Shown: positions 1 through 64,000 of the stretch, piece after piece | How positions within the stretch are numbered: the stretch's first letter is position 1 | Layout: the number at the start of each line of letters is the position of its first letter | DNA from: Pseudomonadota bacterium | GTDB lineage: Bacteria > Pseudomonadota > Gammaproteobacteria > UBA1113 | Direction of reading: 5' to 3' | DNA length: 64,000 nucleotides | NCBI GenBank assembly: GCA_021778015.1 | Contig: JAJYCX010000001.1 | Location: forward strand, 62,001-126,000 | Made by a program: the position numbers and the translations under genes | Notes under the pieces: generated by a model | The model's input: only the letters and a program-made list of their open reading frames with translations | Database searches by the model: none | Told to the model about the DNA's origin: nothing

Positions 1-1793
1 TGCGCTATACGCGCAATGAGCTGCTCTACTTTCTTGCCTACCACTAACATCATGTCGGCAAATTCATCGACGATTACCACCACTGCGGGCAAAGGCGCTA
101 AAGGATCGCGCGAACCATCTGGAAATTCCGGCTGCACCATATTCACTAGAGGTTTGCCCTCTTTGATGGCTTCCTTAATTTTTTGATTGTAACCCGCCAA
201 ATTGCGCACGCCTAAAGATGCCATCAATGCATAACGCTTATCCATCTCCGTCACACACCATTTCAAGGCATTGGCCGCTTCGCGCATGTCCGTCACCACA
301 GGTGTTAATAAATGTGGAATACCCTCATAAACCGACAATTCCAACATTTTAGGATCAACCATGATGATGCGCACTTCGTCGGGTTTGGCCTTATACAATA
401 AACTTAAAATCATTGCATTTAAACCCACCGATTTACCGGCACCCGTTGTACCTGCCACCAATAAATGCGGCATCTTGGCTAAATCGACAATGATCGGCAA
501 GCCAGCAATATCTTTACCCAAAGCCATGCTCAAAGGTGATTTCGATTGTTGATATTGTTTAGATTCTAAAACTTCACGCAAACGCACCGTTTCGCGTAGT
601 TCATTTGGCAATTCTAAGCCTATAAAGGATTTACCCGGGATGACTTCTACTACCCGTACACTCACAACCGATAAAGCTCGCGCCAAATCTTTAGAAAGCC
701 CCGTAATTTTGCTCACCTTAACCCCAGGGGCTAAACTCATTTCATAACGAGTCACCACCGGTCCTGGATGCACGCCTTCTACTTGTACTATGACGCCAAA
801 ATCGGCTAAATGGCGTTCTACTTCACGCGATTTTTCTTCCAAAGCCTGACGAGAAAAGGGCAAAACTTGTTTGGACTCGGGCTGTTCTAATAATTCCAAA
901 GACGGTAAACCATCGACCAAACCCTTAGCACCCGTTATTTTAGGCGCTTTAGGTGGCGGCGTTACCGCAGGCACTTTCGGCGCTTCAATACGTACAGGCG
1001 GCGCTTCGACTTTAGCTTCTGTAATCACCGGTCTTTCAATTTTGATAGGCTTGGGTTTTTGAATAATGGGTTCTGGTTCCTCTTCCTTTTCCCTGGGCGC
1101 TCTCATGGCTTGCCAATATTGTGCTAAGCCTAGTCTAAAGGCCTTAAACCAAGCCAGCAATTTAACACTGCTGCGATGCAGAAATTGTCGCCAAATTAGG
1201 CCCGTGAAAAAAGTAACGCCTATAAAGAACAAAGCCAATAAAATGACGCTGGCGCCAAAGCCGTTAAAATAAGAGGTCAATAAACCCGAGAAAGCACTAC
1301 CTAAAATACCACCTGGAGGAGCAGGAAAATTGGCCGCATGGTGGGTATCCCATAAATTTAATAAAGCACTGCCTGCAGCAACAATCAAACAAAAACCCAT
1401 CCATTTGCTGCTGAGTAGATGCCAGTTGGCTTCACCTGAGATAACTGCTTTGTCTTTAATATTAAACCAAGCAGCGGCAGCTATCATGGCGGGCAAGCAA
1501 TAAGCCCAATAACCGACGAAGGAAAATAAGATATCCGATAAATAAGCACCTACACGTCCGCCTGCATTGGCAATGTCCTGTGTGCTGCCTGTGCGCGACC
1601 AACCTGGATCGCTGTGGTGATAAGTAATGAGCGCTAATAAAACATATAAGGCAAAAGCAACTGTTAATATAAGGACGCCTTCACGCAGACGGTGTAGCAA
1701 TTCCTGAGGTAAGGGGGCTTTAGTAGGTTCTTCTTTTTTACTACGCCCTTCCTTTTTACGTTCTTCTTTTTTACGTCCTTTTTTTGCAGCCAC
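1..1793 (-). CDS. ftsK: DNA translocase FtsK (5' part, truncated by window edge)
   Basis: Septal DNA translocase that pumps chromosome termini during division and couples segregation to XerCD. About 597 residues are visible. A lysine-rich start is followed by several hydrophobic membrane segments within roughly residues 25-190, then a Pro/Glu-rich linker. The motor begins around residue 330 with a Walker A (AGTTGAGKS, near residue 450) and a Walker B (VVVIVDEFADMM, near residue 580). The rest of the motor and the gamma domain lie outside the window. The start is taken as GTG at 1793, which directly abuts the zipA stop (TAAGTG), so the two genes are translationally close and probably co-transcribed. 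The upstream spacing and lysine-rich N-terminus suit this start, but it is inferred. Confidence 0.95.
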   Translation of the reverse strand, partial: MAAKKGRKKEERKKEGRSKKEEPTKAPLPQELLHRLREGVLILTVAFALYVLLALITYHHSDPGWSRTGSTQDIANAGGRVGAYLSDILFSFVGYWAYCLPAMIAAAAWFNIKDKAVISGEANWHLLSSKWMGFCLIVAAGSALLNLWDTHHAANFPAPPGGILGSAFSGLLTSYFNGFGASVILLALFFIGVTFFTGLIWRQFLHRSSVKLLAWFKAFRLGLAQYWQAMRAPREKEEEPEPIIQKPKPIKIERPVITEAKVEAPPVRIEAPKVPAVTPPPKAPKITGAKGLVDGLPSLELLEQPESKQVLPFSRQALEEKSREVERHLADFGVIVQVEGVHPGPVVTRYEMSLAPGVKVSKITGLSKDLARALSVVSVRVVEVIPGKSFIGLELPNELRETVRLREVLESKQYQQSKSPLSMALGKDIAGLPIIVDLAKMPHLLVAGTTGAGKSVGLNAMILSLLYKAKPDEVRIIMVDPKMLELSVYEGIPHLLTPVVTDMREAANALKWCVTEMDKRYALMASLGVRNLAGYNQKIKEAIKEGKPLVNMVQPEFPDGSRDPLAPLPAVVVIVDEFADMMLVVGKKVEQLIARIA

Positions 1794-2462
1794 TTACGCT
1801 GTAGTCCCTGTAGTTTCAGGTTGATACACCGGCAAAACCTGGCGCTTGCTGTGTTCAAATGCAGTTGTCCAAGGTTGGCGATTTTGATCTAACACCTGGC
1901 CATCGAGTTCGTCAGCGAGTTGTGCAGCACAATCGACCATTTCATTAAAAGCATGACGTGGACGAACTGCTTTTCTAGGATAAATAAATAAACATAGGCC
2001 TGGAGTAATAAAATCACCCATATTGGTTAAATCAATGGTACCGGCACCAGCAGCAGAAGCAACGCTAAAAACAATGCGGCCTTCTTCGTCATAACGATGA
2101 ACTATGTCCATAGGGCCTGCTTGCAAGCCTTGTGCCATTAAGCTTTGCATCAATTCATAACCCATGAATTGACCTTTTTCGCCTGCGGCTACATACATCA
2201 CTAAAAGTTCGCTATCGTCTATATCAGCTCTTTCCGCGGTGGATACTTCGGTTTCTATCGCTTGGGTTTCATGCGCATGTGGTTCATATTCTTCTGCGGA
2301 CACAACACGCACTGGACCCACAACGCCATCGTCTAAGGCGGCGGGATGTTCCCTGTAACTTTGCCCATGCGTCACGCTATCTTTGTCATGATTGCGACGC
2401 ATCAAAGCATATAAACCAAAAATTGCTGCTACGCAGATTGCAATAATTAGATAAACTTCCAT
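1794..2462 (-). CDS. zipA: Cell division protein ZipA
   Basis: Membrane anchor that tethers FtsZ to the inner membrane at the division site. The 222-residue product has an N-terminal membrane helix (about residues 3-20), a charged linker of only about 50 residues, and a C-terminal FtsZ-binding domain (about 80-215). The linker is much shorter than in E. coli ZipA (about 330 residues). Recognisable family segments include GQFMGYELMQSL, the GDFITPGLCLFI stretch and the final AQLADELDG helix. ATG at 2462 has a GAGGAG ribosome-binding site a few bases upstream. It lies between smc and ftsK on the same strand; smc next to zipA is a common gammaproteobacterial arrangement. Confidence 0.93.
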   Translation of the reverse strand: MEVYLIIAICVAAIFGLYALMRRNHDKDSVTHGQSYREHPAALDDGVVGPVRVVSAEEYEPHAHETQAIETEVSTAERADIDDSELLVMYVAAGEKGQFMGYELMQSLMAQGLQAGPMDIVHRYDEEGRIVFSVASAAGAGTIDLTNMGDFITPGLCLFIYPRKAVRPRHAFNEMVDCAAQLADELDGQVLDQNRQPWTTAFEHSKRQVLPVYQPETTGTTA

Positions 2463-2545
2463 TCTATTCTCCTCGTTTCAAAAAAAGCCCATATTTGGTG
2501 CATCTTATACAACTTAAATCTATTTAGCCAAAAGGCTCATTTTCA

Positions 2546-5500
2546 TCAATCTTCTGCCATCGCCAAGGCTTCTTCCATATCGACCGATACCAGTCTCGAT
2601 ACGCCAGGCTCTTTCATGGTCACGCCAATCAAGTTTTCAGCCATTTCCATCGCCACTTTATTGTGACTAATGTAAATAAACTGTAATTCTTTGGACATTT
2701 CCTTAACCAGATTACAATAGCGAAATACGTTGTTGTCGTCTAGTGGGGCATCTACCTCATCCAGCATACAAAATGGGGCTGGATTTAAGCGGAATATAGA
2801 AAACACCAAGGCTATGGCCGTCAATGCTTTTTCCCCGCCCGACAATAGATGAATAGTAGCATTACGCTTACCTGGTGGTCTAGCCATAATGGAGACCCCC
2901 ATATCCAATAATTCTTCACCGGTGGCTTCCAGGTAGCACTCGCCGCCACCAAATATCTTAGGAAATAACTGTTGTAAATGGCTATTGACTTGGTCAAAGG
3001 TCTCTTTAAACAAGGCCTTGGTTTCGCGGTCGATCTTCTGAATGGCTTCTTCCAAAATGGTTAAAGCCTCAACCAAATCGTCGTTCTGTTTGTCTAGGTA
3101 AATCTTGCGCTCGGATTCGCTTTGGTATTCTTCTATGGCCGCCAGATTGATAGCGCCTAAACGTTGAATGCGATCCAGTACTTTTTGCAAGGCTTCTTCT
3201 AGCAGTAATTCCGTCATCTCGGGGTCTAATATCGCCTGCGTTGCCTCTACCGAAATAGCGTGTGCTTCTATCTGCTCTTGCAAGCTTTGCTGACGCACCA
3301 CTACCGTTTGTTTGTCTAAGCGCGATTTTTCCAATTGGTTACGTATACCTTCCAGCTTACCTTCAATGTCGTGACGACTTTGCGTCAATTCACGCATCTT
3401 AAACTCAACTGCTTCTAATTGCGCGCGGGTAATTTGTAAGGCTTTGTCGGCTTCGGCTCGTGCCGCCAAGGCATCTTGTAATTCTTGTTGTAAATCTTCT
3501 AATGGCGCTTCACTGTTGTTTAAAGACTTTTGCAATTCGCCGTGCTTTTCTTCTACTATTTTTAATTGTTGTGCCGTGCGCTGCAGATGTTCTGTTTTGG
3601 CAGTCAATTCGCTCTTTAGGCTTTGTTCTTTAATGCGCAAAGTTTGCATGGTGTCATGCGTAGTCTTAGCCTCTACCCTTGCACTCTGCACTTGTTGTTG
3701 TAATGTTTCTTTGTTCATCAATAAAGTTTGTCTAGTGCTAGATTGACTATCCATAGCACTCATGGCTTGTTGCCATTGATGACGTGCTGTGGCTAAATCG
3801 CCGGCGAAAGATTCTAAACGCGCTTTTTCGTCTGCTTTATCTTTCTCGTTTTGTGCCAGGCGTTGTTTTAATTGTTCAATACGATTTTGTTCAATGCGAA
3901 GATTGGCGCGCGCTTCAGCAATTTGCTGACCCAATTGTTGCAAGGTACGTTGCGACTCTTCTTGTGTGGCTTGTAATTGCTGCCGTTTAGCTTGTATTTC
4001 GTTTATCTCTTGATCTAATGTGGCTACACGAGCTTCATTTTCTTGCAAGCGAATTTGCAATGCATTGATTTGCCCTTCGCGCTTTAATACACCTTCTTCA
4101 TTGCTGCTCGCTTTAGGAACGCTGATGCCATACTGCGAGATCCAAATGCCTTCTTTGGTAATAAAAGAAGTTTCTTTGGCACTGTTTTTGATTAAGGCTA
4201 ACCCTACACTTACATCGGAAACAACATAAATGTTTTGCAATAAATGAGCCCATTCCTGGCCACTTTGCAATAAACTGGCTAAAGAGGGTTGATTGCTAAT
4301 CGATGCATTCGCAGCAGACACGGCAAGTGGCGGATACAATAATTGCAAATTGTTAGGTAATGCATTCTGCTCTACAGCGGCACTCAATGCCGCTACATCT
4401 TCTAAACAAACTGCTTGCAATTGCTCACCCAATACAGCTTCTAAAGCGGTTTCGTAACCAGCAGCTATACGCAATACTTGTGCTAAACGTGCTTTGTCGG
4501 CAAAGCCTTGTGCTTTTAGCCAATCTACTGTTTTGCTATTATCCTGACCCAATGCCGCTTGCTGCAAGGTTTGCAGAGATTGTAATTGCCCTTGTCCTTT
4601 CCGCAATTCTGTTTTTAAGGCATCTAATTCGCTGGCCATCGTTTGGCGTTGTTCACGCAAACGTGAGATTTCATTTTGTTGCTCGGTCTTGGCTGTTTCT
4701 AATGTTTGTTTTTGTTGTTCTAAAGCCTGTATTTGCGCGTCGGCTATAGTATTGGTATCGCCATTACTATTTTGTTCGCGTAAACGACTATTGTCTGCCT
4801 CTAAACGCTCGATGCGATTGCGACTGCTTTGTTGCTGTGCTTCTAAATGACGAATGCGCGTCTGCTCAACTTCGGCTTCTTTCATGCTTTGTGCTGCTAA
4901 TTGATTGAAGCTATCCCATTGTTGTTGCCAATCGTCGTAAGCTTGTTCGGCTTGACCTAAATGCTGCGCGGCAATTTCAGCTTGGCCACTGTGTTCGGCT
5001 AAAGGCGTTGCCACTTCGGCCAGCTCAGCTGTTAACCATTGAATGCGTGCCGTATCTTGTTCTTGATGTTGCACCATTTCTTGCAAGGAGCTTTGCGTTG
5101 ATTCTAGATCGTCTTGCCATTGTTCGCGTCGTTCTTTTTGATATGCGATTGCTTGTTCAATGCGTGTCACCTCAGAGCCCGCGGTATAATAAGTGGCTTG
5201 AGTTTCATTTAAAGCATCACTGCGCGTACTATGATGTTCTTGTTCTACTTCTAAGAATTTTTCTACTTCACGTAAAGCCGCCATTTGACTTTCTAGGCTA
5301 ACTTCCAATTCGCGTATGGCTGAGCTCAATTCGGCATCTTCAGCTGTTAAGCGCATTAAGCGGCGCGTTAATAATTGTGCGCGTAAAGCGTCTTCTTCGG
5401 TTTTGAATTCTTTATAACGCTGCGCATTAGCCGATTGACGTTCTAGTCGTTGCAATTGTTTTTCTAATTCTTCGCGCAAATCGTTTAGGCGATCTAAGTT

Positions 5501-6082
5501 TTCGCGCGTATGACGTATGCGGGTTTCGGTTTCGCGGCGGCGCTCTTTGTATTTGGAGATACCCGCGGCTTCTTCTAGGTAGACGCGTAACTCTTCGGGT
5601 TTGGCCTCAATTAGGCGTGAAATCATGCCTTGTTCAATAATGGCATAGCTGCGCGGCCCCATACCGGTGCCTAAAAATATGTCAACTATATCGCGACGTC
5701 TGCAGCGCACATTGTTCAAAAAATAGGTAGATTGCCCTTCACGGGTCACTAAGCGTTTAATGGCGATTTCAGGATATTGAGCATATTCGCCGCCCAAAGC
5801 CCCATTAGGATTGTCGAATAATAGCTCTACGGAGGCCTGACCTATAGGCTTACGAGCAGTAGAACCGTTAAAAATAACGTCCGTCATACCCTCGCCACGC
5901 AGCTGCTTGGCGGAGCTTTCACCCATCACCCAGCGCACGGCATCAATAATATTGGACTTTCCGCAACCATTAGGCCCCACAACGGCTGTTAAATGCCCAG
6001 GGAATGAGACTACCGTCGGGTCAACAAATGACTTAAATCCGACTAACTTGATGTTTTTTAAGCGTAATTTGGCTTCTTGCAT
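2546..6082 (-). CDS. smc: Chromosome partition protein SMC
   Basis: SMC ATPase that, as a dimer with ScpAB, organises and separates chromosomes. The 1178-residue length is normal for the family. Visible parts in order are an N-terminal ATPase half with Walker A (GPNGCGKSN, about 36-44), a long coiled coil (about 165-500), a hinge (about 510-640, with a GYETALEAVLG segment), a returning coiled coil (about 660-930), and a C-terminal half with the ABC signature LSGGEKALTAIAL and Walker B FCMLDEVDAPLDD. SMC rather than MukB argues against Enterobacterales. Start ATG at 6082. It reads into zipA after an 83-bp gap, so the two are likely co-transcribed. Confidence 0.97.
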   Translation of the reverse strand: MQEAKLRLKNIKLVGFKSFVDPTVVSFPGHLTAVVGPNGCGKSNIIDAVRWVMGESSAKQLRGEGMTDVIFNGSTARKPIGQASVELLFDNPNGALGGEYAQYPEIAIKRLVTREGQSTYFLNNVRCRRRDIVDIFLGTGMGPRSYAIIEQGMISRLIEAKPEELRVYLEEAAGISKYKERRRETETRIRHTRENLDRLNDLREELEKQLQRLERQSANAQRYKEFKTEEDALRAQLLTRRLMRLTAEDAELSSAIRELEVSLESQMAALREVEKFLEVEQEHHSTRSDALNETQATYYTAGSEVTRIEQAIAYQKERREQWQDDLESTQSSLQEMVQHQEQDTARIQWLTAELAEVATPLAEHSGQAEIAAQHLGQAEQAYDDWQQQWDSFNQLAAQSMKEAEVEQTRIRHLEAQQQSSRNRIERLEADNSRLREQNSNGDTNTIADAQIQALEQQKQTLETAKTEQQNEISRLREQRQTMASELDALKTELRKGQGQLQSLQTLQQAALGQDNSKTVDWLKAQGFADKARLAQVLRIAAGYETALEAVLGEQLQAVCLEDVAALSAAVEQNALPNNLQLLYPPLAVSAANASISNQPSLASLLQSGQEWAHLLQNIYVVSDVSVGLALIKNSAKETSFITKEGIWISQYGISVPKASSNEEGVLKREGQINALQIRLQENEARVATLDQEINEIQAKRQQLQATQEESQRTLQQLGQQIAEARANLRIEQNRIEQLKQRLAQNEKDKADEKARLESFAGDLATARHQWQQAMSAMDSQSSTRQTLLMNKETLQQQVQSARVEAKTTHDTMQTLRIKEQSLKSELTAKTEHLQRTAQQLKIVEEKHGELQKSLNNSEAPLEDLQQELQDALAARAEADKALQITRAQLEAVEFKMRELTQSRHDIEGKLEGIRNQLEKSRLDKQTVVVRQQSLQEQIEAHAISVEATQAILDPEMTELLLEEALQKVLDRIQRLGAINLAAIEEYQSESERKIYLDKQNDDLVEALTILEEAIQKIDRETKALFKETFDQVNSHLQQLFPKIFGGGECYLEATGEELLDMGVSIMARPPGKRNATIHLLSGGEKALTAIALVFSIFRLNPAPFCMLDEVDAPLDDNNVFRYCNLVKEMSKELQFIYISHNKVAMEMAENLIGVTMKEPGVSRLVSVDMEEALAMAED

Positions 6083-6286
6083 AAATACTGCTGTTCCTCA
6101 TCCTGGCAAAATGACAGGCCATAGTATACCTGATGATGGGGGGGTTGTTAAGTATCATTAAGATTTAAATGTTTGATTTGAGCCATATTGAATTTTTCAT
6201 ATTTGTGTTAAAATAAGACAAATCCGCCTATGGGCTATACCCTTACTCGGAATAAGATTAAAACTATAAGCTAAGTAAGGTAAAAC

Positions 6287-8062
6287 ATGTATCCCTCACA
6301 CGATGAACTTATTCAACTAGCTCGAATATTAGCAAAAGACTTGGGCTATGAAGGCGATGTCAATGCTATCAATGGACTGTGTTATGGCTCTTGCGGCCCA
6401 GTTATGGATGCCGTCTTAACGGATATACATAAGATCGTAGAATTCAATACGCAATTGCAGTGGATCAAAGAACTCATAGATGACAGACATATCCTAGAAA
6501 ATATCAGCTTACTTTCAGAAGAAGAAAAAATAAAACTCTTAGCGTTTTTCTGGAAAATTCTGCCCAATCAAAAGCCATATGCATTTATAAGATCGAAAAA
6601 ATTAGGTCGCATACCGTATGCACAAGAATTAGCGGAAACAATACCACTGGTTCAATCCGATGCATTAAAAAAATTAGGTGGGCTATATAAGATAACAGTC
6701 TTCTCTGGATTTTATAATCTTGATACGGACACAGATATATTTAACTATTTGACTGCATTGAAGAAAACCGTTGAAGAATTACCCTCTGCTATAGACATTC
6801 CATTTTCATTACTGATCCTCAATGGCATCCATGCCGTTCTACTGGGTTATAACTCGGCCAATAATCAATATCCATTGGCTTTTTTCGATATAGCGCAAGG
6901 CGCTATACATAAACTAAATTTCCAAAATATGGGTGCATTATTGCCTCTCTTAAAAAATGGGCTTTTAAGCTCAGACAACGATAGCAGAAATTATGCAATA
7001 GTCACTAGTTTGTATTGTGCAGCGAATAAAAAAAGAGAAGCGTTGAAATTGAGCAAAGCTTTTCAATCCAATTTAGACTCTTGGGGACTCACGGAGATTA
7101 CTTTAGAAAAAATAAATCAAAAAGCCGCTTTAGACTATACTTACCTTCATCTCGTGGCAAGGCTTGGAGATATAGATGCAGTGCAATCTATTATAAATTT
7201 AAGCACTGCTCACATAGATCTTCTAAGCGACAATGGATGGTCACCATTAATGTATGCTTCTCAACGTGGGCATACTAAAATTGTAGAGTTACTCTTGCAA
7301 AATGGCGCTAAAGTAAATTTGCAACAACAAGATGGCCGATCAGCCATTACGTATGCCATTCAAGATGGGCATGTCGAAACGGTAGCATTATTCATTCAAT
7401 ATGGAGCTGACATAAACTTATGTAGCCACTCTGGCTTATCCTCCATTATGATTGCTGCTAAAAATAAACAAGCAAAGATTGTAGAGTTACTAATAAAAAA
7501 CGGCGCTTATAGCTTCACTTTATGGGATATTTTCATCTGTCCCATAGATGGAGCTGATATTATTATGGCCTTAATCAGAGAAAATAGCGCCACATTAGAT
7601 CAATATCTATCCCCTATTTTAAAAAGCCATGACTCTGAGAATAAATTATTAACAAATATTTTAGATTCTTTATTTCAAATCAATAATGAAACTCAAACTT
7701 ATCGCCAAATTGACGATTTTGAAATCGTTTTTAGACGAAAATATTCAATGCTTATGAAAAAAGATACGCTAACACCCGAAGATAAAAAATGTCTAATTAA
7801 ACTATACATCCTACTTTGTGCACACGATGAAATGCGCCATAACAATTCTATCATGAGTGGTTTAATTTTGTTTTTTAAGCAAGAATATACCTATAAAAAG
7901 AAAATAGAAATCGCTCACGACTTACTAGCCGCAGTTGAAAATAAGATGTCTATTCCAGCAGGACACTTAGCGTTACAAGATAGTAGTTTAAAGGTTATTG
8001 TAGAACGTTGTTTTCCAAAAGAAAAAGAATGCCCAGTAATGGCTTCGTCACTCTGTGTATAA
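6287..8062 (+). CDS. Ankyrin-repeat protein with YopT-like cysteine protease N-terminus (candidate effector)
   Basis: A 591-residue protein with no signal peptide. Residues about 283-410 contain four ankyrin repeats (for example GWSPLMYASQRGHTKIVELL). The N-terminal 200 residues carry three spaced motifs in the order of a C58/YopT-type papain-like triad: a Cys in NGLCYGSCG (Cys32), a His in NGIHAVLLGY (His182) and an Asp in AFFDIAQG (Asp201). Proteins with this Cys-His-Asp layout plus ankyrin repeats occur among Legionella and Coxiella type IV effectors. That function is inferred and no secretion signal can be verified here. The gene is flanked by smc and a broken gene, a typical accessory location. 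It might instead be a degenerate protease with only binding activity. Confidence 0.7.
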   Translation: MYPSHDELIQLARILAKDLGYEGDVNAINGLCYGSCGPVMDAVLTDIHKIVEFNTQLQWIKELIDDRHILENISLLSEEEKIKLLAFFWKILPNQKPYAFIRSKKLGRIPYAQELAETIPLVQSDALKKLGGLYKITVFSGFYNLDTDTDIFNYLTALKKTVEELPSAIDIPFSLLILNGIHAVLLGYNSANNQYPLAFFDIAQGAIHKLNFQNMGALLPLLKNGLLSSDNDSRNYAIVTSLYCAANKKREALKLSKAFQSNLDSWGLTEITLEKINQKAALDYTYLHLVARLGDIDAVQSIINLSTAHIDLLSDNGWSPLMYASQRGHTKIVELLLQNGAKVNLQQQDGRSAITYAIQDGHVETVALFIQYGADINLCSHSGLSSIMIAAKNKQAKIVELLIKNGAYSFTLWDIFICPIDGADIIMALIRENSATLDQYLSPILKSHDSENKLLTNILDSLFQINNETQTYRQIDDFEIVFRRKYSMLMKKDTLTPEDKKCLIKLYILLCAHDEMRHNNSIMSGLILFFKQEYTYKKKIEIAHDLLAAVENKMSIPAGHLALQDSSLKVIVERCFPKEKECPVMASSLCV

Positions 8063-8283
8063 TTTTGATAACTACTCGTACCATGTAGTAAGAAAAACCT
8101 ATACTGGATAGATTCACGTATATTTTTGCTTTCCTCTCCCAGTTCGGAAAATAATGGGGCTCGAAACACAATCGCTACTCGGAAATATCCACTCTCTAAA
8201 TAGCCTTCCGCTCCCTGACGGTCGCGGCTCAGATGCAAGCGGCTCTGTTTATCTCTTTGTAACCGGCACTAGGGCATTAGGGT

Positions 8284-8741
8284 GAGCAGAACAAGCCGCA
8301 GCAAAGACAGCCATGCTTATTCATAAGCCCGTTGCTGAAGTTTTTGAAGCCTTTATCAATCCAGATATTACGACTAAATTCTGGTTTACGCATAGCACAG
8401 GCAAGCTCGCCGTTGGGGAAAAAGTAGAATGGACTTGGCAAATGTACAATGTCAGCGTGCCCGTGATTGTCAAAGAAATTGAACCGAATAAAAAAATTGT
8501 AGTTCAATGGGGTAACTATCAGCACATGTCTAAAATTGTATAGACATTTGAGGACTTCGGCAGCAAAGGAACGTATGTAACTATCGTTAACAGCGGTTTT
8601 CAAGAAAGCACTTCTGAACTGATAGCACAGATCAGCGATAGCACGAAAGGATTTACTTTTCTTCTGGCCGGATTGAAAGCATGGCTTGAACACGGCATTC
8701 AACTCAACCTATCGTTAGATGCTTTTCCTAATGGGAAATAG
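8284..8741 (+). pseudogene. SRPBCC/AHSA1-like domain protein, broken
   Basis: In one reading frame the sequence encodes an SRPBCC (activator of Hsp90 ATPase homologue-like) domain: a MLIHKPVAEVFEAFINP start, KFWFTHSTGKL, and an ending with LAGLKAWLEHGIQLN. The frame is cut by an in-frame TAG at 8541-8543 after GNYQHMSKIV, and the second half resumes at once in the same frame to a TAG at 8739-8741. The family-like residues upstream of ATG 8313 run back to a TGA at 8283, so the native start also seems lost. These proteins bind small hydrophobic ligands or act as helpers. Two lesions argue for a decaying gene rather than two short genes, although readthrough of one amber codon cannot be excluded. 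Confidence 0.75.
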
Positions 8742-8758
8742 TTACCTTTTATATTATA

Positions 8759-9778
8759 TCAATGCACTATTCTTTTACGTAACTTCTCTATAATATCCAG
8801 TGAAAGGCCCGTTTTTTCGCTGATGGCTTTGTTGTGCCAACCCGCATCTATAAGATTTATTGCTTCTAAGGTTCCATCAATGCCTTCCAACTTACCTTCA
8901 AGTTTGCCTTCCAACTTACCTTCAAGTTTGCCTTCCAGTTTGCCCTTCAGTATTCCTTCCATCATACCTTCTTCAAAAACTCGTTCAGCAAAAGTTGCCA
9001 TGGTATCCCCCATTTCTGATGGTAATGTATTGTACACAGCTTCTATTAAAGCACCTCTGTCTGCTGAGGTACTCAGCGACCTTAGCATATATTCTAGCAT
9101 GACTTGTGCCCGATCTCCATCGGCCTCTGTCCAAGCAGAAATCATCCTGAGATCATCAATATATTGCCCTAATTCAGTTAGATGCGATGAAAATTCTCTT
9201 AGCATACTGTGGCGCATGCACCAGCTTAATAACGATGCCCGCTTCTGTCCTCTCAGATCCTTACCCGCCTCTACGGAAATATCCACTAAATTTAAGGGGC
9301 CATTAAACAATTGCATAACACGTTCTTTGTGTTCGCCAAATAAGTTAAATAAACAACGCTCCCCTTTATAGGCCTTTTCGCCATTATAATACACTATAGG
9401 AAAAACATAGGGTAACGGTAATGGGTTTCTATCCGCATTTTTAGATTCTTTCACATGTCTATCTAGAATCCTCATCACATAATTTAATGTTCTAAACGCC
9501 ATCGTAGGATCGGCTGTGGAATAATGTTCTACCAATAAGAAAAGATATCCCTCGCTGCCATCTTTCATTTCTACTTTATACAAAATGTCGGTATACAACG
9601 CTCGTAGCTCTTTATCGATTAAAGTTCCTGACACCAATTGCATATTGTCTAGCTGCACTAAATTTAACATATCACTAGGTAAATTGGATTCAAAGAAATC
9701 TCTGGCCATAGGCTCTTCTTGTAACATATTTTTTACAAATTCATCATGCGGTCTACGCTCTATGGATATTTCGGTCAT
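8759..9778 (-). CDS. Rpn family PD-(D/E)XK nuclease / putative transposase
   Basis: Matches the Rpn family (recombination-promoting nuclease, formerly transposase_31; PDDEXK fold). The N-terminal domain holds HDEFVKNML, a TDILYKVEMKDG segment carrying the Asp of the nuclease core, and FLLVEHYSTADP carrying the Glu-containing strand. A C-terminal helical part ends in a small HTH-like segment (NKAISEKTGLSLDIIEKL). A GKLE run near residues 280-300 comes from a DNA tandem repeat. ATG at 9778 is preferred over TTG at 9781 because the AGGGG ribosome-binding site then has a 5-bp spacing. Family members act in horizontal gene transfer or phage defence; the role here is not known. Confidence 0.85.
   Translation of the reverse strand: MTEISIERRPHDEFVKNMLQEEPMARDFFESNLPSDMLNLVQLDNMQLVSGTLIDKELRALYTDILYKVEMKDGSEGYLFLLVEHYSTADPTMAFRTLNYVMRILDRHVKESKNADRNPLPLPYVFPIVYYNGEKAYKGERCLFNLFGEHKERVMQLFNGPLNLVDISVEAGKDLRGQKRASLLSWCMRHSMLREFSSHLTELGQYIDDLRMISAWTEADGDRAQVMLEYMLRSLSTSADRGALIEAVYNTLPSEMGDTMATFAERVFEEGMMEGILKGKLEGKLEGKLEGKLEGKLEGIDGTLEAINLIDAGWHNKAISEKTGLSLDIIEKLRKRIVH
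8885..8944. repeat. 12/24-bp tandem repeat inside the Rpn gene
   Basis: Two identical 24-bp units (8885-8908 and 8909-8932) and a diverged half unit (8933-8944) encode five GKLE-type tetrapeptides. Such in-frame repeats are typical of Rpn proteins and can vary in number by slippage without breaking the frame. Confidence 0.9.
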
Positions 9779-9939
9779 CAAGACCCCTTAGAAATGCTCT
9801 TATTGATGCTATTTTAATGCATTAAAGTTTATTTGTAAATATGTTTTACTTCTTTTTTTTGGGGGGCGAAGGTATTTTCTTTCTTTATTGCGCAGAGGGG
9901 TCGCGGTGGCTTCCTTTTCTTAAAATAACAGGTGTCATC

Positions 9940-10185
9940 ATGGGACAAAATATCGGCAAAAATATCCGTAAAGACGTGAAAGACTTTATTTTGAATCAAC
10001 AATTAAGCGGTTATAGGTTTACAAGCAATGATCTCGATGGCAAAGCAGAAGAATATATTGCGAGTATGGCAAATCAGTATGGCATTAAGCTTTATATTGC
10101 AAAATGAGATCTTAAGGGTGACGAATATAAAATCACACACGATGAGTATTTTATCAATGTGATAGATACTGTGACACAAACATGA
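9940..10185 (+). pseudogene. Small hypothetical ORF interrupted by a TGA
   Basis: ATG at 9940 opens a 55-residue frame (start MGQNIGKNIRKDVKDF) ending at TGA 10105-10107. The same frame then continues for 25 codons with plausible coding character (DLKGDEYKITHDEYF) to TGA 10183-10185. I do not recognise the family. The content is hydrophilic, with no membrane segment or known motif. The sequence just upstream (9841-9939) is in frame but low-complexity and T/G-rich, and it looks non-coding. It is either a tiny protein of 55 residues or the remnant of a longer gene; the continuation past the stop favours decay. No neighbour clarifies its job. Confidence 0.35.
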
Positions 10186-10216
10186 TTATATTGCTAAATA
10201 ATAGCTCGATACTACG

Positions 10217-10294
10217 GCGGGGTGTCACGGTGACGGGGCCCCCGGCGCGCGCAGGCACGAGCACGACGGGGTGGTCTCCGTGACAGGACCCCGC
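10217..10294. repeat. GC-rich imperfect inverted repeat
   Basis: A strikingly GC-rich block in an AT-rich intergenic region. The left arm (10217-10230, GCGGGGTGTCACGG) is an imperfect inverted match to the right arm (10278-10294, CCGTGACAGGACCCCGC), with a G/C-rich centre between. No ORF spans it. It could be a MITE remnant or a structured RNA. Apart from this and the palindrome at 10361-10417, the gap 10186-10478 shows nothing else I can name. Confidence 0.5.
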
Positions 10295-10360
10295 AAGCTA
10301 GGAACTATAACGATCACGCCCTAGGTCTAATCACAATAGATGCAAGTTCACACAAAAACC

Positions 10361-10417
10361 TGAATTGAAACTGGATCCCCGACTGCGGCCTCACGGCCTG
10401 GTCGAGGATGACAAAGC
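10361..10417. repeat. Family A palindromic element, right half (A1)
   Basis: Carries the CTGGATCCCCGACTGCGGCC ... GGTCGAGGATGACAA half of the family A element seen complete elsewhere in the window. The left half is missing. It lies downstream of the dehydrogenase gene ending at 10479. Confidence 0.85.
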
Positions 10418-10478
10418 GCTGATTTGAAATCATAGCATGGATTAAATACCCATCTTCATGGACGATGGGTAAAAGCAG

Positions 10479-11993
10479 CTAAAGATTAAACTCAATCCCC
10501 TGCGCTAACGGCAAATCATTACCCCAATTGATGGTATTGGTTTGGCGTCGCATATAGGCTTGCCATGCATCGGAACCGGATTCACGGCCACCGCCGGTTT
10601 CTTTTTCGCCACCAAAAGCGCCGCCAATTTCTGCACCGGAAGTGCCTATGTTGACATTGGCTATGCCGCAATCGCTGCCGCAGGCCGATAAAAACTGCTC
10701 TGCTTCGCGCACATCTTGCGTGAATATAGCAGAGGATAAACCTTGCTTAACATTGTTATGTAAAGCAATGGCTTCATCCAACGTATCGTAAGTCATCACA
10801 TATAAAATAGGCGCGAAAGTTTCGCGTTGTACCACTGACCAATCGTTGTGTGCTTGAATGATAGTAGGTTCCACAAAATAACCCTTAGCATTGATTCTAT
10901 GCCCTCCTACCAAAACTTCGCCGCCTAACTCTCGTGCTTCGGCAATGGCATTTTCATAGTCTTTGACGGCGTCACTGCTGATCAATGGCCCCATGTGATT
11001 GTGTTTATCCAAAGGATCGCCCACTTTCACTTGTTGATACGCTTTCACTAAACGAGGCACTAAAGTCGCAGCCAATGATTTATGAATGATTAAACGTCTA
11101 GTGGTGGTGCAACGCTGCCCTGCAGTACCCACCGCGCCAAATACGATTGCTGGTACGGCTAAATTGAAATCGGCCGAAGGCGTGACGATAATGGCATTAT
11201 TGCCACCTAGCTCTAATAAACTTTTACCAAAACGCTTACTCACCACTTCGGCTACGTGACGGCCTGCCGCTGTTGAACCTGTGAAAGAAACCAAAGCCAC
11301 GCGTTCGTCGTGTATGAATTTTTCGGCGATATCGCGTTCGGAAATAAATACAGAAAAAATAGGTGGATAATTATGCGCTTTTAACACCGCATTACAAATA
11401 TGTTGCACCGCTATAGCGCACAGCGGCACTTGCCGTGATGGTTTCCACACTACACTATTGCCACAAATGGCTGCTATAAAAGCATTCCATGCCCAGACCG
11501 CCACTGGAAAATTAAAAGCAGAAATCACGCCAACCACGCCGAGTGGATGCCACTGATCATACATGCGATGTTTAGGACGCTCCGAATGCATGGTCTTACC
11601 ATATAACATACGCGATTGGCCTACAGCAAAATCGGCGATATCGATCATCTCTTGCACTTCACCATCGCCTTCTACTTTAGATTTACCCATTTCTAAAGCC
11701 ACTAAAGATCCTAAAGCATCTTTTTGCGCCCGCAAGGCCTCGCCCATCAAACGCACCAATTCACCACGTTTAGGCGCAGGCACTTTACGCCATGCTACGC
11801 TGGCTTTTTGCGCAGCCGCTATAATTTTTTCATAATCTTGGGCATCGATTAATTTAACCGCAGCTAAACGTTCATCGCTGGAAGGATTCAAAGAATCTAA
11901 AGATTTAGCACTCCCCGCAAACCATTTTTCACCGCCTATACAACCACCATCGTTCAAGTCGGTTAAATTCAGTTGTTGTAAAATGGTTTTCAT
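10479..11993 (-). CDS. Aldehyde dehydrogenase, ALDH7/AmaB type
   Basis: NAD(P)-dependent aldehyde dehydrogenase of about 504 residues. It resembles the ALDH7 (antiquitin, alpha-aminoadipate semialdehyde dehydrogenase, AmaB) branch, which oxidises allysine to 2-aminoadipate in lysine breakdown. The catalytic Cys is in [12 protein letters not shown], the general-base Glu in [10 protein letters not shown], and the fold landmarks FNFPVAVW and [11 protein letters not shown] are present. The ending [21 protein letters not shown] is typical of ALDH7. Start ATG at 11993. A lysine/saccharopine-dehydrogenase-like gene lies 0.8 kb away on the same strand, which supports a lysine role. Substrate assignment is by family only. 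Confidence 0.85.
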
Positions 11994-12184
11994 AAAAAAC
12001 TCCTGTAATTATATTGATGATGGGAACGGATATTTCTATGCTAGCATAGTTACCGCATAGGAGCGAGTAGCTGCCCCTCTATTTTCTGGTTAAAATTTGC
12101 GCTGTTTTGTCGTGTAATATCCGCTCTCTCATGCTAAACCTTTAATTTTGTGTTATGATTTTAAAAAGTCAGAGGAAGATTACC

Positions 12185-12556
12185 ATGAGCCAATACATCC
12201 GCACGCATTTAATCAGCAATGAACACATCGTTTTTGAAACCACCTATCATTGGATTATTTTTACCAGCGTATTTGCAATCGTTACTTTATTTTTATCGCC
12301 GATCATTCAATTCAACACATCGGAATTTTGTATTACCAATCGACGTATTGTCGTTAAATTGGGATGGATACGATTGAAGATTACAGAAATGAGTTTAAGT
12401 AAAGTTGAAAGTATCGAAGTAGATCAAAACCTATTGGGACGATTATTGGGTTATGGCACCCTAAGCCTTCATGGCACAGGCGGTACGATAGAAAAATTCT
12501 TCTACGTAAAACAGCCCTTAGAGTTTAAAAACGAATTTGATAGGTTGTCTCAATGA
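12185..12556 (+). CDS. Small membrane protein with bacterial PH domain
   Basis: A 123-residue protein. A membrane segment (about residues 20-42) is followed by a bacterial Pleckstrin-homology domain (bPH2, YdbS/YdbT type) with the usual core ITNRRIVVKLGWIR, SLSKVESIEV and GYGTLSLHGTGG. Molecular function is unknown for most of these proteins, which are small inner-membrane components. ATG at 12185 is chosen over the in-frame ATG at 12155 because a GAGGA ribosome-binding site (12174-12178) sits before it. It stands alone, convergent with the saccharopine-dehydrogenase-like gene and divergent from the aldehyde dehydrogenase. Confidence 0.75.
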   Translation: MSQYIRTHLISNEHIVFETTYHWIIFTSVFAIVTLFLSPIIQFNTSEFCITNRRIVVKLGWIRLKITEMSLSKVESIEVDQNLLGRLLGYGTLSLHGTGGTIEKFFYVKQPLEFKNEFDRLSQ

Positions 12557-12634
12557 GGGGTAACTCACTCATATATACCTATCGCCAATGAAGATGCCAG
12601 ATTTGAATAAACGTATTTAACTTTAATCGAAGCT

Positions 12635-12710
12635 TTGTCATTCTCGACGAAGTCGGGAATCCAGTTTCAAATCAAGTTTTACCTGGATCCCCGCTGCGCG
12701 AGGATGACAA
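12635..12710. repeat. Family A palindromic element (A2, shortened)
   Basis: Starts with TTGTCATTCTCGACGAAGTC and ends with GCGAGGATGACAA. A segment of the right arm is missing compared with the 92-bp full copies. The upstream flank (from about 12590, CAATGAAGATG) also matches the outer arm of copies A4 and A5. Confidence 0.85.
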
Positions 12711-12773
12711 TATCGTGGTTCGTGGAGCTTGCAGCGTCCATTTGACGTCTTGATTGGGGCCTTTAAAATATGA

Positions 12774-13871
12774 TCAACTTGCACTGTGCGCATAATACTG
12801 CCCAAAACGATTCGCTAGAAAATCTTCTAATTTAGTATTTTCTTGGTAAACAAATCCTTCTTTTTGACCTTTGCCATTTAGCGTTAAATCAACCATAGCA
12901 CAAATAGACGCTGCTGTAGTGACTTGTATAGCGGACCAACGTTGACCTGCTATATCCTTAGGATATATTTTATAAACTAAATTATCTTCTAAAAATACAC
13001 CGTCAGATTGTCCAGAAACGGAAGCATAGACTAACACTACATCTTGATAAACCTTAGGAATCGCATGCTCTAAAATGGTTTTTAAAGTAGCTCTGTCTTC
13101 ATTTAAACGTAAATCATTCATCAAAAAACGCATTTTCTTGCAATGTCCGGGATAGCGTAAAGTACGATAGTTCATTGTATGCACTTTACCTTGATATAAT
13201 TCCGCTAAACTGCCCAACCCCCCAGAAGTATTAAAAGCTTCATATTGCACGCCGTCTAATGCTACCGCTTCTAAACCTTCTAAGGGTCTAACCCACATTA
13301 AATTGCCATCTACAATCGCTTCGCATAAATTACCGTATTCATTGATTAAGCCATCTGTAGACCAGGTCAACGCATATTTCAGCGCATTATTAGAATTCAC
13401 CGGCAAAGCACCTACACGCATTTTTACCGTATCTAAGGTAGAGAACTTTTTCATAAGATGATGCGTGGCTATGCCTATAAACCCGGGGGCTAAACCACAT
13501 TGCGGCACAAAAGCCGTGCGTGCACCTTCAGCGATTTTTTTTATTGCCGTGGTAACTTCAGTATCTTCTGTCAAGTCAAAATAATGCAGATTAAATTTTT
13601 TAGCGCATTGTGCAACAGCAGGATTACAATAGAAAGGTAAACTGGAGACAATGACATCATGTGGATTATCGCGGACGAATGCATCTAGTTTTTTTTCATC
13701 GTTTACATCCACCACCACTTTACGTAATATGGCGCTTTCTTGTAAACGACGCACATCGTGTCCAGAAAAATCCGTATCTAATAATGTGACCTGGTAATCG
13801 CCGCTGTCTAAAAATAATGTGCTTATTAACGAGCCAATTTTACCGGCTCCGGCTACGATAATTTTATGCAT
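12774..13871 (-). CDS. Saccharopine dehydrogenase family / lysine 6-dehydrogenase-like protein
   Basis: 365 residues. The N-terminal Rossmann motif GAGKIGSLIST and the following VTLLDTD mark an NAD(P)-binding domain. DVIVSSLPFYCN and FVPQCGLAPGF are typical of the saccharopine dehydrogenase-like and lysine-6-dehydrogenase group. These enzymes interconvert lysine, saccharopine or allysine. With the ALDH7-type gene upstream of it on the map, a short route from lysine through allysine to 2-aminoadipate is plausible but inferred. Start ATG at 13871, 24 bp after the S1/P1 nuclease stop, so all of 12774-15118 could be one transcript. Confidence 0.8.
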   Translation of the reverse strand: MHKIIVAGAGKIGSLISTLFLDSGDYQVTLLDTDFSGHDVRRLQESAILRKVVVDVNDEKKLDAFVRDNPHDVIVSSLPFYCNPAVAQCAKKFNLHYFDLTEDTEVTTAIKKIAEGARTAFVPQCGLAPGFIGIATHHLMKKFSTLDTVKMRVGALPVNSNNALKYALTWSTDGLINEYGNLCEAIVDGNLMWVRPLEGLEAVALDGVQYEAFNTSGGLGSLAELYQGKVHTMNYRTLRYPGHCKKMRFLMNDLRLNEDRATLKTILEHAIPKVYQDVVLVYASVSGQSDGVFLEDNLVYKIYPKDIAGQRWSAIQVTTAASICAMVDLTLNGKGQKEGFVYQENTKLEDFLANRFGQYYAHSAS

Positions 13872-13895
13872 CTATACACTCCTTAGGCCAATTCC

Positions 13896-14738
13896 TTAAG
13901 GCATAGCGTACCATGCATTTAAATTTTGCGCCAGCCTATAGCCCGCCAAAACAATTTGCTTTTCACAAACAATTTGCGCATTTTTTTGTACTTTTAGGCT
14001 GACCGAATGCTGCGGCGCCGCTTCATAAGCATATTCTACCGCCAAGGAATGACTATCCTTTGCCCAGTCTAGAGGCTCCTTATCGGCTAAGGCGGCAGAA
14101 AATTCTTTGGGCGGATACAGTGCTTGCCATTCATTAGCCAATGCTCGTATTTCTCTTTTATTTAAATTTTTATTTTGCGGCCATAAGCCACAACCCCCGT
14201 CCCAAAACGCATGCAAATTAGGATAAGTGTTATCTTGCAACAAATAACGATTGCCTCCCGCATCGCCCTGTGGATAGCTAGAACTGTAATAGCTAATCGT
14301 GTGCAGTGGTTGATGAATATCTCCTAGCCAATGCAGATAAAAACGCAGTGCTGCACCTTGTTCCACAGCGCTCGCTTCTTTATTCTGTAATATGGCGGCA
14401 TCTAATTGTATAGCTGTCACAATATTAGGACTAACTGTTGTTTGATTGAGGCAAACGTCGCTACCGCAATAGGGTAAGTTGATATAATGCCACGTATTGT
14501 ACTCTGATGTGTTAGGGCGGATCCAATCTGCCCAGGCAGCACTATTGCTAAACGATAGAGGATGGGGATACCACGGTCCTGGTGTTTGCAACAATTGCAG
14601 AACGTTTTTTTTGGCATTAGGTGTTAAATTTTCGTAAGCGATTTCTGCGACCAGTTTATGGCCATTGCTGTCCCAGGCGTATAAAGATGGGGATACAATA
14701 ATAATAAAAAGGGATAAAACAACCTTCAACAATCGCAC
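13896..14738 (-). CDS. Secreted S1/P1-type nuclease
   Basis: Zinc-dependent single-strand nuclease or 3'-nucleotidase, exported. A signal peptide (about residues 1-21, ending SLYA) leaves a mature N-terminal Trp, which in this family is a zinc ligand. Further ligands are visible in NGHKLV, AAWADWI, TWHYINLP, LHWLGDIHQPLH and NLHAFWDGG. The 280-residue length is normal. The start appears to be GTG at 14738, overlapping the mutT stop by 13 bp, which suggests coupled translation. A periplasmic or secreted role in nucleic acid scavenging is likely by family. Confidence 0.88.
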   Translation of the reverse strand: MRLLKVVLSLFIIIVSPSLYAWDSNGHKLVAEIAYENLTPNAKKNVLQLLQTPGPWYPHPLSFSNSAAWADWIRPNTSEYNTWHYINLPYCGSDVCLNQTTVSPNIVTAIQLDAAILQNKEASAVEQGAALRFYLHWLGDIHQPLHTISYYSSSYPQGDAGGNRYLLQDNTYPNLHAFWDGGCGLWPQNKNLNKREIRALANEWQALYPPKEFSAALADKEPLDWAKDSHSLAVEYAYEAAPQHSVSLKVQKNAQIVCEKQIVLAGYRLAQNLNAWYAMP

Positions 14739-15118
14739 AATGGTGCGCCCAAGTGCTGCAAAATACGTCTGTTGGGAGGTGGGAAAATGTGTTGTGTCAA
14801 TTGTAATTTATCGACCCAGCGTAATTCATCGGCAGCTAAAGGTTTAGGCTCACCTTGATATTGTTTGACTTGCCAAACACTGAAGAAAATCTTTTTATCC
14901 ATTTCATAGACATAATCAAATAACAGTTCAGCTGATACCACTTTTATCGCCAACTCTTCTTCTAGTTCGCGCGATAAGGCTTCATAGGCCGTTTCCGTTG
15001 CTTCAATTTTACCGCCAGGAAATTCCCAAAATCCAGCTAAGGGTTTTCCCTGTGGGCGCAGCCCTAATAGATATAACCCTTGTTCATTCTGAATAATGCC
15101 GATTACTACATTGAGCAC
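14726..15118 (-). CDS. mutT: MutT-type Nudix hydrolase (8-oxo-dGTP diphosphatase)
   Basis: 130-residue Nudix protein that by family removes 8-oxo-dGTP from the nucleotide pool. The Nudix box is present: GGKIEATET followed by RELEEEL. The EFPGG before the box and the W-V-D segment near the end (DELRWVDKLQL) suit MutT. Start is GTG at 15118 with a GGGG ribosome-binding site about 8 bp upstream. mutT close to secA is common in gammaproteobacteria, which fits the neighbour here. Confidence 0.88.
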   Translation of the reverse strand: MLNVVIGIIQNEQGLYLLGLRPQGKPLAGFWEFPGGKIEATETAYEALSRELEEELAIKVVSAELLFDYVYEMDKKIFFSVWQVKQYQGEPKPLAADELRWVDKLQLTQHIFPPPNRRILQHLGAPLCDC

Positions 15119-15167
15119 AAGCTAACCCCTCATTTTTTTACTTGCCCTATTATAGTTATAACAAACT

Positions 15168-15259
15168 TTGTCATCCTCGACGAAGTCGGGGATCCAGTTT
15201 CAAATCAAGTTTTTCCTGGACCCCCGACTGCGGCCTCGCGGCCTGGTCGAGGATGACAA
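15168..15259. repeat. Family A palindromic element, full copy (A3)
   Basis: A 92-bp copy from TTGTCATCCTCGACGAAGTC to GGTCGAGGATGACAA, with 11-bp perfect termini and an inner inverted repeat around CGGGGATCCAG and CTGGACCCCCG. It fills most of the mutT-secA gap. The 3' flank continues into a longer arm (to about 15306) shared with copy A4. Confidence 0.92.
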
Positions 15260-15316
15260 CGCTCTAGTGTATGACTGCTTTCAACATTATTTTTGCATCT
15301 TCAGCCGATGCCTATA

Positions 15317-18016
15317 CTATCGCACCGCACCATGACATTGCTTAAATTTGCGCCCTGAACCACAAGGACAAACATCGTTGCGACCTGTTTTTTTATCGCT
15401 GCGTGAAAAAGGCAATGTTTTACTATCATCCGGCATAGGCTCTTCGGCAGTGAGATCTTCATGCAAGTAGCGTACCTTACCACTGTCTAATATGCTGGGT
15501 GGTGGTGCTTCAACGGCATTCAGTTCTACTTCATTCGGAACTTCCAATTGCATTAAATTACTGATGATATCGTAACGCAAAGCTTTTAGCATAGCGCCAA
15601 ACAATTCAAATGCTTCACGCTTATATTCTTGTTTAGGATTTTTCTGTGCATAACCACGCAAATGAATACCTTGACGTAAATAATCCATGGTCGCCAGATG
15701 CTCTTTCCAATGTTGATCTAATTGTTGCAACAACACTGCTTTTTCAATATGTCGCATTATGTCTGGATTGACTGATAGCCATTTATTTTCATAGCTGTTT
15801 TGCATGATTTCTTTTATTTTTTGCCTTAAGCCTTCTTCATTCAGTTGATCGTCTTCTGTCAACCAAGTACTCACTGGCAGCGCAACATGAAATGCGCTTT
15901 GAAATTCAGCTTCTAAAGATTCAACAGCCCATTCCTCGGCAAAACTGCCTGGAGCAATGAATTGTTCTATAGTTTCTTCCGTCACATCGCTTAACATCAA
16001 ACGTATCGTTTCAGAAACGTTATCGGCTGCCAACAACGAATTACGTTGCTCATAAATCACCTTACGTTGTTCATTAGCAACATCGTCGTATTCTAGCAAT
16101 TGCTTTCGTATATCGAAGTTAAAACCTTCTACCTTACGTTGTGCTCCCGCAATAATGCGGTTCAACATAGGGTGTTCCATCGCTTCATCGGGTTGCCCTA
16201 AGCGCGCAATAAACCCTGCTACTTTTTCAGAGGCAAAAATACGCAATAAATTGTCATCCATCCCTAGATAAAAGCGACTAGAACCCGGATCGCCTTGACG
16301 CCCAGATCGACCGCGCAACTGATTGTCTATGCGCCTAGATTCGTGACGCTCAGTGCCCAACACATGCAAGCCACCGGCAGCAACTACAATTTCATGACGC
16401 TTTTGCCAATCGGCAGTATGCGCTGCAATATCTTCTGCGGTAGCATTCGTTAAATTTGCTAATTCACTACTCAACTGTCCACCCAAGACTATATCGGTAC
16501 CTCGACCAGCCATATTCGTAGCAATGGTTACCGCTGCAGGTCTACCCGCTTCGGCAATGATAGAAGCTTCGCGTTCATGCTGCTTAGCATTGAGCACTTC
16601 GTGCTTTATTTTTTCAGCCGTCAATAACTTAGATAGATGTTCAGAAATTTCAATAGATATGGTGCCTACTAAAACGGGTTGCTGCTTAGCCACACATTCT
16701 TTGATTTCGGCGACTACTGCTTTAAATTTTTCGTCGCGATTAACATATACTTTATCGGGATAATCCACACGCACTACGTTTCTATTCGGTGGAATGGCTA
16801 CCACTTCTAAGCCATAGATTTGATGAAATTCATAGGCTTCAGTATCCGCGGTTCCGGTCATGCCAGCTAATTTATCATATAATCTAAAATAATTTTGAAA
16901 GGTAATAGAAGCTAGTGTTTGATTTTCACTCTGCACAGCTACGCCTTCTTTGGCTTCTACTGCTTGATGTAAGCCATCCGACCAACGACGTCCTACCATC
17001 AATCGCCCTGTGTGTTCATCGACGATGAAGATTTCATCGTTTTTAACCACATAATCTACATCGCGCTGATAGATAAAATGAGCGCGCAAGGCAGCATTGA
17101 TATGATGCATTAATATTATATTTTGCGCGTCGTATAAGCTTTTGTTCGTTTTAATGAGGTTTGCTTTTATTAACAATTTTTCTATATGCGCATGACCCGC
17201 TTCAGATAAAAACACTTGTTTTGCTTTTTCATCCACATAAAAATCGCCTTCGCTGTCTTCACTGGTTTGACGTGTTAATTGAGGCGCAATCTCATTGATG
17301 CGAGTATACAATTCAGCGCCCCCTTCGGAAGGGCCAGAAATGATCAAAGGTGTACGCGCTTCATCGATTAAAATCGAGTCCACTTCATCGACGATGGCGA
17401 AATAATTATCGCGTTGCACTTTGTTTTGCAGGCTAAAGGCCATATTATCGCGTAGATAATCAAAACCAAATTCATTGTTGGTACCGTAGGTAATGTCAGC
17501 CGAATAAGCGGCGTGTTTTTCTTCGGGGGATATTTGCGATAGATTAATGCCTACCGTTAAGCCTAAAAATTGATAGATAGGTTCCATCCATTGCGCATCC
17601 CGTTTAGCCAAATAATCGTTAACGGTCACGATATGTACACCGCGCCCCGTCAGCGCATTTAAATAAGCCGCTAAGGTAGCCATCAAGGTTTTACCTTCAC
17701 CAGTTAACATTTCGGCAATATTGCCTTCGTGTAACACCATACCGCCTATTAATTGCACATCGAAATGACGCAGTCCTAAAGTACGAGCGGACGCTTCGCG
17801 TGCTGCGGCAAAAGCTTCGGGCAATAAACTGTCCAAAGATTCGCCTTTGGTAAAACGTTCTTTAAATTGTGCAGTTTTTGCCTTGATTTCCTCGTCGCTT
17901 AAGGCTTTAAAATCAGCTTCTAAAGCATTGATGCGCGCAACTTTCTGATACAACTGACGCAAAATGCGGTCATTGCGACTCCCAAAAATACGTTTGACGA
18001 TGTTGGTCAATGCCAT
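15317..18016 (-). CDS. secA: Preprotein translocase ATPase SecA
   Basis: ATP-driven motor of the Sec pathway that pushes unfolded preproteins through SecYEG. About 899 residues. Visible are the N-terminal helix with [11 protein letters not shown], Walker A (MLTGEGKT), DEAD-type box (DEVDSILID), the [10 protein letters not shown] segment, [16 protein letters not shown], the [13 protein letters not shown] arginine-finger region, and a C-terminal zinc finger ([13 protein letters not shown]) that binds SecB. ATG at 18016 is preferred over the TTG at 18022 from spacing to GAGGAA. The gene next to it, in the opposite direction, is dciA/DUF721, a frequent secA neighbour. Confidence 0.97.
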
Positions 18017-18156
18017 AGCCAATTTCTTCCTCTTAATTCTGTATAATCTGTTACCTAATGTGGCCGCTTATTGTACCCTACTTCGGGAAGAAATGCGAAG
18101 TGGCGAATAATGAAGATACGGGATCTTGATGAATACTATGGATTTGAATCAAAGCT

Positions 18157-18187
18157 TTGTCATCCTCGACGAAGTCGGGGATGACAA
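18157..18187. repeat. Family A element, minimal copy (A4)
   Basis: Contains only TTGTCATCCTCGACGAAGTC joined to GGGGATGACAA, so the central part is deleted. Flanks on both sides (about 18112-18236, starting GAAGATAC and ending GCATCTT) match the outer arms of other copies. Confidence 0.85.
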
Positions 18188-18272
18188 CCCTCTAGAGAGT
18201 GATTGCTTTCAGCATTGATCTCGCATCTTGAGATGCATTGAGTATATACTACGTTTTTCGAAGGATAGTTAT

Positions 18273-18575
18273 ATGAGCTACAAAAGCATACAAGAAATTA
18301 TGGCTAAATCCAAAGAGCTGCAAAAAATACAGGCGCATAGCCTCAGCTTGCAAAAAATCAGCGATTTGGTGATACCACTCTTACCTGCAGAATTACAAGA
18401 TCAGGTTAGAATCGCTGATTATCAAAATACTACTTTGTTTTTAGAGTTGAAAAGCGCCGCTCCTGCGCTAACGTTGCGCTTTCAACTGCCCGCATTGTTG
18501 CAAAAATTGTGCTTAAAACCAGGGCTGTATAGGTTGCGCGACATTAAATACTATGTGCAGCCACGGCGGGATTGA
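18273..18575 (+). CDS. dciA: DUF721 / DciA-like protein
   Basis: About 100 residues. It matches the DUF721 (DciA) family, which replaces DnaC/DnaI as loader of the replicative helicase DnaB in many bacteria. The family's core is seen in LSLQKISDLVIPLLP and in TLFLELKSAAPALTLRFQLPAL. ATG at 18273 has an AAGGA ribosome-binding site 7 bp upstream (18261-18265). It is divergent from secA and flanked by family A repeats. It is shorter than many homologues, with only the compact domain and little tail. Function is by family. Confidence 0.72.
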   Translation: MSYKSIQEIMAKSKELQKIQAHSLSLQKISDLVIPLLPAELQDQVRIADYQNTTLFLELKSAAPALTLRFQLPALLQKLCLKPGLYRLRDIKYYVQPRRD

Positions 18576-18594
18576 TTAGAGAATATCGAATAAA

Positions 18595-18757
18595 GATGCG
18601 AACTTTAAAACCAACCTCGGAATCTTGTCATCCTCGATCAGGCCACGAGGCCGCAGTCGGGGATCCAGAAAAAACTTGATTTGAAACTGGATCCCCGACT
18701 TCGTCGAGGATGACAAAGCTTTGACTCAAAATCAACGTACAAGTTAAAGTTCACATC
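18595..18757. repeat. Family A palindromic element with outer inverted repeats (A5)
   Basis: The best complete example. The 92-bp core (18625-18716) is nested inside a 163-bp unit whose ends form a second inverted repeat: GATGCGAACTTTAA at 18595-18608 and TTAAAGTTCACATC at 18744-18757. It lies between dciA and the L,D-transpeptidase gene and has no ORF. Confidence 0.88.
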
Positions 18758-18788
18758 CTCATTGACGATGGGCTATATACCAGTTCTA

Positions 18789-19451
18789 TTAGCACGACAA
18801 GAAGGAAGATTTCTTCAACCAACTAGAATCTGGATAATAAGCAAATACCAATGAACCACCTTGAATAGTGTTGATGGTATCTTTGGCTTCAGCGCGTGGC
18901 AATGCCGGACAACCCCAACTGCGGCCTATGCGCCCTTGAGATTGAGCAGCCGCTTCACTCACATAATCGGCACCATGAAATACCACAGCACGTTGCATAG
19001 CATGATCATTCACACCTGGCTCTAAACCGTCCATACGCAAAGATAAACCATTGTGTCCGATATAAGTATTTTTAGTCACAAAGACACCTAAACTGGATTG
19101 ATGTGAATTAGTCGTATCTGAAAACTTAGTGGGCGTATTATCGCCACTGCCACTGCCATGCGCCACCAATTCATTGAATTTGAGTTTAGCCTTGGCCATG
19201 TCAATCACCCACAAACGTTTTTTCGTTGAAGGTTGTGAATAATCGATAATCGTTAAAAATTGTTTATTGACTACACCTCGCTTGCTGGCGCAATAAAAGG
19301 CTTTTTCAGCCAATTGCAATACTTTAGGGTTAAGTGTACTGGCTTCTTTTAAAATTTGGCCTTCTACATTAGTGCTTGCCTTAGCGGAACCCACCATTGT
19401 CATACTGAGTATCGCTGCACTCGCTAATATTGTTACTTTCTTAAAAAACAT
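18789..19451 (-). CDS. Secreted L,D-transpeptidase-like protein (YkuD_2 family)
   Basis: About 220 residues. A signal peptide (about 1-23, ending GSAKA) is followed by a murein L,D-transpeptidase catalytic-domain-type fold. The active-site signature is visible as VVFHGADYV and, 18 residues later, GRSWGCPALP with the catalytic Cys. It probably acts on peptidoglycan in the periplasm, though enzymes of this subgroup are little studied. ATG at 19451 is chosen because GAGG lies 9 bp upstream and the next residues form the signal peptide; an upstream in-frame ATG would add 14 charged residues. It follows greA by 13 bp, so it may be the last gene of carA-carB-greA. Confidence 0.8.
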   Translation of the reverse strand: MFFKKVTILASAAILSMTMVGSAKASTNVEGQILKEASTLNPKVLQLAEKAFYCASKRGVVNKQFLTIIDYSQPSTKKRLWVIDMAKAKLKFNELVAHGSGSGDNTPTKFSDTTNSHQSSLGVFVTKNTYIGHNGLSLRMDGLEPGVNDHAMQRAVVFHGADYVSEAAAQSQGRIGRSWGCPALPRAEAKDTINTIQGGSLVFAYYPDSSWLKKSSFLSC

Positions 19452-19464
19452 CCGAACATACCTC

Positions 19465-19944
19465 TTATAAATATAAAACTTCATCCACTTCATAACTCAA
19501 TACGCCTCCAGGCGTAGTCACATCCACTGTGTCACCCTGCTCTTTGCCAATTAAGGCGCGCGCTAAAGGTGAATTTACTGAAATCTTACCAATTTTAATA
19601 TTGGCTTCGTCTTCTCCTACTATATGATAACGGATGGTTTCATCCGTATCTAAATTAATTAACTGCACCGTGACACCAAAAATAATACGTCCCGTGTGCG
19701 GCATTTTCGCAATATCAATGATTTGGGCATTACTCAATTTGCCTTCTATCTCTTGAATACGCGTTTCCACAAAACTCTGTTGCTCTTTAGCGGCGTGGTA
19801 TTCCGCATTTTCTTTTAAATCACCATGGGCGCGCGCTTCAGAAATTGCATCTACAATTTTACGACGCGTTACCCGTGTTAATTCATCTAATTCTTTCTGT
19901 AATGCAGCCGCTCCTGCGACTGTCATGGGTGTTTTACTACTCAT
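19465..19944 (-). CDS. greA: Transcription elongation factor GreA
   Basis: 159 residues. GreA rescues backtracked RNA polymerase by stimulating transcript cleavage. It has an N-terminal coiled coil (about 1-75) with the [16 protein letters not shown] tip, and a C-terminal FKBP-like domain with [11 protein letters not shown] and [14 protein letters not shown]. The ATG overlaps the carB stop in an ATGA arrangement, so translation is coupled; carAB-greA order is common in gammaproteobacteria. Confidence 0.97.
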
Positions 19945-22900
19945 ACTATCACCTCTTCTGTGGCATGCAATGTTTGCAATGCTCTCACTTTAATATCATG
20001 CTGATAGCCCATCGCTAAAATCAGCGCTCTGGCACCTGCTAAAGTCGTGGTATAACACACACGATGTCGCAAGGCGCTACTGCGTATTGTATAAGAGTCG
20101 TTAATCGACTTTTGTCCATCCGTAGTATTGATAATAAAATCGATTTCATCATTTTTGATGCTATCGATGATATGCGGTCTACCTTCCCTATATTTATTGA
20201 TCGGCTTACAGTCTATGCCCGCTTCTTTTAAGGCATTGGCTGTGCCGCGTGTGGCACATAATCTAAAACCTACTTCCACTAAGCGTTTTGCAATAGCAAC
20301 TACAATGGCCTTATCTTCATCACGCACGCTGATAAAAGCTTGGCCTTTAGTGGGTATCTGACCCTTATTTTGGCTGCCTAAGAAACCATAAGCAAAAGCC
20401 TCACCAAAATGCTCGCCTATGCCCATGGCCTCGCCGGTCGATTTCATTTCCGGCCCTAGGATGGGATCAACCCCACCAAAGCGCGAAAATGGAAATACCG
20501 GGTATTTCACCGAGTAATAAGGCGGCACTGCTAAGCTGCTGCCATAGCCCATATCCGTTAAAGATTTGCCTGCCATACAACAGGCCGCTATTTTTGTCAC
20601 CGCCACGCCCGTTGCCTTAGAAATAAAAGGCACTGTGCGCGAAGCACGAGGGTTTACCTCTAACACATAAATAGTGTCCCCTTGAATGGCAAATTGGGCA
20701 TTTAACAACCCTATTACCTGCATTTCACGCGCAATCAAGGTTACTTGACGGCGTAATTCTTCTTGTATTTCGTGAGACAAGCTAAAGGGCGGATAGCAGC
20801 AAGAAGAATCCCCCGAATGCACCCCCGCTTGTTCAATGTGTTCCATAATACCACAAACGAGTATATTTTGTCCATCCGCCACTGCATCAACATCCACTTC
20901 TAGTGCATTATCTAGAAATTCTTCCAATAAAAGTGGGCAATCCTTTGATATTACAGCACTTTTTTTAAGATAGCCGGCTAGCTCATCTTCATGGGTAATA
21001 ATTTGCATACCACGACCGCCCAATACATAGGAAGGCCGTATCATGAGAGGATATTGCAGCGTACGCGACTTGGTGATGGCCTCATTGATTTCTGTCGCAG
21101 TCACATTAGCGGGTTGTTTTAAGCCCAAGCTATGTAATAAGGATTGAAAGCGCTGTCTGTCCTCAGCCCAATCGATGGTATCCGCTGAACTACCCCAAAT
21201 AGGCACACCTAAGATAGACAGAGGATCGACCAGCTTTAACGGTGTTTGTCCGCCTAATTGCACGATCACACCATCGGGTTGTTCTTTGTGACAAATCTCC
21301 AGCACATCTTCTAAAGTTAAAGGCTCAAAATAAAGGCGATCAGCCCTATCAAAATCAGTAGACACCGTTTCGGGATTACAATTGACCATAATGGTTTGAT
21401 AACCCATTTCGCTGAAAGCCATAGCACCGTGCACGCAACAATAATCGAATTCTATACCTTGGCCTATGCGATTAGGGCCACTGCCCAAAACCATAACTTT
21501 AGGTTTGTTTTCTACGCGCGCTTCGCAATATTGTTCATAGGTAGAATAAAAATAAGCCGTTTCGCTGGCGAATTCTGCCGCACAACTGTCTATGCGTTTA
21601 TACACAGGACGAATATCCCAATCGTGACGCAATTGCCGCAACTTGGTTTCCGTAACGCCTAATAATCTTGCCAAATAACTGTCGGCAAAACCGCGACGTT
21701 TTAAACTGTAGAGTAAATCGCGATCTAAACCTGCCAAACCTTGCATGCGCACCTTTTCTTCCCAGCGTATGAGATCTTCAACCTGGTCTAAGAACCATGG
21801 ATCGATTTGCGTATACAGCGCTATTTCTTCCAAGCTTAAGCCCTGACGAAACGCATCAGCCACATACCATAAGCGATCTGCAGTTGGAGTTTCTAATTCA
21901 TAGCGTAAATGTTCAGACCAGTCCTCGTCTTCATCGCTGATCAAAGAATTTAAGCCATCATAACCGTTTTCTAAACTGCGTATCGCTTTTTGTAAACTCT
22001 CTTGAAAGTTATGACCTATGGCCATCACTTCGCCTACCGATTTCATTTGCGTAGTTAAACGTGGATCGGCATTGGGGAATTTTTCAAAATTAAAGCGCGG
22101 AATTTTAGTGACTACATAATCTATTGTGGGTTCAAAAGATGCTGGCATCGCTCCTTGGGTGATTTCATTTGCCAGTTCATCTAAGGTATACCCTATTGCT
22201 AACTTAGCAGCAATTTTGGCAATCGGAAAACCAGTGGCCTTAGAAGCCAAAGCGGAAGAACGCGATACGCGCGGATTCATTTCGATGACGATCATGCGGC
22301 CATCTGCAGGATTAACCGCAAACTGCACATTGGAACCGCCAGTCTCAACGCCTATTTCACGCAAGATGGCCATAGCGGCGTTGCGCATCACTTGATATTC
22401 TTTATCCGTTAAGGTTTGTGCCGGCGCTACGGTAATGGAATCGCCGGTATGCACGCCCATGGGATCAAAATTTTCAATGGTACACACGATGATGCAATTA
22501 TCGTTTTTATCGCGCACCACTTCTAATTCAAATTCTTTCCAACCTAACAATGATTCTTCAATCAACAATTCTGCAGTAGGCGATAATTCAAAACCGCGTT
22601 CGCAAATTTCAATAAATTCTTCGCGATTATATGCTATGCCACCACCTGTGCCACCCAAAGTAAAAGAAGGGCGAATGACTGTAGGAAAACCCAACTGTGC
22701 TTGTACTTGCAGCGCTTCTTCTAAACTGTGCGCAATGATGGAACGTGCCACATTTAGGCCTATTTTTTCCATAGCGCGCCTAAATAAATCGCGATCTTCG
22801 GCTTTGTCTATAGCTTCACGAGTCGCGCCGATCATTTCAACATTGTATTTTTCTAATATGCCTTGACGCGCTAAGTCTAAGGCGCAGTTTAAAGCCGTTT

Positions 22901-23177
22901 GTCCGCCCATGGTGGGTAATAAGGCATCCGGTTTTTCTTCAGCGATAATTTTGGCAATCACTTCAGGGCGTATGGGTACAATATATGTCTTATCGGCTAT
23001 GCTGGGATCGGTCATGATGGTAGCTGGATTGGAATTCACTAATACCACTCTGTAACCTTCTTCACGCAAGGCTTGGCAGGCTTGCACGCCAGAATAATCA
23101 AACTCACAGGCTTGGCCTATGACGATGGGTCCTGCGCCTAATAATAAAATCGTTTTTATATCATCGCGTTTAGGCAT
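19941..23177 (-). CDS. carB: Carbamoyl-phosphate synthase large subunit
   Basis: About 1078 residues. It makes carbamoyl phosphate from bicarbonate, ammonia (from CarA) and 2 ATP for arginine and pyrimidine synthesis. Two ATP-grasp halves are visible, each with a glycine-rich start ([19 protein letters not shown] and [18 protein letters not shown]), a metal-binding [20 protein letters not shown] and a [22 protein letters not shown]-terminal regulatory domain follows. ATG at 23177 (MPKRDD) overlaps the carA stop and has GGGAG 8 bp upstream; the longer frame upstream lies inside carA. Confidence 0.97.
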
Positions 23178-24276
23178 GCTGCACACTCCCAGCATTGATC
23201 AGTTTGATAAATTGTTTGAATAAAATATCTATATCCTCTGGCCCAGGGCTCGCTTCGGGATGACCTTGAAAAGCCAGTAGTGGCAAAGTCTCGTGGCTAA
23301 AGCCTTGTAGCGTATTGTCGAATAAAGAACGATGCGTTACTCGCACCCCTAGAGGCAGCGTTGCTTCATCTACTGCAAAACCATGATTTTGGCTGGTGAT
23401 AAAAACACGTTTAGTCGCAACATCTTGCACCGGATGATTAACACCATGATGGCCTTGTTTCATCTTCATGGTTTTAGCGCCTAGAGCCAAAGCCAACAAT
23501 TGATGGCCTAAACAAATACCAAAAAGCGGAATGTTTTTGGTTAATAAGGTTTGGACGGTTTTGATGGCATTCGTGCAAGCTGCGGGGTCCCCCGGACCAT
23601 TGGATAATACGATGCCCTGAGGCTGTAGTTTTAAAATATCTTCTGCTGTTGATTGTGGCGGCACTACCATCACATTACAGTTTTGCGCTGCTAAACAGCG
23701 CAGTATGCCTTGTTTCACCCCAAAATCGACCACCACTAGTGTGGGGTTGCCCGTTTTATGCAGTGATTCTTGCCAAGCATAGGTTTTGTGTGTGGCAACC
23801 GCTTCAATAAGCGATCGTCCTTGCATATCGCCCCAAGCGCGAGCCTTAGCCACTGCAGTAGCTACATCGCCCTCTGCCAAAATACAACCCGCTTGAGCAC
23901 CGTATTGACGCAAATGATGCACCAAAGCGCGGGTATCAATTTCAGCAATGCCTAATAAATTGTAATCTTCGATAAATTGGGTAAAGGATTGTTGTGCGCG
24001 CCAACTGCTGGGTGCTGTGGGTAATTCTCGGAGAATAAACCCTTTGGCATAGACTTTATCAGCTTCAAAATCAGCAGCATTAGTGCCTACATTGCCTATA
24101 TGGGGATAGGTAAAGGTGATGAGTTGTTCAGCGTACGAGGGATCGCTTAACACTTCTTGATAGCCCGTCATGGCAGTATTGAATACAACCTCGCCCACCG
24201 TGTGATCACCATGACCTACAGCAATACCCTCAAAATGGGTGCCATCGGCTAAGGCTAATATGGCTTTTTTCTGCAC
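23170..24276 (-). CDS. carA: Carbamoyl-phosphate synthase small subunit
   Basis: 368 residues. This is the glutaminase subunit that supplies ammonia to CarB. The N-terminal domain contains [21 protein letters not shown]. The class I glutamine amidotransferase domain has the nucleophile Cys in [15 protein letters not shown], and a His/Glu pair in [11 protein letters not shown]. The length is normal. It is the first gene of carA-carB-greA and is preceded by a good sigma70-type promoter on the same strand. Confidence 0.97.
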
Positions 24277-24321
24277 AGAATGCCTCCACTGGTTTCGCCG
24301 TTAATACTTTTACTGGGCGAG

Positions 24322-24351
24322 ATTATATCTTATTTGGGCTTAGGCTGTCCA
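24322..24351 (-). promoter_or_regulatory. Sigma70-type promoter for carA-carB-greA
   Basis: On the minus strand the -35 is TGGACA (24346-24351) and the -10 is TATAAT (24322-24327), with an 18-bp spacer. It lies 46 bp upstream of the carA start. Confidence 0.65.
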
Positions 24352-24514
24352 TTGAACGGAGGAGGTTTGCCCGTCTATTTATAACTCAATTGTGCAGTAA
24401 TGTGTCACTTGATGCCCATCTGCATTGGCTTTTATCTTTAGAATTAATTTATACCCCTATTGATTTATATGTGAATTTTCTGTTACTGTTAGAATTAATA
24501 CTTGTGAGGTGTTT

Positions 24515-26074
24515 ATGGCTGAATTTTTTTTAGAAGAAGAGTCTTCTTTCTGGCAAACAAAGGAACAAATAAGTTGTAAAGGGCGCCAGGGATTTGAAGA
24601 TTACTTTCAACATGTTACTCGCTTTCGCCGAGCCGTAGATAAATTAATGCTTTTTTTAAGTGGAAAATCAATAATCAAAGCATGTGATGTTTCTCATCCC
24701 AGCACACCCGATATAATTCGTAATAAAATTGAAGAAATATCTCAAGATTATATACGCCAGTGTTTAGATAATAATAATGTGCTGGATTGCCTCAAATTCA
24801 GCGAACACCAACCTTATGCTATCAGAGAAACTTTTGCCGCTATTGTGAGCAAACGTTTTGCGAATCATATGATCACCCCAGAGCAAATTTTATTACTATT
24901 TGGTAGTTCAACCCAGTGGTTAGACATGCTTATACGCACGGTGATTGTAAAATCATTGCACCGCGATGTTGCGAATAAAGAGCCTGTCAAACTGCCTATC
25001 GTGTTAACACCGGCAGGATCTTTTAAATGCGGTGGTTATTTCCCTTATGCCAGCGGCGGAGCCTTACACTACATCCCTACAGTATTCTCAAATGCTTACA
25101 AATTAACCCCAGAATTATTAGCGGCTGAAATTGAAAAAATAAATAGCGATACAAGCAAGAAAGTGGTCTGCATCTTGCTCGAAACACCCACTGCTTTGGG
25201 ACAAAACTATACAGTGGATGAGTTAGCGGATATTGCCGCGGTGCTGAGTCTATACCCCGATATTTTATGGATTCAAGATTGGTATAGCCTCGGTACTGAA
25301 CACGATGATGTATTGCCCAATGCGCTTGCCGATAATCTTAGCATCGCTAAACAAGGTTGTACGATTTCATCTTTTCGCAGAGATTGGGGAGGGGCTGCGG
25401 CTTATGCAAATGTCAGTGTCATGCAATCTTTTAATGATGCGCTCATTCAGGAGTTATCCCTGCAATGTTCAGAAACTTATTTCTATGTACGCCCTCCTCT
25501 ACAAAAATTACAATCTTTTGTTACGCATCACATTGTTTCCGAAATGAAACATTCTGAATTTCAGAAGAAAAATCAACTTTATTTTAAGAAACAATTTAAT
25601 GAATATGAAAAAGCCGTGTACACAACCAATGAATGGCTCAATACCACTTTAGGAACAGCAGGGATCCATTATCTATTTACAACTAAAGTGCACTCAGGAC
25701 AGTTTGGATTTTTATTTTTTAATCATGATACGATGAAGAAAGGTAAAATCAATAATGGCACCGAAATTGCCGAGCTGATGTGTTTATATTCTAAATGTCG
25801 AGTTATGCCTACGCTGTTGTCTCCTATGGGGATCGGCGTAGATCCCGTCGGTGTTCGTTTAAACATTTGCCTAAGTGAAGATGGAGTCGCCAACAAATTG
25901 CAGATCGATGATATGCTAGAACGCATGGGTGCATTGGTGCTTGCAATTGAACAAGGCAGTCTAGTTCACCCCCAATTTGCGTCGTTGATTTCTACATTGC
26001 AAGCAGGCAAAGAAGTCAATCTACAACAACTTACCCCCGTTGAACAGGAGTTATTATGTATTCATCCAATATGA
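24515..26074 (+). CDS. Aminotransferase-fold protein lacking the usual PLP lysine
   Basis: About 519 residues with a class I/II aminotransferase-type fold. Recognisable segments are GSSTQWLDMLIRTV, PAGSFKCGGYFPY, VCILLETPTALGQNYTVDEL, WIQDWYSLG at the Asp/Tyr site, and DPVGVRLNICLS at the substrate Arg. At the place where the PLP-binding lysine should be (SFSK in relatives) this protein has SFRRDWGG, so the Schiff-base lysine appears to be Arg289. It may not be a normal transaminase. ATG at 24515 follows GAGG by 5 bp. It overlaps the DUF3050 gene by 19 bp and heads a three-gene operon ending with a LysE exporter. Confidence 0.72.
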   Translation: MAEFFLEEESSFWQTKEQISCKGRQGFEDYFQHVTRFRRAVDKLMLFLSGKSIIKACDVSHPSTPDIIRNKIEEISQDYIRQCLDNNNVLDCLKFSEHQPYAIRETFAAIVSKRFANHMITPEQILLLFGSSTQWLDMLIRTVIVKSLHRDVANKEPVKLPIVLTPAGSFKCGGYFPYASGGALHYIPTVFSNAYKLTPELLAAEIEKINSDTSKKVVCILLETPTALGQNYTVDELADIAAVLSLYPDILWIQDWYSLGTEHDDVLPNALADNLSIAKQGCTISSFRRDWGGAAAYANVSVMQSFNDALIQELSLQCSETYFYVRPPLQKLQSFVTHHIVSEMKHSEFQKKNQLYFKKQFNEYEKAVYTTNEWLNTTLGTAGIHYLFTTKVHSGQFGFLFFNHDTMKKGKINNGTEIAELMCLYSKCRVMPTLLSPMGIGVDPVGVRLNICLSEDGVANKLQIDDMLERMGALVLAIEQGSLVHPQFASLISTLQAGKEVNLQQLTPVEQELLCIHPI

Positions 26075-26856
26075 TCCACGAGAAAGTAAAATATTTAATT
26101 AAAAAAATTGATTCTCATTCATTATTCTCTAGTATTAATACATTTGAGAAAATGCAAACCTTCATGAAGTATGATGTTTTTACCTGCTGGGATTGTATGT
26201 GTATCATTAAAGTTTTATACGGTAAAATTGTTAGCGTTGAAGCGCCCTGGTTCCCCCCTAAAGATGCTTTTAGCGCCTCATTGTTATGCCATATTATTGG
26301 TGAAGAAGAAAGCGATTTGGCGTTTGATGGCAAAACCTATTTAAGTCATTTTGATATTTATATAGCAGCTATGCGGCGTGCTCATGCTAATACAGGGCCT
26401 ATCGTTAATTTTATGAACCGCCTGTATGCGCAGGAGCCGGTGCAAACTGCGCTGGCACAATGTGGTATTGAGCCCTTCGTACAGCGTTATGTCAATACTA
26501 CTTTCAGCTTTTTTGGATTAGAAGTACACCAAGTTGCTGCAGCCTTTTGTTTCGGACGCGAAGCGCTAGCCCCCAATCTATTTTCTAGCCTTTTGTCGCA
26601 CCTGAAACAACAACAGTATTTTGGTGAGGAAGAAAAATTGTGTGAACTCCTCTATTTCTGTAATCGTCATATTGAATTGGATGGTTCTTCGCATTTTCCT
26701 AAAATGCTGACTATGTTGGATACTCTTTGTGGGCAGGATGAAAGAAAATGGGAAGAAGTTTTGAATGTAGCCATTACGGCGATTCAGGCGAAAATAGATT
26801 TTTACAGTGATATGCTGCAAGAAATCAGTAACAAACAACCGCTTTCTGTTGAGTAA
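26056..26856 (+). CDS. DUF3050 (heme-oxygenase-like fold) protein
   Basis: 266 residues, all-helical. It matches DUF3050: FMKYDVFTCWDCM, APWFPP, GEEESD, SHFDIYIAAMRR and near the end HIELDGSSHFPKML. The spaced Glu/His and H-x3-D-x3-H residues look like ligands of a heme-oxygenase-like di-metal oxidase, a class that includes N-oxygenases and decarboxylases; that activity is inferred. The start ATG at 26056 has AGGAG 5 bp upstream and lies inside the end of the previous gene, so translation is coupled. The next gene is a LysE exporter. Confidence 0.75.
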   Translation: MYSSNMIHEKVKYLIKKIDSHSLFSSINTFEKMQTFMKYDVFTCWDCMCIIKVLYGKIVSVEAPWFPPKDAFSASLLCHIIGEEESDLAFDGKTYLSHFDIYIAAMRRAHANTGPIVNFMNRLYAQEPVQTALAQCGIEPFVQRYVNTTFSFFGLEVHQVAAAFCFGREALAPNLFSSLLSHLKQQQYFGEEEKLCELLYFCNRHIELDGSSHFPKMLTMLDTLCGQDERKWEEVLNVAITAIQAKIDFYSDMLQEISNKQPLSVE

Positions 26857-26860
26857 TGTT

Positions 26861-27475
26861 ATGTTATCTTTCATCTCTAAAGGTATGATGATTGGTTTTT
26901 CGATTGCGGCTCCAGTAGGCCCTATAGGCATTTTATGTATTCACCGCTCTTTACATCAAGGCTATAAATGGGGCTTTATCACTGGCATGGGAGCAGCTAC
27001 TGCAGATGTTATATATGGGACAATTGCTGGATTTGGCTTAACATTCCTTTCTAATGGATTGTTACAATATCAATACTGGATTAATTTGATCGGCGGCTTG
27101 TTTTTATTGTATTTTGGGGGCAAGATTTTATTGTCTAAGCCAGCGGCGACTCATTCTGAACAACCAACAAATAAAAGTTTATTCCTCACTTACATAGGGG
27201 CATTGTTCCTTAATTTAACTAATCCCATCACGATCCTACTCTTTATATCCATTTTTTCTGGGATTGGGCTCTTAAGTGCCGAAACGAGCTATTGGTATAC
27301 CGGTCTGTTGATACTGGGAATTTTGCTTGGGGCATCATTATGGTGGCTGATACTTTGCAGTGGCATTGCTTTTCTATTACGCCACCGTATCAAGCAAACG
27401 GCTTTAATATGGATTCAACGCACTGCCGGAACGGCTATTTTATTCTTTGCGGGAGCTTTATTAATTAACACATAA
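26861..27475 (+). CDS. LysE-family exporter
   Basis: About 204 residues with six probable membrane helices. LysE/RhtB proteins export amino acids or their derivatives. The family features are seen in FSIAAPVGPIGILCIHRSLHQG near the N-terminus, then GGLFLLYFGGKILL and LFLNLTNPITILLFISIF. ATG at 26861 directly follows the DUF3050 stop (4 bp), so all three genes form one operon. The natural inference is that the exporter carries the product or substrate of the two upstream enzymes. Confidence 0.85.
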   Translation: MLSFISKGMMIGFSIAAPVGPIGILCIHRSLHQGYKWGFITGMGAATADVIYGTIAGFGLTFLSNGLLQYQYWINLIGGLFLLYFGGKILLSKPAATHSEQPTNKSLFLTYIGALFLNLTNPITILLFISIFSGIGLLSAETSYWYTGLLILGILLGASLWWLILCSGIAFLLRHRIKQTALIWIQRTAGTAILFFAGALLINT

Positions 27476-27648
27476 TTTACTCTAACGGGTAGTATGGATG
27501 CTGACGCTAAGCGATTTTAGTCAAAAATTCTTTATGTATTTAAATTAAATCCTAATATTGTTTAATTTGCCCACAATAAGCACATACAATTGCTTTTTTT
27601 GCGTATTTCCGGTAGGATGCTGCCAACGTACCGAAACAGGAGTCATTA

Positions 27649-29274
27649 ATGAGCAATAACACTGCACTACATAAACGAATTTCCACTTTTTCACTGACGA
27701 TGACTGGAGTAACGACCATCATCGGCTCGGGCTGGTTACTCAGTACGCAGAAAATTGCCGCTATGGCCGGACCAGCCAGTTTATTATCCTGGGTTCTAGG
27801 TGCTTTTATTGCTATGTTAGTGGGTTTCTTCTATATAGAGATAGGCTCAGCCCATCCTTCTGCAGGCGGAATTGGCTATTACTCGCACATTACACACGGC
27901 CGATTTTGCGGTTTTTTAACCTCCTGGATCAACTGGCTCAGCATCGTCGCCGTGCCGCCCATAGAGGCTCAAGCAGTTATCCAATATATGAGCCAATTAT
28001 CCCCCACTTTCACTCGTTTCTATGATGTAACCAGCCACAACTTAACCGGCATTGGCATCATCTTTGCTTTTGGCTTAATGATTTTATTTATGCTCTTAAA
28101 TTACTGGAGTATCAAGTTCTTTTTGCGTTTTAACAATTTTTTTACGCTGCTGAAAGTAGCCATTCCTATTTTGACCATAATTGCCTTGTTTTCTACCGGA
28201 TTACATAAAGAAAACTTTGGTACCACAATACAAACATTTATGCCTTTTGGCTGGGGTTCCGTCTTTGCTAGCGTAGTCTCTTGTGGCGTAGTGATGTCTT
28301 TTAATGGCTTTCAATCGCCGCTCACCTTCTCCGAGGAAATAGCCTCGCCTAAGCGGCAATTACCTATTGCTGTATTGGGCAGCATTGCTATTAGTCTAGT
28401 CGTTTATCTCTTATTACAAATCGTATTTGTGGGCAGTATTTCTCCTTCCGCCTTAGCCCATGGTTGGGAATCAATCAATTTCAGATCGCCCTACGTGCAA
28501 TTACTGCTGTTGGCCAATTTCCAACTCTTAGTATCTGCAGTTTACATAGGCTCAGTCGTATCTCCCGGGGTATGCGCCGTTACCTTCGTAGCCTCCAGTG
28601 GCCGTATCATGTTGTCCTTGTCCCGCGAAGGTCACATGCCTAAATTTTTATCGTCCTTGCATTCTAAGTACAATACACCCTGGAATGCTATTATCATGAA
28701 TACCGTCGTTGGCTCCATATTTTTGCTGTGTTTCAAAGGCTGGTATAGTTTAGTGGCGGTGATTTCTGTCTTACATTTATTCTCTTATGTTCCGGCTCCC
28801 ATCGTAACCATTGCCAATCGCTTGAAACATGGCCGCTCCGCTCGTGATTCGGGACATTTTACACTGCCGTTTGCACATGTGTTAGCACCCGCGTTGCTGT
28901 TTTTACTATCGGTTTTAATCTTCAGCGCTGGCTGGCCTTTAGCCGATGAAATGGCATTGTTGATCATCCCGGGCTTAGCCTTCTACTTTTACTATGAATA
29001 TAAAGAAGACCGTGTAGGCTCTTTCTGGGAAGCTTTCAAAGGCGCATCCTGGTTGGTTTTCTACATTTTGGGTATTAGCGTTATCACGTATCTAGCCAAT
29101 CACACAGGTGCAAGTACCCAGCTCATCGGCCATTCAGCCGGGATCTGGCTGTTACTAGTACTGTCTATAATAACCTACATATATGGCGCTTATTTTGCTT
29201 ATAGCAGAGAAACGTATGTCAGGGGCAGTAAACGCAAAGAGGAAGATCTCCCCTTAGCTGTTCATGTTGAGTAA
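27649..29274 (+). CDS. APC-family amino acid permease
   Basis: 541 residues with about 12-14 membrane helices. It belongs to the amino acid-polyamine-organocation superfamily. The TM1 signature TTIIGSGWLLST, the TM6-7 region with NGFQSPLTFSEEI, and a large hydrophobic C-terminal part are visible. The substrate is unknown; similar permeases in intracellular gammaproteobacteria take up host amino acids. Start ATG at 27649 follows ACAGGAGTC. It is separated by 173 bp from lysE, so it may have its own promoter. A strong hairpin follows the stop. Confidence 0.88.
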   Translation: MSNNTALHKRISTFSLTMTGVTTIIGSGWLLSTQKIAAMAGPASLLSWVLGAFIAMLVGFFYIEIGSAHPSAGGIGYYSHITHGRFCGFLTSWINWLSIVAVPPIEAQAVIQYMSQLSPTFTRFYDVTSHNLTGIGIIFAFGLMILFMLLNYWSIKFFLRFNNFFTLLKVAIPILTIIALFSTGLHKENFGTTIQTFMPFGWGSVFASVVSCGVVMSFNGFQSPLTFSEEIASPKRQLPIAVLGSIAISLVVYLLLQIVFVGSISPSALAHGWESINFRSPYVQLLLLANFQLLVSAVYIGSVVSPGVCAVTFVASSGRIMLSLSREGHMPKFLSSLHSKYNTPWNAIIMNTVVGSIFLLCFKGWYSLVAVISVLHLFSYVPAPIVTIANRLKHGRSARDSGHFTLPFAHVLAPALLFLLSVLIFSAGWPLADEMALLIIPGLAFYFYYEYKEDRVGSFWEAFKGASWLVFYILGISVITYLANHTGASTQLIGHSAGIWLLLVLSIITYIYGAYFAYSRETYVRGSKRKEEDLPLAVHVE

Positions 29275-29283
29275 AGCATTTAG

Positions 29284-29311
29284 AGTAGAGCGGCTCGTGA
29301 GCCGCTCTACT
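29284..29311. terminator. Hairpin between convergent genes
   Basis: A 12-bp perfect stem (AGTAGAGCGGCT / AGCCGCTCTACT) with a CGTG loop lies just after the permease stop and just before the end of the chorismate mutase gene. There is no clear T tract, so it may act as a bidirectional transcription barrier or RNA stabiliser. Confidence 0.6.
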
Positions 29312-29320
29312 ACTCCCTCG

Positions 29321-29581
29321 TTACTTTTGCACCTTTCTACAATAATCGATAATTAGCTTAAATAACATTTTCACAAACTCTGGTTCTAACTTATATTCAC
29401 TAGACAGCTTTTCATATAAAGCATACAGCTCTTTTTCACGAGACGGATCAATAATCTCCATACCCTGAGCCAATTTGATTTCGCCAATTTCTCTAGACAG
29501 CTGCTGTCGTATAGCCAGCTTTTCAATGATATCGCTGTCTACCTGATTTATCTGCGCTCTTAACTGTGACAATGTTTGCAT
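29321..29581 (-). CDS. Chorismate mutase (AroQ-type, stand-alone)
   Basis: 86 residues. It converts chorismate to prephenate. The small all-helical type II mutase pattern is present: LRAQINQVDSDIIEKLAIR, REIGEIK, DPSREKELY, and a final IIDYCRKVQ. It is the last gene of the aromatic operon and follows the prephenate dehydratase gene by 13 bp. In many gammaproteobacteria the two activities are fused in PheA; here they are separate. Confidence 0.9.
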   Translation of the reverse strand: MQTLSQLRAQINQVDSDIIEKLAIRQQLSREIGEIKLAQGMEIIDPSREKELYALYEKLSSEYKLEPEFVKMLFKLIIDYCRKVQK

Positions 29582-29594
29582 ACTATATTTCCCC

Positions 29595-30158
29595 TTATAG
29601 AATACCCCTTACTAAAATAAAAGCTGTCAAATTAGGGTTACTATTCTGAATTTCCTTAGCCATCACGTCTAAACCGTAAATCTGCGCCGCACGCGCAGAG
29701 GCTATCACCGCGCAATCAGCATCTAGGTGACCTGCTGCTAAATCTTTGGCGGCTTTTGCCGTATCACACCAATCTAGACACTCGATTGTATTAAATTCTT
29801 TTTCTAAATACTGGCTGCATTGCGCTAATCCTTGTGGGTGAGAAACAATACGCGTGATCTGTTGCTGCTTAGTGTCTGGTAATACCAATAAACATTGATT
29901 AACGTTAAACCACAGCTCATCGACCGGCGTAAATAAATGTTTACCCATAGCTTCTAAAGCAGGTTTAACCAGGCCACCGTTGAGATTCACAATAGGCAAA
30001 ATACCAAGTTCAATTTCTTGTTTTTCAAGTGCAGACAGCACTCCTTCCATATCGATCAAATAGCTGAGGGTAACAGTTAAGTTCTGTTGTTGCGCATACA
30101 GCAAAGCCGCTTCTTCGGAAAAAGAACCTAGATCGCCAGAAACACCCATTTTTATCAT
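29595..30158 (-). CDS. Prephenate dehydratase-like protein (no ACT domain)
   Basis: 187 residues, only the catalytic domain. It should convert prephenate to phenylpyruvate. GDLGSFSEEAA, LPIVNLNGG, VSHPQGLAQC and NLTAFILV correspond to family motifs GxxGSFS, PIENxxxG, SHPQxxxQC and NxTRF. Two canonical residues differ: Glu of PIEN is Val, and Arg of TRF is Ala. The Asn, Gln and Thr thought to be needed are kept. There is no regulatory ACT domain, so no direct feedback by Phe is expected. Because of the changes, a different prephenate-using activity cannot be ruled out. Confidence 0.82.
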   Translation of the reverse strand: MIKMGVSGDLGSFSEEAALLYAQQQNLTVTLSYLIDMEGVLSALEKQEIELGILPIVNLNGGLVKPALEAMGKHLFTPVDELWFNVNQCLLVLPDTKQQQITRIVSHPQGLAQCSQYLEKEFNTIECLDWCDTAKAAKDLAAGHLDADCAVIASARAAQIYGLDVMAKEIQNSNPNLTAFILVRGIL

Positions 30159-30166
30159 GGCTTCTC

Positions 30167-31249
30167 CTATTGGTTTTGTGCCTTATGCCGTAGGATATGA
30201 TCCATAATCACTAACGCCGACATCGCATCGACAATAGGCACCGCTCTGGGCAACACGCAAGGATCGTGCCGACCCGAAGCCTCCAGTGATACTGCTTCAT
30301 GGGCAACCGTTAACGTCTCTTGCTTTTGACCTATGGTGGCAACGGCCTTAAACGCTACCCTGAAGTAGATCGCTTCGCCCGTGGAAATACCACCTAAAAC
30401 ACCGCCCGCATGATTGGTTTTGGTTGTAACAACGTCTTCCTTTAAAATAAAGGCATCGTTATGCTCGCTGCCCTTCATACTTATTCCTGCAAAACCGCTG
30501 CCTATATCAAAGCCCTTAACCGCATTAATACTGAGCATAGCCTTACCTAGATCGGCAGACAGCTTATCAAATACGGGTTCGCCTAAACCTGCAGGCACAT
30601 TGCGGATCACACCCTTAATGATACCGCCTACAGAATCTTGTTCTGCTTGAACCTTTTCAATGTGTTCTATCATTTTCTTTGCTGCTTTTTCATCTGGACA
30701 GCGAACTAGATTGTTTTCAACGGCGGCTAAATTCACTGTATTGTGATCAATGTCCGCACGGATATCTCCGACTTGTTCCACAAAGCTCAGAATTTCTATA
30801 TTAAAATGCTGTTGTAAATACTTTTTAGCTATAGCCCCCGCCGCAACCCGTGCCAAGGTTTCTCTAGCACTCGCTCTACCACTACCCCGAAAATCTCGTC
30901 TGCCATATTTCTTTAAATAGCTAAAATCCGCATGCGATGGTCTATAAATCGATTTCAGCTGTTCATAATCCTGAGGTCGCGCGTCTGAATTATAGGCTAC
31001 CAATAATATAGGCGTGCCAGTCGTCTTGCCTTCAAATACACCCGATAAAATATGAATACGATCTGCTTCTTGGCGTGGTGTAGTGATGACGCTTTGCCCC
31101 GGCTTTCTACGATCTAATTCTTGCTGTATGTCATTTTCATTGATTTCTAAGTTCGGCGGACAGCCATCTACAATGACTGCAACCGCACCACCATGCGATT
31201 CACCACAGGTAGTAATTCTAAACATTTGACCAAAGCTATTTCCAGGCAT
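30167..31249 (-). CDS. aroC: Chorismate synthase
   Basis: 360 residues. Last step to chorismate, using reduced FMN. Family motifs are [17 protein letters not shown] near the N-terminus, [23 protein letters not shown], and [21 protein letters not shown] near the C-terminus. Three bp separate it from the aroB stop, within the aromatic operon. Start ATG at 31249. Confidence 0.97.
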
Positions 31250-31252
31250 ACT

Positions 31253-32362
31253 CTATTCTCCAACCACTTCAATAAACGCGCATCTTACCCTGTCATCGCT
31301 CACTGCATGGGTAAATTGGTTTTCAGCTTCATAAACACGCCCCAAATTACCCAACAATACATAATGCACTGCATCGCCTTGTTTCTTTTTATCTAATTTT
31401 GTTTTCTCAATAATGGCTTCGACATCAAACTGTTTCAGATCAGAAGCTCTAATATTTAAACGCTGCAATAGTGTCTTTATATATAGATATTGCTGTGGCG
31501 CTAGACAACCCATGCGCTCGGCAATTTTTGCCTCTAACAACAATCCTAAGGCCACTGCATAACCGTGTAATAGTTTATATTCACTGAGTTGTTCTAAGGC
31601 ATGGCCTATAGTATGACCCAGATTTAAAATAGCACGGACGCTATAGTCTTTTTCGTCTTTAGCTACAACCGTAGCCTTAATGTTGACCGCACGACGCACC
31701 AGATCCGTTAATAGCGCTTCATCTCGTTCTAAGATACGATCTAAATTTTTATCTAAAAATGCCAGACTCTCCGCATCGCTGGTCAGAAACATTTTAAATG
31801 CTTCAATTAAACCATTGATTAGATGATCTTGTGGCAGCGTTTTTAAAACAGCGATGTCGGCAATCACCATTATAGGTTGCCAAAATGCGCCTATAAGATT
31901 TTTACCATGTGAAGTATCTATACTGGTTTTACCGCCCACAGAGCTGTCTAGCATCGCCAATAAAGTCGTAGGCACTTGGATATAATCTATCCCCCGCATA
32001 TAAGTAGCCGCGATAAATCCGGCCAGATCGCCCACTACTCCGCCACCCACAGCTAAAATTAAGCTGTCTCTATCGCAACCCTCTGCTAACATTGCTTCTT
32101 CTAATACATTTTTAGTTTGACCATTTTTAGAGACTTCTCCAGCAGAAAAAGACAGCAACAGCGTTTTATGGCCCGCCTTATTGAGAAATTGTTGTAAAGC
32201 GTTCGCATACAACTCTTTCACCGTATCATCTGTGATGATGACGAGCGTACTATTTTGTTTAGGCAAATGAGTGTGCACTTCAGCTAACAGTTCTGTACCT
32301 ATATAAATAGGATAAGAATAGGCTTTTTTGCTAGGGAGCTGAACGGTAATAAGCTTTAACAT
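31253..32362 (-). CDS. aroB: 3-dehydroquinate synthase
   Basis: 369 residues. It converts DAHP to 3-dehydroquinate. Visible are the NAD-binding GGGVVGDLAGFIAATYMRG, VPTTLLAMLDSSVGGKTSID and the metal-binding LNLGHTIGHALE. Its start overlaps the end of the DAHP synthase gene by 7 bp (32356-32362), as expected for operon-coupled translation. Confidence 0.97.
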   Translation of the reverse strand: MLKLITVQLPSKKAYSYPIYIGTELLAEVHTHLPKQNSTLVIITDDTVKELYANALQQFLNKAGHKTLLLSFSAGEVSKNGQTKNVLEEAMLAEGCDRDSLILAVGGGVVGDLAGFIAATYMRGIDYIQVPTTLLAMLDSSVGGKTSIDTSHGKNLIGAFWQPIMVIADIAVLKTLPQDHLINGLIEAFKMFLTSDAESLAFLDKNLDRILERDEALLTDLVRRAVNIKATVVAKDEKDYSVRAILNLGHTIGHALEQLSEYKLLHGYAVALGLLLEAKIAERMGCLAPQQYLYIKTLLQRLNIRASDLKQFDVEAIIEKTKLDKKKQGDAVHYVLLGNLGRVYEAENQFTHAVSDDRVRCAFIEVVGE

Positions 32363-33402
32363 GTTGCATGGGCCTCCGCTAATTGTAACAGCAATTCTTC
32401 TGTTTCCTCAAAACCAAGACAAGGATCGGTTATAGACAATCCGCCTAGATCAATGCTTTCAGGTCTGTCTAAATTGACAGTTTGAGTTCCTCCCTTGATA
32501 AAACTTTCAATCATAAACCCTTTCACTAAGGATTTTAAATCTGGTCGCTCTTTTAAAGTTTCAATGACCTCAAAAATGATCTTCGGTTGTAAACGATGAT
32601 CTTTCTTGCCATTCACCATACAATTATCATGACTCACATCGATCATAATAGATGGATTTTGTATGGCATGTGCTTCCATATGCTGCTTAATTTCTTCCAG
32701 GTGCGCCAGAGAATAGTTTGGGGCATGATTAGACCCACGTAAAACCAAATGTGCATGCGGATTACCATGCGTTTGAATCTCATGGTTATCAAAAACCGCT
32801 ACATGTGGATGTTGCGCTGCAACAATGCTATTCACCCCTACTTTTAAAGAGCCGTGAGTGGGGTTTTTCAATCCCACCGCACAATCCAAAGCAGACGCGA
32901 AAATACGATGTTCTTGGTCTTCTGAACTACGTGCACCTATAGCAACCCATGACAGTAATTCCAAAAAACCCCTCGCATTGTGGGTAAACAAAGCTTCATC
33001 CGCAATGGGTAAGCCTAATTCAATTACTTTAACCATCATCTCGCGCGTGTATTTAACCCCGGCTTCAATATCAGGATCGACAAACAGATTAGGTTGATTG
33101 ATAGGCCCTAACCATCCCTTCGTTGTTCGTGGTTTTTGAATGTATACTCGCATCACTAATTTTAAGGCATGTTCTACTTTTTGATTGAGTACGGCCAATT
33201 TTTTTGCGTACTCTAACACCGCTTCCTTGGGCCAAGCTGAACAAGGACCGACAACCATTAATAACCGCTTATCCTTACCTTCTAAAATCGATTTTATCTC
33301 TAAACGATCTTGCGCGATACGTTTTTCCGAAGCCGCTGATAATGGAAAAGCTGCTATGACGTTTTCAATAGACGGTAACTTTTTTATAATAGTGTAACTC
33401 AT
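32356..33402 (-). CDS. DAHP synthase, type I (AroF/G/H-like)
   Basis: 348 residues. First step of aromatic synthesis, from PEP and erythrose 4-phosphate. VVGPCSAW, RVYIQKPRTTKGWLGPINQPN, ADEALFTHN, GARSSEDQEHR and VLRGSNHAPNYS mark the type I family. The residues that make E. coli isozymes specific for Phe, Tyr or Trp inhibition cannot be read reliably here. It overlaps aroK by 4 bp. The region CSAHDN-type second metal site appears as DVSHDN. Confidence 0.93.
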   Translation of the reverse strand: MSYTIIKKLPSIENVIAAFPLSAASEKRIAQDRLEIKSILEGKDKRLLMVVGPCSAWPKEAVLEYAKKLAVLNQKVEHALKLVMRVYIQKPRTTKGWLGPINQPNLFVDPDIEAGVKYTREMMVKVIELGLPIADEALFTHNARGFLELLSWVAIGARSSEDQEHRIFASALDCAVGLKNPTHGSLKVGVNSIVAAQHPHVAVFDNHEIQTHGNPHAHLVLRGSNHAPNYSLAHLEEIKQHMEAHAIQNPSIMIDVSHDNCMVNGKKDHRLQPKIIFEVIETLKERPDLKSLVKGFMIESFIKGGTQTVNLDRPESIDLGGLSITDPCLGFEETEELLLQLAEAHATC

Positions 33403-34070
33403 GAACTCTCTCTCATTTTATTGTGATTTAATATTTTTTCTACGGCTGCTAACACCGTACTACCATTGTAAATGCTAAAAGTAGCAAGTTGCTTATACAC
33501 AGCATCACGTTCCTCCCACAAAAGATAAAAGCTAGTATGCGGCGATTCATCGACTGGGAAAAACGATGGCAAACCATTGGACATAATGCGTTTAAAGACC
33601 AGGTCATAAGGTGCAGTGATATGAATCACTATATGATCTTTTAACAAAGCTTGATTGTCACCATCCATGACCGTACCACCTCCTAGAGACAGCACCGCTG
33701 GTTTCTTCTGTATAGTTTCTGCAAATACACTTTTTTCTAAAGCTCTAAAATAGCCCTCACCATGGGTTTGCGCAATCTCCCTACAACTCAATCTTTTTGT
33801 TTGTTCAGATCTCAGATGAATATTCTGATCCCCAATCGAAGCTTTGTCATCCTCGACCAGGTCGCGAGGCCGCAGTCGGGGATCCAGGAAAACTTGATTT
33901 GAAACTGGATCCCAACCCTCAGTTGAGGATGACAACATTTGAGTATATGCCGCTTCAATGGCTTCATCTAAATCGATAAAAGAATCCTGCATTTGGCGTG
34001 CCAATTCTAGCCCTATGCTGCTTTTGCCTACATTTTTAAACCCTATGAGTATAATAGTTTTAGAGCGCAT
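33399..34070 (-). CDS. aroK: Shikimate kinase with a repeat-derived in-frame insertion
   Basis: 223 residues, against about 170 usual for AroK. It phosphorylates shikimate. Motifs are the P-loop GFKNVGKSS, FIDLDEAIEAAY, EGYFRALE and LSLGGGTV, and a lid arginine region near GLPSFFP. Between FIDLDEAIEAAYTQ and the next conserved block, about 35-40 extra residues are encoded by a 92-bp family A repeat (33844-33935) read in frame. Upstream and downstream segments keep the frame. The insertion sits near the shikimate-binding region and might affect folding, but the gene is otherwise intact. It overlaps aroA by 11 bp. Confidence 0.9.
   Translation of the reverse strand: MRSKTIILIGFKNVGKSSIGLELARQMQDSFIDLDEAIEAAYTQMLSSSTEGWDPVSNQVFLDPRLRPRDLVEDDKASIGDQNIHLRSEQTKRLSCREIAQTHGEGYFRALEKSVFAETIQKKPAVLSLGGGTVMDGDNQALLKDHIVIHITAPYDLVFKRIMSNGLPSFFPVDESPHTSFYLLWEERDAVYKQLATFSIYNGSTVLAAVEKILNHNKMRESS
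33844..33935. repeat. Family A palindromic element inside aroK (A6)
   Basis: A 92-bp copy with termini TTGTCATCCTC (33844-33854) and GAGGATGACAA (33925-33935), and the inner GGGGATCCAG / CTGGATCC palindrome. It is open in the aroK frame and adds its translation to the protein. Confidence 0.92.
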
Positions 34071-35376
34071 CCTTTACCTCCATATCAACACCCAATGATT
34101 GCATCAATGACACAAAATTGGGAAAAGTTTTATTGACGGCATGCGCATCATCTATCTCTGTCTGTCCCTCTGCTCGCAAGCCTGCAACAGCCAAAGCCAT
34201 AACCGTGCGGTGATCGTTGTATCCTTTTACTGTAGCACCTTGTAATGCACTGGGATAGAGGGTCAGGCCATCTTCATAGATTTCCACTTTGGCCCCCATA
34301 TGCCTTAAACCCTCACCCATAGAATGAATGCGATCCGTTTCTTTGATACGCGCTTGACGCACATTAGTAAGCTCCATTTTGCCGCTGGCGTAAGTGCCAA
34401 TCACTGCCAAGGCCGGTAGCAGATCAGGAATATCATCGGCATCTATTTTTATGCCTTTTAGCGGATGCCCACCTTCAATGGCTAGGCCTTGTTCTTTTAT
34501 TTGAATAGCTGCACCCATTTCTTGTAGCAGATAGACCAGTCTTTTATCTCCCTGTGGATCCTGCATATCCAAACCCTGTAATTCTACACGTCCAGTGCAG
34601 AGCACGGCAGCGGCAATGAGATAAGAGGCAGAAGAGAAATCGCCCGCAATAGTGGCATTGAAAGCATTATAACTTTGCCGACCTGGAATATGATAAATAT
34701 CGCGGTTTCGTATTTTTGTATGTTGGTAGCGTATACCTAGCTTTTTCAACCATGCTAAAGTCATGTCTACATAAGGGCGTTCATGCAGATCTGTCACTGT
34801 AATCTCACTGTCCATGGGTGCACAAGGCAGTGATACCAATAAGGCTGACAAATATTGCGAGGTAATACCATCTACTTCGGTAATGCCACCACGCAACTGC
34901 CCACACACAGAAATAGGTAATTGACCTTCTTTATCCAAATAGTCTATACGTAACCCTAAAGCACGCAAAGCATTTACTAAGGGAACAATAGGCCTAGCAC
35001 GCATTTGCTCGCCACAATCTAGAATGATGGGTTTTTCGCTATCCCGCCGCAATCCCAAAAGCGGCATTATAAAGTGCGTGCTGATCCCCGAATTACCGCT
35101 ATTGATTATTGGCGCTGTTGCTTGTAATGGCAGACCGGGGCTGAGCACAGATATCCTATCATCCTCTACCTGTATGTCTGCTCCTAATTGGCCGCAGATC
35201 CGCATAGCGTCACTCATATCGCTGCACGCCAATGGATTGGTCAACAGTGATTCACCTTTAGCTAATAAGGCTAATATTAACGCACGAATGCTGTGCGATT
35301 TAGAACTGGGCGGTGTGACTAGCCCCGACAAATTGGATGTTTTTTGTACTAACAAATGCGAATTGAGCCGGATCAT
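34060..35376 (-). CDS. aroA: 3-phosphoshikimate 1-carboxyvinyltransferase (EPSP synthase)
   Basis: 438 residues. It joins shikimate 3-phosphate and PEP. PPSSKSHSIRALILA holds the active-site Lys and Ser; NSGNSGISTHFI is the PEP-site loop; DGITSQYLSALL, AGDFSSASYLIAA and KETDRI complete the set. The loop GNSGIST differs from the GNAGTAMR of E. coli AroA, so this enzyme may belong to another branch. It is the first gene of the seven-gene operon and has a leader of about 250 nt. Confidence 0.95.
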   Translation of the reverse strand: MIRLNSHLLVQKTSNLSGLVTPPSSKSHSIRALILALLAKGESLLTNPLACSDMSDAMRICGQLGADIQVEDDRISVLSPGLPLQATAPIINSGNSGISTHFIMPLLGLRRDSEKPIILDCGEQMRARPIVPLVNALRALGLRIDYLDKEGQLPISVCGQLRGGITEVDGITSQYLSALLVSLPCAPMDSEITVTDLHERPYVDMTLAWLKKLGIRYQHTKIRNRDIYHIPGRQSYNAFNATIAGDFSSASYLIAAAVLCTGRVELQGLDMQDPQGDKRLVYLLQEMGAAIQIKEQGLAIEGGHPLKGIKIDADDIPDLLPALAVIGTYASGKMELTNVRQARIKETDRIHSMGEGLRHMGAKVEIYEDGLTLYPSALQGATVKGYNDHRTVMALAVAGLRAEGQTEIDDAHAVNKTFPNFVSLMQSLGVDMEVKDAL

Positions 35377-35630
35377 TTAAAAATACCCCATCATAGTTAA
35401 GTTACTAAGCTTCCTACGCAGATTCTGGGGAAATTTTAAGAGGTCCCCCCAGAAGACTAGCGCCGGGAGGTTAGAGCATTAATCTCTATCTGCCACCCAG
35501 CTTGGGGTTAAAAAAGCTAAAATAAAAGGAAGCAGCCAACAAATTGAGGCAGCTGTTCTTAATACTTAACTTTGGCGAATGGACTAAAACCGTCATTTTT
35601 TTGAATCTATATTCTAAAAATAGTGTTTTT
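35377..35630 (-). promoter_or_regulatory. Long 5' leader of the aromatic operon (candidate attenuator)
   Basis: Between the promoter and aroA lies a transcribed leader of about 250 nt. It holds a possible leader peptide (35486-35596), then hairpins. One has TAGAG/CTCTA arms; a second pairs TTCTGGGG with CCCCAGAA. The same CCCCA can also pair with TGGGG in front of aroA, close to a T-rich run and to the aroA ribosome-binding site. Such alternatives are typical of attenuators or translational control, but the mechanism is inferred. Confidence 0.5.
35486..35596 (-). CDS. Putative Phe/Tyr-rich leader peptide of the aromatic operon
   Basis: A 36-codon ORF, ATG at 35596 to TAG at 35486-35488, starts about 28 nt after the predicted transcription start. 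Its second half contains the run SFYFSFFNP (codons 23-31), five of seven codons from F24 to F29 region being Phe or Tyr. This is like the E. coli pheL and pheM leader peptides (Phe-rich) that sense charged tRNA-Phe. The operon it precedes ends in chorismate mutase and prephenate dehydratase, the Phe branch, so the amino acid fits. Weak points: no clear Shine-Dalgarno before the ATG, and it is longer than usual leader peptides. Confidence 0.5.
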   Translation of the reverse strand: MTVLVHSPKLSIKNSCLNLLAASFYFSFFNPKLGGR

Positions 35631-35659
35631 ATAATACGCCGGTTTAAGAAAGTTGTCAA
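35631..35659 (-). promoter_or_regulatory. Sigma70 promoter of the aromatic operon
   Basis: On the minus strand a perfect -35 TTGACA (35654-35659), 17-bp spacer and -10 TATTAT (35631-35636). It reads into the leader and aroA. Confidence 0.75.
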
Positions 35660-35660
35660 C

Positions 35661-35689
35661 TTGACTCAAACCCGCTGACGATTTATCAT
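35661..35689 (+). promoter_or_regulatory. Sigma70 promoter of the lipid A modification operon
   Basis: On the plus strand -35 TTGACT (35661-35666), 17-bp spacer and -10 TATCAT (35684-35689), 28 bp before the GT2 start. Its -35 is 1 bp from the -35 of the divergent aromatic promoter. Confidence 0.65.
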
Positions 35690-35717
35690 ACAGCATGAAA
35701 AAAACATAAGGTGTATT

Positions 35718-36701
35718 ATGAATCACCCAGAAGCCGCAATTACACTCTCTACACGCACACTACACCACTTAAGCTGCATTGTGCCATTATACAATGAGGC
35801 CCAGAATCTGCCGCAATTTATTCCACAATTGATCGCGGAGTGCAAAAAATTTGCTCAAAAAGTGGACGTTATTGTCGTAGATGATGGCAGCAAAGACGAT
35901 ACAGTCAAGGTGCTAAAGGAACTGCAAAAAGAGTATGCCCTAACAGCCTTGGTTTTTTCGCGCAATTTTGGCAAAGAAGCCGCTTTAACAGCGGGTTTAA
36001 GCCACGTTGATCCGCAAAGCGACGCCACCCTACTCATAGATGCCGATTTTCAGCATCCGCTAGCCTGTATCGGCTCTTTTGTTGAACAGTGGCAACAAGG
36101 TTACGAGATGGCTTATGGAGTTAGGCTGCACCGTAAAGATCGCCCCGTCATGCTACGATTCTTATCGACTTTCTTTTATAAATTGATAGACCGAATCACG
36201 CCTATAGAAATTCCCCACGATGCGGGCGATTTCCGCTTATTAGATCGCGACGTGGTACAAGCTTTAAACCAATTGACAGAACGTGAACGATTCATGAAAG
36301 GTTTATATGCTTGGGTAGGTTTTAGCAAAACGGCGATTGCTTATGTACCTGAAGAAAGACAACAAGGACAAAGTTCTTGGGGTTTGAAAAAACTCATTGA
36401 CCTAGCCATCACAGGCATTACTTCCTTTTCCAACCTCCCTTTGCGCATGTGGTCAGTGATAGGCGCTGTTATCTCTACTCTATCCATGTTATATGCGCTG
36501 ATGATCGTATTGGATACACTGATATACGGCGTAGATTTACCTGGTTATGCCACTATTACGGTTGCCATTACGTTCTTAGGAGGAATACAATTATTATCCA
36601 TAGGTATTTTGGGAGAATACATTGCCAGAATTTTCACTGAAGTCAAACAACGCCCACCTTATATTATCAGCCGCGTTTTAACTTCCGATAAATCAAAATG
36701 A
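35718..36701 (+). CDS. GT2 glycosyltransferase (polyprenyl-phosphate sugar transferase, FlmF2/ArnC-like)
   Basis: 327 residues. GT-A fold: SCIVPLYNEAQNLPQF, VIVVDDGSKDDT, LLIDADFQHP (DXD-type) and GDFRLLDRDVV, followed by two C-terminal membrane helices (about 240-262 and 272-300). Such enzymes load a sugar onto undecaprenyl phosphate. The next genes are a YdjC/NaxD-type deacetylase (4-bp ATGA overlap) and an ArnT/FlmK-type transferase. This order matches the Francisella pathway that adds galactosamine to lipid A (FlmF2, NaxD, FlmK). The sugar is inferred, not shown. Confidence 0.88.
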   Translation: MNHPEAAITLSTRTLHHLSCIVPLYNEAQNLPQFIPQLIAECKKFAQKVDVIVVDDGSKDDTVKVLKELQKEYALTALVFSRNFGKEAALTAGLSHVDPQSDATLLIDADFQHPLACIGSFVEQWQQGYEMAYGVRLHRKDRPVMLRFLSTFFYKLIDRITPIEIPHDAGDFRLLDRDVVQALNQLTERERFMKGLYAWVGFSKTAIAYVPEERQQGQSSWGLKKLIDLAITGITSFSNLPLRMWSVIGAVISTLSMLYALMIVLDTLIYGVDLPGYATITVAITFLGGIQLLSIGILGEYIARIFTEVKQRPPYIISRVLTSDKSK

Positions 36702-37537
36702 CTCTAGGCAAAAAAATTATAGTCTGCGCCGATGATTTCGCTTTAAACAAAGGCGTTTCAACGGCGATTATTGAATTACTCAATAATCGCGCTATCAGCG
36801 CCACATCTTGTATGGCCACGAGCCCGCTATGGCCTGAATGGGGGCCTCGTTTAAAAGCTTTAGCTGCTACAGCCGATATAGGATTACATTTAGATCTAAC
36901 AGAATTCACGCCCTTAAGCGCACTATTGGCTGATGGCTTACACCAACCGCTATCCATAGGTCAAACCATCATCAAGGCGTATAGCAGGCAATTGCCTTTG
37001 GCGGCATTGGTGCGCGAATTCACTTTACAATTGCAACGCTTTTATGAAGTAATGGGGTTTAACCCACAGTTTATCGATGGTCACCAACACATACATCAAT
37101 TTCCGCGTATACGCGATGCCTTGTTAATTGCTTGTAAAGATCATTTCAAAAATAGCACCATACCCCCTATACGTTTAGTGAATGGCTATCCTTTCTTTTC
37201 ATCATTGCGCGATAGTGCCTTAAAATTATTGATACACTCATTAGGCCGCAATGCCTTCAAACGTGCTTTAGATAAAGCCAAATTATGCTATTATAACGAT
37301 TTTAAAGGCATCTATGTTTTTAAAGGTGAACCCAATACAGCGATTTTGTTTAAACAATTTATTCAACAAATTAGCCCCGGCGGTATTATCATGTGCCATC
37401 CCGGACACCACTCTACGGATGGCATCAGCCATATTCGTGAACAAGAGTATGTTTTTTTAAATTCTGCAGCATGGCAAACGCTGCTACAAACTGAAAAGGT
37501 AGAATTATGTCGTTATCAACAACTAACAGCCCCTTAG
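36698..37537 (+). CDS. YdjC/ChbG-family carbohydrate deacetylase (NaxD-like)
   Basis: 279 residues. The metal-binding motifs are clear: IIVCADDFALNKGV, IGLHLDLTEF, FIDGHQHIHQFP and MCHPGHHS. The family removes acetyl groups from N-acetyl sugars. Francisella NaxD, a member, deacetylates undecaprenyl-phosphate-GalNAc before transfer to lipid A. The gene overlaps the GT2 by 4 bp and the next transferase by 31 bp, so the three act together. An alternative would be chitooligosaccharide deacetylation, but the context does not support it. Confidence 0.87.
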   Translation: MTLGKKIIVCADDFALNKGVSTAIIELLNNRAISATSCMATSPLWPEWGPRLKALAATADIGLHLDLTEFTPLSALLADGLHQPLSIGQTIIKAYSRQLPLAALVREFTLQLQRFYEVMGFNPQFIDGHQHIHQFPRIRDALLIACKDHFKNSTIPPIRLVNGYPFFSSLRDSALKLLIHSLGRNAFKRALDKAKLCYYNDFKGIYVFKGEPNTAILFKQFIQQISPGGIIMCHPGHHSTDGISHIREQEYVFLNSAAWQTLLQTEKVELCRYQQLTAP

Positions 37538-39006
37538 AAGCTCCTAGTAAAAAAGAAGCGTTGATTCTTTTTATTTTATTTGCCATCTTTTATTTTTTGT
37601 TTTTAGGCAGCCATCCTTTACTATTACCCGATGAAGGTCGTTATTCCGAAGTAGCAAGAGAAATGTTGGCTGCGCACGATTTCATAACACCCCATTTAAA
37701 TGGTTCTTTATTCTTTCATAAACCCATTCTATTTTATTGGTTACAAGCTATTCCCATGTCTATTTTTGGTGTGAATCCCTGGAGCTTACGCATTATGCCT
37801 GCTTTATTTGGGGTAGGCGGCATTGTGTTTTTGTATTGGGCAACGAGTGTACTACTAGGGCGCAATGTAGGACGAATAGCGGCTATTATTTTAGGCACTA
37901 CACCACTTTATTATGGCGCAGCCCATTATGCTAATTTAGATTTAGAAGTAGCCGTATGGTTAAATGCCAGCATTCTATCGCTGCTGGTTGGTGTTTCACA
38001 GGAAAAAAAATCTTGGCTATTCAGCGCCTATATTTTCGGTGGTTTAGCTTTTTTAACCAAAGGGCTCATTGGCTTAGCCTTCCCGGTAGGCGTTATGGGA
38101 CTTTGGATCTTAAGCACGCGCCAATGGTCAACCATTAAAAAATTACAGATACCTTTAGGGCTCAGTTTATTTGCCATCATTTGCTTACCCTGGCTGATCG
38201 TGGTCAGTCAACGCAACCCTGATTTTCTACATTTTTTCTTTTATACACAGCAATTCCAACGCTTTGCCGGCTCAGGCTTTAATAATGTTGCCCCGTGGTG
38301 GTTTTACATTGCCATTACGATCGCAGGATTCTTACCTTGGACTTATTTTTTGTGCCGCCATTTCAAAACACTTTATTTGAAACGGGATCCTAACCTTAAA
38401 GGTGAAAGGCATATTGTGACCTATTTAACCATCTGGGCTGCGGTCGTGTTGGTTTTCTTCTCTATTCCCAGCTCTAAATTGGTAGGTTATATTCTACCTA
38501 TTTTTGCGCCACTGGCTATTTTAACGGCCATGGCAATAGCGCAAACGGGTTTGCAAAAGAAAGTATTTAAGACCATTGTGCTCATTTTGGTAGCATTATC
38601 TCTGATCACGGCTTATGTGCTGCAATACATGCCCATCAAAAATATGCGTAGTGTGCGCTCATTGGTCAACGCTCTGCCCGCAAATACAGCCCCCTTGTCC
38701 ATAGTCAGTTATCATACTTATTTTCAAGACTTGCCTTTATACAGCCAGCAAACTGTGCGCGTAGTTTACCACTGGAGTAACATACATGGCGATAATTGGA
38801 GTCGCGAATTGTCTTATACGCAAGGCCTAGATCCACAGCAGAAAGATCGCTTGATTGAAGAAGAACCATTCTGGCAGTTATGGCAGCAAGATTCACCCTT
38901 GTATGTGTTTATACGGCGTAAAGAATTAGATTCTTTTGCAGAACAGGCGGGTCATTTTAGACAAATAGCTGCAACGAAAGATACAGTGGTAGTTACGCAA
39001 CGATAG
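37507..39006 (+). CDS. ArnT/FlmK-type (GT83) lipid A glycosyltransferase
   Basis: 499 residues, about 11-12 membrane helices and a periplasmic C-terminal part. LLLPDEGRYSEVAREML (periplasmic loop with the Asp-Glu of GT-C enzymes), HKPILFYWLQA and NLDLEVAVWL match ArnT-like proteins that move an amino sugar from undecaprenyl phosphate to lipid A. Positive charge added to lipid A gives resistance to cationic peptides in relatives. ATG at 37507 has AAGG upstream. It is the last gene of the operon; a family A copy follows. Confidence 0.87.
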   Translation: MSLSTTNSPLEAPSKKEALILFILFAIFYFLFLGSHPLLLPDEGRYSEVAREMLAAHDFITPHLNGSLFFHKPILFYWLQAIPMSIFGVNPWSLRIMPALFGVGGIVFLYWATSVLLGRNVGRIAAIILGTTPLYYGAAHYANLDLEVAVWLNASILSLLVGVSQEKKSWLFSAYIFGGLAFLTKGLIGLAFPVGVMGLWILSTRQWSTIKKLQIPLGLSLFAIICLPWLIVVSQRNPDFLHFFFYTQQFQRFAGSGFNNVAPWWFYIAITIAGFLPWTYFLCRHFKTLYLKRDPNLKGERHIVTYLTIWAAVVLVFFSIPSSKLVGYILPIFAPLAILTAMAIAQTGLQKKVFKTIVLILVALSLITAYVLQYMPIKNMRSVRSLVNALPANTAPLSIVSYHTYFQDLPLYSQQTVRVVYHWSNIHGDNWSRELSYTQGLDPQQKDRLIEEEPFWQLWQQDSPLYVFIRRKELDSFAEQAGHFRQIAATKDTVVVTQR

Positions 39007-39013
39007 ATACAGG

Positions 39014-39083
39014 CAAGTCGGGGATCCAGTTTCAAATCAAGTTCTTTCCTGGATCCCCGACTGCAGCCTCGCGGAGGATGACA
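39014..39083. repeat. Family A palindromic element, left-truncated (A7)
   Basis: AAGTCGGGGATCCAG through the central palindrome to GGAGGATGACAG. The left terminus TTGTCATCC is missing. It separates the convergent ArnT-like and TetR genes, where it may form a terminator-like structure. Confidence 0.85.
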
Positions 39084-39087
39084 GCAA

Positions 39088-39687
39088 TTAAGCCACAGCA
39101 ACCTCTTTCTCTTTCTCTTTTTCTGCTACATAAGAGGTCAGCAATGCTTTAACTCGTTGTACATATTTATCTGTACGATATAAACGGTCCATCATGATGG
39201 CACCGCCTAATTGAGCAACTATATCTTCAGACAACGTACGCGCTACTTCTGGTGTATACGATGGTTGTAGGATATGTGCGACTGCATTTAACCACAGCGA
39301 GAAATACTCTTGAAACAATCCTAAAAACTCAGGCTGTGAGTCGGCCAATTCATGAACCAAATTATGCACTAAACAACCACCATGATGCTCTGCCAAATAT
39401 TGACCCAAAGTAGCGAAAAGTAAATCGATTTTCTTGTTGCTAGACATTTGTTTATCGTAAATTAAATCAAAGCAATTCTCTTTAAAGAATTTTTGTACAT
39501 CGCGCATCGCTATCCCCACCAAATCTTTTTTCTCAGATATGTGATGATAAATACTCGCTTTGCTCAAACCACAACCTTGTGCGATATCTGCAATAGAGGT
39601 ACGATGATACCCTTGCATACGCATGAGTTGTCGTGCTTGTTCGAAAATTTGATTTTTGTGATTTGTAGAAGCTTTACGTGCTGTCAT
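39088..39687 (-). CDS. TetR-family transcriptional regulator
   Basis: 199 residues. The N-terminal HTH is clear: QIFEQARQLMRMQGYHRTSIADIAQGCGLSKASIYHHISEKKDL. The C-terminal ligand domain is of the TetR_C type with a Cys-containing GGCLVHNLVHELAD segment. The ligand and targets are unknown. The 3' end encodes a KEKEKEV stretch. It is convergent with the lipid A operon and its upstream region holds two family B repeats. Confidence 0.88.
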   Translation of the reverse strand: MTARKASTNHKNQIFEQARQLMRMQGYHRTSIADIAQGCGLSKASIYHHISEKKDLVGIAMRDVQKFFKENCFDLIYDKQMSSNKKIDLLFATLGQYLAEHHGGCLVHNLVHELADSQPEFLGLFQEYFSLWLNAVAHILQPSYTPEVARTLSEDIVAQLGGAIMMDRLYRTDKYVQRVKALLTSYVAEKEKEKEVAVA

Positions 39688-39730
39688 AATCCTTATCCCT
39701 GTATAAAAAATTTAGTCTCAATGGTGATCC

Positions 39731-39857
39731 TATACTCTTCGCATTTGACTCTTAGGCTTTGTTGCCTTCGCTCGTCTCGCCCCAGTCATGTAGAGTACTA
39801 CACTCCCGATGCTCGAGAGCTCGGCGCCTCGCCTAAAAATCAACTGCTGTGAGTATA
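39731..39857 (+). repeat. Family B element (B1)
   Basis: 127 bp from TATACTCTTCGCATTTGAC to CAACTGCTGTGAGTATA. The termini TATACTC/GAGTATA are inverted. Inside are TAGGCTTTGTTGCC and a C/G-rich palindrome near CTCGAGAGCTCGGCGCC. No ORF. Confidence 0.88.
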
Positions 39858-39990
39858 ATCACCGCCTTTTCCTTCACCATAGTCCTTAGCATTTCAAGCT
39901 ATACTCTTACTGCGTGTTATCCATACATATATTGTGGTAACAACTCGCTCCTGCGTACGCACTAAAAAGGTTTCTTGCAATCCTCTGGAT

Positions 39991-40115
39991 TATACTCTTC
40001 GCATTTGACCTTTAGGCTTTGTTGCCTTTCCATCTCGCACCAGTCATGTAGAGTACGTCACTCCTGGTACTCGAGAACTAGTCTTCTAACCTAAAAACCA
40101 ACTGCTGTGAGTATA
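39991..40115 (+). repeat. Family B element (B2)
   Basis: 125 bp, same orientation as B1 and closely similar along its whole length, with TATACTC/GAGTATA ends. Together with B1 it sits upstream of the tetR gene. Confidence 0.88.
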
Positions 40116-40283
40116 TTGTTTTGTTTAAATTATAATCATCCCACTTTCTGATCTTTAACTCGCACAGATGTGGCGTTATAGACTAAAAAGCTTATCCGTT
40201 AATTGTAGCAGAATATTTTAAAAAGGGTTAATGATTTTGCTTTTTATTTATAATTTATTGTTTTTTAGCTATAAATTTTTCCA

Positions 40284-41294
40284 TTAAAGCAGTAACTCAG
40301 CAATTTCTACCGCATTTAAGGCGGCACCCTTGCGCACATTATCAGCAACCACCCATAAATTGATGCCATGTGGGTGCGATATATCTTCACGGATACGCCC
40401 TACATAAACGGCATCTTTTAGAGCCTTTTTCATTACCGGAGTGGGATATTGATCATTCTCTAAAGGATCTTTGGCAATAATGCCAGGCGCTTTACGTAAT
40501 AACTCATACACTTCTTGCGCAGAAATTTTAGCACGTGTTTCAATATGAATGGCCTCAGAATGCCCAAAGAATACCGGCACACGTACTGCTGTAACATTTA
40601 CTAATAGGTTATCATCGCCAAAGATCTTTTGTGTTTCCCATACCATTTTCATTTCTTCACGAGTATAACCATTGTCTTGAAAGGAATCGATTTGTGGAAT
40701 GACATTAAACGCTATTTGACGCGGAAATACATTCTGTCCCAAGGGTTGTGCATTGAGCACTTGTTGTGTTTGCTGTGCTAATTCCTCCAATCCAGTACGC
40801 CCTGCTCCCGATACGGATTGATAAGTAGCCACATTAATGCGTGCAATACCTACTGCATCATAAATAGGTTTTAAGGCCACAACCATTTGTATAGTGGAGC
40901 AATTAGGATTGGCAATAATATTACGTTGTCTATATTCTTCTATGGCACTACTGTTGACTTCAGGCACAATCAAAGGCACATCCGCATCGTAGCGAAAAGC
41001 TGAGCTATTATCGATGACGATACATCCCGCTTCTGCAGCGCGCGGCGCATATTCTAAAGCCACCGCATTACTTGCCATAAAAAAAGCCAAGTCTACTGTA
41101 CTGAAATCAAATTGTGCTACATTTTCCACCAGCAATGGTTTTTTACCGAACAAAATACTTTCCCCTTGGGATCGCTCACTGGCCAAAGGATAAAGTTTAT
41201 CAATCGGGAAATGACGTTCAGCTAATATTTCTAATAGGGTCTCACCCACCAAACCGGTGGCACCAACAACTGCAACGCGAAATAATTTTGACAT
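40284..41294 (-). CDS. asd: Aspartate-semialdehyde dehydrogenase
   Basis: 336 residues. It reduces aspartyl phosphate for lysine, threonine, methionine and diaminopimelate synthesis. GATGLVGETLL is the NADP-binding start, the active-site Cys is in IIANPNCSTIQMV, and the substrate site includes SVSGAGRTGLEEL and FFGHSEAIH. Start ATG at 41294. It stands alone, bounded by repeats. Presence of asd points to some capacity for peptidoglycan precursor synthesis. Confidence 0.96.
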   Translation of the reverse strand: MSKLFRVAVVGATGLVGETLLEILAERHFPIDKLYPLASERSQGESILFGKKPLLVENVAQFDFSTVDLAFFMASNAVALEYAPRAAEAGCIVIDNSSAFRYDADVPLIVPEVNSSAIEEYRQRNIIANPNCSTIQMVVALKPIYDAVGIARINVATYQSVSGAGRTGLEELAQQTQQVLNAQPLGQNVFPRQIAFNVIPQIDSFQDNGYTREEMKMVWETQKIFGDDNLLVNVTAVRVPVFFGHSEAIHIETRAKISAQEVYELLRKAPGIIAKDPLENDQYPTPVMKKALKDAVYVGRIREDISHPHGINLWVVADNVRKGAALNAVEIAELLL

Positions 41295-41388
41295 ATTATC
41301 CTCTTATATTGTACTGTTTAAACAAGTATATACTAAACGCACTTGAAGATGCGAAATCTAGTAACTACTGTGGCTTTGAATCAAAGCT

Positions 41389-41537
41389 TTGTCATCCTCG
41401 ATACCCGGAGTACCGAGTACAGACTCCGATCGGGGAGCCAGCACATTGTCATCCTCGACGAAGTCGGGGATCCAGGATCATATAGGCTTTTTTCTGGATC
41501 CCCGACTGCGGCCTCGCGGCCTGGTCGAGGATGACAA
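41389..41537. repeat. Family A elements in tandem (A8)
   Basis: A partial copy (41389-41444) with a divergent middle is followed directly by a complete 92-bp copy (41446-41537). The outer arm upstream, from about 41345, matches copies A2 and A4. Confidence 0.88.
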
Positions 41538-41578
41538 ATGCGCAGAATCGACCTAAAACTTCAGCAATGGGTTAGCAA

Positions 41579-42508
41579 TTATATCTCTTTAAAATGCGCT
41601 AACAATACTTCACGCGTCAATACAAAAATACCATCTCCGCCTTGCGTTAGCTCAATCCAAATAAAAGGCAAATTAGGATACGCATCAACTAATGCGCCAC
41701 TGCTATTACCCACCTCTACCATCAATACGCCTTGTGGATTTAAGTGTTGTGCTGCACCTTTGAGTATACGGTGTACGATATCTAAACCATCTACGCCAGC
41801 TGCCAAAGCCAATGCGGGTTCATGGTGATATTCTTGCGGCAAACTCGCCATATCTTCGGCGTCTACATAAGGTGGATTACTGATGATTAAATCAAAAGTC
41901 TGTGTCACTGGAATATGACTAAACACATCCGATTGCACTAAATGAACCTGATGCGCTAGATCGTGTTTGGCTACATTTATTTTAGCGACTTCTAGCACTT
42001 CGGCAGAAATATCCGCGGCATAAATTTCAGCCGAGGGTAGCGCCAAAGCCGTGGCTATAGCAATACACCCACTACCCGTACCTATTTCTAATACCGATTC
42101 TATGGTATCGGCAGCTATCCATGGAGCAAATTGCGCTTGGATGATTTCGGCAAAGGGTGAACGTGGAATCAAAACCCGTTCATCTACATAAAAAGGCAAC
42201 TCCGCAAACCACGCTTCATGAGTAAGATAAGGCACTGGTATTTTTTGTTCTATACGGCGCACCAATTGAGCAAACAGCATAGTCTTTTCATGAGGCAATA
42301 AATGGGTACCCCATATCCACTCTGGAATATCTAGAGGTAAAGACAGAGATCCTAAAATAAGAGTCGCCATATCATCCCAAACAGAGGTTGTACCATGGCC
42401 ACAATAGAGATTGGCTAAGGTCGCCTGCGACACTGCAAAACGCAAGAAATCACCTAAAGTATCTAGGTTTTCGCTTGCTTCGGTTTGTAGTTCAGTTAAT
42501 TGAGCCAT
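41579..42508 (-). CDS. prmB: Ribosomal protein uL3 N5-glutamine methyltransferase
   Basis: 309 residues. SAM-dependent methylation of a glutamine in uL3. VLEIGTGSGCIAIATALALP is the SAM-binding loop and SNPPYVDAEDM contains the NPPY of amide methylases; the N-terminal helical domain (about 1-100) with GHGTTSVWDDMATLIL fits PrmB rather than PrmC. Start ATG at 42508. A predicted ncRNA with terminator lies upstream on the same strand. Confidence 0.92.
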   Translation of the reverse strand: MAQLTELQTEASENLDTLGDFLRFAVSQATLANLYCGHGTTSVWDDMATLILGSLSLPLDIPEWIWGTHLLPHEKTMLFAQLVRRIEQKIPVPYLTHEAWFAELPFYVDERVLIPRSPFAEIIQAQFAPWIAADTIESVLEIGTGSGCIAIATALALPSAEIYAADISAEVLEVAKINVAKHDLAHQVHLVQSDVFSHIPVTQTFDLIISNPPYVDAEDMASLPQEYHHEPALALAAGVDGLDIVHRILKGAAQHLNPQGVLMVEVGNSSGALVDAYPNLPFIWIELTQGGDGIFVLTREVLLAHFKEI

Positions 42509-42589
42509 AGAAATATATGTATGTAATAGATTAGGGATTTATAGTATACAGGGAAAATCGTTATTTTTCTATAAAAGTAGCATATAACC

Positions 42590-42695
42590 AAAAAACCTGC
42601 TGGAAGAAAGTGCGGTGTGTTATACAGAAATTATCTTGACTCCCCCGAGATCAAGGCTTTCTTCCGATATATTTCCTAACACTTCTTCCAGCAGG
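42590..42695 (-). terminator. Terminator stem of the candidate ncRNA
   Basis: On the minus strand CCTGCTGGAAGAAGTG (42695-42680) pairs with CACTTTCTTCCAGCAGG (42612-42596), with a one-base bulge, followed by TTTTTT (42595-42590). The loop between the arms is long (about 67 nt) and holds a second hairpin. Confidence 0.6.
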
Positions 42696-42879
42696 GCTAG
42701 GCATAACTTTGTATTTACGCATGGGCCAGGCCCAATTTGCAGCTACAAAGGATGTTTATCAAGGCTTATAGTGTAAGATCAGCAGCCAGCCCTATCCCAC
42801 ATAATCTACAATGATAAACATCTCCCGCAGGAGGCTTATGTGCTGTGGAGAAGACGTACACAGCAGCCTAAGCTTTACG
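42590..42879 (-). ncRNA. Candidate small RNA of about 290 nt, unclassified
   Basis: On the minus strand a good promoter (42886-42914) is followed by a highly structured sequence without a convincing ORF and by a T6-tailed hairpin ending near 42590. Stems visible in order: AGGCT..GCTGTG with CACAGC..AGCCT, the 11-bp GATGTTTATCA with TGATAAACATC, the small TGGGCC/GGCCCA hairpin, and the long terminator stem. Several GGA trinucleotides occur. I could not match it to RNase P RNA, tmRNA, SRP RNA or 6S RNA from their core motifs. It could also be a leader of prmB. Confidence 0.55.
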
Positions 42880-42885
42880 ATTAAT

Positions 42886-42914
42886 ACTTTAAAGCATTTA
42901 ATTTATATTGTCAA
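42886..42914 (-). promoter_or_regulatory. Promoter of the candidate ncRNA
   Basis: Minus strand -35 TTGACA (42909-42914), 17-bp spacer, -10 TAAAGT (42886-42891). Confidence 0.6.
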
Positions 42915-43048
42915 CAGCATTTCTTCTTTTTTGTTTCTTTTTATTAAAAAAGATGCGTTTGCACATAGTTTTGGTGTATAATCATTGCGATTTAAATGAT
43001 GAATAATGAATCAGTTAGCGTATACAAACACATTTGGAGAATATAGGA

Positions 43049-43762
43049 ATGTCAAAATTAAGCACTGTCTTAAAAGCTTTAATGCACGACGTAGGGATTA
43101 CTGTCACCGAATTGGCTAGGCAAACTGGCGTAGGCCAGCCAGTTATTCATCGTATGGCCTCTGGCGAAACCGATAACCCCAAAGTTGGTTCATTAAGCCC
43201 CATCGCCAAATTCTTTGGTATTAACATCAGCATGTTAGTGGGCGACGAACCCTTATCACCCAGCCGTTTCGCGGGCAGTTATAACCCTTACTACCGCAGT
43301 TGGAGCCAATTGCCTTTATTAAATTGGGAACAATGTACCGCCTGGCCGGAAAAACATTTGCCAGCAGAAATTTGCAGCGTCATCTCAACCGAATCCAATG
43401 TTACGGACAAAGCCTTTGCAGTACGTATGGAAGATCACACCATGGAGCCACAATACGCTAAAGATACCTTAATGATCTTCGAACCCAGTATTACTGCCAG
43501 CGACAAAGACATAGTCGCTATCTACATAGAAGGACAAAATAAAATTCAAGTTAAGCAACTGATGCTAGATGGCAAAGATGTCTATTTGAAACCTTTAAAC
43601 GGCGATTTTGAGATCAACCGCGTTGACAAACCGTACCGCATTTTAGGCGTATTGGTGCAATCCTTGACTGAATACTATCAAGACCAATTGCGTAAAGAAG
43701 TTGAACCAGAAGAAGCCTCTCCTGTTAAAAAGAAAAAGTTTTCTAAGGAAGAAATATCATAA
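43049..43762 (+). CDS. CI/LexA-like regulator with XRE domain and S24-like domain
   Basis: About 237 residues. The N-terminal HTH_XRE contains ITVTELARQTGVGQPVIHRMASGE. The C-terminal domain resembles S24 peptidase folds (VRMEDHTMEPQYAKDTLMIF), but the catalytic Ser before Met is Thr, so self-cleavage is unlikely. A lysine-rich tail (VKKKKFSKEE) follows. ATG at 43049 has GGAG 9 bp upstream. A TATAAT -10 lies at 42977-42982. It is a paralogue of the regulator at 47266, and the gene between them is the antiporter. Targets are not known. Confidence 0.8.
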   Translation: MSKLSTVLKALMHDVGITVTELARQTGVGQPVIHRMASGETDNPKVGSLSPIAKFFGINISMLVGDEPLSPSRFAGSYNPYYRSWSQLPLLNWEQCTAWPEKHLPAEICSVISTESNVTDKAFAVRMEDHTMEPQYAKDTLMIFEPSITASDKDIVAIYIEGQNKIQVKQLMLDGKDVYLKPLNGDFEINRVDKPYRILGVLVQSLTEYYQDQLRKEVEPEEASPVKKKKFSKEEIS

Positions 43763-43774
43763 AAATGGGACTAG

Positions 43775-43904
43775 TATACTCACAGCAGTTGATTTTTAGG
43801 CGCGGCGCCGAGCTCTCGAGCAGCAGGAGTGACGTACTTCTGTCATATACTAGGGCGAGATGGGCGATGGCAACAAAGCCTAAGAATCAAATGCGAAGAG
43901 TATA
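43775..43904 (-). repeat. Family B element (B3), directly upstream of the antiporter gene
   Basis: 130 bp in the opposite orientation to B1 and B2, from TATACTCACAGCAGTTG to ATGCGAAGAGTATA. It fills the gap between the regulator stop and the antiporter ATG at 43908; its final GAAGAG is at ribosome-binding-site distance. Confidence 0.88.
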
Positions 43905-43907
43905 GTA

Positions 43908-45887
43908 ATGCATTTTGGTGTACTGGCTAATATCATTATCGTACTATTTGCTGCGGTACTCGTTACCACCGTTTTACGGCGTTTACGACTACCACCCATC
44001 TTAGGATACTTACTCGTCGGCATGATAGTCGGTCCTTATGGACTAGACTGGATTGCCGACTCACAAAGCGTCGTTAGTCTAGCTGAATTTGGTGTAGTCT
44101 TCTTGATGTTCACCGTCGGCCTAGAGTTTTCTTTACCCAAACTTATTGCCCTAAGACATAGTGTATTGGGTTTAGGCAGCTTGCAAGTCGTTATTACCAG
44201 CATCGTTGCAGGATCGCTGGCTTATTGGTATGGCTTTAGTCTCACCGCTTCTTTAATAGTAGCCGCAACCATTGCCATGTCGTCTACAGCGATTGTCAGT
44301 AAACAATTAAAAGATCAATTAGAATTAAACCAAACTCACGGTAAAAATGCCATAGGCGTATTATTGTTTCAAGATATGGCCGTTATTCCATTTTTGATTT
44401 TAATCCCCAGCCTAGCCAATGGTAACCACGATGTATGGCGACCACTGATTGAATCATTGTTTAAAGGCGGCTTAGTGCTGTTGGTCATGTTATTTTTAGG
44501 CCGTTGGGTGATGCGCCCATTGTTCAATGAAATTGCCAAAGCGCGCTCGTTAGAATTATTTACCCTCACCGTATTGCTGGTTACCTTATCTGCAGCTTGG
44601 TTGACGGAAATCGCCGGTTTATCCTTGGCCCTAGGTGCTTTTTTATCTGGTATGATGTTGGGTGAAACCGAATATCGTCATCAAATTGAAGTAGAAATTA
44701 GACCTTTTAGAGATGTGTTATTAGGCTTGTTTTTTATTTCTACAGGCATGTTATTAAACTATCATATTTTAAACAAAGCCTTGTTGCCTTTGGTTATGTT
44801 GATCTTAACCATTACCGTGATCAAAGCAATCATCATCTATGGGGCGGCACGCTTATTGCGCATAGACAATAAAGACAGTTTAAAAACAGCTTTAGTGTTG
44901 GCTCAGGGCGGTGAATTTGGTTTTGCACTATTATCCATCGCTTTTGCCGAAAACATCATTCCGGTTACCCACGGGCAAGTTATCCTAGCGGCCTTAGTGT
45001 TCAGCATGGCCATGTCGCCTTTTTTAATTCGTTACAATGAGAAAATCGCTTGTTTCTTCCTAAGGAAAAAACAAGAGCCTCTGGCGCCCCCACCGAAAAC
45101 CATCAATCAAGAAGCTTTACAACGCGTCAGCAGCTTACAAGATCATATCATCATCTGTGGCTATGGCCGTGTGGGGCAAAACATGGCACGCTTTTTAGAG
45201 CGTGAAAATTTTAATATCATTGCCGTAGATATGGATCCTAAACGCGTTATAGACAGCGAACTAGCCGGTAACACCGTTATCTTTGGCGATTCCGGTAATT
45301 TGGCTTTACTAAAATCTATAGGCTTGGAGAAAGCACGTGCGTTGGTATTCAGCTTTTTAGACAGCCATACGGTATTGAATATACTGCCACAAATTCGCAG
45401 AGAGTTACCCCATTTGCCAATATTGGTGCGCACCCGCGATGATTCGCAATTAACATTGTATCAAAAGGCGGGCGCTACTGAAGTGGTTCCAGAAACCTTA
45501 GAAGCAAGCCTCATGTTATCCTTTCAAACCATGATATTGCTACATATTCCGCCACGCAAAGCGATGCGTCATTTAATGCATGCTCGTAAAAATCGCTATC
45601 AGCTATTACATGAATATTTCCCGGGCGAAGAATTAGAAGATACGCCGGATATGACCCAAGAGAAGAAACAATTGGCAGTGGTAACCTTGGACAAAAATGC
45701 TTTTGCTATAGGTGTCTTAGTCAAAGATTTAAGCTTGGAAGATGTAGCCTTATCTGCCGTACGTCGTGGCGGTATACGCGGTGATGAACCCTCCCCTAAT
45801 ACGGAATTAAGAGAACAAGATGTGTTAATACTCTATGGCACACCACAACAATTAGCGCGAGCCGAGAAGAAATTGTTGCAGGGATGA
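43908..45887 (+). CDS. KefB/KefC-type monovalent cation:proton antiporter (CPA2) with TrkA-N domain
   Basis: 659 residues. About 12 membrane helices (1-385) of the CPA2 family, including ILGYLLVGMIVGP, FLMFTVGLEFSLPKL and AQGGEFGFALLSIAF. A RCK/TrkA-N domain (about 408-530, IIICGYGRVGQNMARFLE) and a TrkA-C-like end follow. It exports K+ in exchange for H+ by family. The ribosome-binding site seems supplied by the repeat B3. The last 83 bp are repeated at 61735-61816, so this gene end looks like the insertion site of the following island. Confidence 0.9.
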   Translation: MHFGVLANIIIVLFAAVLVTTVLRRLRLPPILGYLLVGMIVGPYGLDWIADSQSVVSLAEFGVVFLMFTVGLEFSLPKLIALRHSVLGLGSLQVVITSIVAGSLAYWYGFSLTASLIVAATIAMSSTAIVSKQLKDQLELNQTHGKNAIGVLLFQDMAVIPFLILIPSLANGNHDVWRPLIESLFKGGLVLLVMLFLGRWVMRPLFNEIAKARSLELFTLTVLLVTLSAAWLTEIAGLSLALGAFLSGMMLGETEYRHQIEVEIRPFRDVLLGLFFISTGMLLNYHILNKALLPLVMLILTITVIKAIIIYGAARLLRIDNKDSLKTALVLAQGGEFGFALLSIAFAENIIPVTHGQVILAALVFSMAMSPFLIRYNEKIACFFLRKKQEPLAPPPKTINQEALQRVSSLQDHIIICGYGRVGQNMARFLERENFNIIAVDMDPKRVIDSELAGNTVIFGDSGNLALLKSIGLEKARALVFSFLDSHTVLNILPQIRRELPHLPILVRTRDDSQLTLYQKAGATEVVPETLEASLMLSFQTMILLHIPPRKAMRHLMHARKNRYQLLHEYFPGEELEDTPDMTQEKKQLAVVTLDKNAFAIGVLVKDLSLEDVALSAVRRGGIRGDEPSPNTELREQDVLILYGTPQQLARAEKKLLQG

Positions 45888-45888
45888 A
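45805..45888 (+). repeat. Left direct repeat of the island (antiporter 3' end)
   Basis: The last 84 bp of the antiporter gene including its stop codon. It matches 61735-61816 except for a few substitutions and a 2-bp deletion. Confidence 0.88.
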
Positions 45889-46086
45889 GATAAATTAATC
45901 CCTATTACTCAACCCTATCTCTTTTTCATTTTGAATATACTGAATCTTGCTAAGAATATAGTTCTCGCTAAAAAACCGCATAAATTTTTATTATAACCTA
46001 GTTAGAAATCCCTGTGAAAAATTCGGTAGCTTAGCTAAGTTTTCTCTTATGTCCATATTAGACTCCTTATAGATTGTTTTTAACTC

Positions 46087-46761
46087 TTATTCCGATAAAT
46101 ATCTTGCAATATCTAAAAATGGGTCATAGATATTAGAAAAAATTCCTTGTTGTTGTAATTTTGAAAACAGCATGTGGAGCTCTGAACAAGCAATAATCAT
46201 GTTTTTATTTCTAAATTTTTGTAAAAAATCTGAAAACCTATTTACAACAAACACCTTGCTAACATTAAATTTTGCATCTTTAATAAGAGTGTCTAACAGA
46301 GCCTGATCGTTTTCATCAAGAAATATGGCATGTGATTTAATGTTAATCCATCTAGGATCTGATTCAAATAACTTTGAAATTCTAGACGCGAAAGAACATA
46401 AAACAATCGTTTCTTGTTGGGCTATATAATTTATAGCATAGTCTAAAATTGATATAATATGCTCTCTATATTTTTGAGAAATCTTTGGCAAAAAATGGTG
46501 CATTGCTAAACAGCAAATAACAATATTATCCACGGTAACGATGTCAAATATTTTAAGCTTTTCATTTATTGATTCTAAGAGCAAACTATCACATCCATTT
46601 AGTATAGCATTCGTTCTGTCTGGAATATCAGGATCTGATATCAAAAAAATTTTAGGCATTTTTTGTTCAGACTTTCCTGCCGCAGATTCATAAATTGAAT
46701 TAACAAACGCTGCGGATGCCAAAGGACCAGCACCACCAAGTACACCTATTCTTTTTATCAC
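46087..46761 (-). CDS. Aspartate/glutamate racemase-family protein (both cysteines kept)
   Basis: 224 residues. Asp/Glu racemase superfamily: GVLGGAGPLASAAFVNSIY at the start; the two catalytic cysteine positions are Cys84 (VICCLAMHHF) and Cys192 (IIACSELHML). The usual CNTAH is changed to CLAMH, so the substrate may be altered, but the cysteine pair needed for racemisation is intact. It is read from a promoter and leader closely similar to those of the large LeuA-like operon at 60.8 kb. The first gene after the island's left repeat. Confidence 0.78.
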   Translation of the reverse strand: MIKRIGVLGGAGPLASAAFVNSIYESAAGKSEQKMPKIFLISDPDIPDRTNAILNGCDSLLLESINEKLKIFDIVTVDNIVICCLAMHHFLPKISQKYREHIISILDYAINYIAQQETIVLCSFASRISKLFESDPRWINIKSHAIFLDENDQALLDTLIKDAKFNVSKVFVVNRFSDFLQKFRNKNMIIACSELHMLFSKLQQQGIFSNIYDPFLDIARYLSE

Positions 46762-47058
46762 TGCCTACTCTCCCTTATTTAAATACTACAGATTCGATAC
46801 AATCTACTTCATTACCTAATTGCCAATCTCACTTCTTATACTTAAATACATTATCAGTTCACTTTGCTTTTATTAAAAAGGTCCCTCTCAACACACACAT
46901 TTACTTGTAGGGTACTCCTCACTTTCATTATCCCCTAGCCATTTTTCTTCAGTAAAATGACAGATAGGACCTTGAGAATCAGCAGGCCCTACCAGCTAAG
47001 TACCACCGTTCGGCAGGAGTTTAGTTCTTTCATAATCAATTTGCTTTGTTCCTATTAA

Positions 47059-47170
47059 GAGGAAGAAATCCCTTCTCGCTGCACACATTATTGCTCTTAA
47101 AAGAAACAAAGTCTTTATAAAATATAGAATATCGCAAAGTAATATCGTTGTAAACTATATTTTCGATACT
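47059..47170 (-). repeat. Promoter-leader copy L1
   Basis: About 110 bp with clear similarity to 60906-61016. Shared blocks on the plus strand are GAGGAA, AATCCCT, CTTAAAAGAAACAAA, AGAATAT and TATTTT. It lies upstream of the racemase gene at 46761. Confidence 0.8.
47126..47154 (-). promoter_or_regulatory. Promoter of the racemase gene (L1)
   Basis: Minus strand -35 TTTACA (47149-47154), 17-bp spacer, -10 TATTCT (47126-47131). The same arrangement is found in L2. Confidence 0.6.
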
Positions 47171-47265
47171 TTTTATCATTTTATTTTAGAAAATGTCTAT
47201 TTTTTTTAAATAAAACTTCTTTTTCACCATGTCACAGGTAAAACTTTATGTTATGATAAGCCATC

Positions 47266-47916
47266 ATGTCAGACGATAAATTGAGCGAAATTTTAAAACG
47301 GATACTATTCCATAAGGATATGCGGATAAGTGATCTAGCCCGCGCTACAGGTATTCCTAAACCGACCGCCCATAGAATTGCTACTGGCAACTGTGCACGC
47401 CCACATATAGGATCCTTAATACCTATTGCAGAGTACTTCGGGATCTCTATTGAGCAATTAAGAGGCTTGGAACCTATTGAGTGGCTGAATAATTCAGAAC
47501 AATTAAAAAAACTGGGTGTAAATCAAGTCCCGCTTTTAGGTTGGCAAGATGCCAAAGAGAAAATGACTGACGAGACTATAGAGCTATATCGTAATGTTAA
47601 AAAAATATATACTGAAAGTCTTGTTAGCAATTTGGCTTTTGCTTTAGAGCTTCAAGACTCATCTATGGAACCTATATTCTCCATTAATAGTCTGGTTATT
47701 TTTGATCCGCAAAAAAATTATAGAGATCGCCACTATGTTTTGGTAAAATTACAGCAATATGATGAACCATTATTTAGACAGTTGATTATTGACGCCGAAG
47801 ACTTATTTATAAAACCATTACACCCTGATTTAGAGCATTTTAGAATGCACATGTTAGGAAAAAATGATATAATATTAGCTGTATTGGTAGAAGCAAGACA
47901 ACATTTTGCCACATAA
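47266..47916 (+). CDS. XRE/S24-type regulator of the island
   Basis: 216 residues. The N-terminal HTH is seen in MRISDLARATGIPKPTAHRIATGN; the C-terminal domain resembles S24 repressors with ELQDSSMEPIFSINSLVIF, where Ser stands at the nucleophile position. Unlike its paralogue at 43049 it could therefore retain self-cleavage, but the partner Lys is not certain. Start ATG at 47266 has no clear ribosome-binding site. It is divergent from the racemase and precedes an unknown gene by 13 bp. It is the likely regulator of the cluster. Confidence 0.8.
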   Translation: MSDDKLSEILKRILFHKDMRISDLARATGIPKPTAHRIATGNCARPHIGSLIPIAEYFGISIEQLRGLEPIEWLNNSEQLKKLGVNQVPLLGWQDAKEKMTDETIELYRNVKKIYTESLVSNLAFALELQDSSMEPIFSINSLVIFDPQKNYRDRHYVLVKLQQYDEPLFRQLIIDAEDLFIKPLHPDLEHFRMHMLGKNDIILAVLVEARQHFAT

Positions 47917-47929
47917 ATGGAGCTTAAAA

Positions 47930-48457
47930 ATGACCCAAAAATCATCATCCATAGCAGAATATATTTCATGGCTACTACAGCAATATAATGAAGCTAAAAA
48001 ACAAACTTCGCCACAAACCTTATATCGATTAGTGGAAATTAAAGAAAAAACAACTTATAATTATGAGCTCTCATTTCAATTAATTGGTAAATCTGCCATA
48101 TTTAAATCAACCCCTGAAAAAATTTTAACAAATGAAAAAATTATTGAGCATTTTTCCAGCAAAGACATTAGCATTATTACGCAGCTCGCATGTAAAAAAT
48201 TAAATCAGCCAAAAAATACGATCGTTGGTAAAAGTTTTTCTAGAACCCTGAATAAACTTCTTTTTAAAGTTAAAGATTTAGATAAAAAAATCATTAATGA
48301 ATGCCCCGCTTCCGAATTATCTATTAACAAAGAGTTAATTCAAAATATGGCCCCAGAAGATGCGCACATGATTGGATATGCAACAGCAATGGAAGTGTTC
48401 GAAAAAGAAAACAGCTCCATAAAAATCCTTCGTGAGAAAAACAATTCTTCGCAATAG
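47930..48457 (+). CDS. Hypothetical protein downstream of the regulator
   Basis: About 175 residues, hydrophilic, Lys-rich, no membrane segment. I do not recognise the family. Segments of note are ISWLLQQYNEAKKQ near the start, and ENAP-like MAPEDAHMIGYATAMEVFEKE near the end. ATG at 47930 is chosen because GGAG (47919-47922) precedes it by 7 bp. It follows the regulator by 13 bp and precedes the acyl-CoA-dehydrogenase-like gene by 44 bp, so it may be co-transcribed with both. It could be a partner of the regulator; that is guesswork. Confidence 0.6.
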   Translation: MTQKSSSIAEYISWLLQQYNEAKKQTSPQTLYRLVEIKEKTTYNYELSFQLIGKSAIFKSTPEKILTNEKIIEHFSSKDISIITQLACKKLNQPKNTIVGKSFSRTLNKLLFKVKDLDKKIINECPASELSINKELIQNMAPEDAHMIGYATAMEVFEKENSSIKILREKNNSSQ

Positions 48458-48501
48458 CTTATAGCTATTGTGCTTTTCAATAATTTTTGGAGGATAAATG
48501 T

Positions 48502-49599
48502 GTGGAAAATAAATATTTACTTGAAAGTTTCAAATCTTTTCTATTAAATGAAATCTACCCGTTAACAAGCGCTCTTGATACAAGTTTTGAACTAATGAAG
48601 GATCTCTTTGGTAAATGCAAAAAAGCCAATTATTTTCACCTGTATGTCCCAACTGAGTATAGCGGGATAATACTTACTGCAGAAGATAGAATAGATTTAT
48701 ATGAGAAAATTGGGCAATGGGGTGGAGCCTTTGGTTTTTTACAAACGCAAACGGTAATAGTTAGTTGGTTACTTCAACAAAGTGAAAATAATTATTTAAA
48801 AGAAAAATATTTCTTTGAGTTATTATCTAACAATCTTGTTGTTGGCAATAGTCTTTCTTGCATAAAACCAGGGATAAGAAATGGTATTAGTTCTATAAAA
48901 GAAAAGAATGGTTATCGTCTTTCTGGGAAAATAAACTTTGCTTCTGGATATAAATTTTTCGATGAGCTACTAATTGGATTTTATATTGATAATCAGATAG
49001 AAGCTTTTACTATTGTCCCATTTAGAAATTATATCCAAAATAATGGTGAAATAAAAATCGACTCGATCCTGGACGTTGCTGTCATGCAATCAATTAACAC
49101 GGTAAGTTTATCATTAGAGGATTTTTTTATTCATAATAAAGACATTATAATCAAATGGCCAAAGAACACATTGTATCAAAAATATAGCTCTTCTCCTTCA
49201 GCAACGATCATATTAGGTATCGCAATCTCAGCGCTTAATGCGGTAAAAGAATCTAGCACTTTTAATCATCGACAAAACATAGTTAATGGATATCACTTCC
49301 TTTTTGAAAAGGTGGAACTCTATCGTAATAAAGTACGGCAAACGAATAACGATCTTTCACTGAGTAAGCTATGTGCAGAAATTATTTATATTTCATGGAG
49401 GTGTGTGGAATTTTCCGTTTTAGCCGCAGGTGGGGCCGGGGTATTAATAGAAAGTAATGTGCAACGACTATATAGAGAAATTATTTTGTGGATACTACAA
49501 AAAACATATCCTGAAATTATTAATCATTGGCTAGAAATGCTCTACTCTGACATCGAAAGCATTGGAATCAGGCACGAGGAAAATTCAATAACCTACTAA
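48502..49599 (+). CDS. Acyl-CoA dehydrogenase-fold protein
   Basis: About 365 residues. It resembles acyl-CoA dehydrogenases and the related flavin monooxygenases (DszC type): an N-terminal helical domain with FHLYVPTEYSGIILT, a middle beta domain with NGYRLSGKINFASGYKFFDELLIG, and a C-terminal helical domain ending AAGGAGVLIESNVQRLYREI. A Glu as catalytic base is not obvious. The substrate is unknown; oxidation of a thioester or N-hydroxylation are both possible. GTG at 48502 is preferred: GGAGG lies 8 bp upstream, whereas the in-frame TTG at 48487 would overlap that site. Confidence 0.72.
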   Translation: MENKYLLESFKSFLLNEIYPLTSALDTSFELMKDLFGKCKKANYFHLYVPTEYSGIILTAEDRIDLYEKIGQWGGAFGFLQTQTVIVSWLLQQSENNYLKEKYFFELLSNNLVVGNSLSCIKPGIRNGISSIKEKNGYRLSGKINFASGYKFFDELLIGFYIDNQIEAFTIVPFRNYIQNNGEIKIDSILDVAVMQSINTVSLSLEDFFIHNKDIIIKWPKNTLYQKYSSSPSATIILGIAISALNAVKESSTFNHRQNIVNGYHFLFEKVELYRNKVRQTNNDLSLSKLCAEIIYISWRCVEFSVLAAGGAGVLIESNVQRLYREIILWILQKTYPEIINHWLEMLYSDIESIGIRHEENSITY

Positions 49600-49949
49600 C
49601 CTCAAAAACCTGTTCAAATAGTAACTGAAATTGACTTTTTTAAAGCGCCAGATCATTTATAATAAGATGTACCCCCACAATCTCCCCTATGCAGAGTTAG
49701 TCAACCGAGCATACAAGTCTATTGGTTAATAGCTATACTCCAGTTAGTCATTTTATAACTCCCTTCTTCTTGCCCTAAAAATAGACAGCAAAACTTTGGG
49801 CTAGTACAGCCTTTAAGAAATAATTGACATATATATAATACTCCTTTAAACTAGTCGTAAATAAAACTTAAATTATGAAAAAAACATTATAAAACGTGTA
49901 CATTAAGTTAGTTGGAAGGGTGGGATGATATTTAAACAAGGAGAACCAA
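49600..49949. other. Intergenic region before the second racemase
   Basis: About 350 AT-rich bp. Only a promoter for the downstream gene was recognised (49824-49852). No ORF or repeat is supported. Confidence 0.6.
49824..49852 (+). promoter_or_regulatory. Promoter of the second racemase-VUT pair
   Basis: -35 TTGACA (49824-49829), 17-bp spacer, -10 TAAACT (49847-49852). It lies about 100 bp upstream of the ATG at 49950. Confidence 0.5.
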
Positions 49950-50696
49950 ATGACCTATAAAATAGGTATTATTTGTATTACTACAGAAGGTTCGACTGTT
50001 TGTGAGAAAAGGATTAGCTTTTTAGGAGGCGTTAAAGGGGATTATCCAGCTTATTCTGTTGAGGCTATTCCTTTTAAAGAAACCTTCCCTGTTTTGTTTT
50101 CTAAAAATTGGCAACAACTAGCTAACCTTATAGTTGAGTCTATAAACAATCTTCCTAAAAATGTAGACTTTGTAATTATCCCCTCGAATACACCTCATTA
50201 TGCATATGATTTAATTCATGCACAGTCGCCGAAACCTGTGTTAGATTTAATAGAAATAACAGCAGAAGCATGCAAACAAGCTAATTATAAAAAAGTTGCC
50301 ATTTTAGGTACTAAACTAACAATGCGTGAAGGCTTATACGAGAAAAAAATCGCTGCACGCGACATAGAGCTTATTGTTCCCCCAGAAAATATTTGTGATA
50401 TAATTGATACTCTAATTAGGGAAGTTCTTGTACCGGGAAAACCTATATCTAAGGGAAGTGAAGGAGAAAAGCAATTTCAAGAAACGCTAGCATCAATTAA
50501 AGAGGCAATAAGCTGTGATGCATTTATTCTTGGTTGTACGGAGTTAACGCCTTTGGGGGAATATTTAACCTCAATAGATACAACGCTTTTGTTAGCACAA
50601 GTAGCTTATAATATAGCAATGAATGAAGATAACGCCTTACTATTATATTATGCCCATAAGCAAGAAAATATAAAAAAATCATTGACTTTCTATTAA
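49950..50696 (+). CDS. Aspartate/glutamate racemase-family protein (first Cys is Ser)
   Basis: 248 residues. Superfamily motifs are IPSNTPH (residues 78-84), AILGTKLTM and ILGCTELTPLGEYL. The first catalytic Cys is replaced by Ser79 while Cys196 is kept. E. coli YgeA (EcL-DER), with Thr in place of the first Cys, shows that one-Cys forms may still be active but more selective. A strong AAGGAG precedes the ATG. It differs strongly from the racemase at 46.1 kb, so the two are not recent duplicates. Followed by the VUT-family transporter by 28 bp. Confidence 0.8.
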   Translation: MTYKIGIICITTEGSTVCEKRISFLGGVKGDYPAYSVEAIPFKETFPVLFSKNWQQLANLIVESINNLPKNVDFVIIPSNTPHYAYDLIHAQSPKPVLDLIEITAEACKQANYKKVAILGTKLTMREGLYEKKIAARDIELIVPPENICDIIDTLIREVLVPGKPISKGSEGEKQFQETLASIKEAISCDAFILGCTELTPLGEYLTSIDTTLLLAQVAYNIAMNEDNALLLYYAHKQENIKKSLTFY

Positions 50697-50724
50697 TTCT
50701 AATCTTCTTTATTTAGGAGGCTAC

Positions 50725-51426
50725 ATGCAGTCTATTGATATACAAAACCCATCTTCTGTGCGATTAAAATATTTAACATTTCTTTCTGCTCTATATGTAA
50801 CAATTGTTCTATTAACTATGTTTGTTGAAAACAAGGTTATTATAATAGCATCTTTTCATGTGTCGACAGGGACACTGATTATTCCTCTGACTTATACTCT
50901 AAGTGATATAATTACAGAGGTATATGGATATAGGGAAATGCGGAAACTCATTTGGTGTTCGATCCTAATTCTTTATATGGTGGCAACGTTGTTTTTTTTA
51001 TTAATGCACCTCCCTGCACCTAAAAGCGAGATAAATGTTACCCAAGCCTATAATATAGTATTACAGCCTTTCTTTAGAGATACATTAGCCTATTCAATTG
51101 CTGCCGTAATGAGTGTTTTTTTAAATTCATATATATTAAGCAAATGGAAAATATTAGTTAGAGGCAAATTTTTTTGGCTAAGAAGTCTGGGCTCTTCTGC
51201 AGTAGGTGAATTTATCTTTATGATAGTATTTGGGTTTTTGGCTTTTTTCCAAGTATTTCCTTTTAATGAATTAAAAGAAATACTGTTTTTTTCTTTCTGC
51301 TACAAAATAATTTGTAATCTGATATCCATTTTTCCTGCAAGCGTTACAGTTTTATTTTTGAAAAAATCGGAAAAAATGGATGTTTATGATGTTGGTATAA
51401 ACTTCAACCCTTTTGAAGCGCAATAA
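50725..51426 (+). CDS. yhhQ: VUT-family membrane transporter (YhhQ-like)
   Basis: 233 residues, about six membrane helices. The family signature PLTYTLSDIITEVYGYREMRKLIW and RSLGSSAVGEFIF are clear. YhhQ imports queuosine precursors (preQ0/preQ1) in E. coli. Its position in a biosynthetic island next to an amino acid racemase is unusual, so here it may serve another heterocyclic or amino acid compound. AGGAGG lies before the ATG. Confidence 0.85.
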   Translation: MQSIDIQNPSSVRLKYLTFLSALYVTIVLLTMFVENKVIIIASFHVSTGTLIIPLTYTLSDIITEVYGYREMRKLIWCSILILYMVATLFFLLMHLPAPKSEINVTQAYNIVLQPFFRDTLAYSIAAVMSVFLNSYILSKWKILVRGKFFWLRSLGSSAVGEFIFMIVFGFLAFFQVFPFNELKEILFFSFCYKIICNLISIFPASVTVLFLKKSEKMDVYDVGINFNPFEAQ

Positions 51427-51513
51427 AAGTATGGCATCATTTTAACTCCAATGATTTCCAGGTCTCTATCGTGGCTGAAATAATGCCGAATCTCTCTTCA
51501 TTGTAGTTAATCG

Positions 51514-53493
51514 TTAAAGTGGAGTTCCCACCATATCTCCATTGCCTATGTGAGGACTTATTTTATTGTCAAAACTCAGCATCTCTGAACCTGCTTCAAA
51601 ATTTTTATACGGTAATATATTCTTACTAACATAGTCCGTTGGCAATAACGCATCTGATGCTATGGCATCGGCATCTGTAACAAAATCAGTCCAGAAACCA
51701 GGCCGACTACTTCCAGCTTGCATAAACCATCGTGTATGTTCTGTAGGAATTCCTAGCACATATAAATTACGGTTAGGTAATTTATATTGATCAATCGGAT
51801 GAAATGGTGTAGAAGATACGGACACGCCTCCAGTCATAAATTCTTCAGGGCCATTCTTATTGATAAATGGTATCCATATTCCTTTCTTTATCAAATTTTT
51901 TGTCAACAATGATTCGTCCATCATCATATTATGAAAAGGAATTCTTGCATCAATTACTACACTGATTCTTTTAGAAGAAGTATTTACTTGAGGTGAGGAT
52001 ATCATAAAACTATCAATATTGGCATCGGGCACTATATTAACTTTAGGCCCAATAATGTGTAATACACCTGATTTGATAAGTGCTATTATTTGTTGCACTC
52101 TAAATCTAGGTGGTCCAGCAGCAAGGAAAGAACTTTTAGGAGTATACCAATTTATAAAGTCCGTTTGATATGACTGCGATGTTAGGCCACCATAATCTAC
52201 TAGTTTGCGAATAATCGCGCGGCTATCACGTATCACATCTAGCGCGGCCTTAATAGGAGAATCAACATTTCCCATAAGAGAATCTTCCAAGTCATTGTTT
52301 AGTAATTGAATTAAATTTTCATGGAACTCATGTGGATTTGAAAAGCACTTTCCGTAAAACGGATCTGTAATTTTATTCAAGTCTAACTCTGGAATTTTAT
52401 GCATTTCATATTTAGACGAAAGTTCTACAATCTCTCTTGTGGTACTATAACCTAGATTTTTAACCTTGTTTCTAAACTCTTTTGCATAAAAATCACTATG
52501 GATATTCTTTATGATTGTTTCATAATATACAAGATTTATTTCAGCAAGCAATAGAGGCAGTACTTGCTCTTTAAAATTGACAGGTCCTTTTTTGCGTAGT
52601 TTATTTGCAATATCGTGAGTGAATATAACTGGGCAATACCGATAATTAGGATCTTTTTGGTTTTTTCCTCGTGCAAGAACAGGTACTCCTGAGCGAGAAC
52701 CTCCTATTAATATAGGTTCATAACCAGAAGAAATATAAGTTAACATATCATTACCGGCATCAATAAATTTACCCCCACGACCAATAGTTAATGCTGCTAT
52801 TACATCGTAAAAAGAAAGACCTAGTCCGATGATTCCAACTGATGAAGAGCTGGTTATATTCGATAAATCCATATCCGCAGCAGAATCACCACGTATATAC
52901 TGTAATGCAGGTTTCGTTGAGGCAAAATGAGATAACTTTTCTTGGTTATCATCCAGTTTATAAATAGAGTGTCCTGTTGTTAATATTACTTTATCTGCCG
53001 TTAATAGAGATTTATCGGATAACGTTAAAATAATTTCATTATTCTGTTGGTCTAAATCAATTACAGAGGCTTTTATTTTATTAAATACTACATTTTTTAA
53101 ATTCAAACTTGCTTCAATGGTACTTAGTACAAATTGCATATATTGGCCGTGTAATGCCCTAGGAGCATAACTATTAGGTCCCGGATAATTGGGATCCACA
53201 GATCGCCACCATTGTGCCAACGAGGGTCCTGCTCCTGGTCGTGCGGGGCTGTTATCAGGTTGACCAGAAAAAGAAGATACTTCATCTGCGACTGTATTCA
53301 TTAAAAACCAATCTGGTTGATCAGTACGCCAAATACGGCCGCAACCTAATTGAAATGCATCAACAAGAGAGATATGTATGTTTATATGGCTTTTCTCGGT
53401 AATAAGAACTGCTAACCGTTCTAGAATAGATAATCCTCTAGGTCCACTACCTACAATCACAATATGATGTAATTTATTTTTACGCGCTGTCAT
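51514..53493 (-). CDS. Large FAD/NAD(P)-binding protein (NAD_binding_9 type)
   Basis: 659 residues. The N-terminal dinucleotide motif VIVGSGPRGLSILERL is followed by GCGRIWRTDQPDWFLMNT, VILTTGHSIY and a second Rossmann-type GIIGLGLSFYDVIAALT. This is the FAD-NAD(P)-binding family found near secondary-metabolism genes; reaction unknown. Residues after 300 are less conserved, with a PPRFRVQQI segment and a C-terminal GIPTEHTRWFMQAGSSRPG. It is the last gene of the nine-gene operon, 6 bp after leuD. It might oxidise or hydroxylate the pathway product. Confidence 0.8.
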   Translation of the reverse strand: MTARKNKLHHIVIVGSGPRGLSILERLAVLITEKSHINIHISLVDAFQLGCGRIWRTDQPDWFLMNTVADEVSSFSGQPDNSPARPGAGPSLAQWWRSVDPNYPGPNSYAPRALHGQYMQFVLSTIEASLNLKNVVFNKIKASVIDLDQQNNEIILTLSDKSLLTADKVILTTGHSIYKLDDNQEKLSHFASTKPALQYIRGDSAADMDLSNITSSSSVGIIGLGLSFYDVIAALTIGRGGKFIDAGNDMLTYISSGYEPILIGGSRSGVPVLARGKNQKDPNYRYCPVIFTHDIANKLRKKGPVNFKEQVLPLLLAEINLVYYETIIKNIHSDFYAKEFRNKVKNLGYSTTREIVELSSKYEMHKIPELDLNKITDPFYGKCFSNPHEFHENLIQLLNNDLEDSLMGNVDSPIKAALDVIRDSRAIIRKLVDYGGLTSQSYQTDFINWYTPKSSFLAAGPPRFRVQQIIALIKSGVLHIIGPKVNIVPDANIDSFMISSPQVNTSSKRISVVIDARIPFHNMMMDESLLTKNLIKKGIWIPFINKNGPEEFMTGGVSVSSTPFHPIDQYKLPNRNLYVLGIPTEHTRWFMQAGSSRPGFWTDFVTDADAIASDALLPTDYVSKNILPYKNFEAGSEMLSFDNKISPHIGNGDMVGTPL

Positions 53494-53499
53494 GATATT

Positions 53500-54081
53500 T
53501 TATTTTTCACAAGTTTTAAAGTGTTTTTTTTCATACGCTATAATGTTATGAATATTTTCTAAAGTGCAATCAATCATATCCATAGCAGTTAACAACCGCT
53601 CTCTGATATGTTCATCTATAATAAATAAATGATTCAGATGTAATGCTTGTACTTTTTGCGTTAATAAATCTATGGTAACTTCTGTATTTGGAAATTGTTC
53701 AATTAGATCCCAAAGATTCTTAATAAAACTTAATGGGAGAATGATCGTCAATAACCCATTAGCCAAAGCATTATTATAAAATATATCACCATACCCAGAT
53801 GCTATGATAACTTTAAAACCATAGTTCTGTAGTGCCCATACTGCATATTCACGTGAAGAACCTATTCCAAAAGCGTCTCCCGCGATTAATATGCTGGCTT
53901 TCCCGTGTTCTTTTTTGTTCAAAACAAATTGTGGGTCTTCTCTCCAATGGGAAAAGAGAGCTTTTTCATGACCAAATTTACTGGATCCCACGCAGAATTT
54001 AGCTGGAATAATTTGATCCGTATCAACATTACTCAATTTAAGAGGGATGGCATATCCTCTGTGAATAGTAAATTTTTGCAT
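53500..54081 (-). CDS. leuD: Isopropylmalate isomerase small subunit-like (LeuD)
   Basis: 193 residues. The aconitase-superfamily swivel domain: PLKLSNVDTDQIIPAKFC, the serine loop FGIGSSREYAVWAL, and YNNALANGLL. With LeuC it isomerises 2-alkylmalates. It follows leuC by 17 bp. Its substrate may be different from isopropylmalate given the surrounding genes. Confidence 0.92.
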   Translation of the reverse strand: MQKFTIHRGYAIPLKLSNVDTDQIIPAKFCVGSSKFGHEKALFSHWREDPQFVLNKKEHGKASILIAGDAFGIGSSREYAVWALQNYGFKVIIASGYGDIFYNNALANGLLTIILPLSFIKNLWDLIEQFPNTEVTIDLLTQKVQALHLNHLFIIDEHIRERLLTAMDMIDCTLENIHNIIAYEKKHFKTCEK

Positions 54082-54098
54082 ATGGTTTCTCTTTTTAG

Positions 54099-55502
54099 TT
54101 AATCGATTAAATCAGCAGGAGAAGCTAGTCTTCCCATAATCGCCGTTGCAGCAGCTACGGGTGGAGAAACAATGTGTGTAAAAGAGCCTTTACCTTGTCT
54201 CCCCTGGAAACTTCTATTAGTAGTTGAAGCCGAACGATGATTTTCTTTTAGTTTGTCATCATTTAGACCTACACACATAGAGCATCCAGCTAAACTTCTA
54301 AAATCTGCTCCTGCTTCATAAAAGATTTTATCTAAGCCTTCTGCTATTGCCTGCTGTCTAACAGCAAATGATCCAGGAACAATAATCATGTCAACAGTTT
54401 TTGAAACCTTATGCCCCTTGAGAATTTCAGATACAATGCGTAAATCTTCTATTCTTCCATTAGTGCAAGATCCAACAAAAACAACATCAATAGGTATATC
54501 TCTCATTGCCGTACCTGGTTGTAATTTCATATAATCTAAGGACAGTTCCGCCTCTTTACGTAGTTCTTCTGTGGCAAAACTTTCTAAATTAGGAATACAT
54601 CCAGTCAGCGGAACACTTTGGCTAGGGTTAGTGCCCCAGGAAACATGGGAAGTTATTGTACTAGCATCTAGTATAACTTCTTTATCAAAAATAGCGTCTT
54701 TATCTGACTGTAAAGTTCTCCAATGTTCAACTTGTTCTTCAAAAATATATGGTTCAATATTCGCTGACTTTTTAAGATAAAGAAAAGTTGTTTCGTCAGG
54801 TGCAATAATGCTTGTATAAGCACCAAATTCAATTGACATGTTACACAAAGTCATTCTTGCTTCCATACTCATATTCATAATAGCTTCTCCACGATACTCA
54901 ACTATATAACCCTTCCCTCCAAAAACACCAATTTTTGAAATAATCGTAAGGGCTAAATCTTTTGCTGTTATACCATTTTGTAACTGATTATTAATTGTAA
55001 TTACCATTTTCTTAAACAAATGTAGTGCTAATGTTTGTGTTGCTAGAATATGCGCTACTTGCGTCGTTCCTATACCAAAAGCCAATGTACCAAATGCACC
55101 TTGCGTGCAAGTATGAGAGTCACAGCAAGCGATTGTCATGCCCGGACGAGTCAGGCCTAATTCTGGAGCGATCACATGCACAATACCTTGCCCAGGTTCT
55201 CCCAGCCTATATAATGGAATATTGAATTCTGCACAATTTTTTCTTAACATATTAATCTGATGCAAACCTACAGGATTATCAATAATTTTATCTATTGATT
55301 GAGTAGGAGTGTTGTGATCCTCAGTTCCTATTGTTAAATTAGGTTGTCTAACTTTTAAGTTTTTGTTACGTAAGATATCAAATGCTTGTGGCGTATTAAC
55401 TTCATGTAATAAATGAAGATCAATATAGATTAAATCTTCTTTAGAGTTTATATTAAATACTTTATGGTTATTCCATATTTTTTCAGCTATTGTAAAGCCC
55501 AT
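54099..55502 (-). CDS. leuC: Isopropylmalate isomerase large subunit-like (LeuC)
   Basis: 467 residues. The 4Fe-4S cluster cysteines are visible in VGSCTNGRIED and SLAGCSMCVGL; other landmarks are TEDHNTPT, CDSHTCTQGAFGTLAFGIGTTQV and FQGRQGKG. It catalyses stereospecific isomerisation of 2-alkylmalate to 3-alkylmalate. Homologues also act as homoaconitases, so the substrate depends on what the LeuA-like enzyme makes. 9 bp separate it from the MFS gene. Confidence 0.93.
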   Translation of the reverse strand: MGFTIAEKIWNNHKVFNINSKEDLIYIDLHLLHEVNTPQAFDILRNKNLKVRQPNLTIGTEDHNTPTQSIDKIIDNPVGLHQINMLRKNCAEFNIPLYRLGEPGQGIVHVIAPELGLTRPGMTIACCDSHTCTQGAFGTLAFGIGTTQVAHILATQTLALHLFKKMVITINNQLQNGITAKDLALTIISKIGVFGGKGYIVEYRGEAIMNMSMEARMTLCNMSIEFGAYTSIIAPDETTFLYLKKSANIEPYIFEEQVEHWRTLQSDKDAIFDKEVILDASTITSHVSWGTNPSQSVPLTGCIPNLESFATEELRKEAELSLDYMKLQPGTAMRDIPIDVVFVGSCTNGRIEDLRIVSEILKGHKVSKTVDMIIVPGSFAVRQQAIAEGLDKIFYEAGADFRSLAGCSMCVGLNDDKLKENHRSASTTNRSFQGRQGKGSFTHIVSPPVAAATAIMGRLASPADLID

Positions 55503-55511
55503 ATTATCTCC

Positions 55512-56768
55512 TTAATCTAGTACCTTTTTAGGATCTATGATCTCTACTTTACGAGACGCTGGGTATACTTTTCCAGGAGACAAAGGAACAGCTAATAAAG
55601 AACACAGCGCTACAGCTCCCCAGACAGAAGACCAAGATGATCCAATTAGTAAAAAAGGAATGAGAAAAGGGGTAATAAACGCAGTGGTAAAAATAGTTGT
55701 TCCTTCCATCCCTAGTGCAGTACCGGCTCGAGAAGCTCCTGACATAGAAGCAATCTCCGTATAGGCAATCCCATGCCACGCATTAGCAAATAAACCACAT
55801 AAACAAATAAGAATCGTTATCAATGTGGCTGATCTGTCGGATAGTAACATTATGCTTATTCCCAATAACCCTGCAACACTACCTATAATTTTAATCATTT
55901 TTCGACGATTGCCATATTTATCAGTATAGCGACCACTCCATATACGTAGAACTGCACCACCTATCTGCATGATCATAATGGTGATAGATATTGCAGCTAA
56001 ACTAACCTGCTTCGCATCATGCAAAAAGATAGCACCAAAAGTTAATACTGCAATTTGAGGAACGGTTAATAATCCACTGGCCAACGCCAACCGCCACACA
56101 TCCCAACGAACCAGTGGTGAAGGTAGCATCTCTATTGTGCTAGCACTAATAGAAGATTTTTTAGTTTCTGCTGTATGTATCCAGCGCCAAGTAGCTAAAG
56201 CACTTGCCATACAAAAAAATGCTAAGACCCCATAAACTGCTCTAAAACCAAAATTAGCTGCTAGCCAAGGCAATAACACAGCACCAATCGCCCCCCCAGC
56301 TGGGATCGCTGTTTGACGAATACTCATAGCAAATCCTCGTTGCTTGTCTGTAAACCAGGTCATCACAGCCCGTCCGGAAGATGAATTAACGCTGCCCGAT
56401 AAAAAACCCACAAGGGTTAAGCTAATACCAAGTTGTAAAACTGTAGGAATGAATTGCTTCGTGGGAGCCACAAAAAAACTCATCCATGCTAACATAAGTC
56501 CTGTTGAGAGCAATCCCGTTAATAGAATTCGTCGATCGCCAAATCGATCTGTCAATAGTCCCCATAAAATCTCGGAAACAGCAACTCCTAACGCCATACA
56601 CCCCAATACTAGACCTAATTGGCTGGTTGTAAAATGATAATCCGTACGCATAAGCACACCTGTAATAGGTATTCCTGAAAAAGCAACAGAAAAACTTGCC
56701 TGAGCAGCAACCCCTATACCCAATACTGTCCAACGATAGTTTGGTTTAAAACTGTTCTTTGATGTCAT
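55512..56768 (-). CDS. MFS transporter
   Basis: About 418 residues, 12 membrane helices. The MFS loop motif is present as GLLTDRFGDRRILL between TM2 and TM3, and a second copy as GRYTDKYGNRRKMI. Substrate unknown; being inside the operon it is probably the exporter of the product or importer of the precursor. ATG at 56768 overlaps the cupin stop (ATGA), which fixes the start. Confidence 0.88.
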   Translation of the reverse strand: MTSKNSFKPNYRWTVLGIGVAAQASFSVAFSGIPITGVLMRTDYHFTTSQLGLVLGCMALGVAVSEILWGLLTDRFGDRRILLTGLLSTGLMLAWMSFFVAPTKQFIPTVLQLGISLTLVGFLSGSVNSSSGRAVMTWFTDKQRGFAMSIRQTAIPAGGAIGAVLLPWLAANFGFRAVYGVLAFFCMASALATWRWIHTAETKKSSISASTIEMLPSPLVRWDVWRLALASGLLTVPQIAVLTFGAIFLHDAKQVSLAAISITIMIMQIGGAVLRIWSGRYTDKYGNRRKMIKIIGSVAGLLGISIMLLSDRSATLITILICLCGLFANAWHGIAYTEIASMSGASRAGTALGMEGTTIFTTAFITPFLIPFLLIGSSWSSVWGAVALCSLLAVPLSPGKVYPASRKVEIIDPKKVLD

Positions 56769-57172
56769 AATTCTATCTCCGTTAATTGAACTACTTCTAC
56801 TGGTTTTTCCCAGATAACTAATGCCAGGCAACCTTTCTCACTGCGAGGAGCATGTCTGGTATTTGGCTCCATAAGAATAATGCTATTTTTTAAAAATACG
56901 CCTTCAGCTGTTTTCAATTCTCCTTCAAGAATATAGATAATCTCATAGCCGAGATGATTATGAAGAGCTGCAGTTGCACCAGGTAAATAACGAACGATAG
57001 CCGCTGCAGGTCCTCCACAGCCTGTCTCTATCGTAGAATATAGGCTGTGAATTTCAGCACCAATCCGACCATGTTTGTTTAATGGAACAAGATTTATTTC
57101 TTCTTTTGCCATCGATTCTTGTGGTTTAAAAACAAATAATTTTGGTAAATTCTTAGGATCAAGTAAATTCAT
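56765..57172 (-). CDS. Cupin (ChrR-like) protein
   Basis: 135 residues. Single cupin domain: PGATAALHNHLGYEIIYILEGEL with the His/His/Glu metal ligands, and MEPNTRHAPRSEKGC with the last His. Similar to ChrR-type cupins, which may bind Zn or Fe and act in oxidation, isomerisation or stress sensing. It overlaps the MFS gene by 4 bp. Its role in the pathway is unknown. Confidence 0.82.
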   Translation of the reverse strand: MNLLDPKNLPKLFVFKPQESMAKEEINLVPLNKHGRIGAEIHSLYSTIETGCGGPAAAIVRYLPGATAALHNHLGYEIIYILEGELKTAEGVFLKNSIILMEPNTRHAPRSEKGCLALVIWEKPVEVVQLTEIEL

Positions 57173-57197
57173 ATTGTCTCCTGGTTAATATAAATGA

Positions 57198-58202
57198 TTA
57201 ATCACCTACGCAGCCATGAATTTTATTAACCCATTCGTTGGCATAATAGTCAGCAGTTTTTTCGTCTCGAAAAGAATACGTTTTTAATAGCCATCGCATA
57301 TATACACTTTGCGGGTCATTAACTTCTATTTTTTCACGATTATGCAGTCCATCTTGGTTTGCAAAAGCCAATAAGTCTCCATTTATGATTTTGTGTCGGA
57401 TCTTATTTACTTTGACCACGGCATTTTTTATAGAAATAAGTGCATCTTTTGCCTGTACAGGACTATCTATTGCCACACAAGTAACAGCATCTAGATAACG
57501 AAAGCTGTGCTGATGTTCCAAGATAGGGTGATTTTCTGAAAGATCTAGTCGACTATTGGCTTCTTTAGAAAACACATCAAAAGGAGTAATGAAATATGGT
57601 TGTCTCAATATGAATTGATTCTCTATACTCAAATGTGTCAGTAGATCTCTCCCATCTATAAATCCGGTGTAAATGAGATTGTCGGATGGACAACGTAGAC
57701 CAAGTAAAGAAATAAAGTCAGCACGCACCCGATGGGCAGTTCTATCATTATGGTAGAAAAGTTCACTATCACTAAAACCAGTTTGCATACCACTATACTT
57801 TTCAATTGCAACTACATCCGTAAAAAAATCTCCATTATTACGAGTCGCATAAGATAATAAAGGGGTTCCAGTCAATTTTGCAAATAAAGCAAGGAAACCC
57901 TCTCCAATGAAAGTTTTTTTCTTCTCATGTTTGTCAAAGATTGGATTTTTTGAATTGAGATCAGGAATAATTTTATCAACAGGGCAATTACGCAACAAAT
58001 GGATCTTAGCCTTACCACTCTCTCTTTCTAGGCGAATTGTTGTGCAAATCTCTCTTAATAAATCTAAGCTATTATCATTGCTCAACTCATCTATGGTCAA
58101 TGAAAATTTTTCATATTCATGAAAAGGATTTTCCTTTATTGATTGTAAAGCATCAAAAATAAGGTTTCTATCAGAATCTTCAAAAATATAATACGGTTTC
58201 AT
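57198..58202 (-). CDS. Fe(II)/2-oxoglutarate dioxygenase, clavaminate synthase-like
   Basis: 334 residues of the TauD/clavaminate synthase superfamily. The HxD pair is His151/Asp153 (LFYHNDRTAH), the distal His is 287 (DGLHNRE) and Arg303 (YMRWLLKTYSF) could bind 2-oxoglutarate. Relatives hydroxylate free amino acids such as arginine, lysine or asparagine. It overlaps the GST gene by 4 bp. It is the most likely C-H hydroxylase of the pathway. Confidence 0.8.
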   Translation of the reverse strand: MKPYYIFEDSDRNLIFDALQSIKENPFHEYEKFSLTIDELSNDNSLDLLREICTTIRLERESGKAKIHLLRNCPVDKIIPDLNSKNPIFDKHEKKKTFIGEGFLALFAKLTGTPLLSYATRNNGDFFTDVVAIEKYSGMQTGFSDSELFYHNDRTAHRVRADFISLLGLRCPSDNLIYTGFIDGRDLLTHLSIENQFILRQPYFITPFDVFSKEANSRLDLSENHPILEHQHSFRYLDAVTCVAIDSPVQAKDALISIKNAVVKVNKIRHKIINGDLLAFANQDGLHNREKIEVNDPQSVYMRWLLKTYSFRDEKTADYYANEWVNKIHGCVGD

Positions 58203-58987
58203 TTTTTGTTTTCTCTTATAAAATCTCTCTGCGGGCCAAACTGTGGAGCCATTTTTGCTTCATGCGCAGCGGAGTTTACCGGCGATGAAAAATAGCTTAT
58301 TGGGTTAGTAGAAATGCTAGGAAGCGAATAACTCATTTTCTCTGAGCTTTCTGATTGTATAGAGGAGCCCATAATGCATTCTTGATAGGCTGGTCTTTGA
58401 CAAAGGTCCTGATACCAACGGCTCAAATTACCCATAATAGGCAAAAGATTTGAAGGTAAATTAAACCAACGATACGCCCAGATACCTAAAGGAATATCCG
58501 CAATAGAGAAATCATTTCCTGCCAAATAAGAAGAGGACTCTAGGTATCTATCTACTATTTCCCATAAACGTATAGTTTCTGCTAAATGTTTTTCTATAAT
58601 ACTGGCATTTTGCTGAGCTAAAGGCGTACGAGTTAACTGCAGAAATAATGGTCCCATAGTTGGGCTCATAGCACTTAATTGCCAGTCCATCCATTGATTG
58701 GCATAGGCTCTATTCTTCAATGAAAAAGGCGCAAGCGTTGAATCATGCCCATATTGCTCTACTAAATAGCGTAAAATACTGTTGGACTCCCATAATGTGA
58801 ATTCCCCATCTTGTAGCGTAGGAACTAAACCATTCGGATTTAGTTTAAGATAGTCTTTTTCTTTGTTCCCACCAAAACCACCTCCTAAATCAATACGCTC
58901 AAAATTTAATTTAAGCTCTTTACAACACCAAAGTACTTTTTGTACATTAGATGAGTCTGATCTTCCCCATATAATTAATTTTGACAT
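58199..58987 (-). CDS. Glutathione S-transferase-like protein
   Basis: 262 residues. N-terminal thioredoxin-like domain (SDSSNVQKVLWCCKEL, NPNGLVPTLQDG, LWESNSILRYLVEQ) and C-terminal helical domain with GNDFSIADIPLGIW. A C-terminal extension of about 55 residues, Ser-rich, is unusual. Homologues isomerise or conjugate small molecules with glutathione. Overlaps both neighbours (13 and 4 bp). ATG at 58987 with GGAG upstream. Confidence 0.87.
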   Translation of the reverse strand: MSKLIIWGRSDSSNVQKVLWCCKELKLNFERIDLGGGFGGNKEKDYLKLNPNGLVPTLQDGEFTLWESNSILRYLVEQYGHDSTLAPFSLKNRAYANQWMDWQLSAMSPTMGPLFLQLTRTPLAQQNASIIEKHLAETIRLWEIVDRYLESSSYLAGNDFSIADIPLGIWAYRWFNLPSNLLPIMGNLSRWYQDLCQRPAYQECIMGSSIQSESSEKMSYSLPSISTNPISYFSSPVNSAAHEAKMAPQFGPQRDFIRENKK

Positions 58988-59583
58988 AATACTCCAATTT
59001 CTTCTCTAAAAAAATTTTCTACAGTATTAACTTTAGCAATGCGTTCTAATATTTTAATAGCAGATATATGCAGATCTTCATGAGATGAAGCTGTAGCATC
59101 TTCTAGCACAACCACCTGATAATCTTTATCATGTGCTTGCATAGCAGTAGACAAGATAACAAACTCTGTTGACACCCCAGTTAAAAGCACAGTTTGAATA
59201 TCATTATTTTTTAATAACAACTCCAAATTTGTTTGGTAAAATGAATTGATGCGATTTTTTACAATAATTTTTTCATGCGGCTTAGGCTCAATGCTTGAAT
59301 GGATCTGCGTCCCCCAAGTTCCCAGGATAATTCGTTTCTCTGTTTTGGCGCTCCTAAAAACAGGGGAATTTTTAGGCCACTCGACATAATTTTCAGAAAA
59401 TCCAACAATAACATATATGACCAACATCTCTAACCGCCTAGCATGTTCAATCGCTTTTTTTGCATTATGAATTACATCTCGACAAGTTACTTGATCAAAA
59501 TAACCTTCAGAAGAATATTTACCACTTGGATGAACAATTTCATTTATAAGATCAAGAACTAAAAGGGCTGTTTTATTTTTCAT
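58975..59583 (-). CDS. Isochorismatase-fold hydrolase with Cys replaced
   Basis: About 202 residues. Cysteine-hydrolase/isochorismatase fold: LLVLDLINE with Asp11, VKNRINSF with Lys109, and GVSTEFVILSTAMQA. In amidase-type members the Cys stands in GVxTxxCV; here the position is Val142. Asp and Lys are kept. True isochorismatases (EntB, PhzD) also lack the Cys, so it could be an ether or enol-pyruvyl hydrolase rather than an amidase. ATG at 59583 lies inside the LeuA-like gene end (11-bp overlap); the upstream TTG is less likely. Confidence 0.8.
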   Translation of the reverse strand: MKNKTALLVLDLINEIVHPSGKYSSEGYFDQVTCRDVIHNAKKAIEHARRLEMLVIYVIVGFSENYVEWPKNSPVFRSAKTEKRIILGTWGTQIHSSIEPKPHEKIIVKNRINSFYQTNLELLLKNNDIQTVLLTGVSTEFVILSTAMQAHDKDYQVVVLEDATASSHEDLHISAIKILERIAKVNTVENFFREEIGVLCQN

Positions 59584-60796
59584 ATCCACTGTTATCCAAA
59601 GCAATGTTATTGTTCATAGACATACAAGTAAATTGTATATACTTTTCCATGTCAATATCATCTATTTCTTGATATTGAGCATCCTGGTTTTTTATAGAAC
59701 ATTGATAGAATTCTTCCAATTTAGCTTCTGTTATTGGGTAATTATTCTTTTTGCATAGATAGCGAAATATAGCTTTTCCTGAGTGACGTGTTAAAAATAG
59801 GCCTCGCTTACGACCAAATATAGCGGGATCAACAAATTCATACGTTTCTGGGTTTTGCAATATACCATGTTGATGAATACCAGAACCTGTAGAAAAAGCA
59901 TATTTGCCAAAAATTGCTTTATTTATAGGTTTTTCTAACCCCATCATTCCACATAAAGAAAGATATGTAGAATACATTTTTGCTAGACAAATATTGCTTC
60001 GCATATTTAACTCTTTTTCTTTATAGAAAATTAAGGCCGCAGTTTCTTCTAAAGCAGTATTTCCTGCACGTTCACCGATTCCCCCTAATGTCACTTGAAC
60101 CTCATCTGCACCGGCTTGTAATCCGGCAATGGAATTAGCTAATGCAAAACCAAGGTCATCATGGCAATGAGTAGAAATTTTAATTGGATGAGGCGCCCAT
60201 GTTCGAACCTTACGAATTAACTTTGCATATTGGTCTGGTATTGAATAACCAACTGTGTCTGCTATAACAAAATTGCTCGCCCCAGCATGAATTGCCTTAT
60301 TTATAAGACATTGGAGAAACTGTTCATCTGATCGGCTTGCATCTTCAATGCCAACAGAAATTGAATCAATCCCATTTGAGATAGCAAAGTCTATTGACTC
60401 CACCACCTCTTGAATAGCTTGTTCTCTGCTAATGCGGCGTTTATATTCCAAATGTAAATCACTTCCCGTAGCTAAAATTTGAATTCCATGGTTTTTATTT
60501 GTTCCCCCTGCTTTTATAGCAGTTTCAATATCACTTTTTAATGCTCTGCAGAAAGATACATATTTAGCAGAGGTTAAATGTGAAGCAATTAACTCTGTCG
60601 ACTTAAAGTCTGCATCTGATGAAGCAGGAAACCCAGTTTCAATATAGTCAATACCTAGAGATTCTAATTCTAAAGCAAGTTGTAATTTCTGAGATGGGTT
60701 TAGGGCATTACCAATGGCTTGCTCCCCATCACGCAAAGTTGTGTCAAAAATTGTAATTAAACGACCCGAAGTTAAATCAAATTTTTTGCTTTGCAT
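59573..60796 (-). CDS. LeuA-like alkylmalate/homocitrate synthase
   Basis: 407 residues. DRE-TIM aldol condensing enzyme: FDTTLRDGEQAIGNALNP, IETGFPASSD, STHCHDDLGFALANS and GGIGERAGNTALEE. It condenses acetyl-CoA with a 2-oxo acid. The C-terminal allosteric LeuA domain is missing (about 500 residues in full LeuA), as in homocitrate or citramalate-type enzymes of this size, so leucine feedback is not expected. The 2-oxo acid used is unknown. First gene of the nine-gene operon, behind promoter L2 and a conserved leader of about 180 nt. Confidence 0.85.
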   Translation of the reverse strand: MQSKKFDLTSGRLITIFDTTLRDGEQAIGNALNPSQKLQLALELESLGIDYIETGFPASSDADFKSTELIASHLTSAKYVSFCRALKSDIETAIKAGGTNKNHGIQILATGSDLHLEYKRRISREQAIQEVVESIDFAISNGIDSISVGIEDASRSDEQFLQCLINKAIHAGASNFVIADTVGYSIPDQYAKLIRKVRTWAPHPIKISTHCHDDLGFALANSIAGLQAGADEVQVTLGGIGERAGNTALEETAALIFYKEKELNMRSNICLAKMYSTYLSLCGMMGLEKPINKAIFGKYAFSTGSGIHQHGILQNPETYEFVDPAIFGRKRGLFLTRHSGKAIFRYLCKKNNYPITEAKLEEFYQCSIKNQDAQYQEIDDIDMEKYIQFTCMSMNNNIALDNSGYEK

Positions 60797-60905
60797 ATAT
60801 CTTACCCCATATTTTACTCAATTAGTGTGCCAAAACCTCATATCAGTTCCTTCGTTTGGTTGATCTGATGTTCTATTCGTCAAGTTCATTCTCTTTGGGG
60901 CCCAT

Positions 60906-61016
60906 GAGGAAATGAATCCCTCTCTGCTATACGTATTATCGCCCTTAAAAGAAACAAACACTGTATAGAACAAAGAATATAGAGAAAAAATCCCTTTGTT
61001 AACATATTTTGATTCT
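60906..61016 (-). repeat. Promoter-leader copy L2
   Basis: About 110 bp similar to L1 (47059-47170), same orientation relative to the gene it precedes. It includes the promoter and the first transcribed part. Confidence 0.8.
60974..61002 (-). promoter_or_regulatory. Promoter of the nine-gene LeuA-like operon (L2)
   Basis: Minus strand -35 TTAACA (60997-61002), 17-bp spacer, -10 TATTCT (60974-60979). Same spacing and -10 as in L1. Confidence 0.62.
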
Positions 61017-61110
61017 TATAATATTTTTTCATATATATGTTCCTTTAACAATCTTTAATAAAAAAAAATTTCTGCGGAATCATTGGGCTGACTATGATTT
61101 GCACAGAGAT

Positions 61111-61572
61111 TTAGTTACACGCACTAAAAAAATAAGAAAACTCACTGTAATTGACGTGGATTCTACTGGATATGGTATAAACATATAAAGTCCCTTCTTT
61201 ATAGCCCGTTATTGCTAAATCTAAAACGCCTTCTTCATAGAAAGTTTGCTGCAAAGGACTATCTAATCGTAACAAACCGCTACTTTTCTTCTTTAAAAAA
61301 AGACTGGGTTGTAATCGATTATAGGCCTTTGATACATTTCTATTTGAATCATGCACGCGCATGATTTCATCCATTAGAAACAATATTTGCTCTTTCAATA
61401 CAGTATTAGTATAGGTACAAGTTTCATGCTGAGAAGTTACACACAATAAACCTGCTGGGTTTAGCATCAGTTCGCGTGCCTCAGAATCGGTAAAATAGGT
61501 CATTAAAGTAGGGTATCTTTTGCAAGAGCTGAGGTAAAATTGCTCACTATTTAACAATGATAAACATTCCAT
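61111..61572 (-). CDS. Hypothetical protein at the right end of the island
   Basis: About 153 residues. I do not recognise the family. Cys-rich in its first half (five Cys by residue 62 in segments such as LYLSSCKRYP-like and CVTSQHETCTY). No signal peptide or membrane helix. ATG at 61572 has AAGGAG 6 bp upstream, and a promoter TTGACT-17-TAATTT lies ahead, so it is likely expressed by itself. It stands between the LeuA operon promoter and the island's right repeat. Whether it belongs to the pathway is unknown. Confidence 0.6.
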   Translation of the reverse strand: MECLSLLNSEQFYLSSCKRYPTLMTYFTDSEARELMLNPAGLLCVTSQHETCTYTNTVLKEQILFLMDEIMRVHDSNRNVSKAYNRLQPSLFLKKKSSGLLRLDSPLQQTFYEEGVLDLAITGYKEGTLYVYTISSRIHVNYSEFSYFFSACN

Positions 61573-61643
61573 AGCTAGCTCCTTGTAATAAAAATAGACC
61601 AACGCTCACAGAGATTTAAGAACCTAAACCCCTTATAAATGAG

Positions 61644-61672
61644 AAATTACCTTAAAATAATAGCTTAGTCAA
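61644..61672 (-). promoter_or_regulatory. Promoter of the 61111-61572 gene
   Basis: Minus strand -35 TTGACT (61667-61672), 17-bp spacer, -10 TAATTT (61644-61649). Confidence 0.5.
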
Positions 61673-61734
61673 TCTTTTCTCGAGATTATTTATCATTTAA
61701 TTTGATTTTTTTTCTTTTTTAGCAATTTTTGCTC

Positions 61735-61816
61735 AATTAGAGAACAGGACGTGTTAATACTCTATGGCACACCACAACAATTAGCCGAGCTGAGAAGAAA
61801 TTGTTGCAGGGGTGAA
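61735..61816 (+). repeat. Right direct repeat of the island (degenerate antiporter 3' end)
   Basis: 82 bp matching 45805-45888, including the stop codon. A 2-bp deletion and several substitutions make it non-coding. Confidence 0.88.
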
Positions 61817-61823
61817 ATGTATC

Positions 61824-61858
61824 ATTGTCTTTTTCTGAATCAGTCAGAAAAAGACAAT
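61824..61858. terminator. 15-bp perfect inverted repeat, bidirectional terminator-like
   Basis: ATTGTCTTTTTCTGA and TCAGAAAAAGACAAT with a 5-nt loop. It lies 7 bp after the right repeat and covers the vanX stop codon. It was probably the original terminator of the antiporter gene and vanX, which would have been convergent before insertion. Confidence 0.7.
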
Positions 61859-62541
61859 AGACCAAAAAGCTGTTCGTCTGTAACTGACCCATATATGGCA
61901 TGTGCTTTGCCTTTATAATAGGCCCATGCACGATCACCATAAGAAAAATGCCACCACTCGTAAGGATAATTTACAAAATCAAGTTTGCCCATAATATCCA
62001 TCAATAGCTTTCTATTACTTTTTGCGGCTTCTGATATAATTGTGCATTCAGATAGACATATATCTGGATGCACTGAACCCCAGTTGGCTATGGCCATTCC
62101 CATATCAATCAAATTATCACTAGCATCTACAAGCTCAATGTCCACAGCACCGCCGGTATTATGTGGTGGTATATTGATAGAATCATCAAGGTTTTTTACT
62201 GGGGATACTAAACGCGTTACCTCCAAAAATATATCTTTATGGCTAAAAAGTGGATACTTTTGCTTTACGCGCTCATATTCCTGAGAGAAAAGAGCTTGTT
62301 GCACTTCAAGACTGCGAAACCCCTCATACAAGCGAATAAACCATCCTTTCGGCAACATTTCTTGAGCTTGACAAAGCTTCCTATATACGGTTTGTCTCAC
62401 TTTTGTATAATATGGCGCCGTCTGTTCACATTCTGGTGGCGATCCAAAACGTATTACAATCTGATTCCGCAAGTCTATGAATGATTCATCACATTCATTG
62501 ATTGGTATAGACGTTATATTGCTATCTGAAGATTTTAGCAT
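61840..62541 (-). CDS. D-alanyl-D-alanine dipeptidase (VanX/DdpX-like, M15D)
   Basis: 233 residues. Zinc ligands His127 and Asp134 (PPHNTGGAVDIEL) and the Glu195-x2-His198 (YEWWHFSYGDRAW); Arg76 (YEGFRSLEVQ) is the usual transition-state residue. Family members cleave D-Ala-D-Ala for recycling or, with VanHA, glycopeptide resistance; no vanH or vanA is nearby, so recycling is likelier. No signal peptide is visible, hence cytoplasmic. The gene precedes the island border. Confidence 0.88.
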   Translation of the reverse strand: MLKSSDSNITSIPINECDESFIDLRNQIVIRFGSPPECEQTAPYYTKVRQTVYRKLCQAQEMLPKGWFIRLYEGFRSLEVQQALFSQEYERVKQKYPLFSHKDIFLEVTRLVSPVKNLDDSINIPPHNTGGAVDIELVDASDNLIDMGMAIANWGSVHPDICLSECTIISEAAKSNRKLLMDIMGKLDFVNYPYEWWHFSYGDRAWAYYKGKAHAIYGSVTDEQLFGLLSFSD

Positions 62542-62552
62542 TTCATATATCC

Positions 62553-63098
62553 CTATAATTTTGACATTCTCAATAATTCATATCTATTCACTTCGTGTTC
62601 AAGGCTTAATATACTAGGCTTTGTTTTATAAGTGCTACAAAAGACAAAACCATTCTTTAGAACTGTTCTGTTAGATTCTAAATTTTTTACATTAGGTTCA
62701 CAGATTATTTTCTTTAGTTTAAAATGCTCAAAATAGTACTCTATGGCTGCTCTAAGATAAAAACTTCCCAATCCCTGTCGTCTTAACTCAGGAGTCCATA
62801 TATGGAAATGTATATACGCTTCATTCTCATAATCTATTTTATTGATCCCTACATGCCCTATAGGAACATTATCTAAAAAAAGACCCAAATAATAATAGTG
62901 ACGTTCTTGTAGTGGTTTTTGTGTATCTGCTATTAACATCTGTAGCCATTGTTCACGAGAAGGTAAATTTTCTCGATCAGTCCCCATGCGTGCATCGTCT
63001 TCTGGCGAAAGGCAAAGGAAATAGTCAACAATATTAAGTAATTCGTTACCGGCTAGTGGTCTAATTGTCTTCAGGCTAGTCAACAATTGCTTTTGCAT
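62553..63098 (-). CDS. GNAT-family N-acetyltransferase
   Basis: 181 residues. Acetyl-CoA site in LRRQGLGSFYLRAAIEY and the C-terminal CEPNVKNLESNRTVLKNGF, typical for RimJ/RimL-like GNATs. The target is unknown. Lies 11 bp upstream of vanX on the same strand and could be co-transcribed with it. Confidence 0.85.
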   Translation of the reverse strand: MQKQLLTSLKTIRPLAGNELLNIVDYFLCLSPEDDARMGTDRENLPSREQWLQMLIADTQKPLQERHYYYLGLFLDNVPIGHVGINKIDYENEAYIHFHIWTPELRRQGLGSFYLRAAIEYYFEHFKLKKIICEPNVKNLESNRTVLKNGFVFCSTYKTKPSILSLEHEVNRYELLRMSKL

Positions 63099-63131
63099 TC
63101 TTTTGTATCTCCAAAACGTTCTCTGATTAAA

Positions 63132-63428
63132 CTAAGGATGCGGTGTAATGGCAAGAATAGTGATTTCTTTTTTGTTAGGACCATAGCACCAAAAAATTCT
63201 ATAGGCAGCTGGCGTTTTATTTTCAGCATAAGCTTCAAAGACTTCAGCTACACCTGACTCGGATAATGATTCATACTTATGCGTATTAAGACTAGGGTGT
63301 TTAGGATTAGTTTCCAAATAAGCAAGTGCTTTTCTAACGGCTTTTAAACGTTTCAATAATCCACGATCTTGTTCCAATTCATCTAAATCACTACTTGCCT
63401 GCTTGGTAAACAATAATGCAAAAGTCAC
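63132..63428 (-). CDS. RelE/ParE-superfamily toxin
   Basis: 98 residues: LLFTKQASSDLDELEQD, KYESLSESGVAEVFEAYAENKTPAAYRIFWCYG and EITILAITPHP. This is the fold of RelE/ParE toxins that cleave mRNA or inhibit gyrase; which of the two cannot be told. Start overlaps the antitoxin stop by 4 bp (ATGA). Confidence 0.8.
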   Translation of the reverse strand: MTFALLFTKQASSDLDELEQDRGLLKRLKAVRKALAYLETNPKHPSLNTHKYESLSESGVAEVFEAYAENKTPAAYRIFWCYGPNKKEITILAITPHP

Positions 63429-63697
63429 TCATCAACATCCTTCTCAATAAACTGGGCAAAGCTTCCTCGTTTTGAAACATGCCCTTTTGTATAATCTTCT
63501 AAGCCTTTGGTTACCTTCTTTAAAGCCATTTTATTGCTAAACAACCATTTTTCGCGTGCAGGAATCTCTGCATAAGGCTCTAATATAATTCTGCCAGCTG
63601 CATCTAGCGAAACATCAAAGCCACTAATACCCTTAGCCAATTCCCCCAAAGTAATCCTACCTTTAGCATCCGGTCTGACCCTTATGTTAGTCTTCAT
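63425..63697 (-). CDS. Antitoxin, AbrB-like
   Basis: 90 residues. The N-terminal half (RVRPDAKGRITLGEL, DVSLDAAGRIILEPY) resembles a SpoVT/AbrB-type DNA-binding strand fold; the C-terminal part is acidic and presumably binds the toxin. Forms a standard antitoxin-toxin operon with the next gene. Autoregulation is expected by analogy. Confidence 0.75.
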   Translation of the reverse strand: MKTNIRVRPDAKGRITLGELAKGISGFDVSLDAAGRIILEPYAEIPAREKWLFSNKMALKKVTKGLEDYTKGHVSKRGSFAQFIEKDVDE

Positions 63698-63886
63698 GTT
63701 ATAACTACATCCTCATTTAGTTAAAAAACCATATAGTAAGAATAGCACAAAGTGGGAATAATGTAAAGTGGGAATTCCCACCCTGCCGAGTTTAAGTAGG
63801 TAAAAGCTTATTTTTCATATAGTTACGAATGCCCACAATAAGTTGCAAACTGTGTTTTTAAATTAAATTCGACAATCCTTCTTTTC

Positions 63887-63915
63887 TTGTTTAAAAAGCA
63901 GAATTTCTGTATAAT
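63887..63915 (+). promoter_or_regulatory. Sigma70 promoter at the right edge
   Basis: -35 TTGTTT (63887-63892), 17-bp spacer, perfect -10 TATAAT (63910-63915). A small GCCGC/GCGGT hairpin follows in the leader (63932-63950). Confidence 0.65.
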
Positions 63916-63982
63916 ATTCACTCAAATTAGCGAGCCGCTTGTGCGCGGTCTTTAGAATATAAACCAATAAAAGAGGTTAAAA

Positions 63983-64000
63983 ATGCGTTTACAACTACGA
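63983..64000 (+). CDS. Start of an unidentified gene, cut by window edge
   Basis: ATG at 63983 with AGAGG 8-9 bp upstream, placed behind a strong promoter. Only six codons (MRLQLR) are visible, so the product cannot be named. Confidence 0.55.

Follow-up and report, generated by a model that had tools for sequence, protein, structure and literature searches.

A recurrent LeuA/LeuC/LeuD gene cluster without LeuB, linked to an amino acid N-hydroxylase family flavoenzyme, on an apparently imported island

The window analyzed here (the whole 64,000-nucleotide stretch of contig JAJYCX010000001.1, from a gammaproteobacterium) harbors homologs of LeuA, LeuC, and LeuD in an operon with no LeuB, which raises the question of what these proteins make. 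An earlier note, drawn from the sequence, had proposed an undescribed pathway built on the three enzymes, and our analysis supports such a pathway on a genomic island. All nine genes that the note had assigned to the operon are present on the minus strand (Table 1), and adjoining genes overlap or are separated by gaps of no more than 25 bases.

Table 1. Features of the island and its edges, by position in the window
Feature	Position	Strand	Basis or remark
Left repeat copy: 3' end of kef-like K+/H+ antiporter gene (43908-45887)	45810..45888	+	Repeat search, sequence
Asp/Glu racemase-like protein (McyF-like)	46087..46761	-	Pfam cutoff passed, no NCBIfam cutoff passed; PDB match McyF, E 5e-24
89-base repeat, copy 1, candidate shared regulatory region	47067..47155	.	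Repeat search
HTH/S24 peptidase-type regulator	47266..47916	+	Pfam
183-aa protein, no family match	47906..48457	+	No Pfam, NCBIfam, or PADLOC match
Acyl-CoA-dehydrogenase-like protein	48487..49599	+	Pfam, N-terminal domain only; weak PDB match
Asp/Glu racemase	49950..50696	+	TIGR00035, 99.3 bits (cutoff 93.1); PDB matches
YhhQ-like queuosine-precursor transporter	50725..51426	+	TIGR00697, above cutoff
FAD protein, amino acid N-hydroxylase family (CreE/FzmM; PDB 8cp2)	51514..53493	-	Profile versus PDB
LeuD, isomerase small subunit	53500..54081	-	NCBIfam, above cutoff
LeuC, isomerase large subunit	54099..55502	-	NCBIfam, above cutoff
MFS transporter, presumed exporter	55512..56768	-	Pfam MFS_1; start at 56768 likely, by inference
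Cupin_7 protein	56765..57172	-	Pfam
Fe(II)/2-oxoglutarate oxygenase, VioC/AsnO/clavaminate-synthase group	57198..58202	-	
Glutathione S-transferase (GST)	58199..58987	-	Pfam
Isochorismatase-fold cysteine hydrolase	58975..59604	-	Pfam
LeuA-like alkylmalate synthase	59573..60796	-	407 aa; without regulatory domain; non-IPMS pocket
89-base repeat, copy 2	60915..61003	.	Repeat search; 119-207 bases before leuA
Open frame, 163 aa, no family match	61111..61602	-	Pfam, NCBIfam, and PADLOC searched
Right copy of kef gene 3' end	61739..61816	+	Repeat search

The island (45,889-61,738) is bracketed by a duplicated end of the kef gene, a repeat of 47 + 31 bases present on both sides, from which one 35-mer occurs twice in the window against a mean of 0 in 100 shuffles. 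Islands often duplicate gene ends in this manner. The GC content of the island is 0.347, compared with 0.423 to its left; on the right it initially remains low (0.363 up to where the window stops and 0.381 just past it), so that this edge is not marked by GC alone. The stretch was apparently imported, and the operon with it. The two copies of the 89-base repeat match at 64 of 89 positions, compared with 41 to 44 in 8 shuffles. No Rfam match and no tRNA were found within the window. The HTH/S24 regulator is 33% identical to another regulator at 43034-43762. The note had also drawn the two racemases, the acyl-CoA-dehydrogenase-like gene, and the YhhQ gene into the same island; the kef repeats and the left-side GC contrast bear out their location, while a role in the pathway finds no backing, as none of them has a homolog in the 60 related loci described below. 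The same loci contain no homolog of the GST, which was seen only in the cluster of the window.

LeuA, as the note had suggested, lacks an allosteric domain: its only Pfam matches are HMGL-like and HCS_D2, with no C-terminal regulatory domain. LeuC and LeuD score above their NCBIfam cutoffs, and LeuA scores above none. The pocket residues of LeuA read F-S-G-V-A, compared with L-E-S-N-P in isopropylmalate synthase (IPMS), with positions mapped by motif and the last one a guess. A tblastn search for LeuB matched nothing in the window, nor in the 60 related loci (flanks of up to 10 kb, some limited by contig ends). The note had asked whether leuB or a standard leuACD set lies elsewhere in the genome, and neither was found in the 83.61% complete assembly. 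There, the sole Iso_dh gene found encodes NADP-isocitrate dehydrogenase, and the HMGL and aconitase families yielded, apart from the operon, just HMG-CoA lyase and an aconitase, respectively. Within the limits of the incomplete genome, these gene calls suggest that the operon is not the leucine pathway of the cell. The idea that a leucine or other primary pathway was merely captured on the island draws on the scores of LeuC and LeuD, and we give it next to no credence in view of the missing LeuB, the LeuA that falls under all cutoffs, the non-IPMS pocket, and an oxygenase, an N-oxygenase, and an exporter that are syntenic with these genes. An ordinary leucine operon was rejected on the pocket together with the failure to find LeuB. 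The same explanation was rejected for LeuA and LeuC in Photobacterium (L020), where an IPMS-type LeuA is accompanied by a fused LeuD-LeuC and a valine-pyruvate transaminase, and in Vibrio (L025), which has the same families, again with no LeuB.

The note knew of no pathway with exactly this gene set and proposed a search for it in other genomes. Eight of the nine genes (all except the GST) occur together in 12 further loci, 7 of them in identical order, from a Staphylococcus epidermidis plasmid, Xenorhabdus, Moritella, Bacillota, Streptomyces, and Kitasatospora, and an aminotransferase gene adjoins the recurring set. The set is therefore matched across phyla; as for a described pathway, none appears for it in the titles and abstracts among the literature matches listed. 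The occurrence of the same set in such distant bacteria suggests that the product of the cluster is probably a small bioactive molecule not yet described. Annotation files label LeuC and LeuD of this recurrent group as leucine biosynthesis.

Among 58 loci that encode the flavoenzyme, 26 harbor LeuA and the oxygenase, 24 harbor the glutamate mutase subunits MutE or MutS, 8 harbor neither (judged on the DNA available, with flanks of up to 10 kb and some loci stopping at contig ends), and none harbors both. The sample of the family is biased, as 56 genome loci were retrieved with two short patterns taken from three flavoenzymes of the LeuA type; L011 was excluded from the counts. The oxygenase is present in 26 of 26 LeuA-type loci and in 0 of 24 MutE/MutS-type loci, and the aminotransferase in 25 and 1, respectively. 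LeuA-type loci also encode the isochorismatase-fold hydrolase (23/26), the cupin (18/26, compared with 22/24 in the MutE type), and an MFS homolog (14/26). Outside the 58, a Vibrio halioticoli plasmid (L010) encodes the oxygenase, LeuC, and LeuD next to NRPS and ATP-grasp genes, with no FAD enzyme in the DNA examined. The plasmid oxygenase matches H4, H5, and H6 fall below 28% identity and were left out of the relatives. Viral contigs yielded no relative.

What the note called an FAD protein can now be placed in the CreE/FzmM family of amino acid N-hydroxylases. It matches L-aspartate N-hydroxylase (8cp2) over nearly its full length (E 3e-114, with a 3-row profile against PDB), and the alignment retains Trp51, Asn62, and Arg13/266/276/409/412/416/577, catalytic residues whose functions are taken from the available text of PMC10404684. 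The aspartate-recognizing Asn413 is Ala in this enzyme and is replaced in 26 of 27 LeuA-type flavoenzymes. Position 413 was rejected as a clean marker of chemotype, since it also varies in 9 of 23 aligned MutE-type enzymes. In the flavoenzyme tree, four MutE-type enzymes adjoin the LeuA-type clade (supports 98/88, 91/89, and 90/90). Trp413 stands alongside aromatic precursor genes in L022, L028, L029, L031, L040, L041, and L065; it is present also in L016 and L024, which makes the aromatic link only a lead.

Family membership and the retained Arg cluster would agree with a flavoenzyme that makes nitrosuccinate from aspartate as a nitrite donor, with LeuACD building the other, unrelated half. 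We consider this improbable, given the replacement of Asn413, the absence of Pfam matches to any CreD/FzmL-type nitrosuccinate lyase family in the 16 island open reading frames of at least 100 aa, and the strict co-occurrence of LeuA with the oxygenase and aminotransferase and not with MutE. A nitrite-donor pathway was rejected as a candidate on the first two of these points.

The reading that we prefer, and to which we give slightly less than an even chance, is that the operon was acquired horizontally and that its enzymes make a small N-oxygenated antimetabolite. We infer the steps, in order, as follows. LeuA would join acetyl-CoA to a 2-oxo acid (R-CO-COOH), and LeuCD would isomerize the resulting 2-substituted malate to the 3-substituted form by shifting its hydroxyl. 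Because no LeuB was found that would remove it, the second carboxyl group would be retained; the 3-substituted malate would be oxidized (a step assigned to no enzyme) and transaminated to a 3-substituted aspartate, presumably by the cluster aminotransferase in the relatives and by a host enzyme here. The VioC-type oxygenase could then hydroxylate or desaturate the free amino acid, with malate oxidation a less likely role, and the CreE-type flavoenzyme would turn the amino group into a hydroxylamine, oxime, or nitro group. Completion of the molecule may fall to the cupin and to the hydrolase, whose nearest solved relative is the ureidoacrylate amidohydrolase RutB, and the MFS protein would export it. 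The product of glutamate mutase, 3-methylaspartate, already carries its amino group. Together with the exclusivity of the two cluster types, this suggests that the LeuA set and the aminotransferase supply another 3-substituted aspartate, substituting for the mutase.

The oxygenase belongs to the VioC/AsnO/clavaminate-synthase group by homology, fold, the His-X-Asp/Glu...His motif, and Arg. Its predicted fold, compared with the 1000 chains ranked highest by Foldseek, is nearest to hydroxylases of free amino acids, after which its candidacy as a LeuB replacement was downgraded. The same predicted likeness would also suit a conventional homologation pathway: a 2-oxo acid, for example phenylpyruvate, would be extended by LeuA and LeuCD and oxidatively decarboxylated by LeuB or isocitrate dehydrogenase of the host, and the aminotransferase would then yield a homo-amino acid for modification by the oxygenase and flavoenzyme. 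The aminotransferase in nearly all LeuA-type loci (one annotated as aromatic), a prephenate dehydratase family in L022 (above its cutoff), L040, and L041, and a DAHP-synthase-like family in L022, L028 (tested, under its cutoff), L029, L031, and L065 point the same way. We nevertheless regard homologation as unlikely: LeuB was found neither in the 60 loci nor in the incomplete genome, although LeuA, LeuC, and LeuD are all clustered, and the LeuA pocket, mapped by motif, differs from the HphA residues given in Table 1 of PMC12961565. A chain-elongated acid, which the note had named as a likely product, is in its classical 2-oxo form less probable, given that the searches turned up no LeuB for the decarboxylating step.

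A putative target of the proposed N-oxygenated product is hinted at by GAPDH. An extra GAPDH gene lies near the flavoenzyme gene in 9 of 30 related loci examined (in MutE-type loci, within their flanks only), and a single origin of the cluster GAPDHs was rejected (AU p 2.9e-5; four distant GAPDH rows were excluded from the tree, in which actinobacterial cluster and housekeeping copies were told apart by identity to the cluster ORFs). Together, these gene data hint that the product or a reactive intermediate harms GAPDH. No GAPDH lies on the island, and none was found in the 83.61% complete genome; of 11 family genomes, a set that includes this one, 7 have it, and 2 of 5 congeners are without it. 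A more extensive reading, which is possible but doubtful, is that the whole family makes N-oxygenated 3-substituted aspartates, with interchangeable suppliers (MutS/MutE or at least three kinds of LeuA) feeding one N-oxygenase, and that at least part of these are GAPDH inhibitors with self-resistant GAPDH; the present host, which seems to have neither GAPDH nor PGK, may do without a resistance gene. If true, this would be a cluster with a built-in target hint in Staphylococcus, Xenorhabdus, Moritella, Bacillota, and Streptomyces and a new, LeuB-free use of leucine enzymes; it would extend the CreE family beyond aspartate and account for the group whose LeuC and LeuD carry the leucine label.

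Several known systems share parts of this arrangement. Pentalenolactone has a GAPDH gene for self-resistance within its producer cluster (PMC8510958, as far as its available text goes); its pathway is a terpene pathway, and the likeness noted is the GAPDH gene. Homophenylalanine biosynthesis (HphA/HphCD/HphB) uses LeuA-like and LeuCD-like enzymes and an aminotransferase; in contrast, its LeuB-like HphB was not found here, and the HphA pocket is not shared. The IOC and cystargolide beta-lactones (ioc/leu) draw on 3-isopropylmalate, which LeuA and LeuCD form ahead of the LeuB step, but according to the available text of PMC9177418 they need an ANL ligase, and their leuABCD is a leucine operon. 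No AMP-binding domain was found by Pfam among the 16 island open reading frames, and a beta-lactone pathway was rejected. The pantaphos hvr cluster combines LeuA-like and LeuCD-like proteins, with no LeuB step named in the available text of PMC7858074, with a flavin enzyme and an MFS exporter; it differs in its PEP mutase, its phosphonate chemistry, and its NtaA/ScmK-like flavin enzyme. A phosphonate pathway was rejected because Pfam detected no PEP mutase family among the same 16 frames. As a proposed precedent for LeuACD without LeuB, pantaphos would agree with LeuACD giving an unsaturated or hydroxylated acid as the end product, with the nitrogen enzymes acting elsewhere, and maleate-type electrophiles would fit a GAPDH target and the GST. 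The lack of a PEP mutase and the near-constant aminotransferase, in loci that were scanned for by their N-oxygenase, make this very improbable. CreE/FzmM of the aspartate-nitrosuccinate pathway is homologous to our flavoenzyme over almost its whole length, with the cofactor and arginine-cluster residues kept; here, however, Asn413 is replaced, no CreD/FzmL-type lyase is on the island, and the enzyme is tied to LeuACD, the oxygenase, and an aminotransferase. The 24 MutS/MutE loci, mostly from Streptomyces, share the flavoenzyme family and, in 22, a Cupin_7-type partner, but harbor glutamate mutase in place of LeuACD, the oxygenase, and the aminotransferase, and often an acyl-AMP ligase.

Our results demonstrate that the operon is a real, conserved biosynthetic cluster. 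All nine genes claimed in the earlier note are present, tightly packed on a single strand (no gap between adjacent genes exceeds 25 bases, and some genes overlap), and encode a LeuA-like HMGL protein, an isochorismatase-fold protein, a GST, a 2-oxoglutarate oxygenase (matched in NCBIfam and PDB, not in Pfam), a Cupin_7 protein, an MFS transporter, LeuC, LeuD, and an FAD protein with an NAD_binding_9 domain. The LeuA-like protein (407 aa) lacks the regulatory domain, as the note had also stated; NCBIfam cut-offs are passed by LeuC and LeuD and none by LeuA. Homologs of the oxygenase were found by tblastn on plasmids of Streptomyces (57%), Staphylococcus epidermidis (42%), and Vibrio (36%), and the Staphylococcus plasmid has the order LeuA-isochorismatase-oxygenase-cupin-MFS-LeuC-LeuD-FAD-aminotransferase-GAPDH. 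A scan of genome contigs with an FAD-protein profile gave 56 loci, and with two plasmids 58 loci have the FAD enzyme. Eight of the nine window genes (all except GST) recur together in 12 of these, and in seven of the 12 (L009, L034, L035, L039, L044, L055, and L067) the gene order is that of the window, with an aminotransferase next in line. An aminotransferase gene is absent from the window island; in the genome there are two homologs, which resemble only the actinobacterial type, at 40% identity. In the FAD-enzyme tree the window falls into one clade (100/99) with all nine nonactinobacterial LeuA-type enzymes (from loci that also harbor LeuA), and its placement in the oxygenase tree is not firm.

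As to whether the genes serve leucine synthesis, the other HMGL protein of the genome is HMG-CoA lyase, the other aconitase-family protein is aconitase, and the sole Iso_dh protein found is NADP-isocitrate dehydrogenase. The check for leuB and a standard leuACD elsewhere in the genome thus found none, and because the assembly is 83.61% complete, this absence is suggestive of a role other than leucine synthesis, not final. An Escherichia coli LeuB query matched nothing in the window or the available DNA of the 60 related loci (L008 to L067), where E. coli LeuA, LeuC, and LeuD queries matched ORFs (29, 32, and 29 matches, respectively). PMC12961565 lists substrate-selecting positions of LeuA-like enzymes, which we transferred to LeuA by our own mapping. 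On that basis the window LeuA shares the pocket pattern F, S/A/T, G, V/I/A with 24 of the 29 LeuAs aligned from the loci, and this pattern matches none of the IPMS, HCS, and HphA patterns; the IPMS pattern occurs in L020 and L025 and a third pattern in L027, L032, and L033.

The three-row FAD-protein profile matched PDB 8cp2 (E = 3e-114), the L-aspartate N-hydroxylase of Streptomyces sp. V2 according to PMC10404684, in which Asn413 is said to contribute to aspartate recognition. The window enzyme retains Trp51, Asn62, and Arg13, 266, 276, 409, 412, 416, and 577 and has the substitutions Asn413 to Ala and Arg593 to Ser. Asn413 is retained in 1 of 27 LeuA-type enzymes (window counted) and in 14 of 23 aligned enzymes from loci with glutamate mutase parts (MutE-type), an alignment that does not include L042. 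Because these residues are retained but Asn413 is altered, the reaction type has likely been kept and the substrate changed.

Within the available DNA, 26 of the 58 FAD-enzyme loci harbor LeuA, 24 MutE or MutS, eight neither, and none both. Oxygenase genes occur in 26/26 LeuA-type and 0/24 MutE-type loci (Fisher, 8e-15) and aminotransferase genes in 25/26 and 1/24 (8e-12), values that are descriptive only, as the loci share ancestry. The corresponding counts are 23/26 and 1/24 for isochorismatase and 18/26 and 22/24 for cupin. The MutE-type exception, L018, carries LeuC and LeuD as well; it probably represents a LeuA-type cluster adjoining a MutE-like fragment. The second cluster type (L026, L030, L036, L037, L042, L045 to L052, L054, L056 to L062, L064, and L066) pairs a CreE-like flavoenzyme with MutE and/or a B12-binding MutS. 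Most of these loci also have Cupin_7, and many add an acyl-AMP ligase together with a vanadium-haloperoxidase-like protein. The MutE and B12-binding family representatives were confirmed in Pfam, and no description of this type was found in the literature searched.

The product of glutamate mutase, 3-methylaspartate, already carries its amino group. The LeuA route would give a nitrogen-free 3-substituted malate, and oxidation and transamination would then be needed. Given these two products, we infer that the common N-oxygenase would receive a 3-substituted aspartate by either route. Four MutE-type enzymes (L026, L030, L036, and L037) branch beside the LeuA-type clade (supports 98/88, 91/89, and 90/90) in a midpoint-rooted tree in which 8cp2 is a long branch, a weak sign that the mutase was replaced by the LeuA route. 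Two of the 26 LeuA-type loci have an IPMS-kind LeuA: Photobacterium L020, in which LeuD-LeuC is a fusion and a valine-pyruvate transaminase is present, and Vibrio L025, with the same families. A DAHP-synthase-like family, whose representative falls short of its cut-off, occurs in five loci, and a prephenate dehydratase family, whose representative passes, in three; phenylpyruvate would suit these loci.

GAPDH genes lie in seven retrieved loci (L009, L014, L019, L021, L024, L044, and L055), and a genome search placed GAPDH within 10 to 11 kb of the flavoenzyme in L015 and L065, for a total of 9 of 30 loci examined, 29 of them in the genome search plus L009. The chance expectation is 0.22 GAPDH in 28 loci, assuming 2.5 copies per 7.5 Mb. 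Counting flanks only, GAPDH occurs in 6/26 LeuA-type and 0/24 MutE-type loci (Fisher, P = 0.02). Other GAPDH copies exist in eight of the nine genomes, the search for L009 covering the plasmid alone. Forcing the nine cluster GAPDHs into one clade was rejected (AU, P = 2.9e-5; 1.4e-4 without the Staphylococcus GAPDH) in a tree with long branches, whose starred branches by themselves are compatible with one origin. We read this as repeated recruitment of GAPDH, as expected of a self-resistance gene; the cluster GAPDH may alternatively have a biosynthetic role. GAPDH and PGK were not found in the window's own genome (controls, 14/14 each). Among five congeners, two likewise lack GAPDH, as does one further member of the family. 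The absence of both genes from the window's genome could be due to its incomplete assembly.

The kef-like antiporter gene ends at the left border, and this end recurs on the right as two segments of 47 and 31 bases (96% and 94% alike). A 35-base core of this repeat has two copies in the window, whereas 100 shuffles gave 0 on average. The GC content is 0.347 inside the island versus 0.423 on the left flank; the right flank stays at 0.363 to the window end and reaches 0.42 only some kilobases further out. The operon oxygenase gene was found in none of 10 other genomes of the family, and in a class sample of 369 genomes only in the window's own, four others having distant matches (23 to 30% identity). 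We read the island as a putative element inserted at a gene end and carrying its own copy of that end; Pfam revealed no integrase among its 16 ORFs of at least 100 aa, and no empty insertion site was seen. The racemases, the acyl-CoA-dehydrogenase-like gene, and YhhQ do share the island, as previously claimed, and have no homolog in the 60 related loci; neither do the island regulator and a 183-aa protein. An 89-base repeat (64/89 identical, 72%) before leuA and before the S24-type island regulator is a candidate operator. The second regulator, just outside the island, is 33% identical to the island regulator.

Coordinates of the island and its surroundings within the window
Feature	Position	Strand
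Second HTH/S24-type regulator	43034-43762	
kef-like antiporter gene (stop at 45887)	43908-45887	+
Island	45,889-61,738	
89-base repeat, between racemase 1 and regulator	47067-47155	
Nine-gene operon, LeuA to FAD protein	60796-51514	-
89-base repeat, upstream of leuA	60915-61003	
Repeat of the kef-like gene end	61739-61816	

On the Vibrio halioticoli plasmid (L010) an oxygenase homolog and LeuC/LeuD lie beside adenylation-condensation and ATP-grasp proteins, with no FAD enzyme in the available DNA, and we take this to be another cluster employing LeuCD. Aspartate kinase, aspartate-semialdehyde dehydrogenase, and a second TauD-type oxygenase adjoin the clusters of L008, L011, and L018. Pyruvate dehydrogenase E1 alpha and/or beta families (alpha representative above cut-off, beta below) lie near L014, L015, L017, L019, L021, and L023, from Streptomyces, Kitasatospora, and Pseudonocardia, and would represent either acetyl-CoA supply or another resistance gene. 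No published description of the operon's cluster was found as far as the literature was searched, and the chemistry proposed for it rests on comparative logic; its enzymes all belong to known families.
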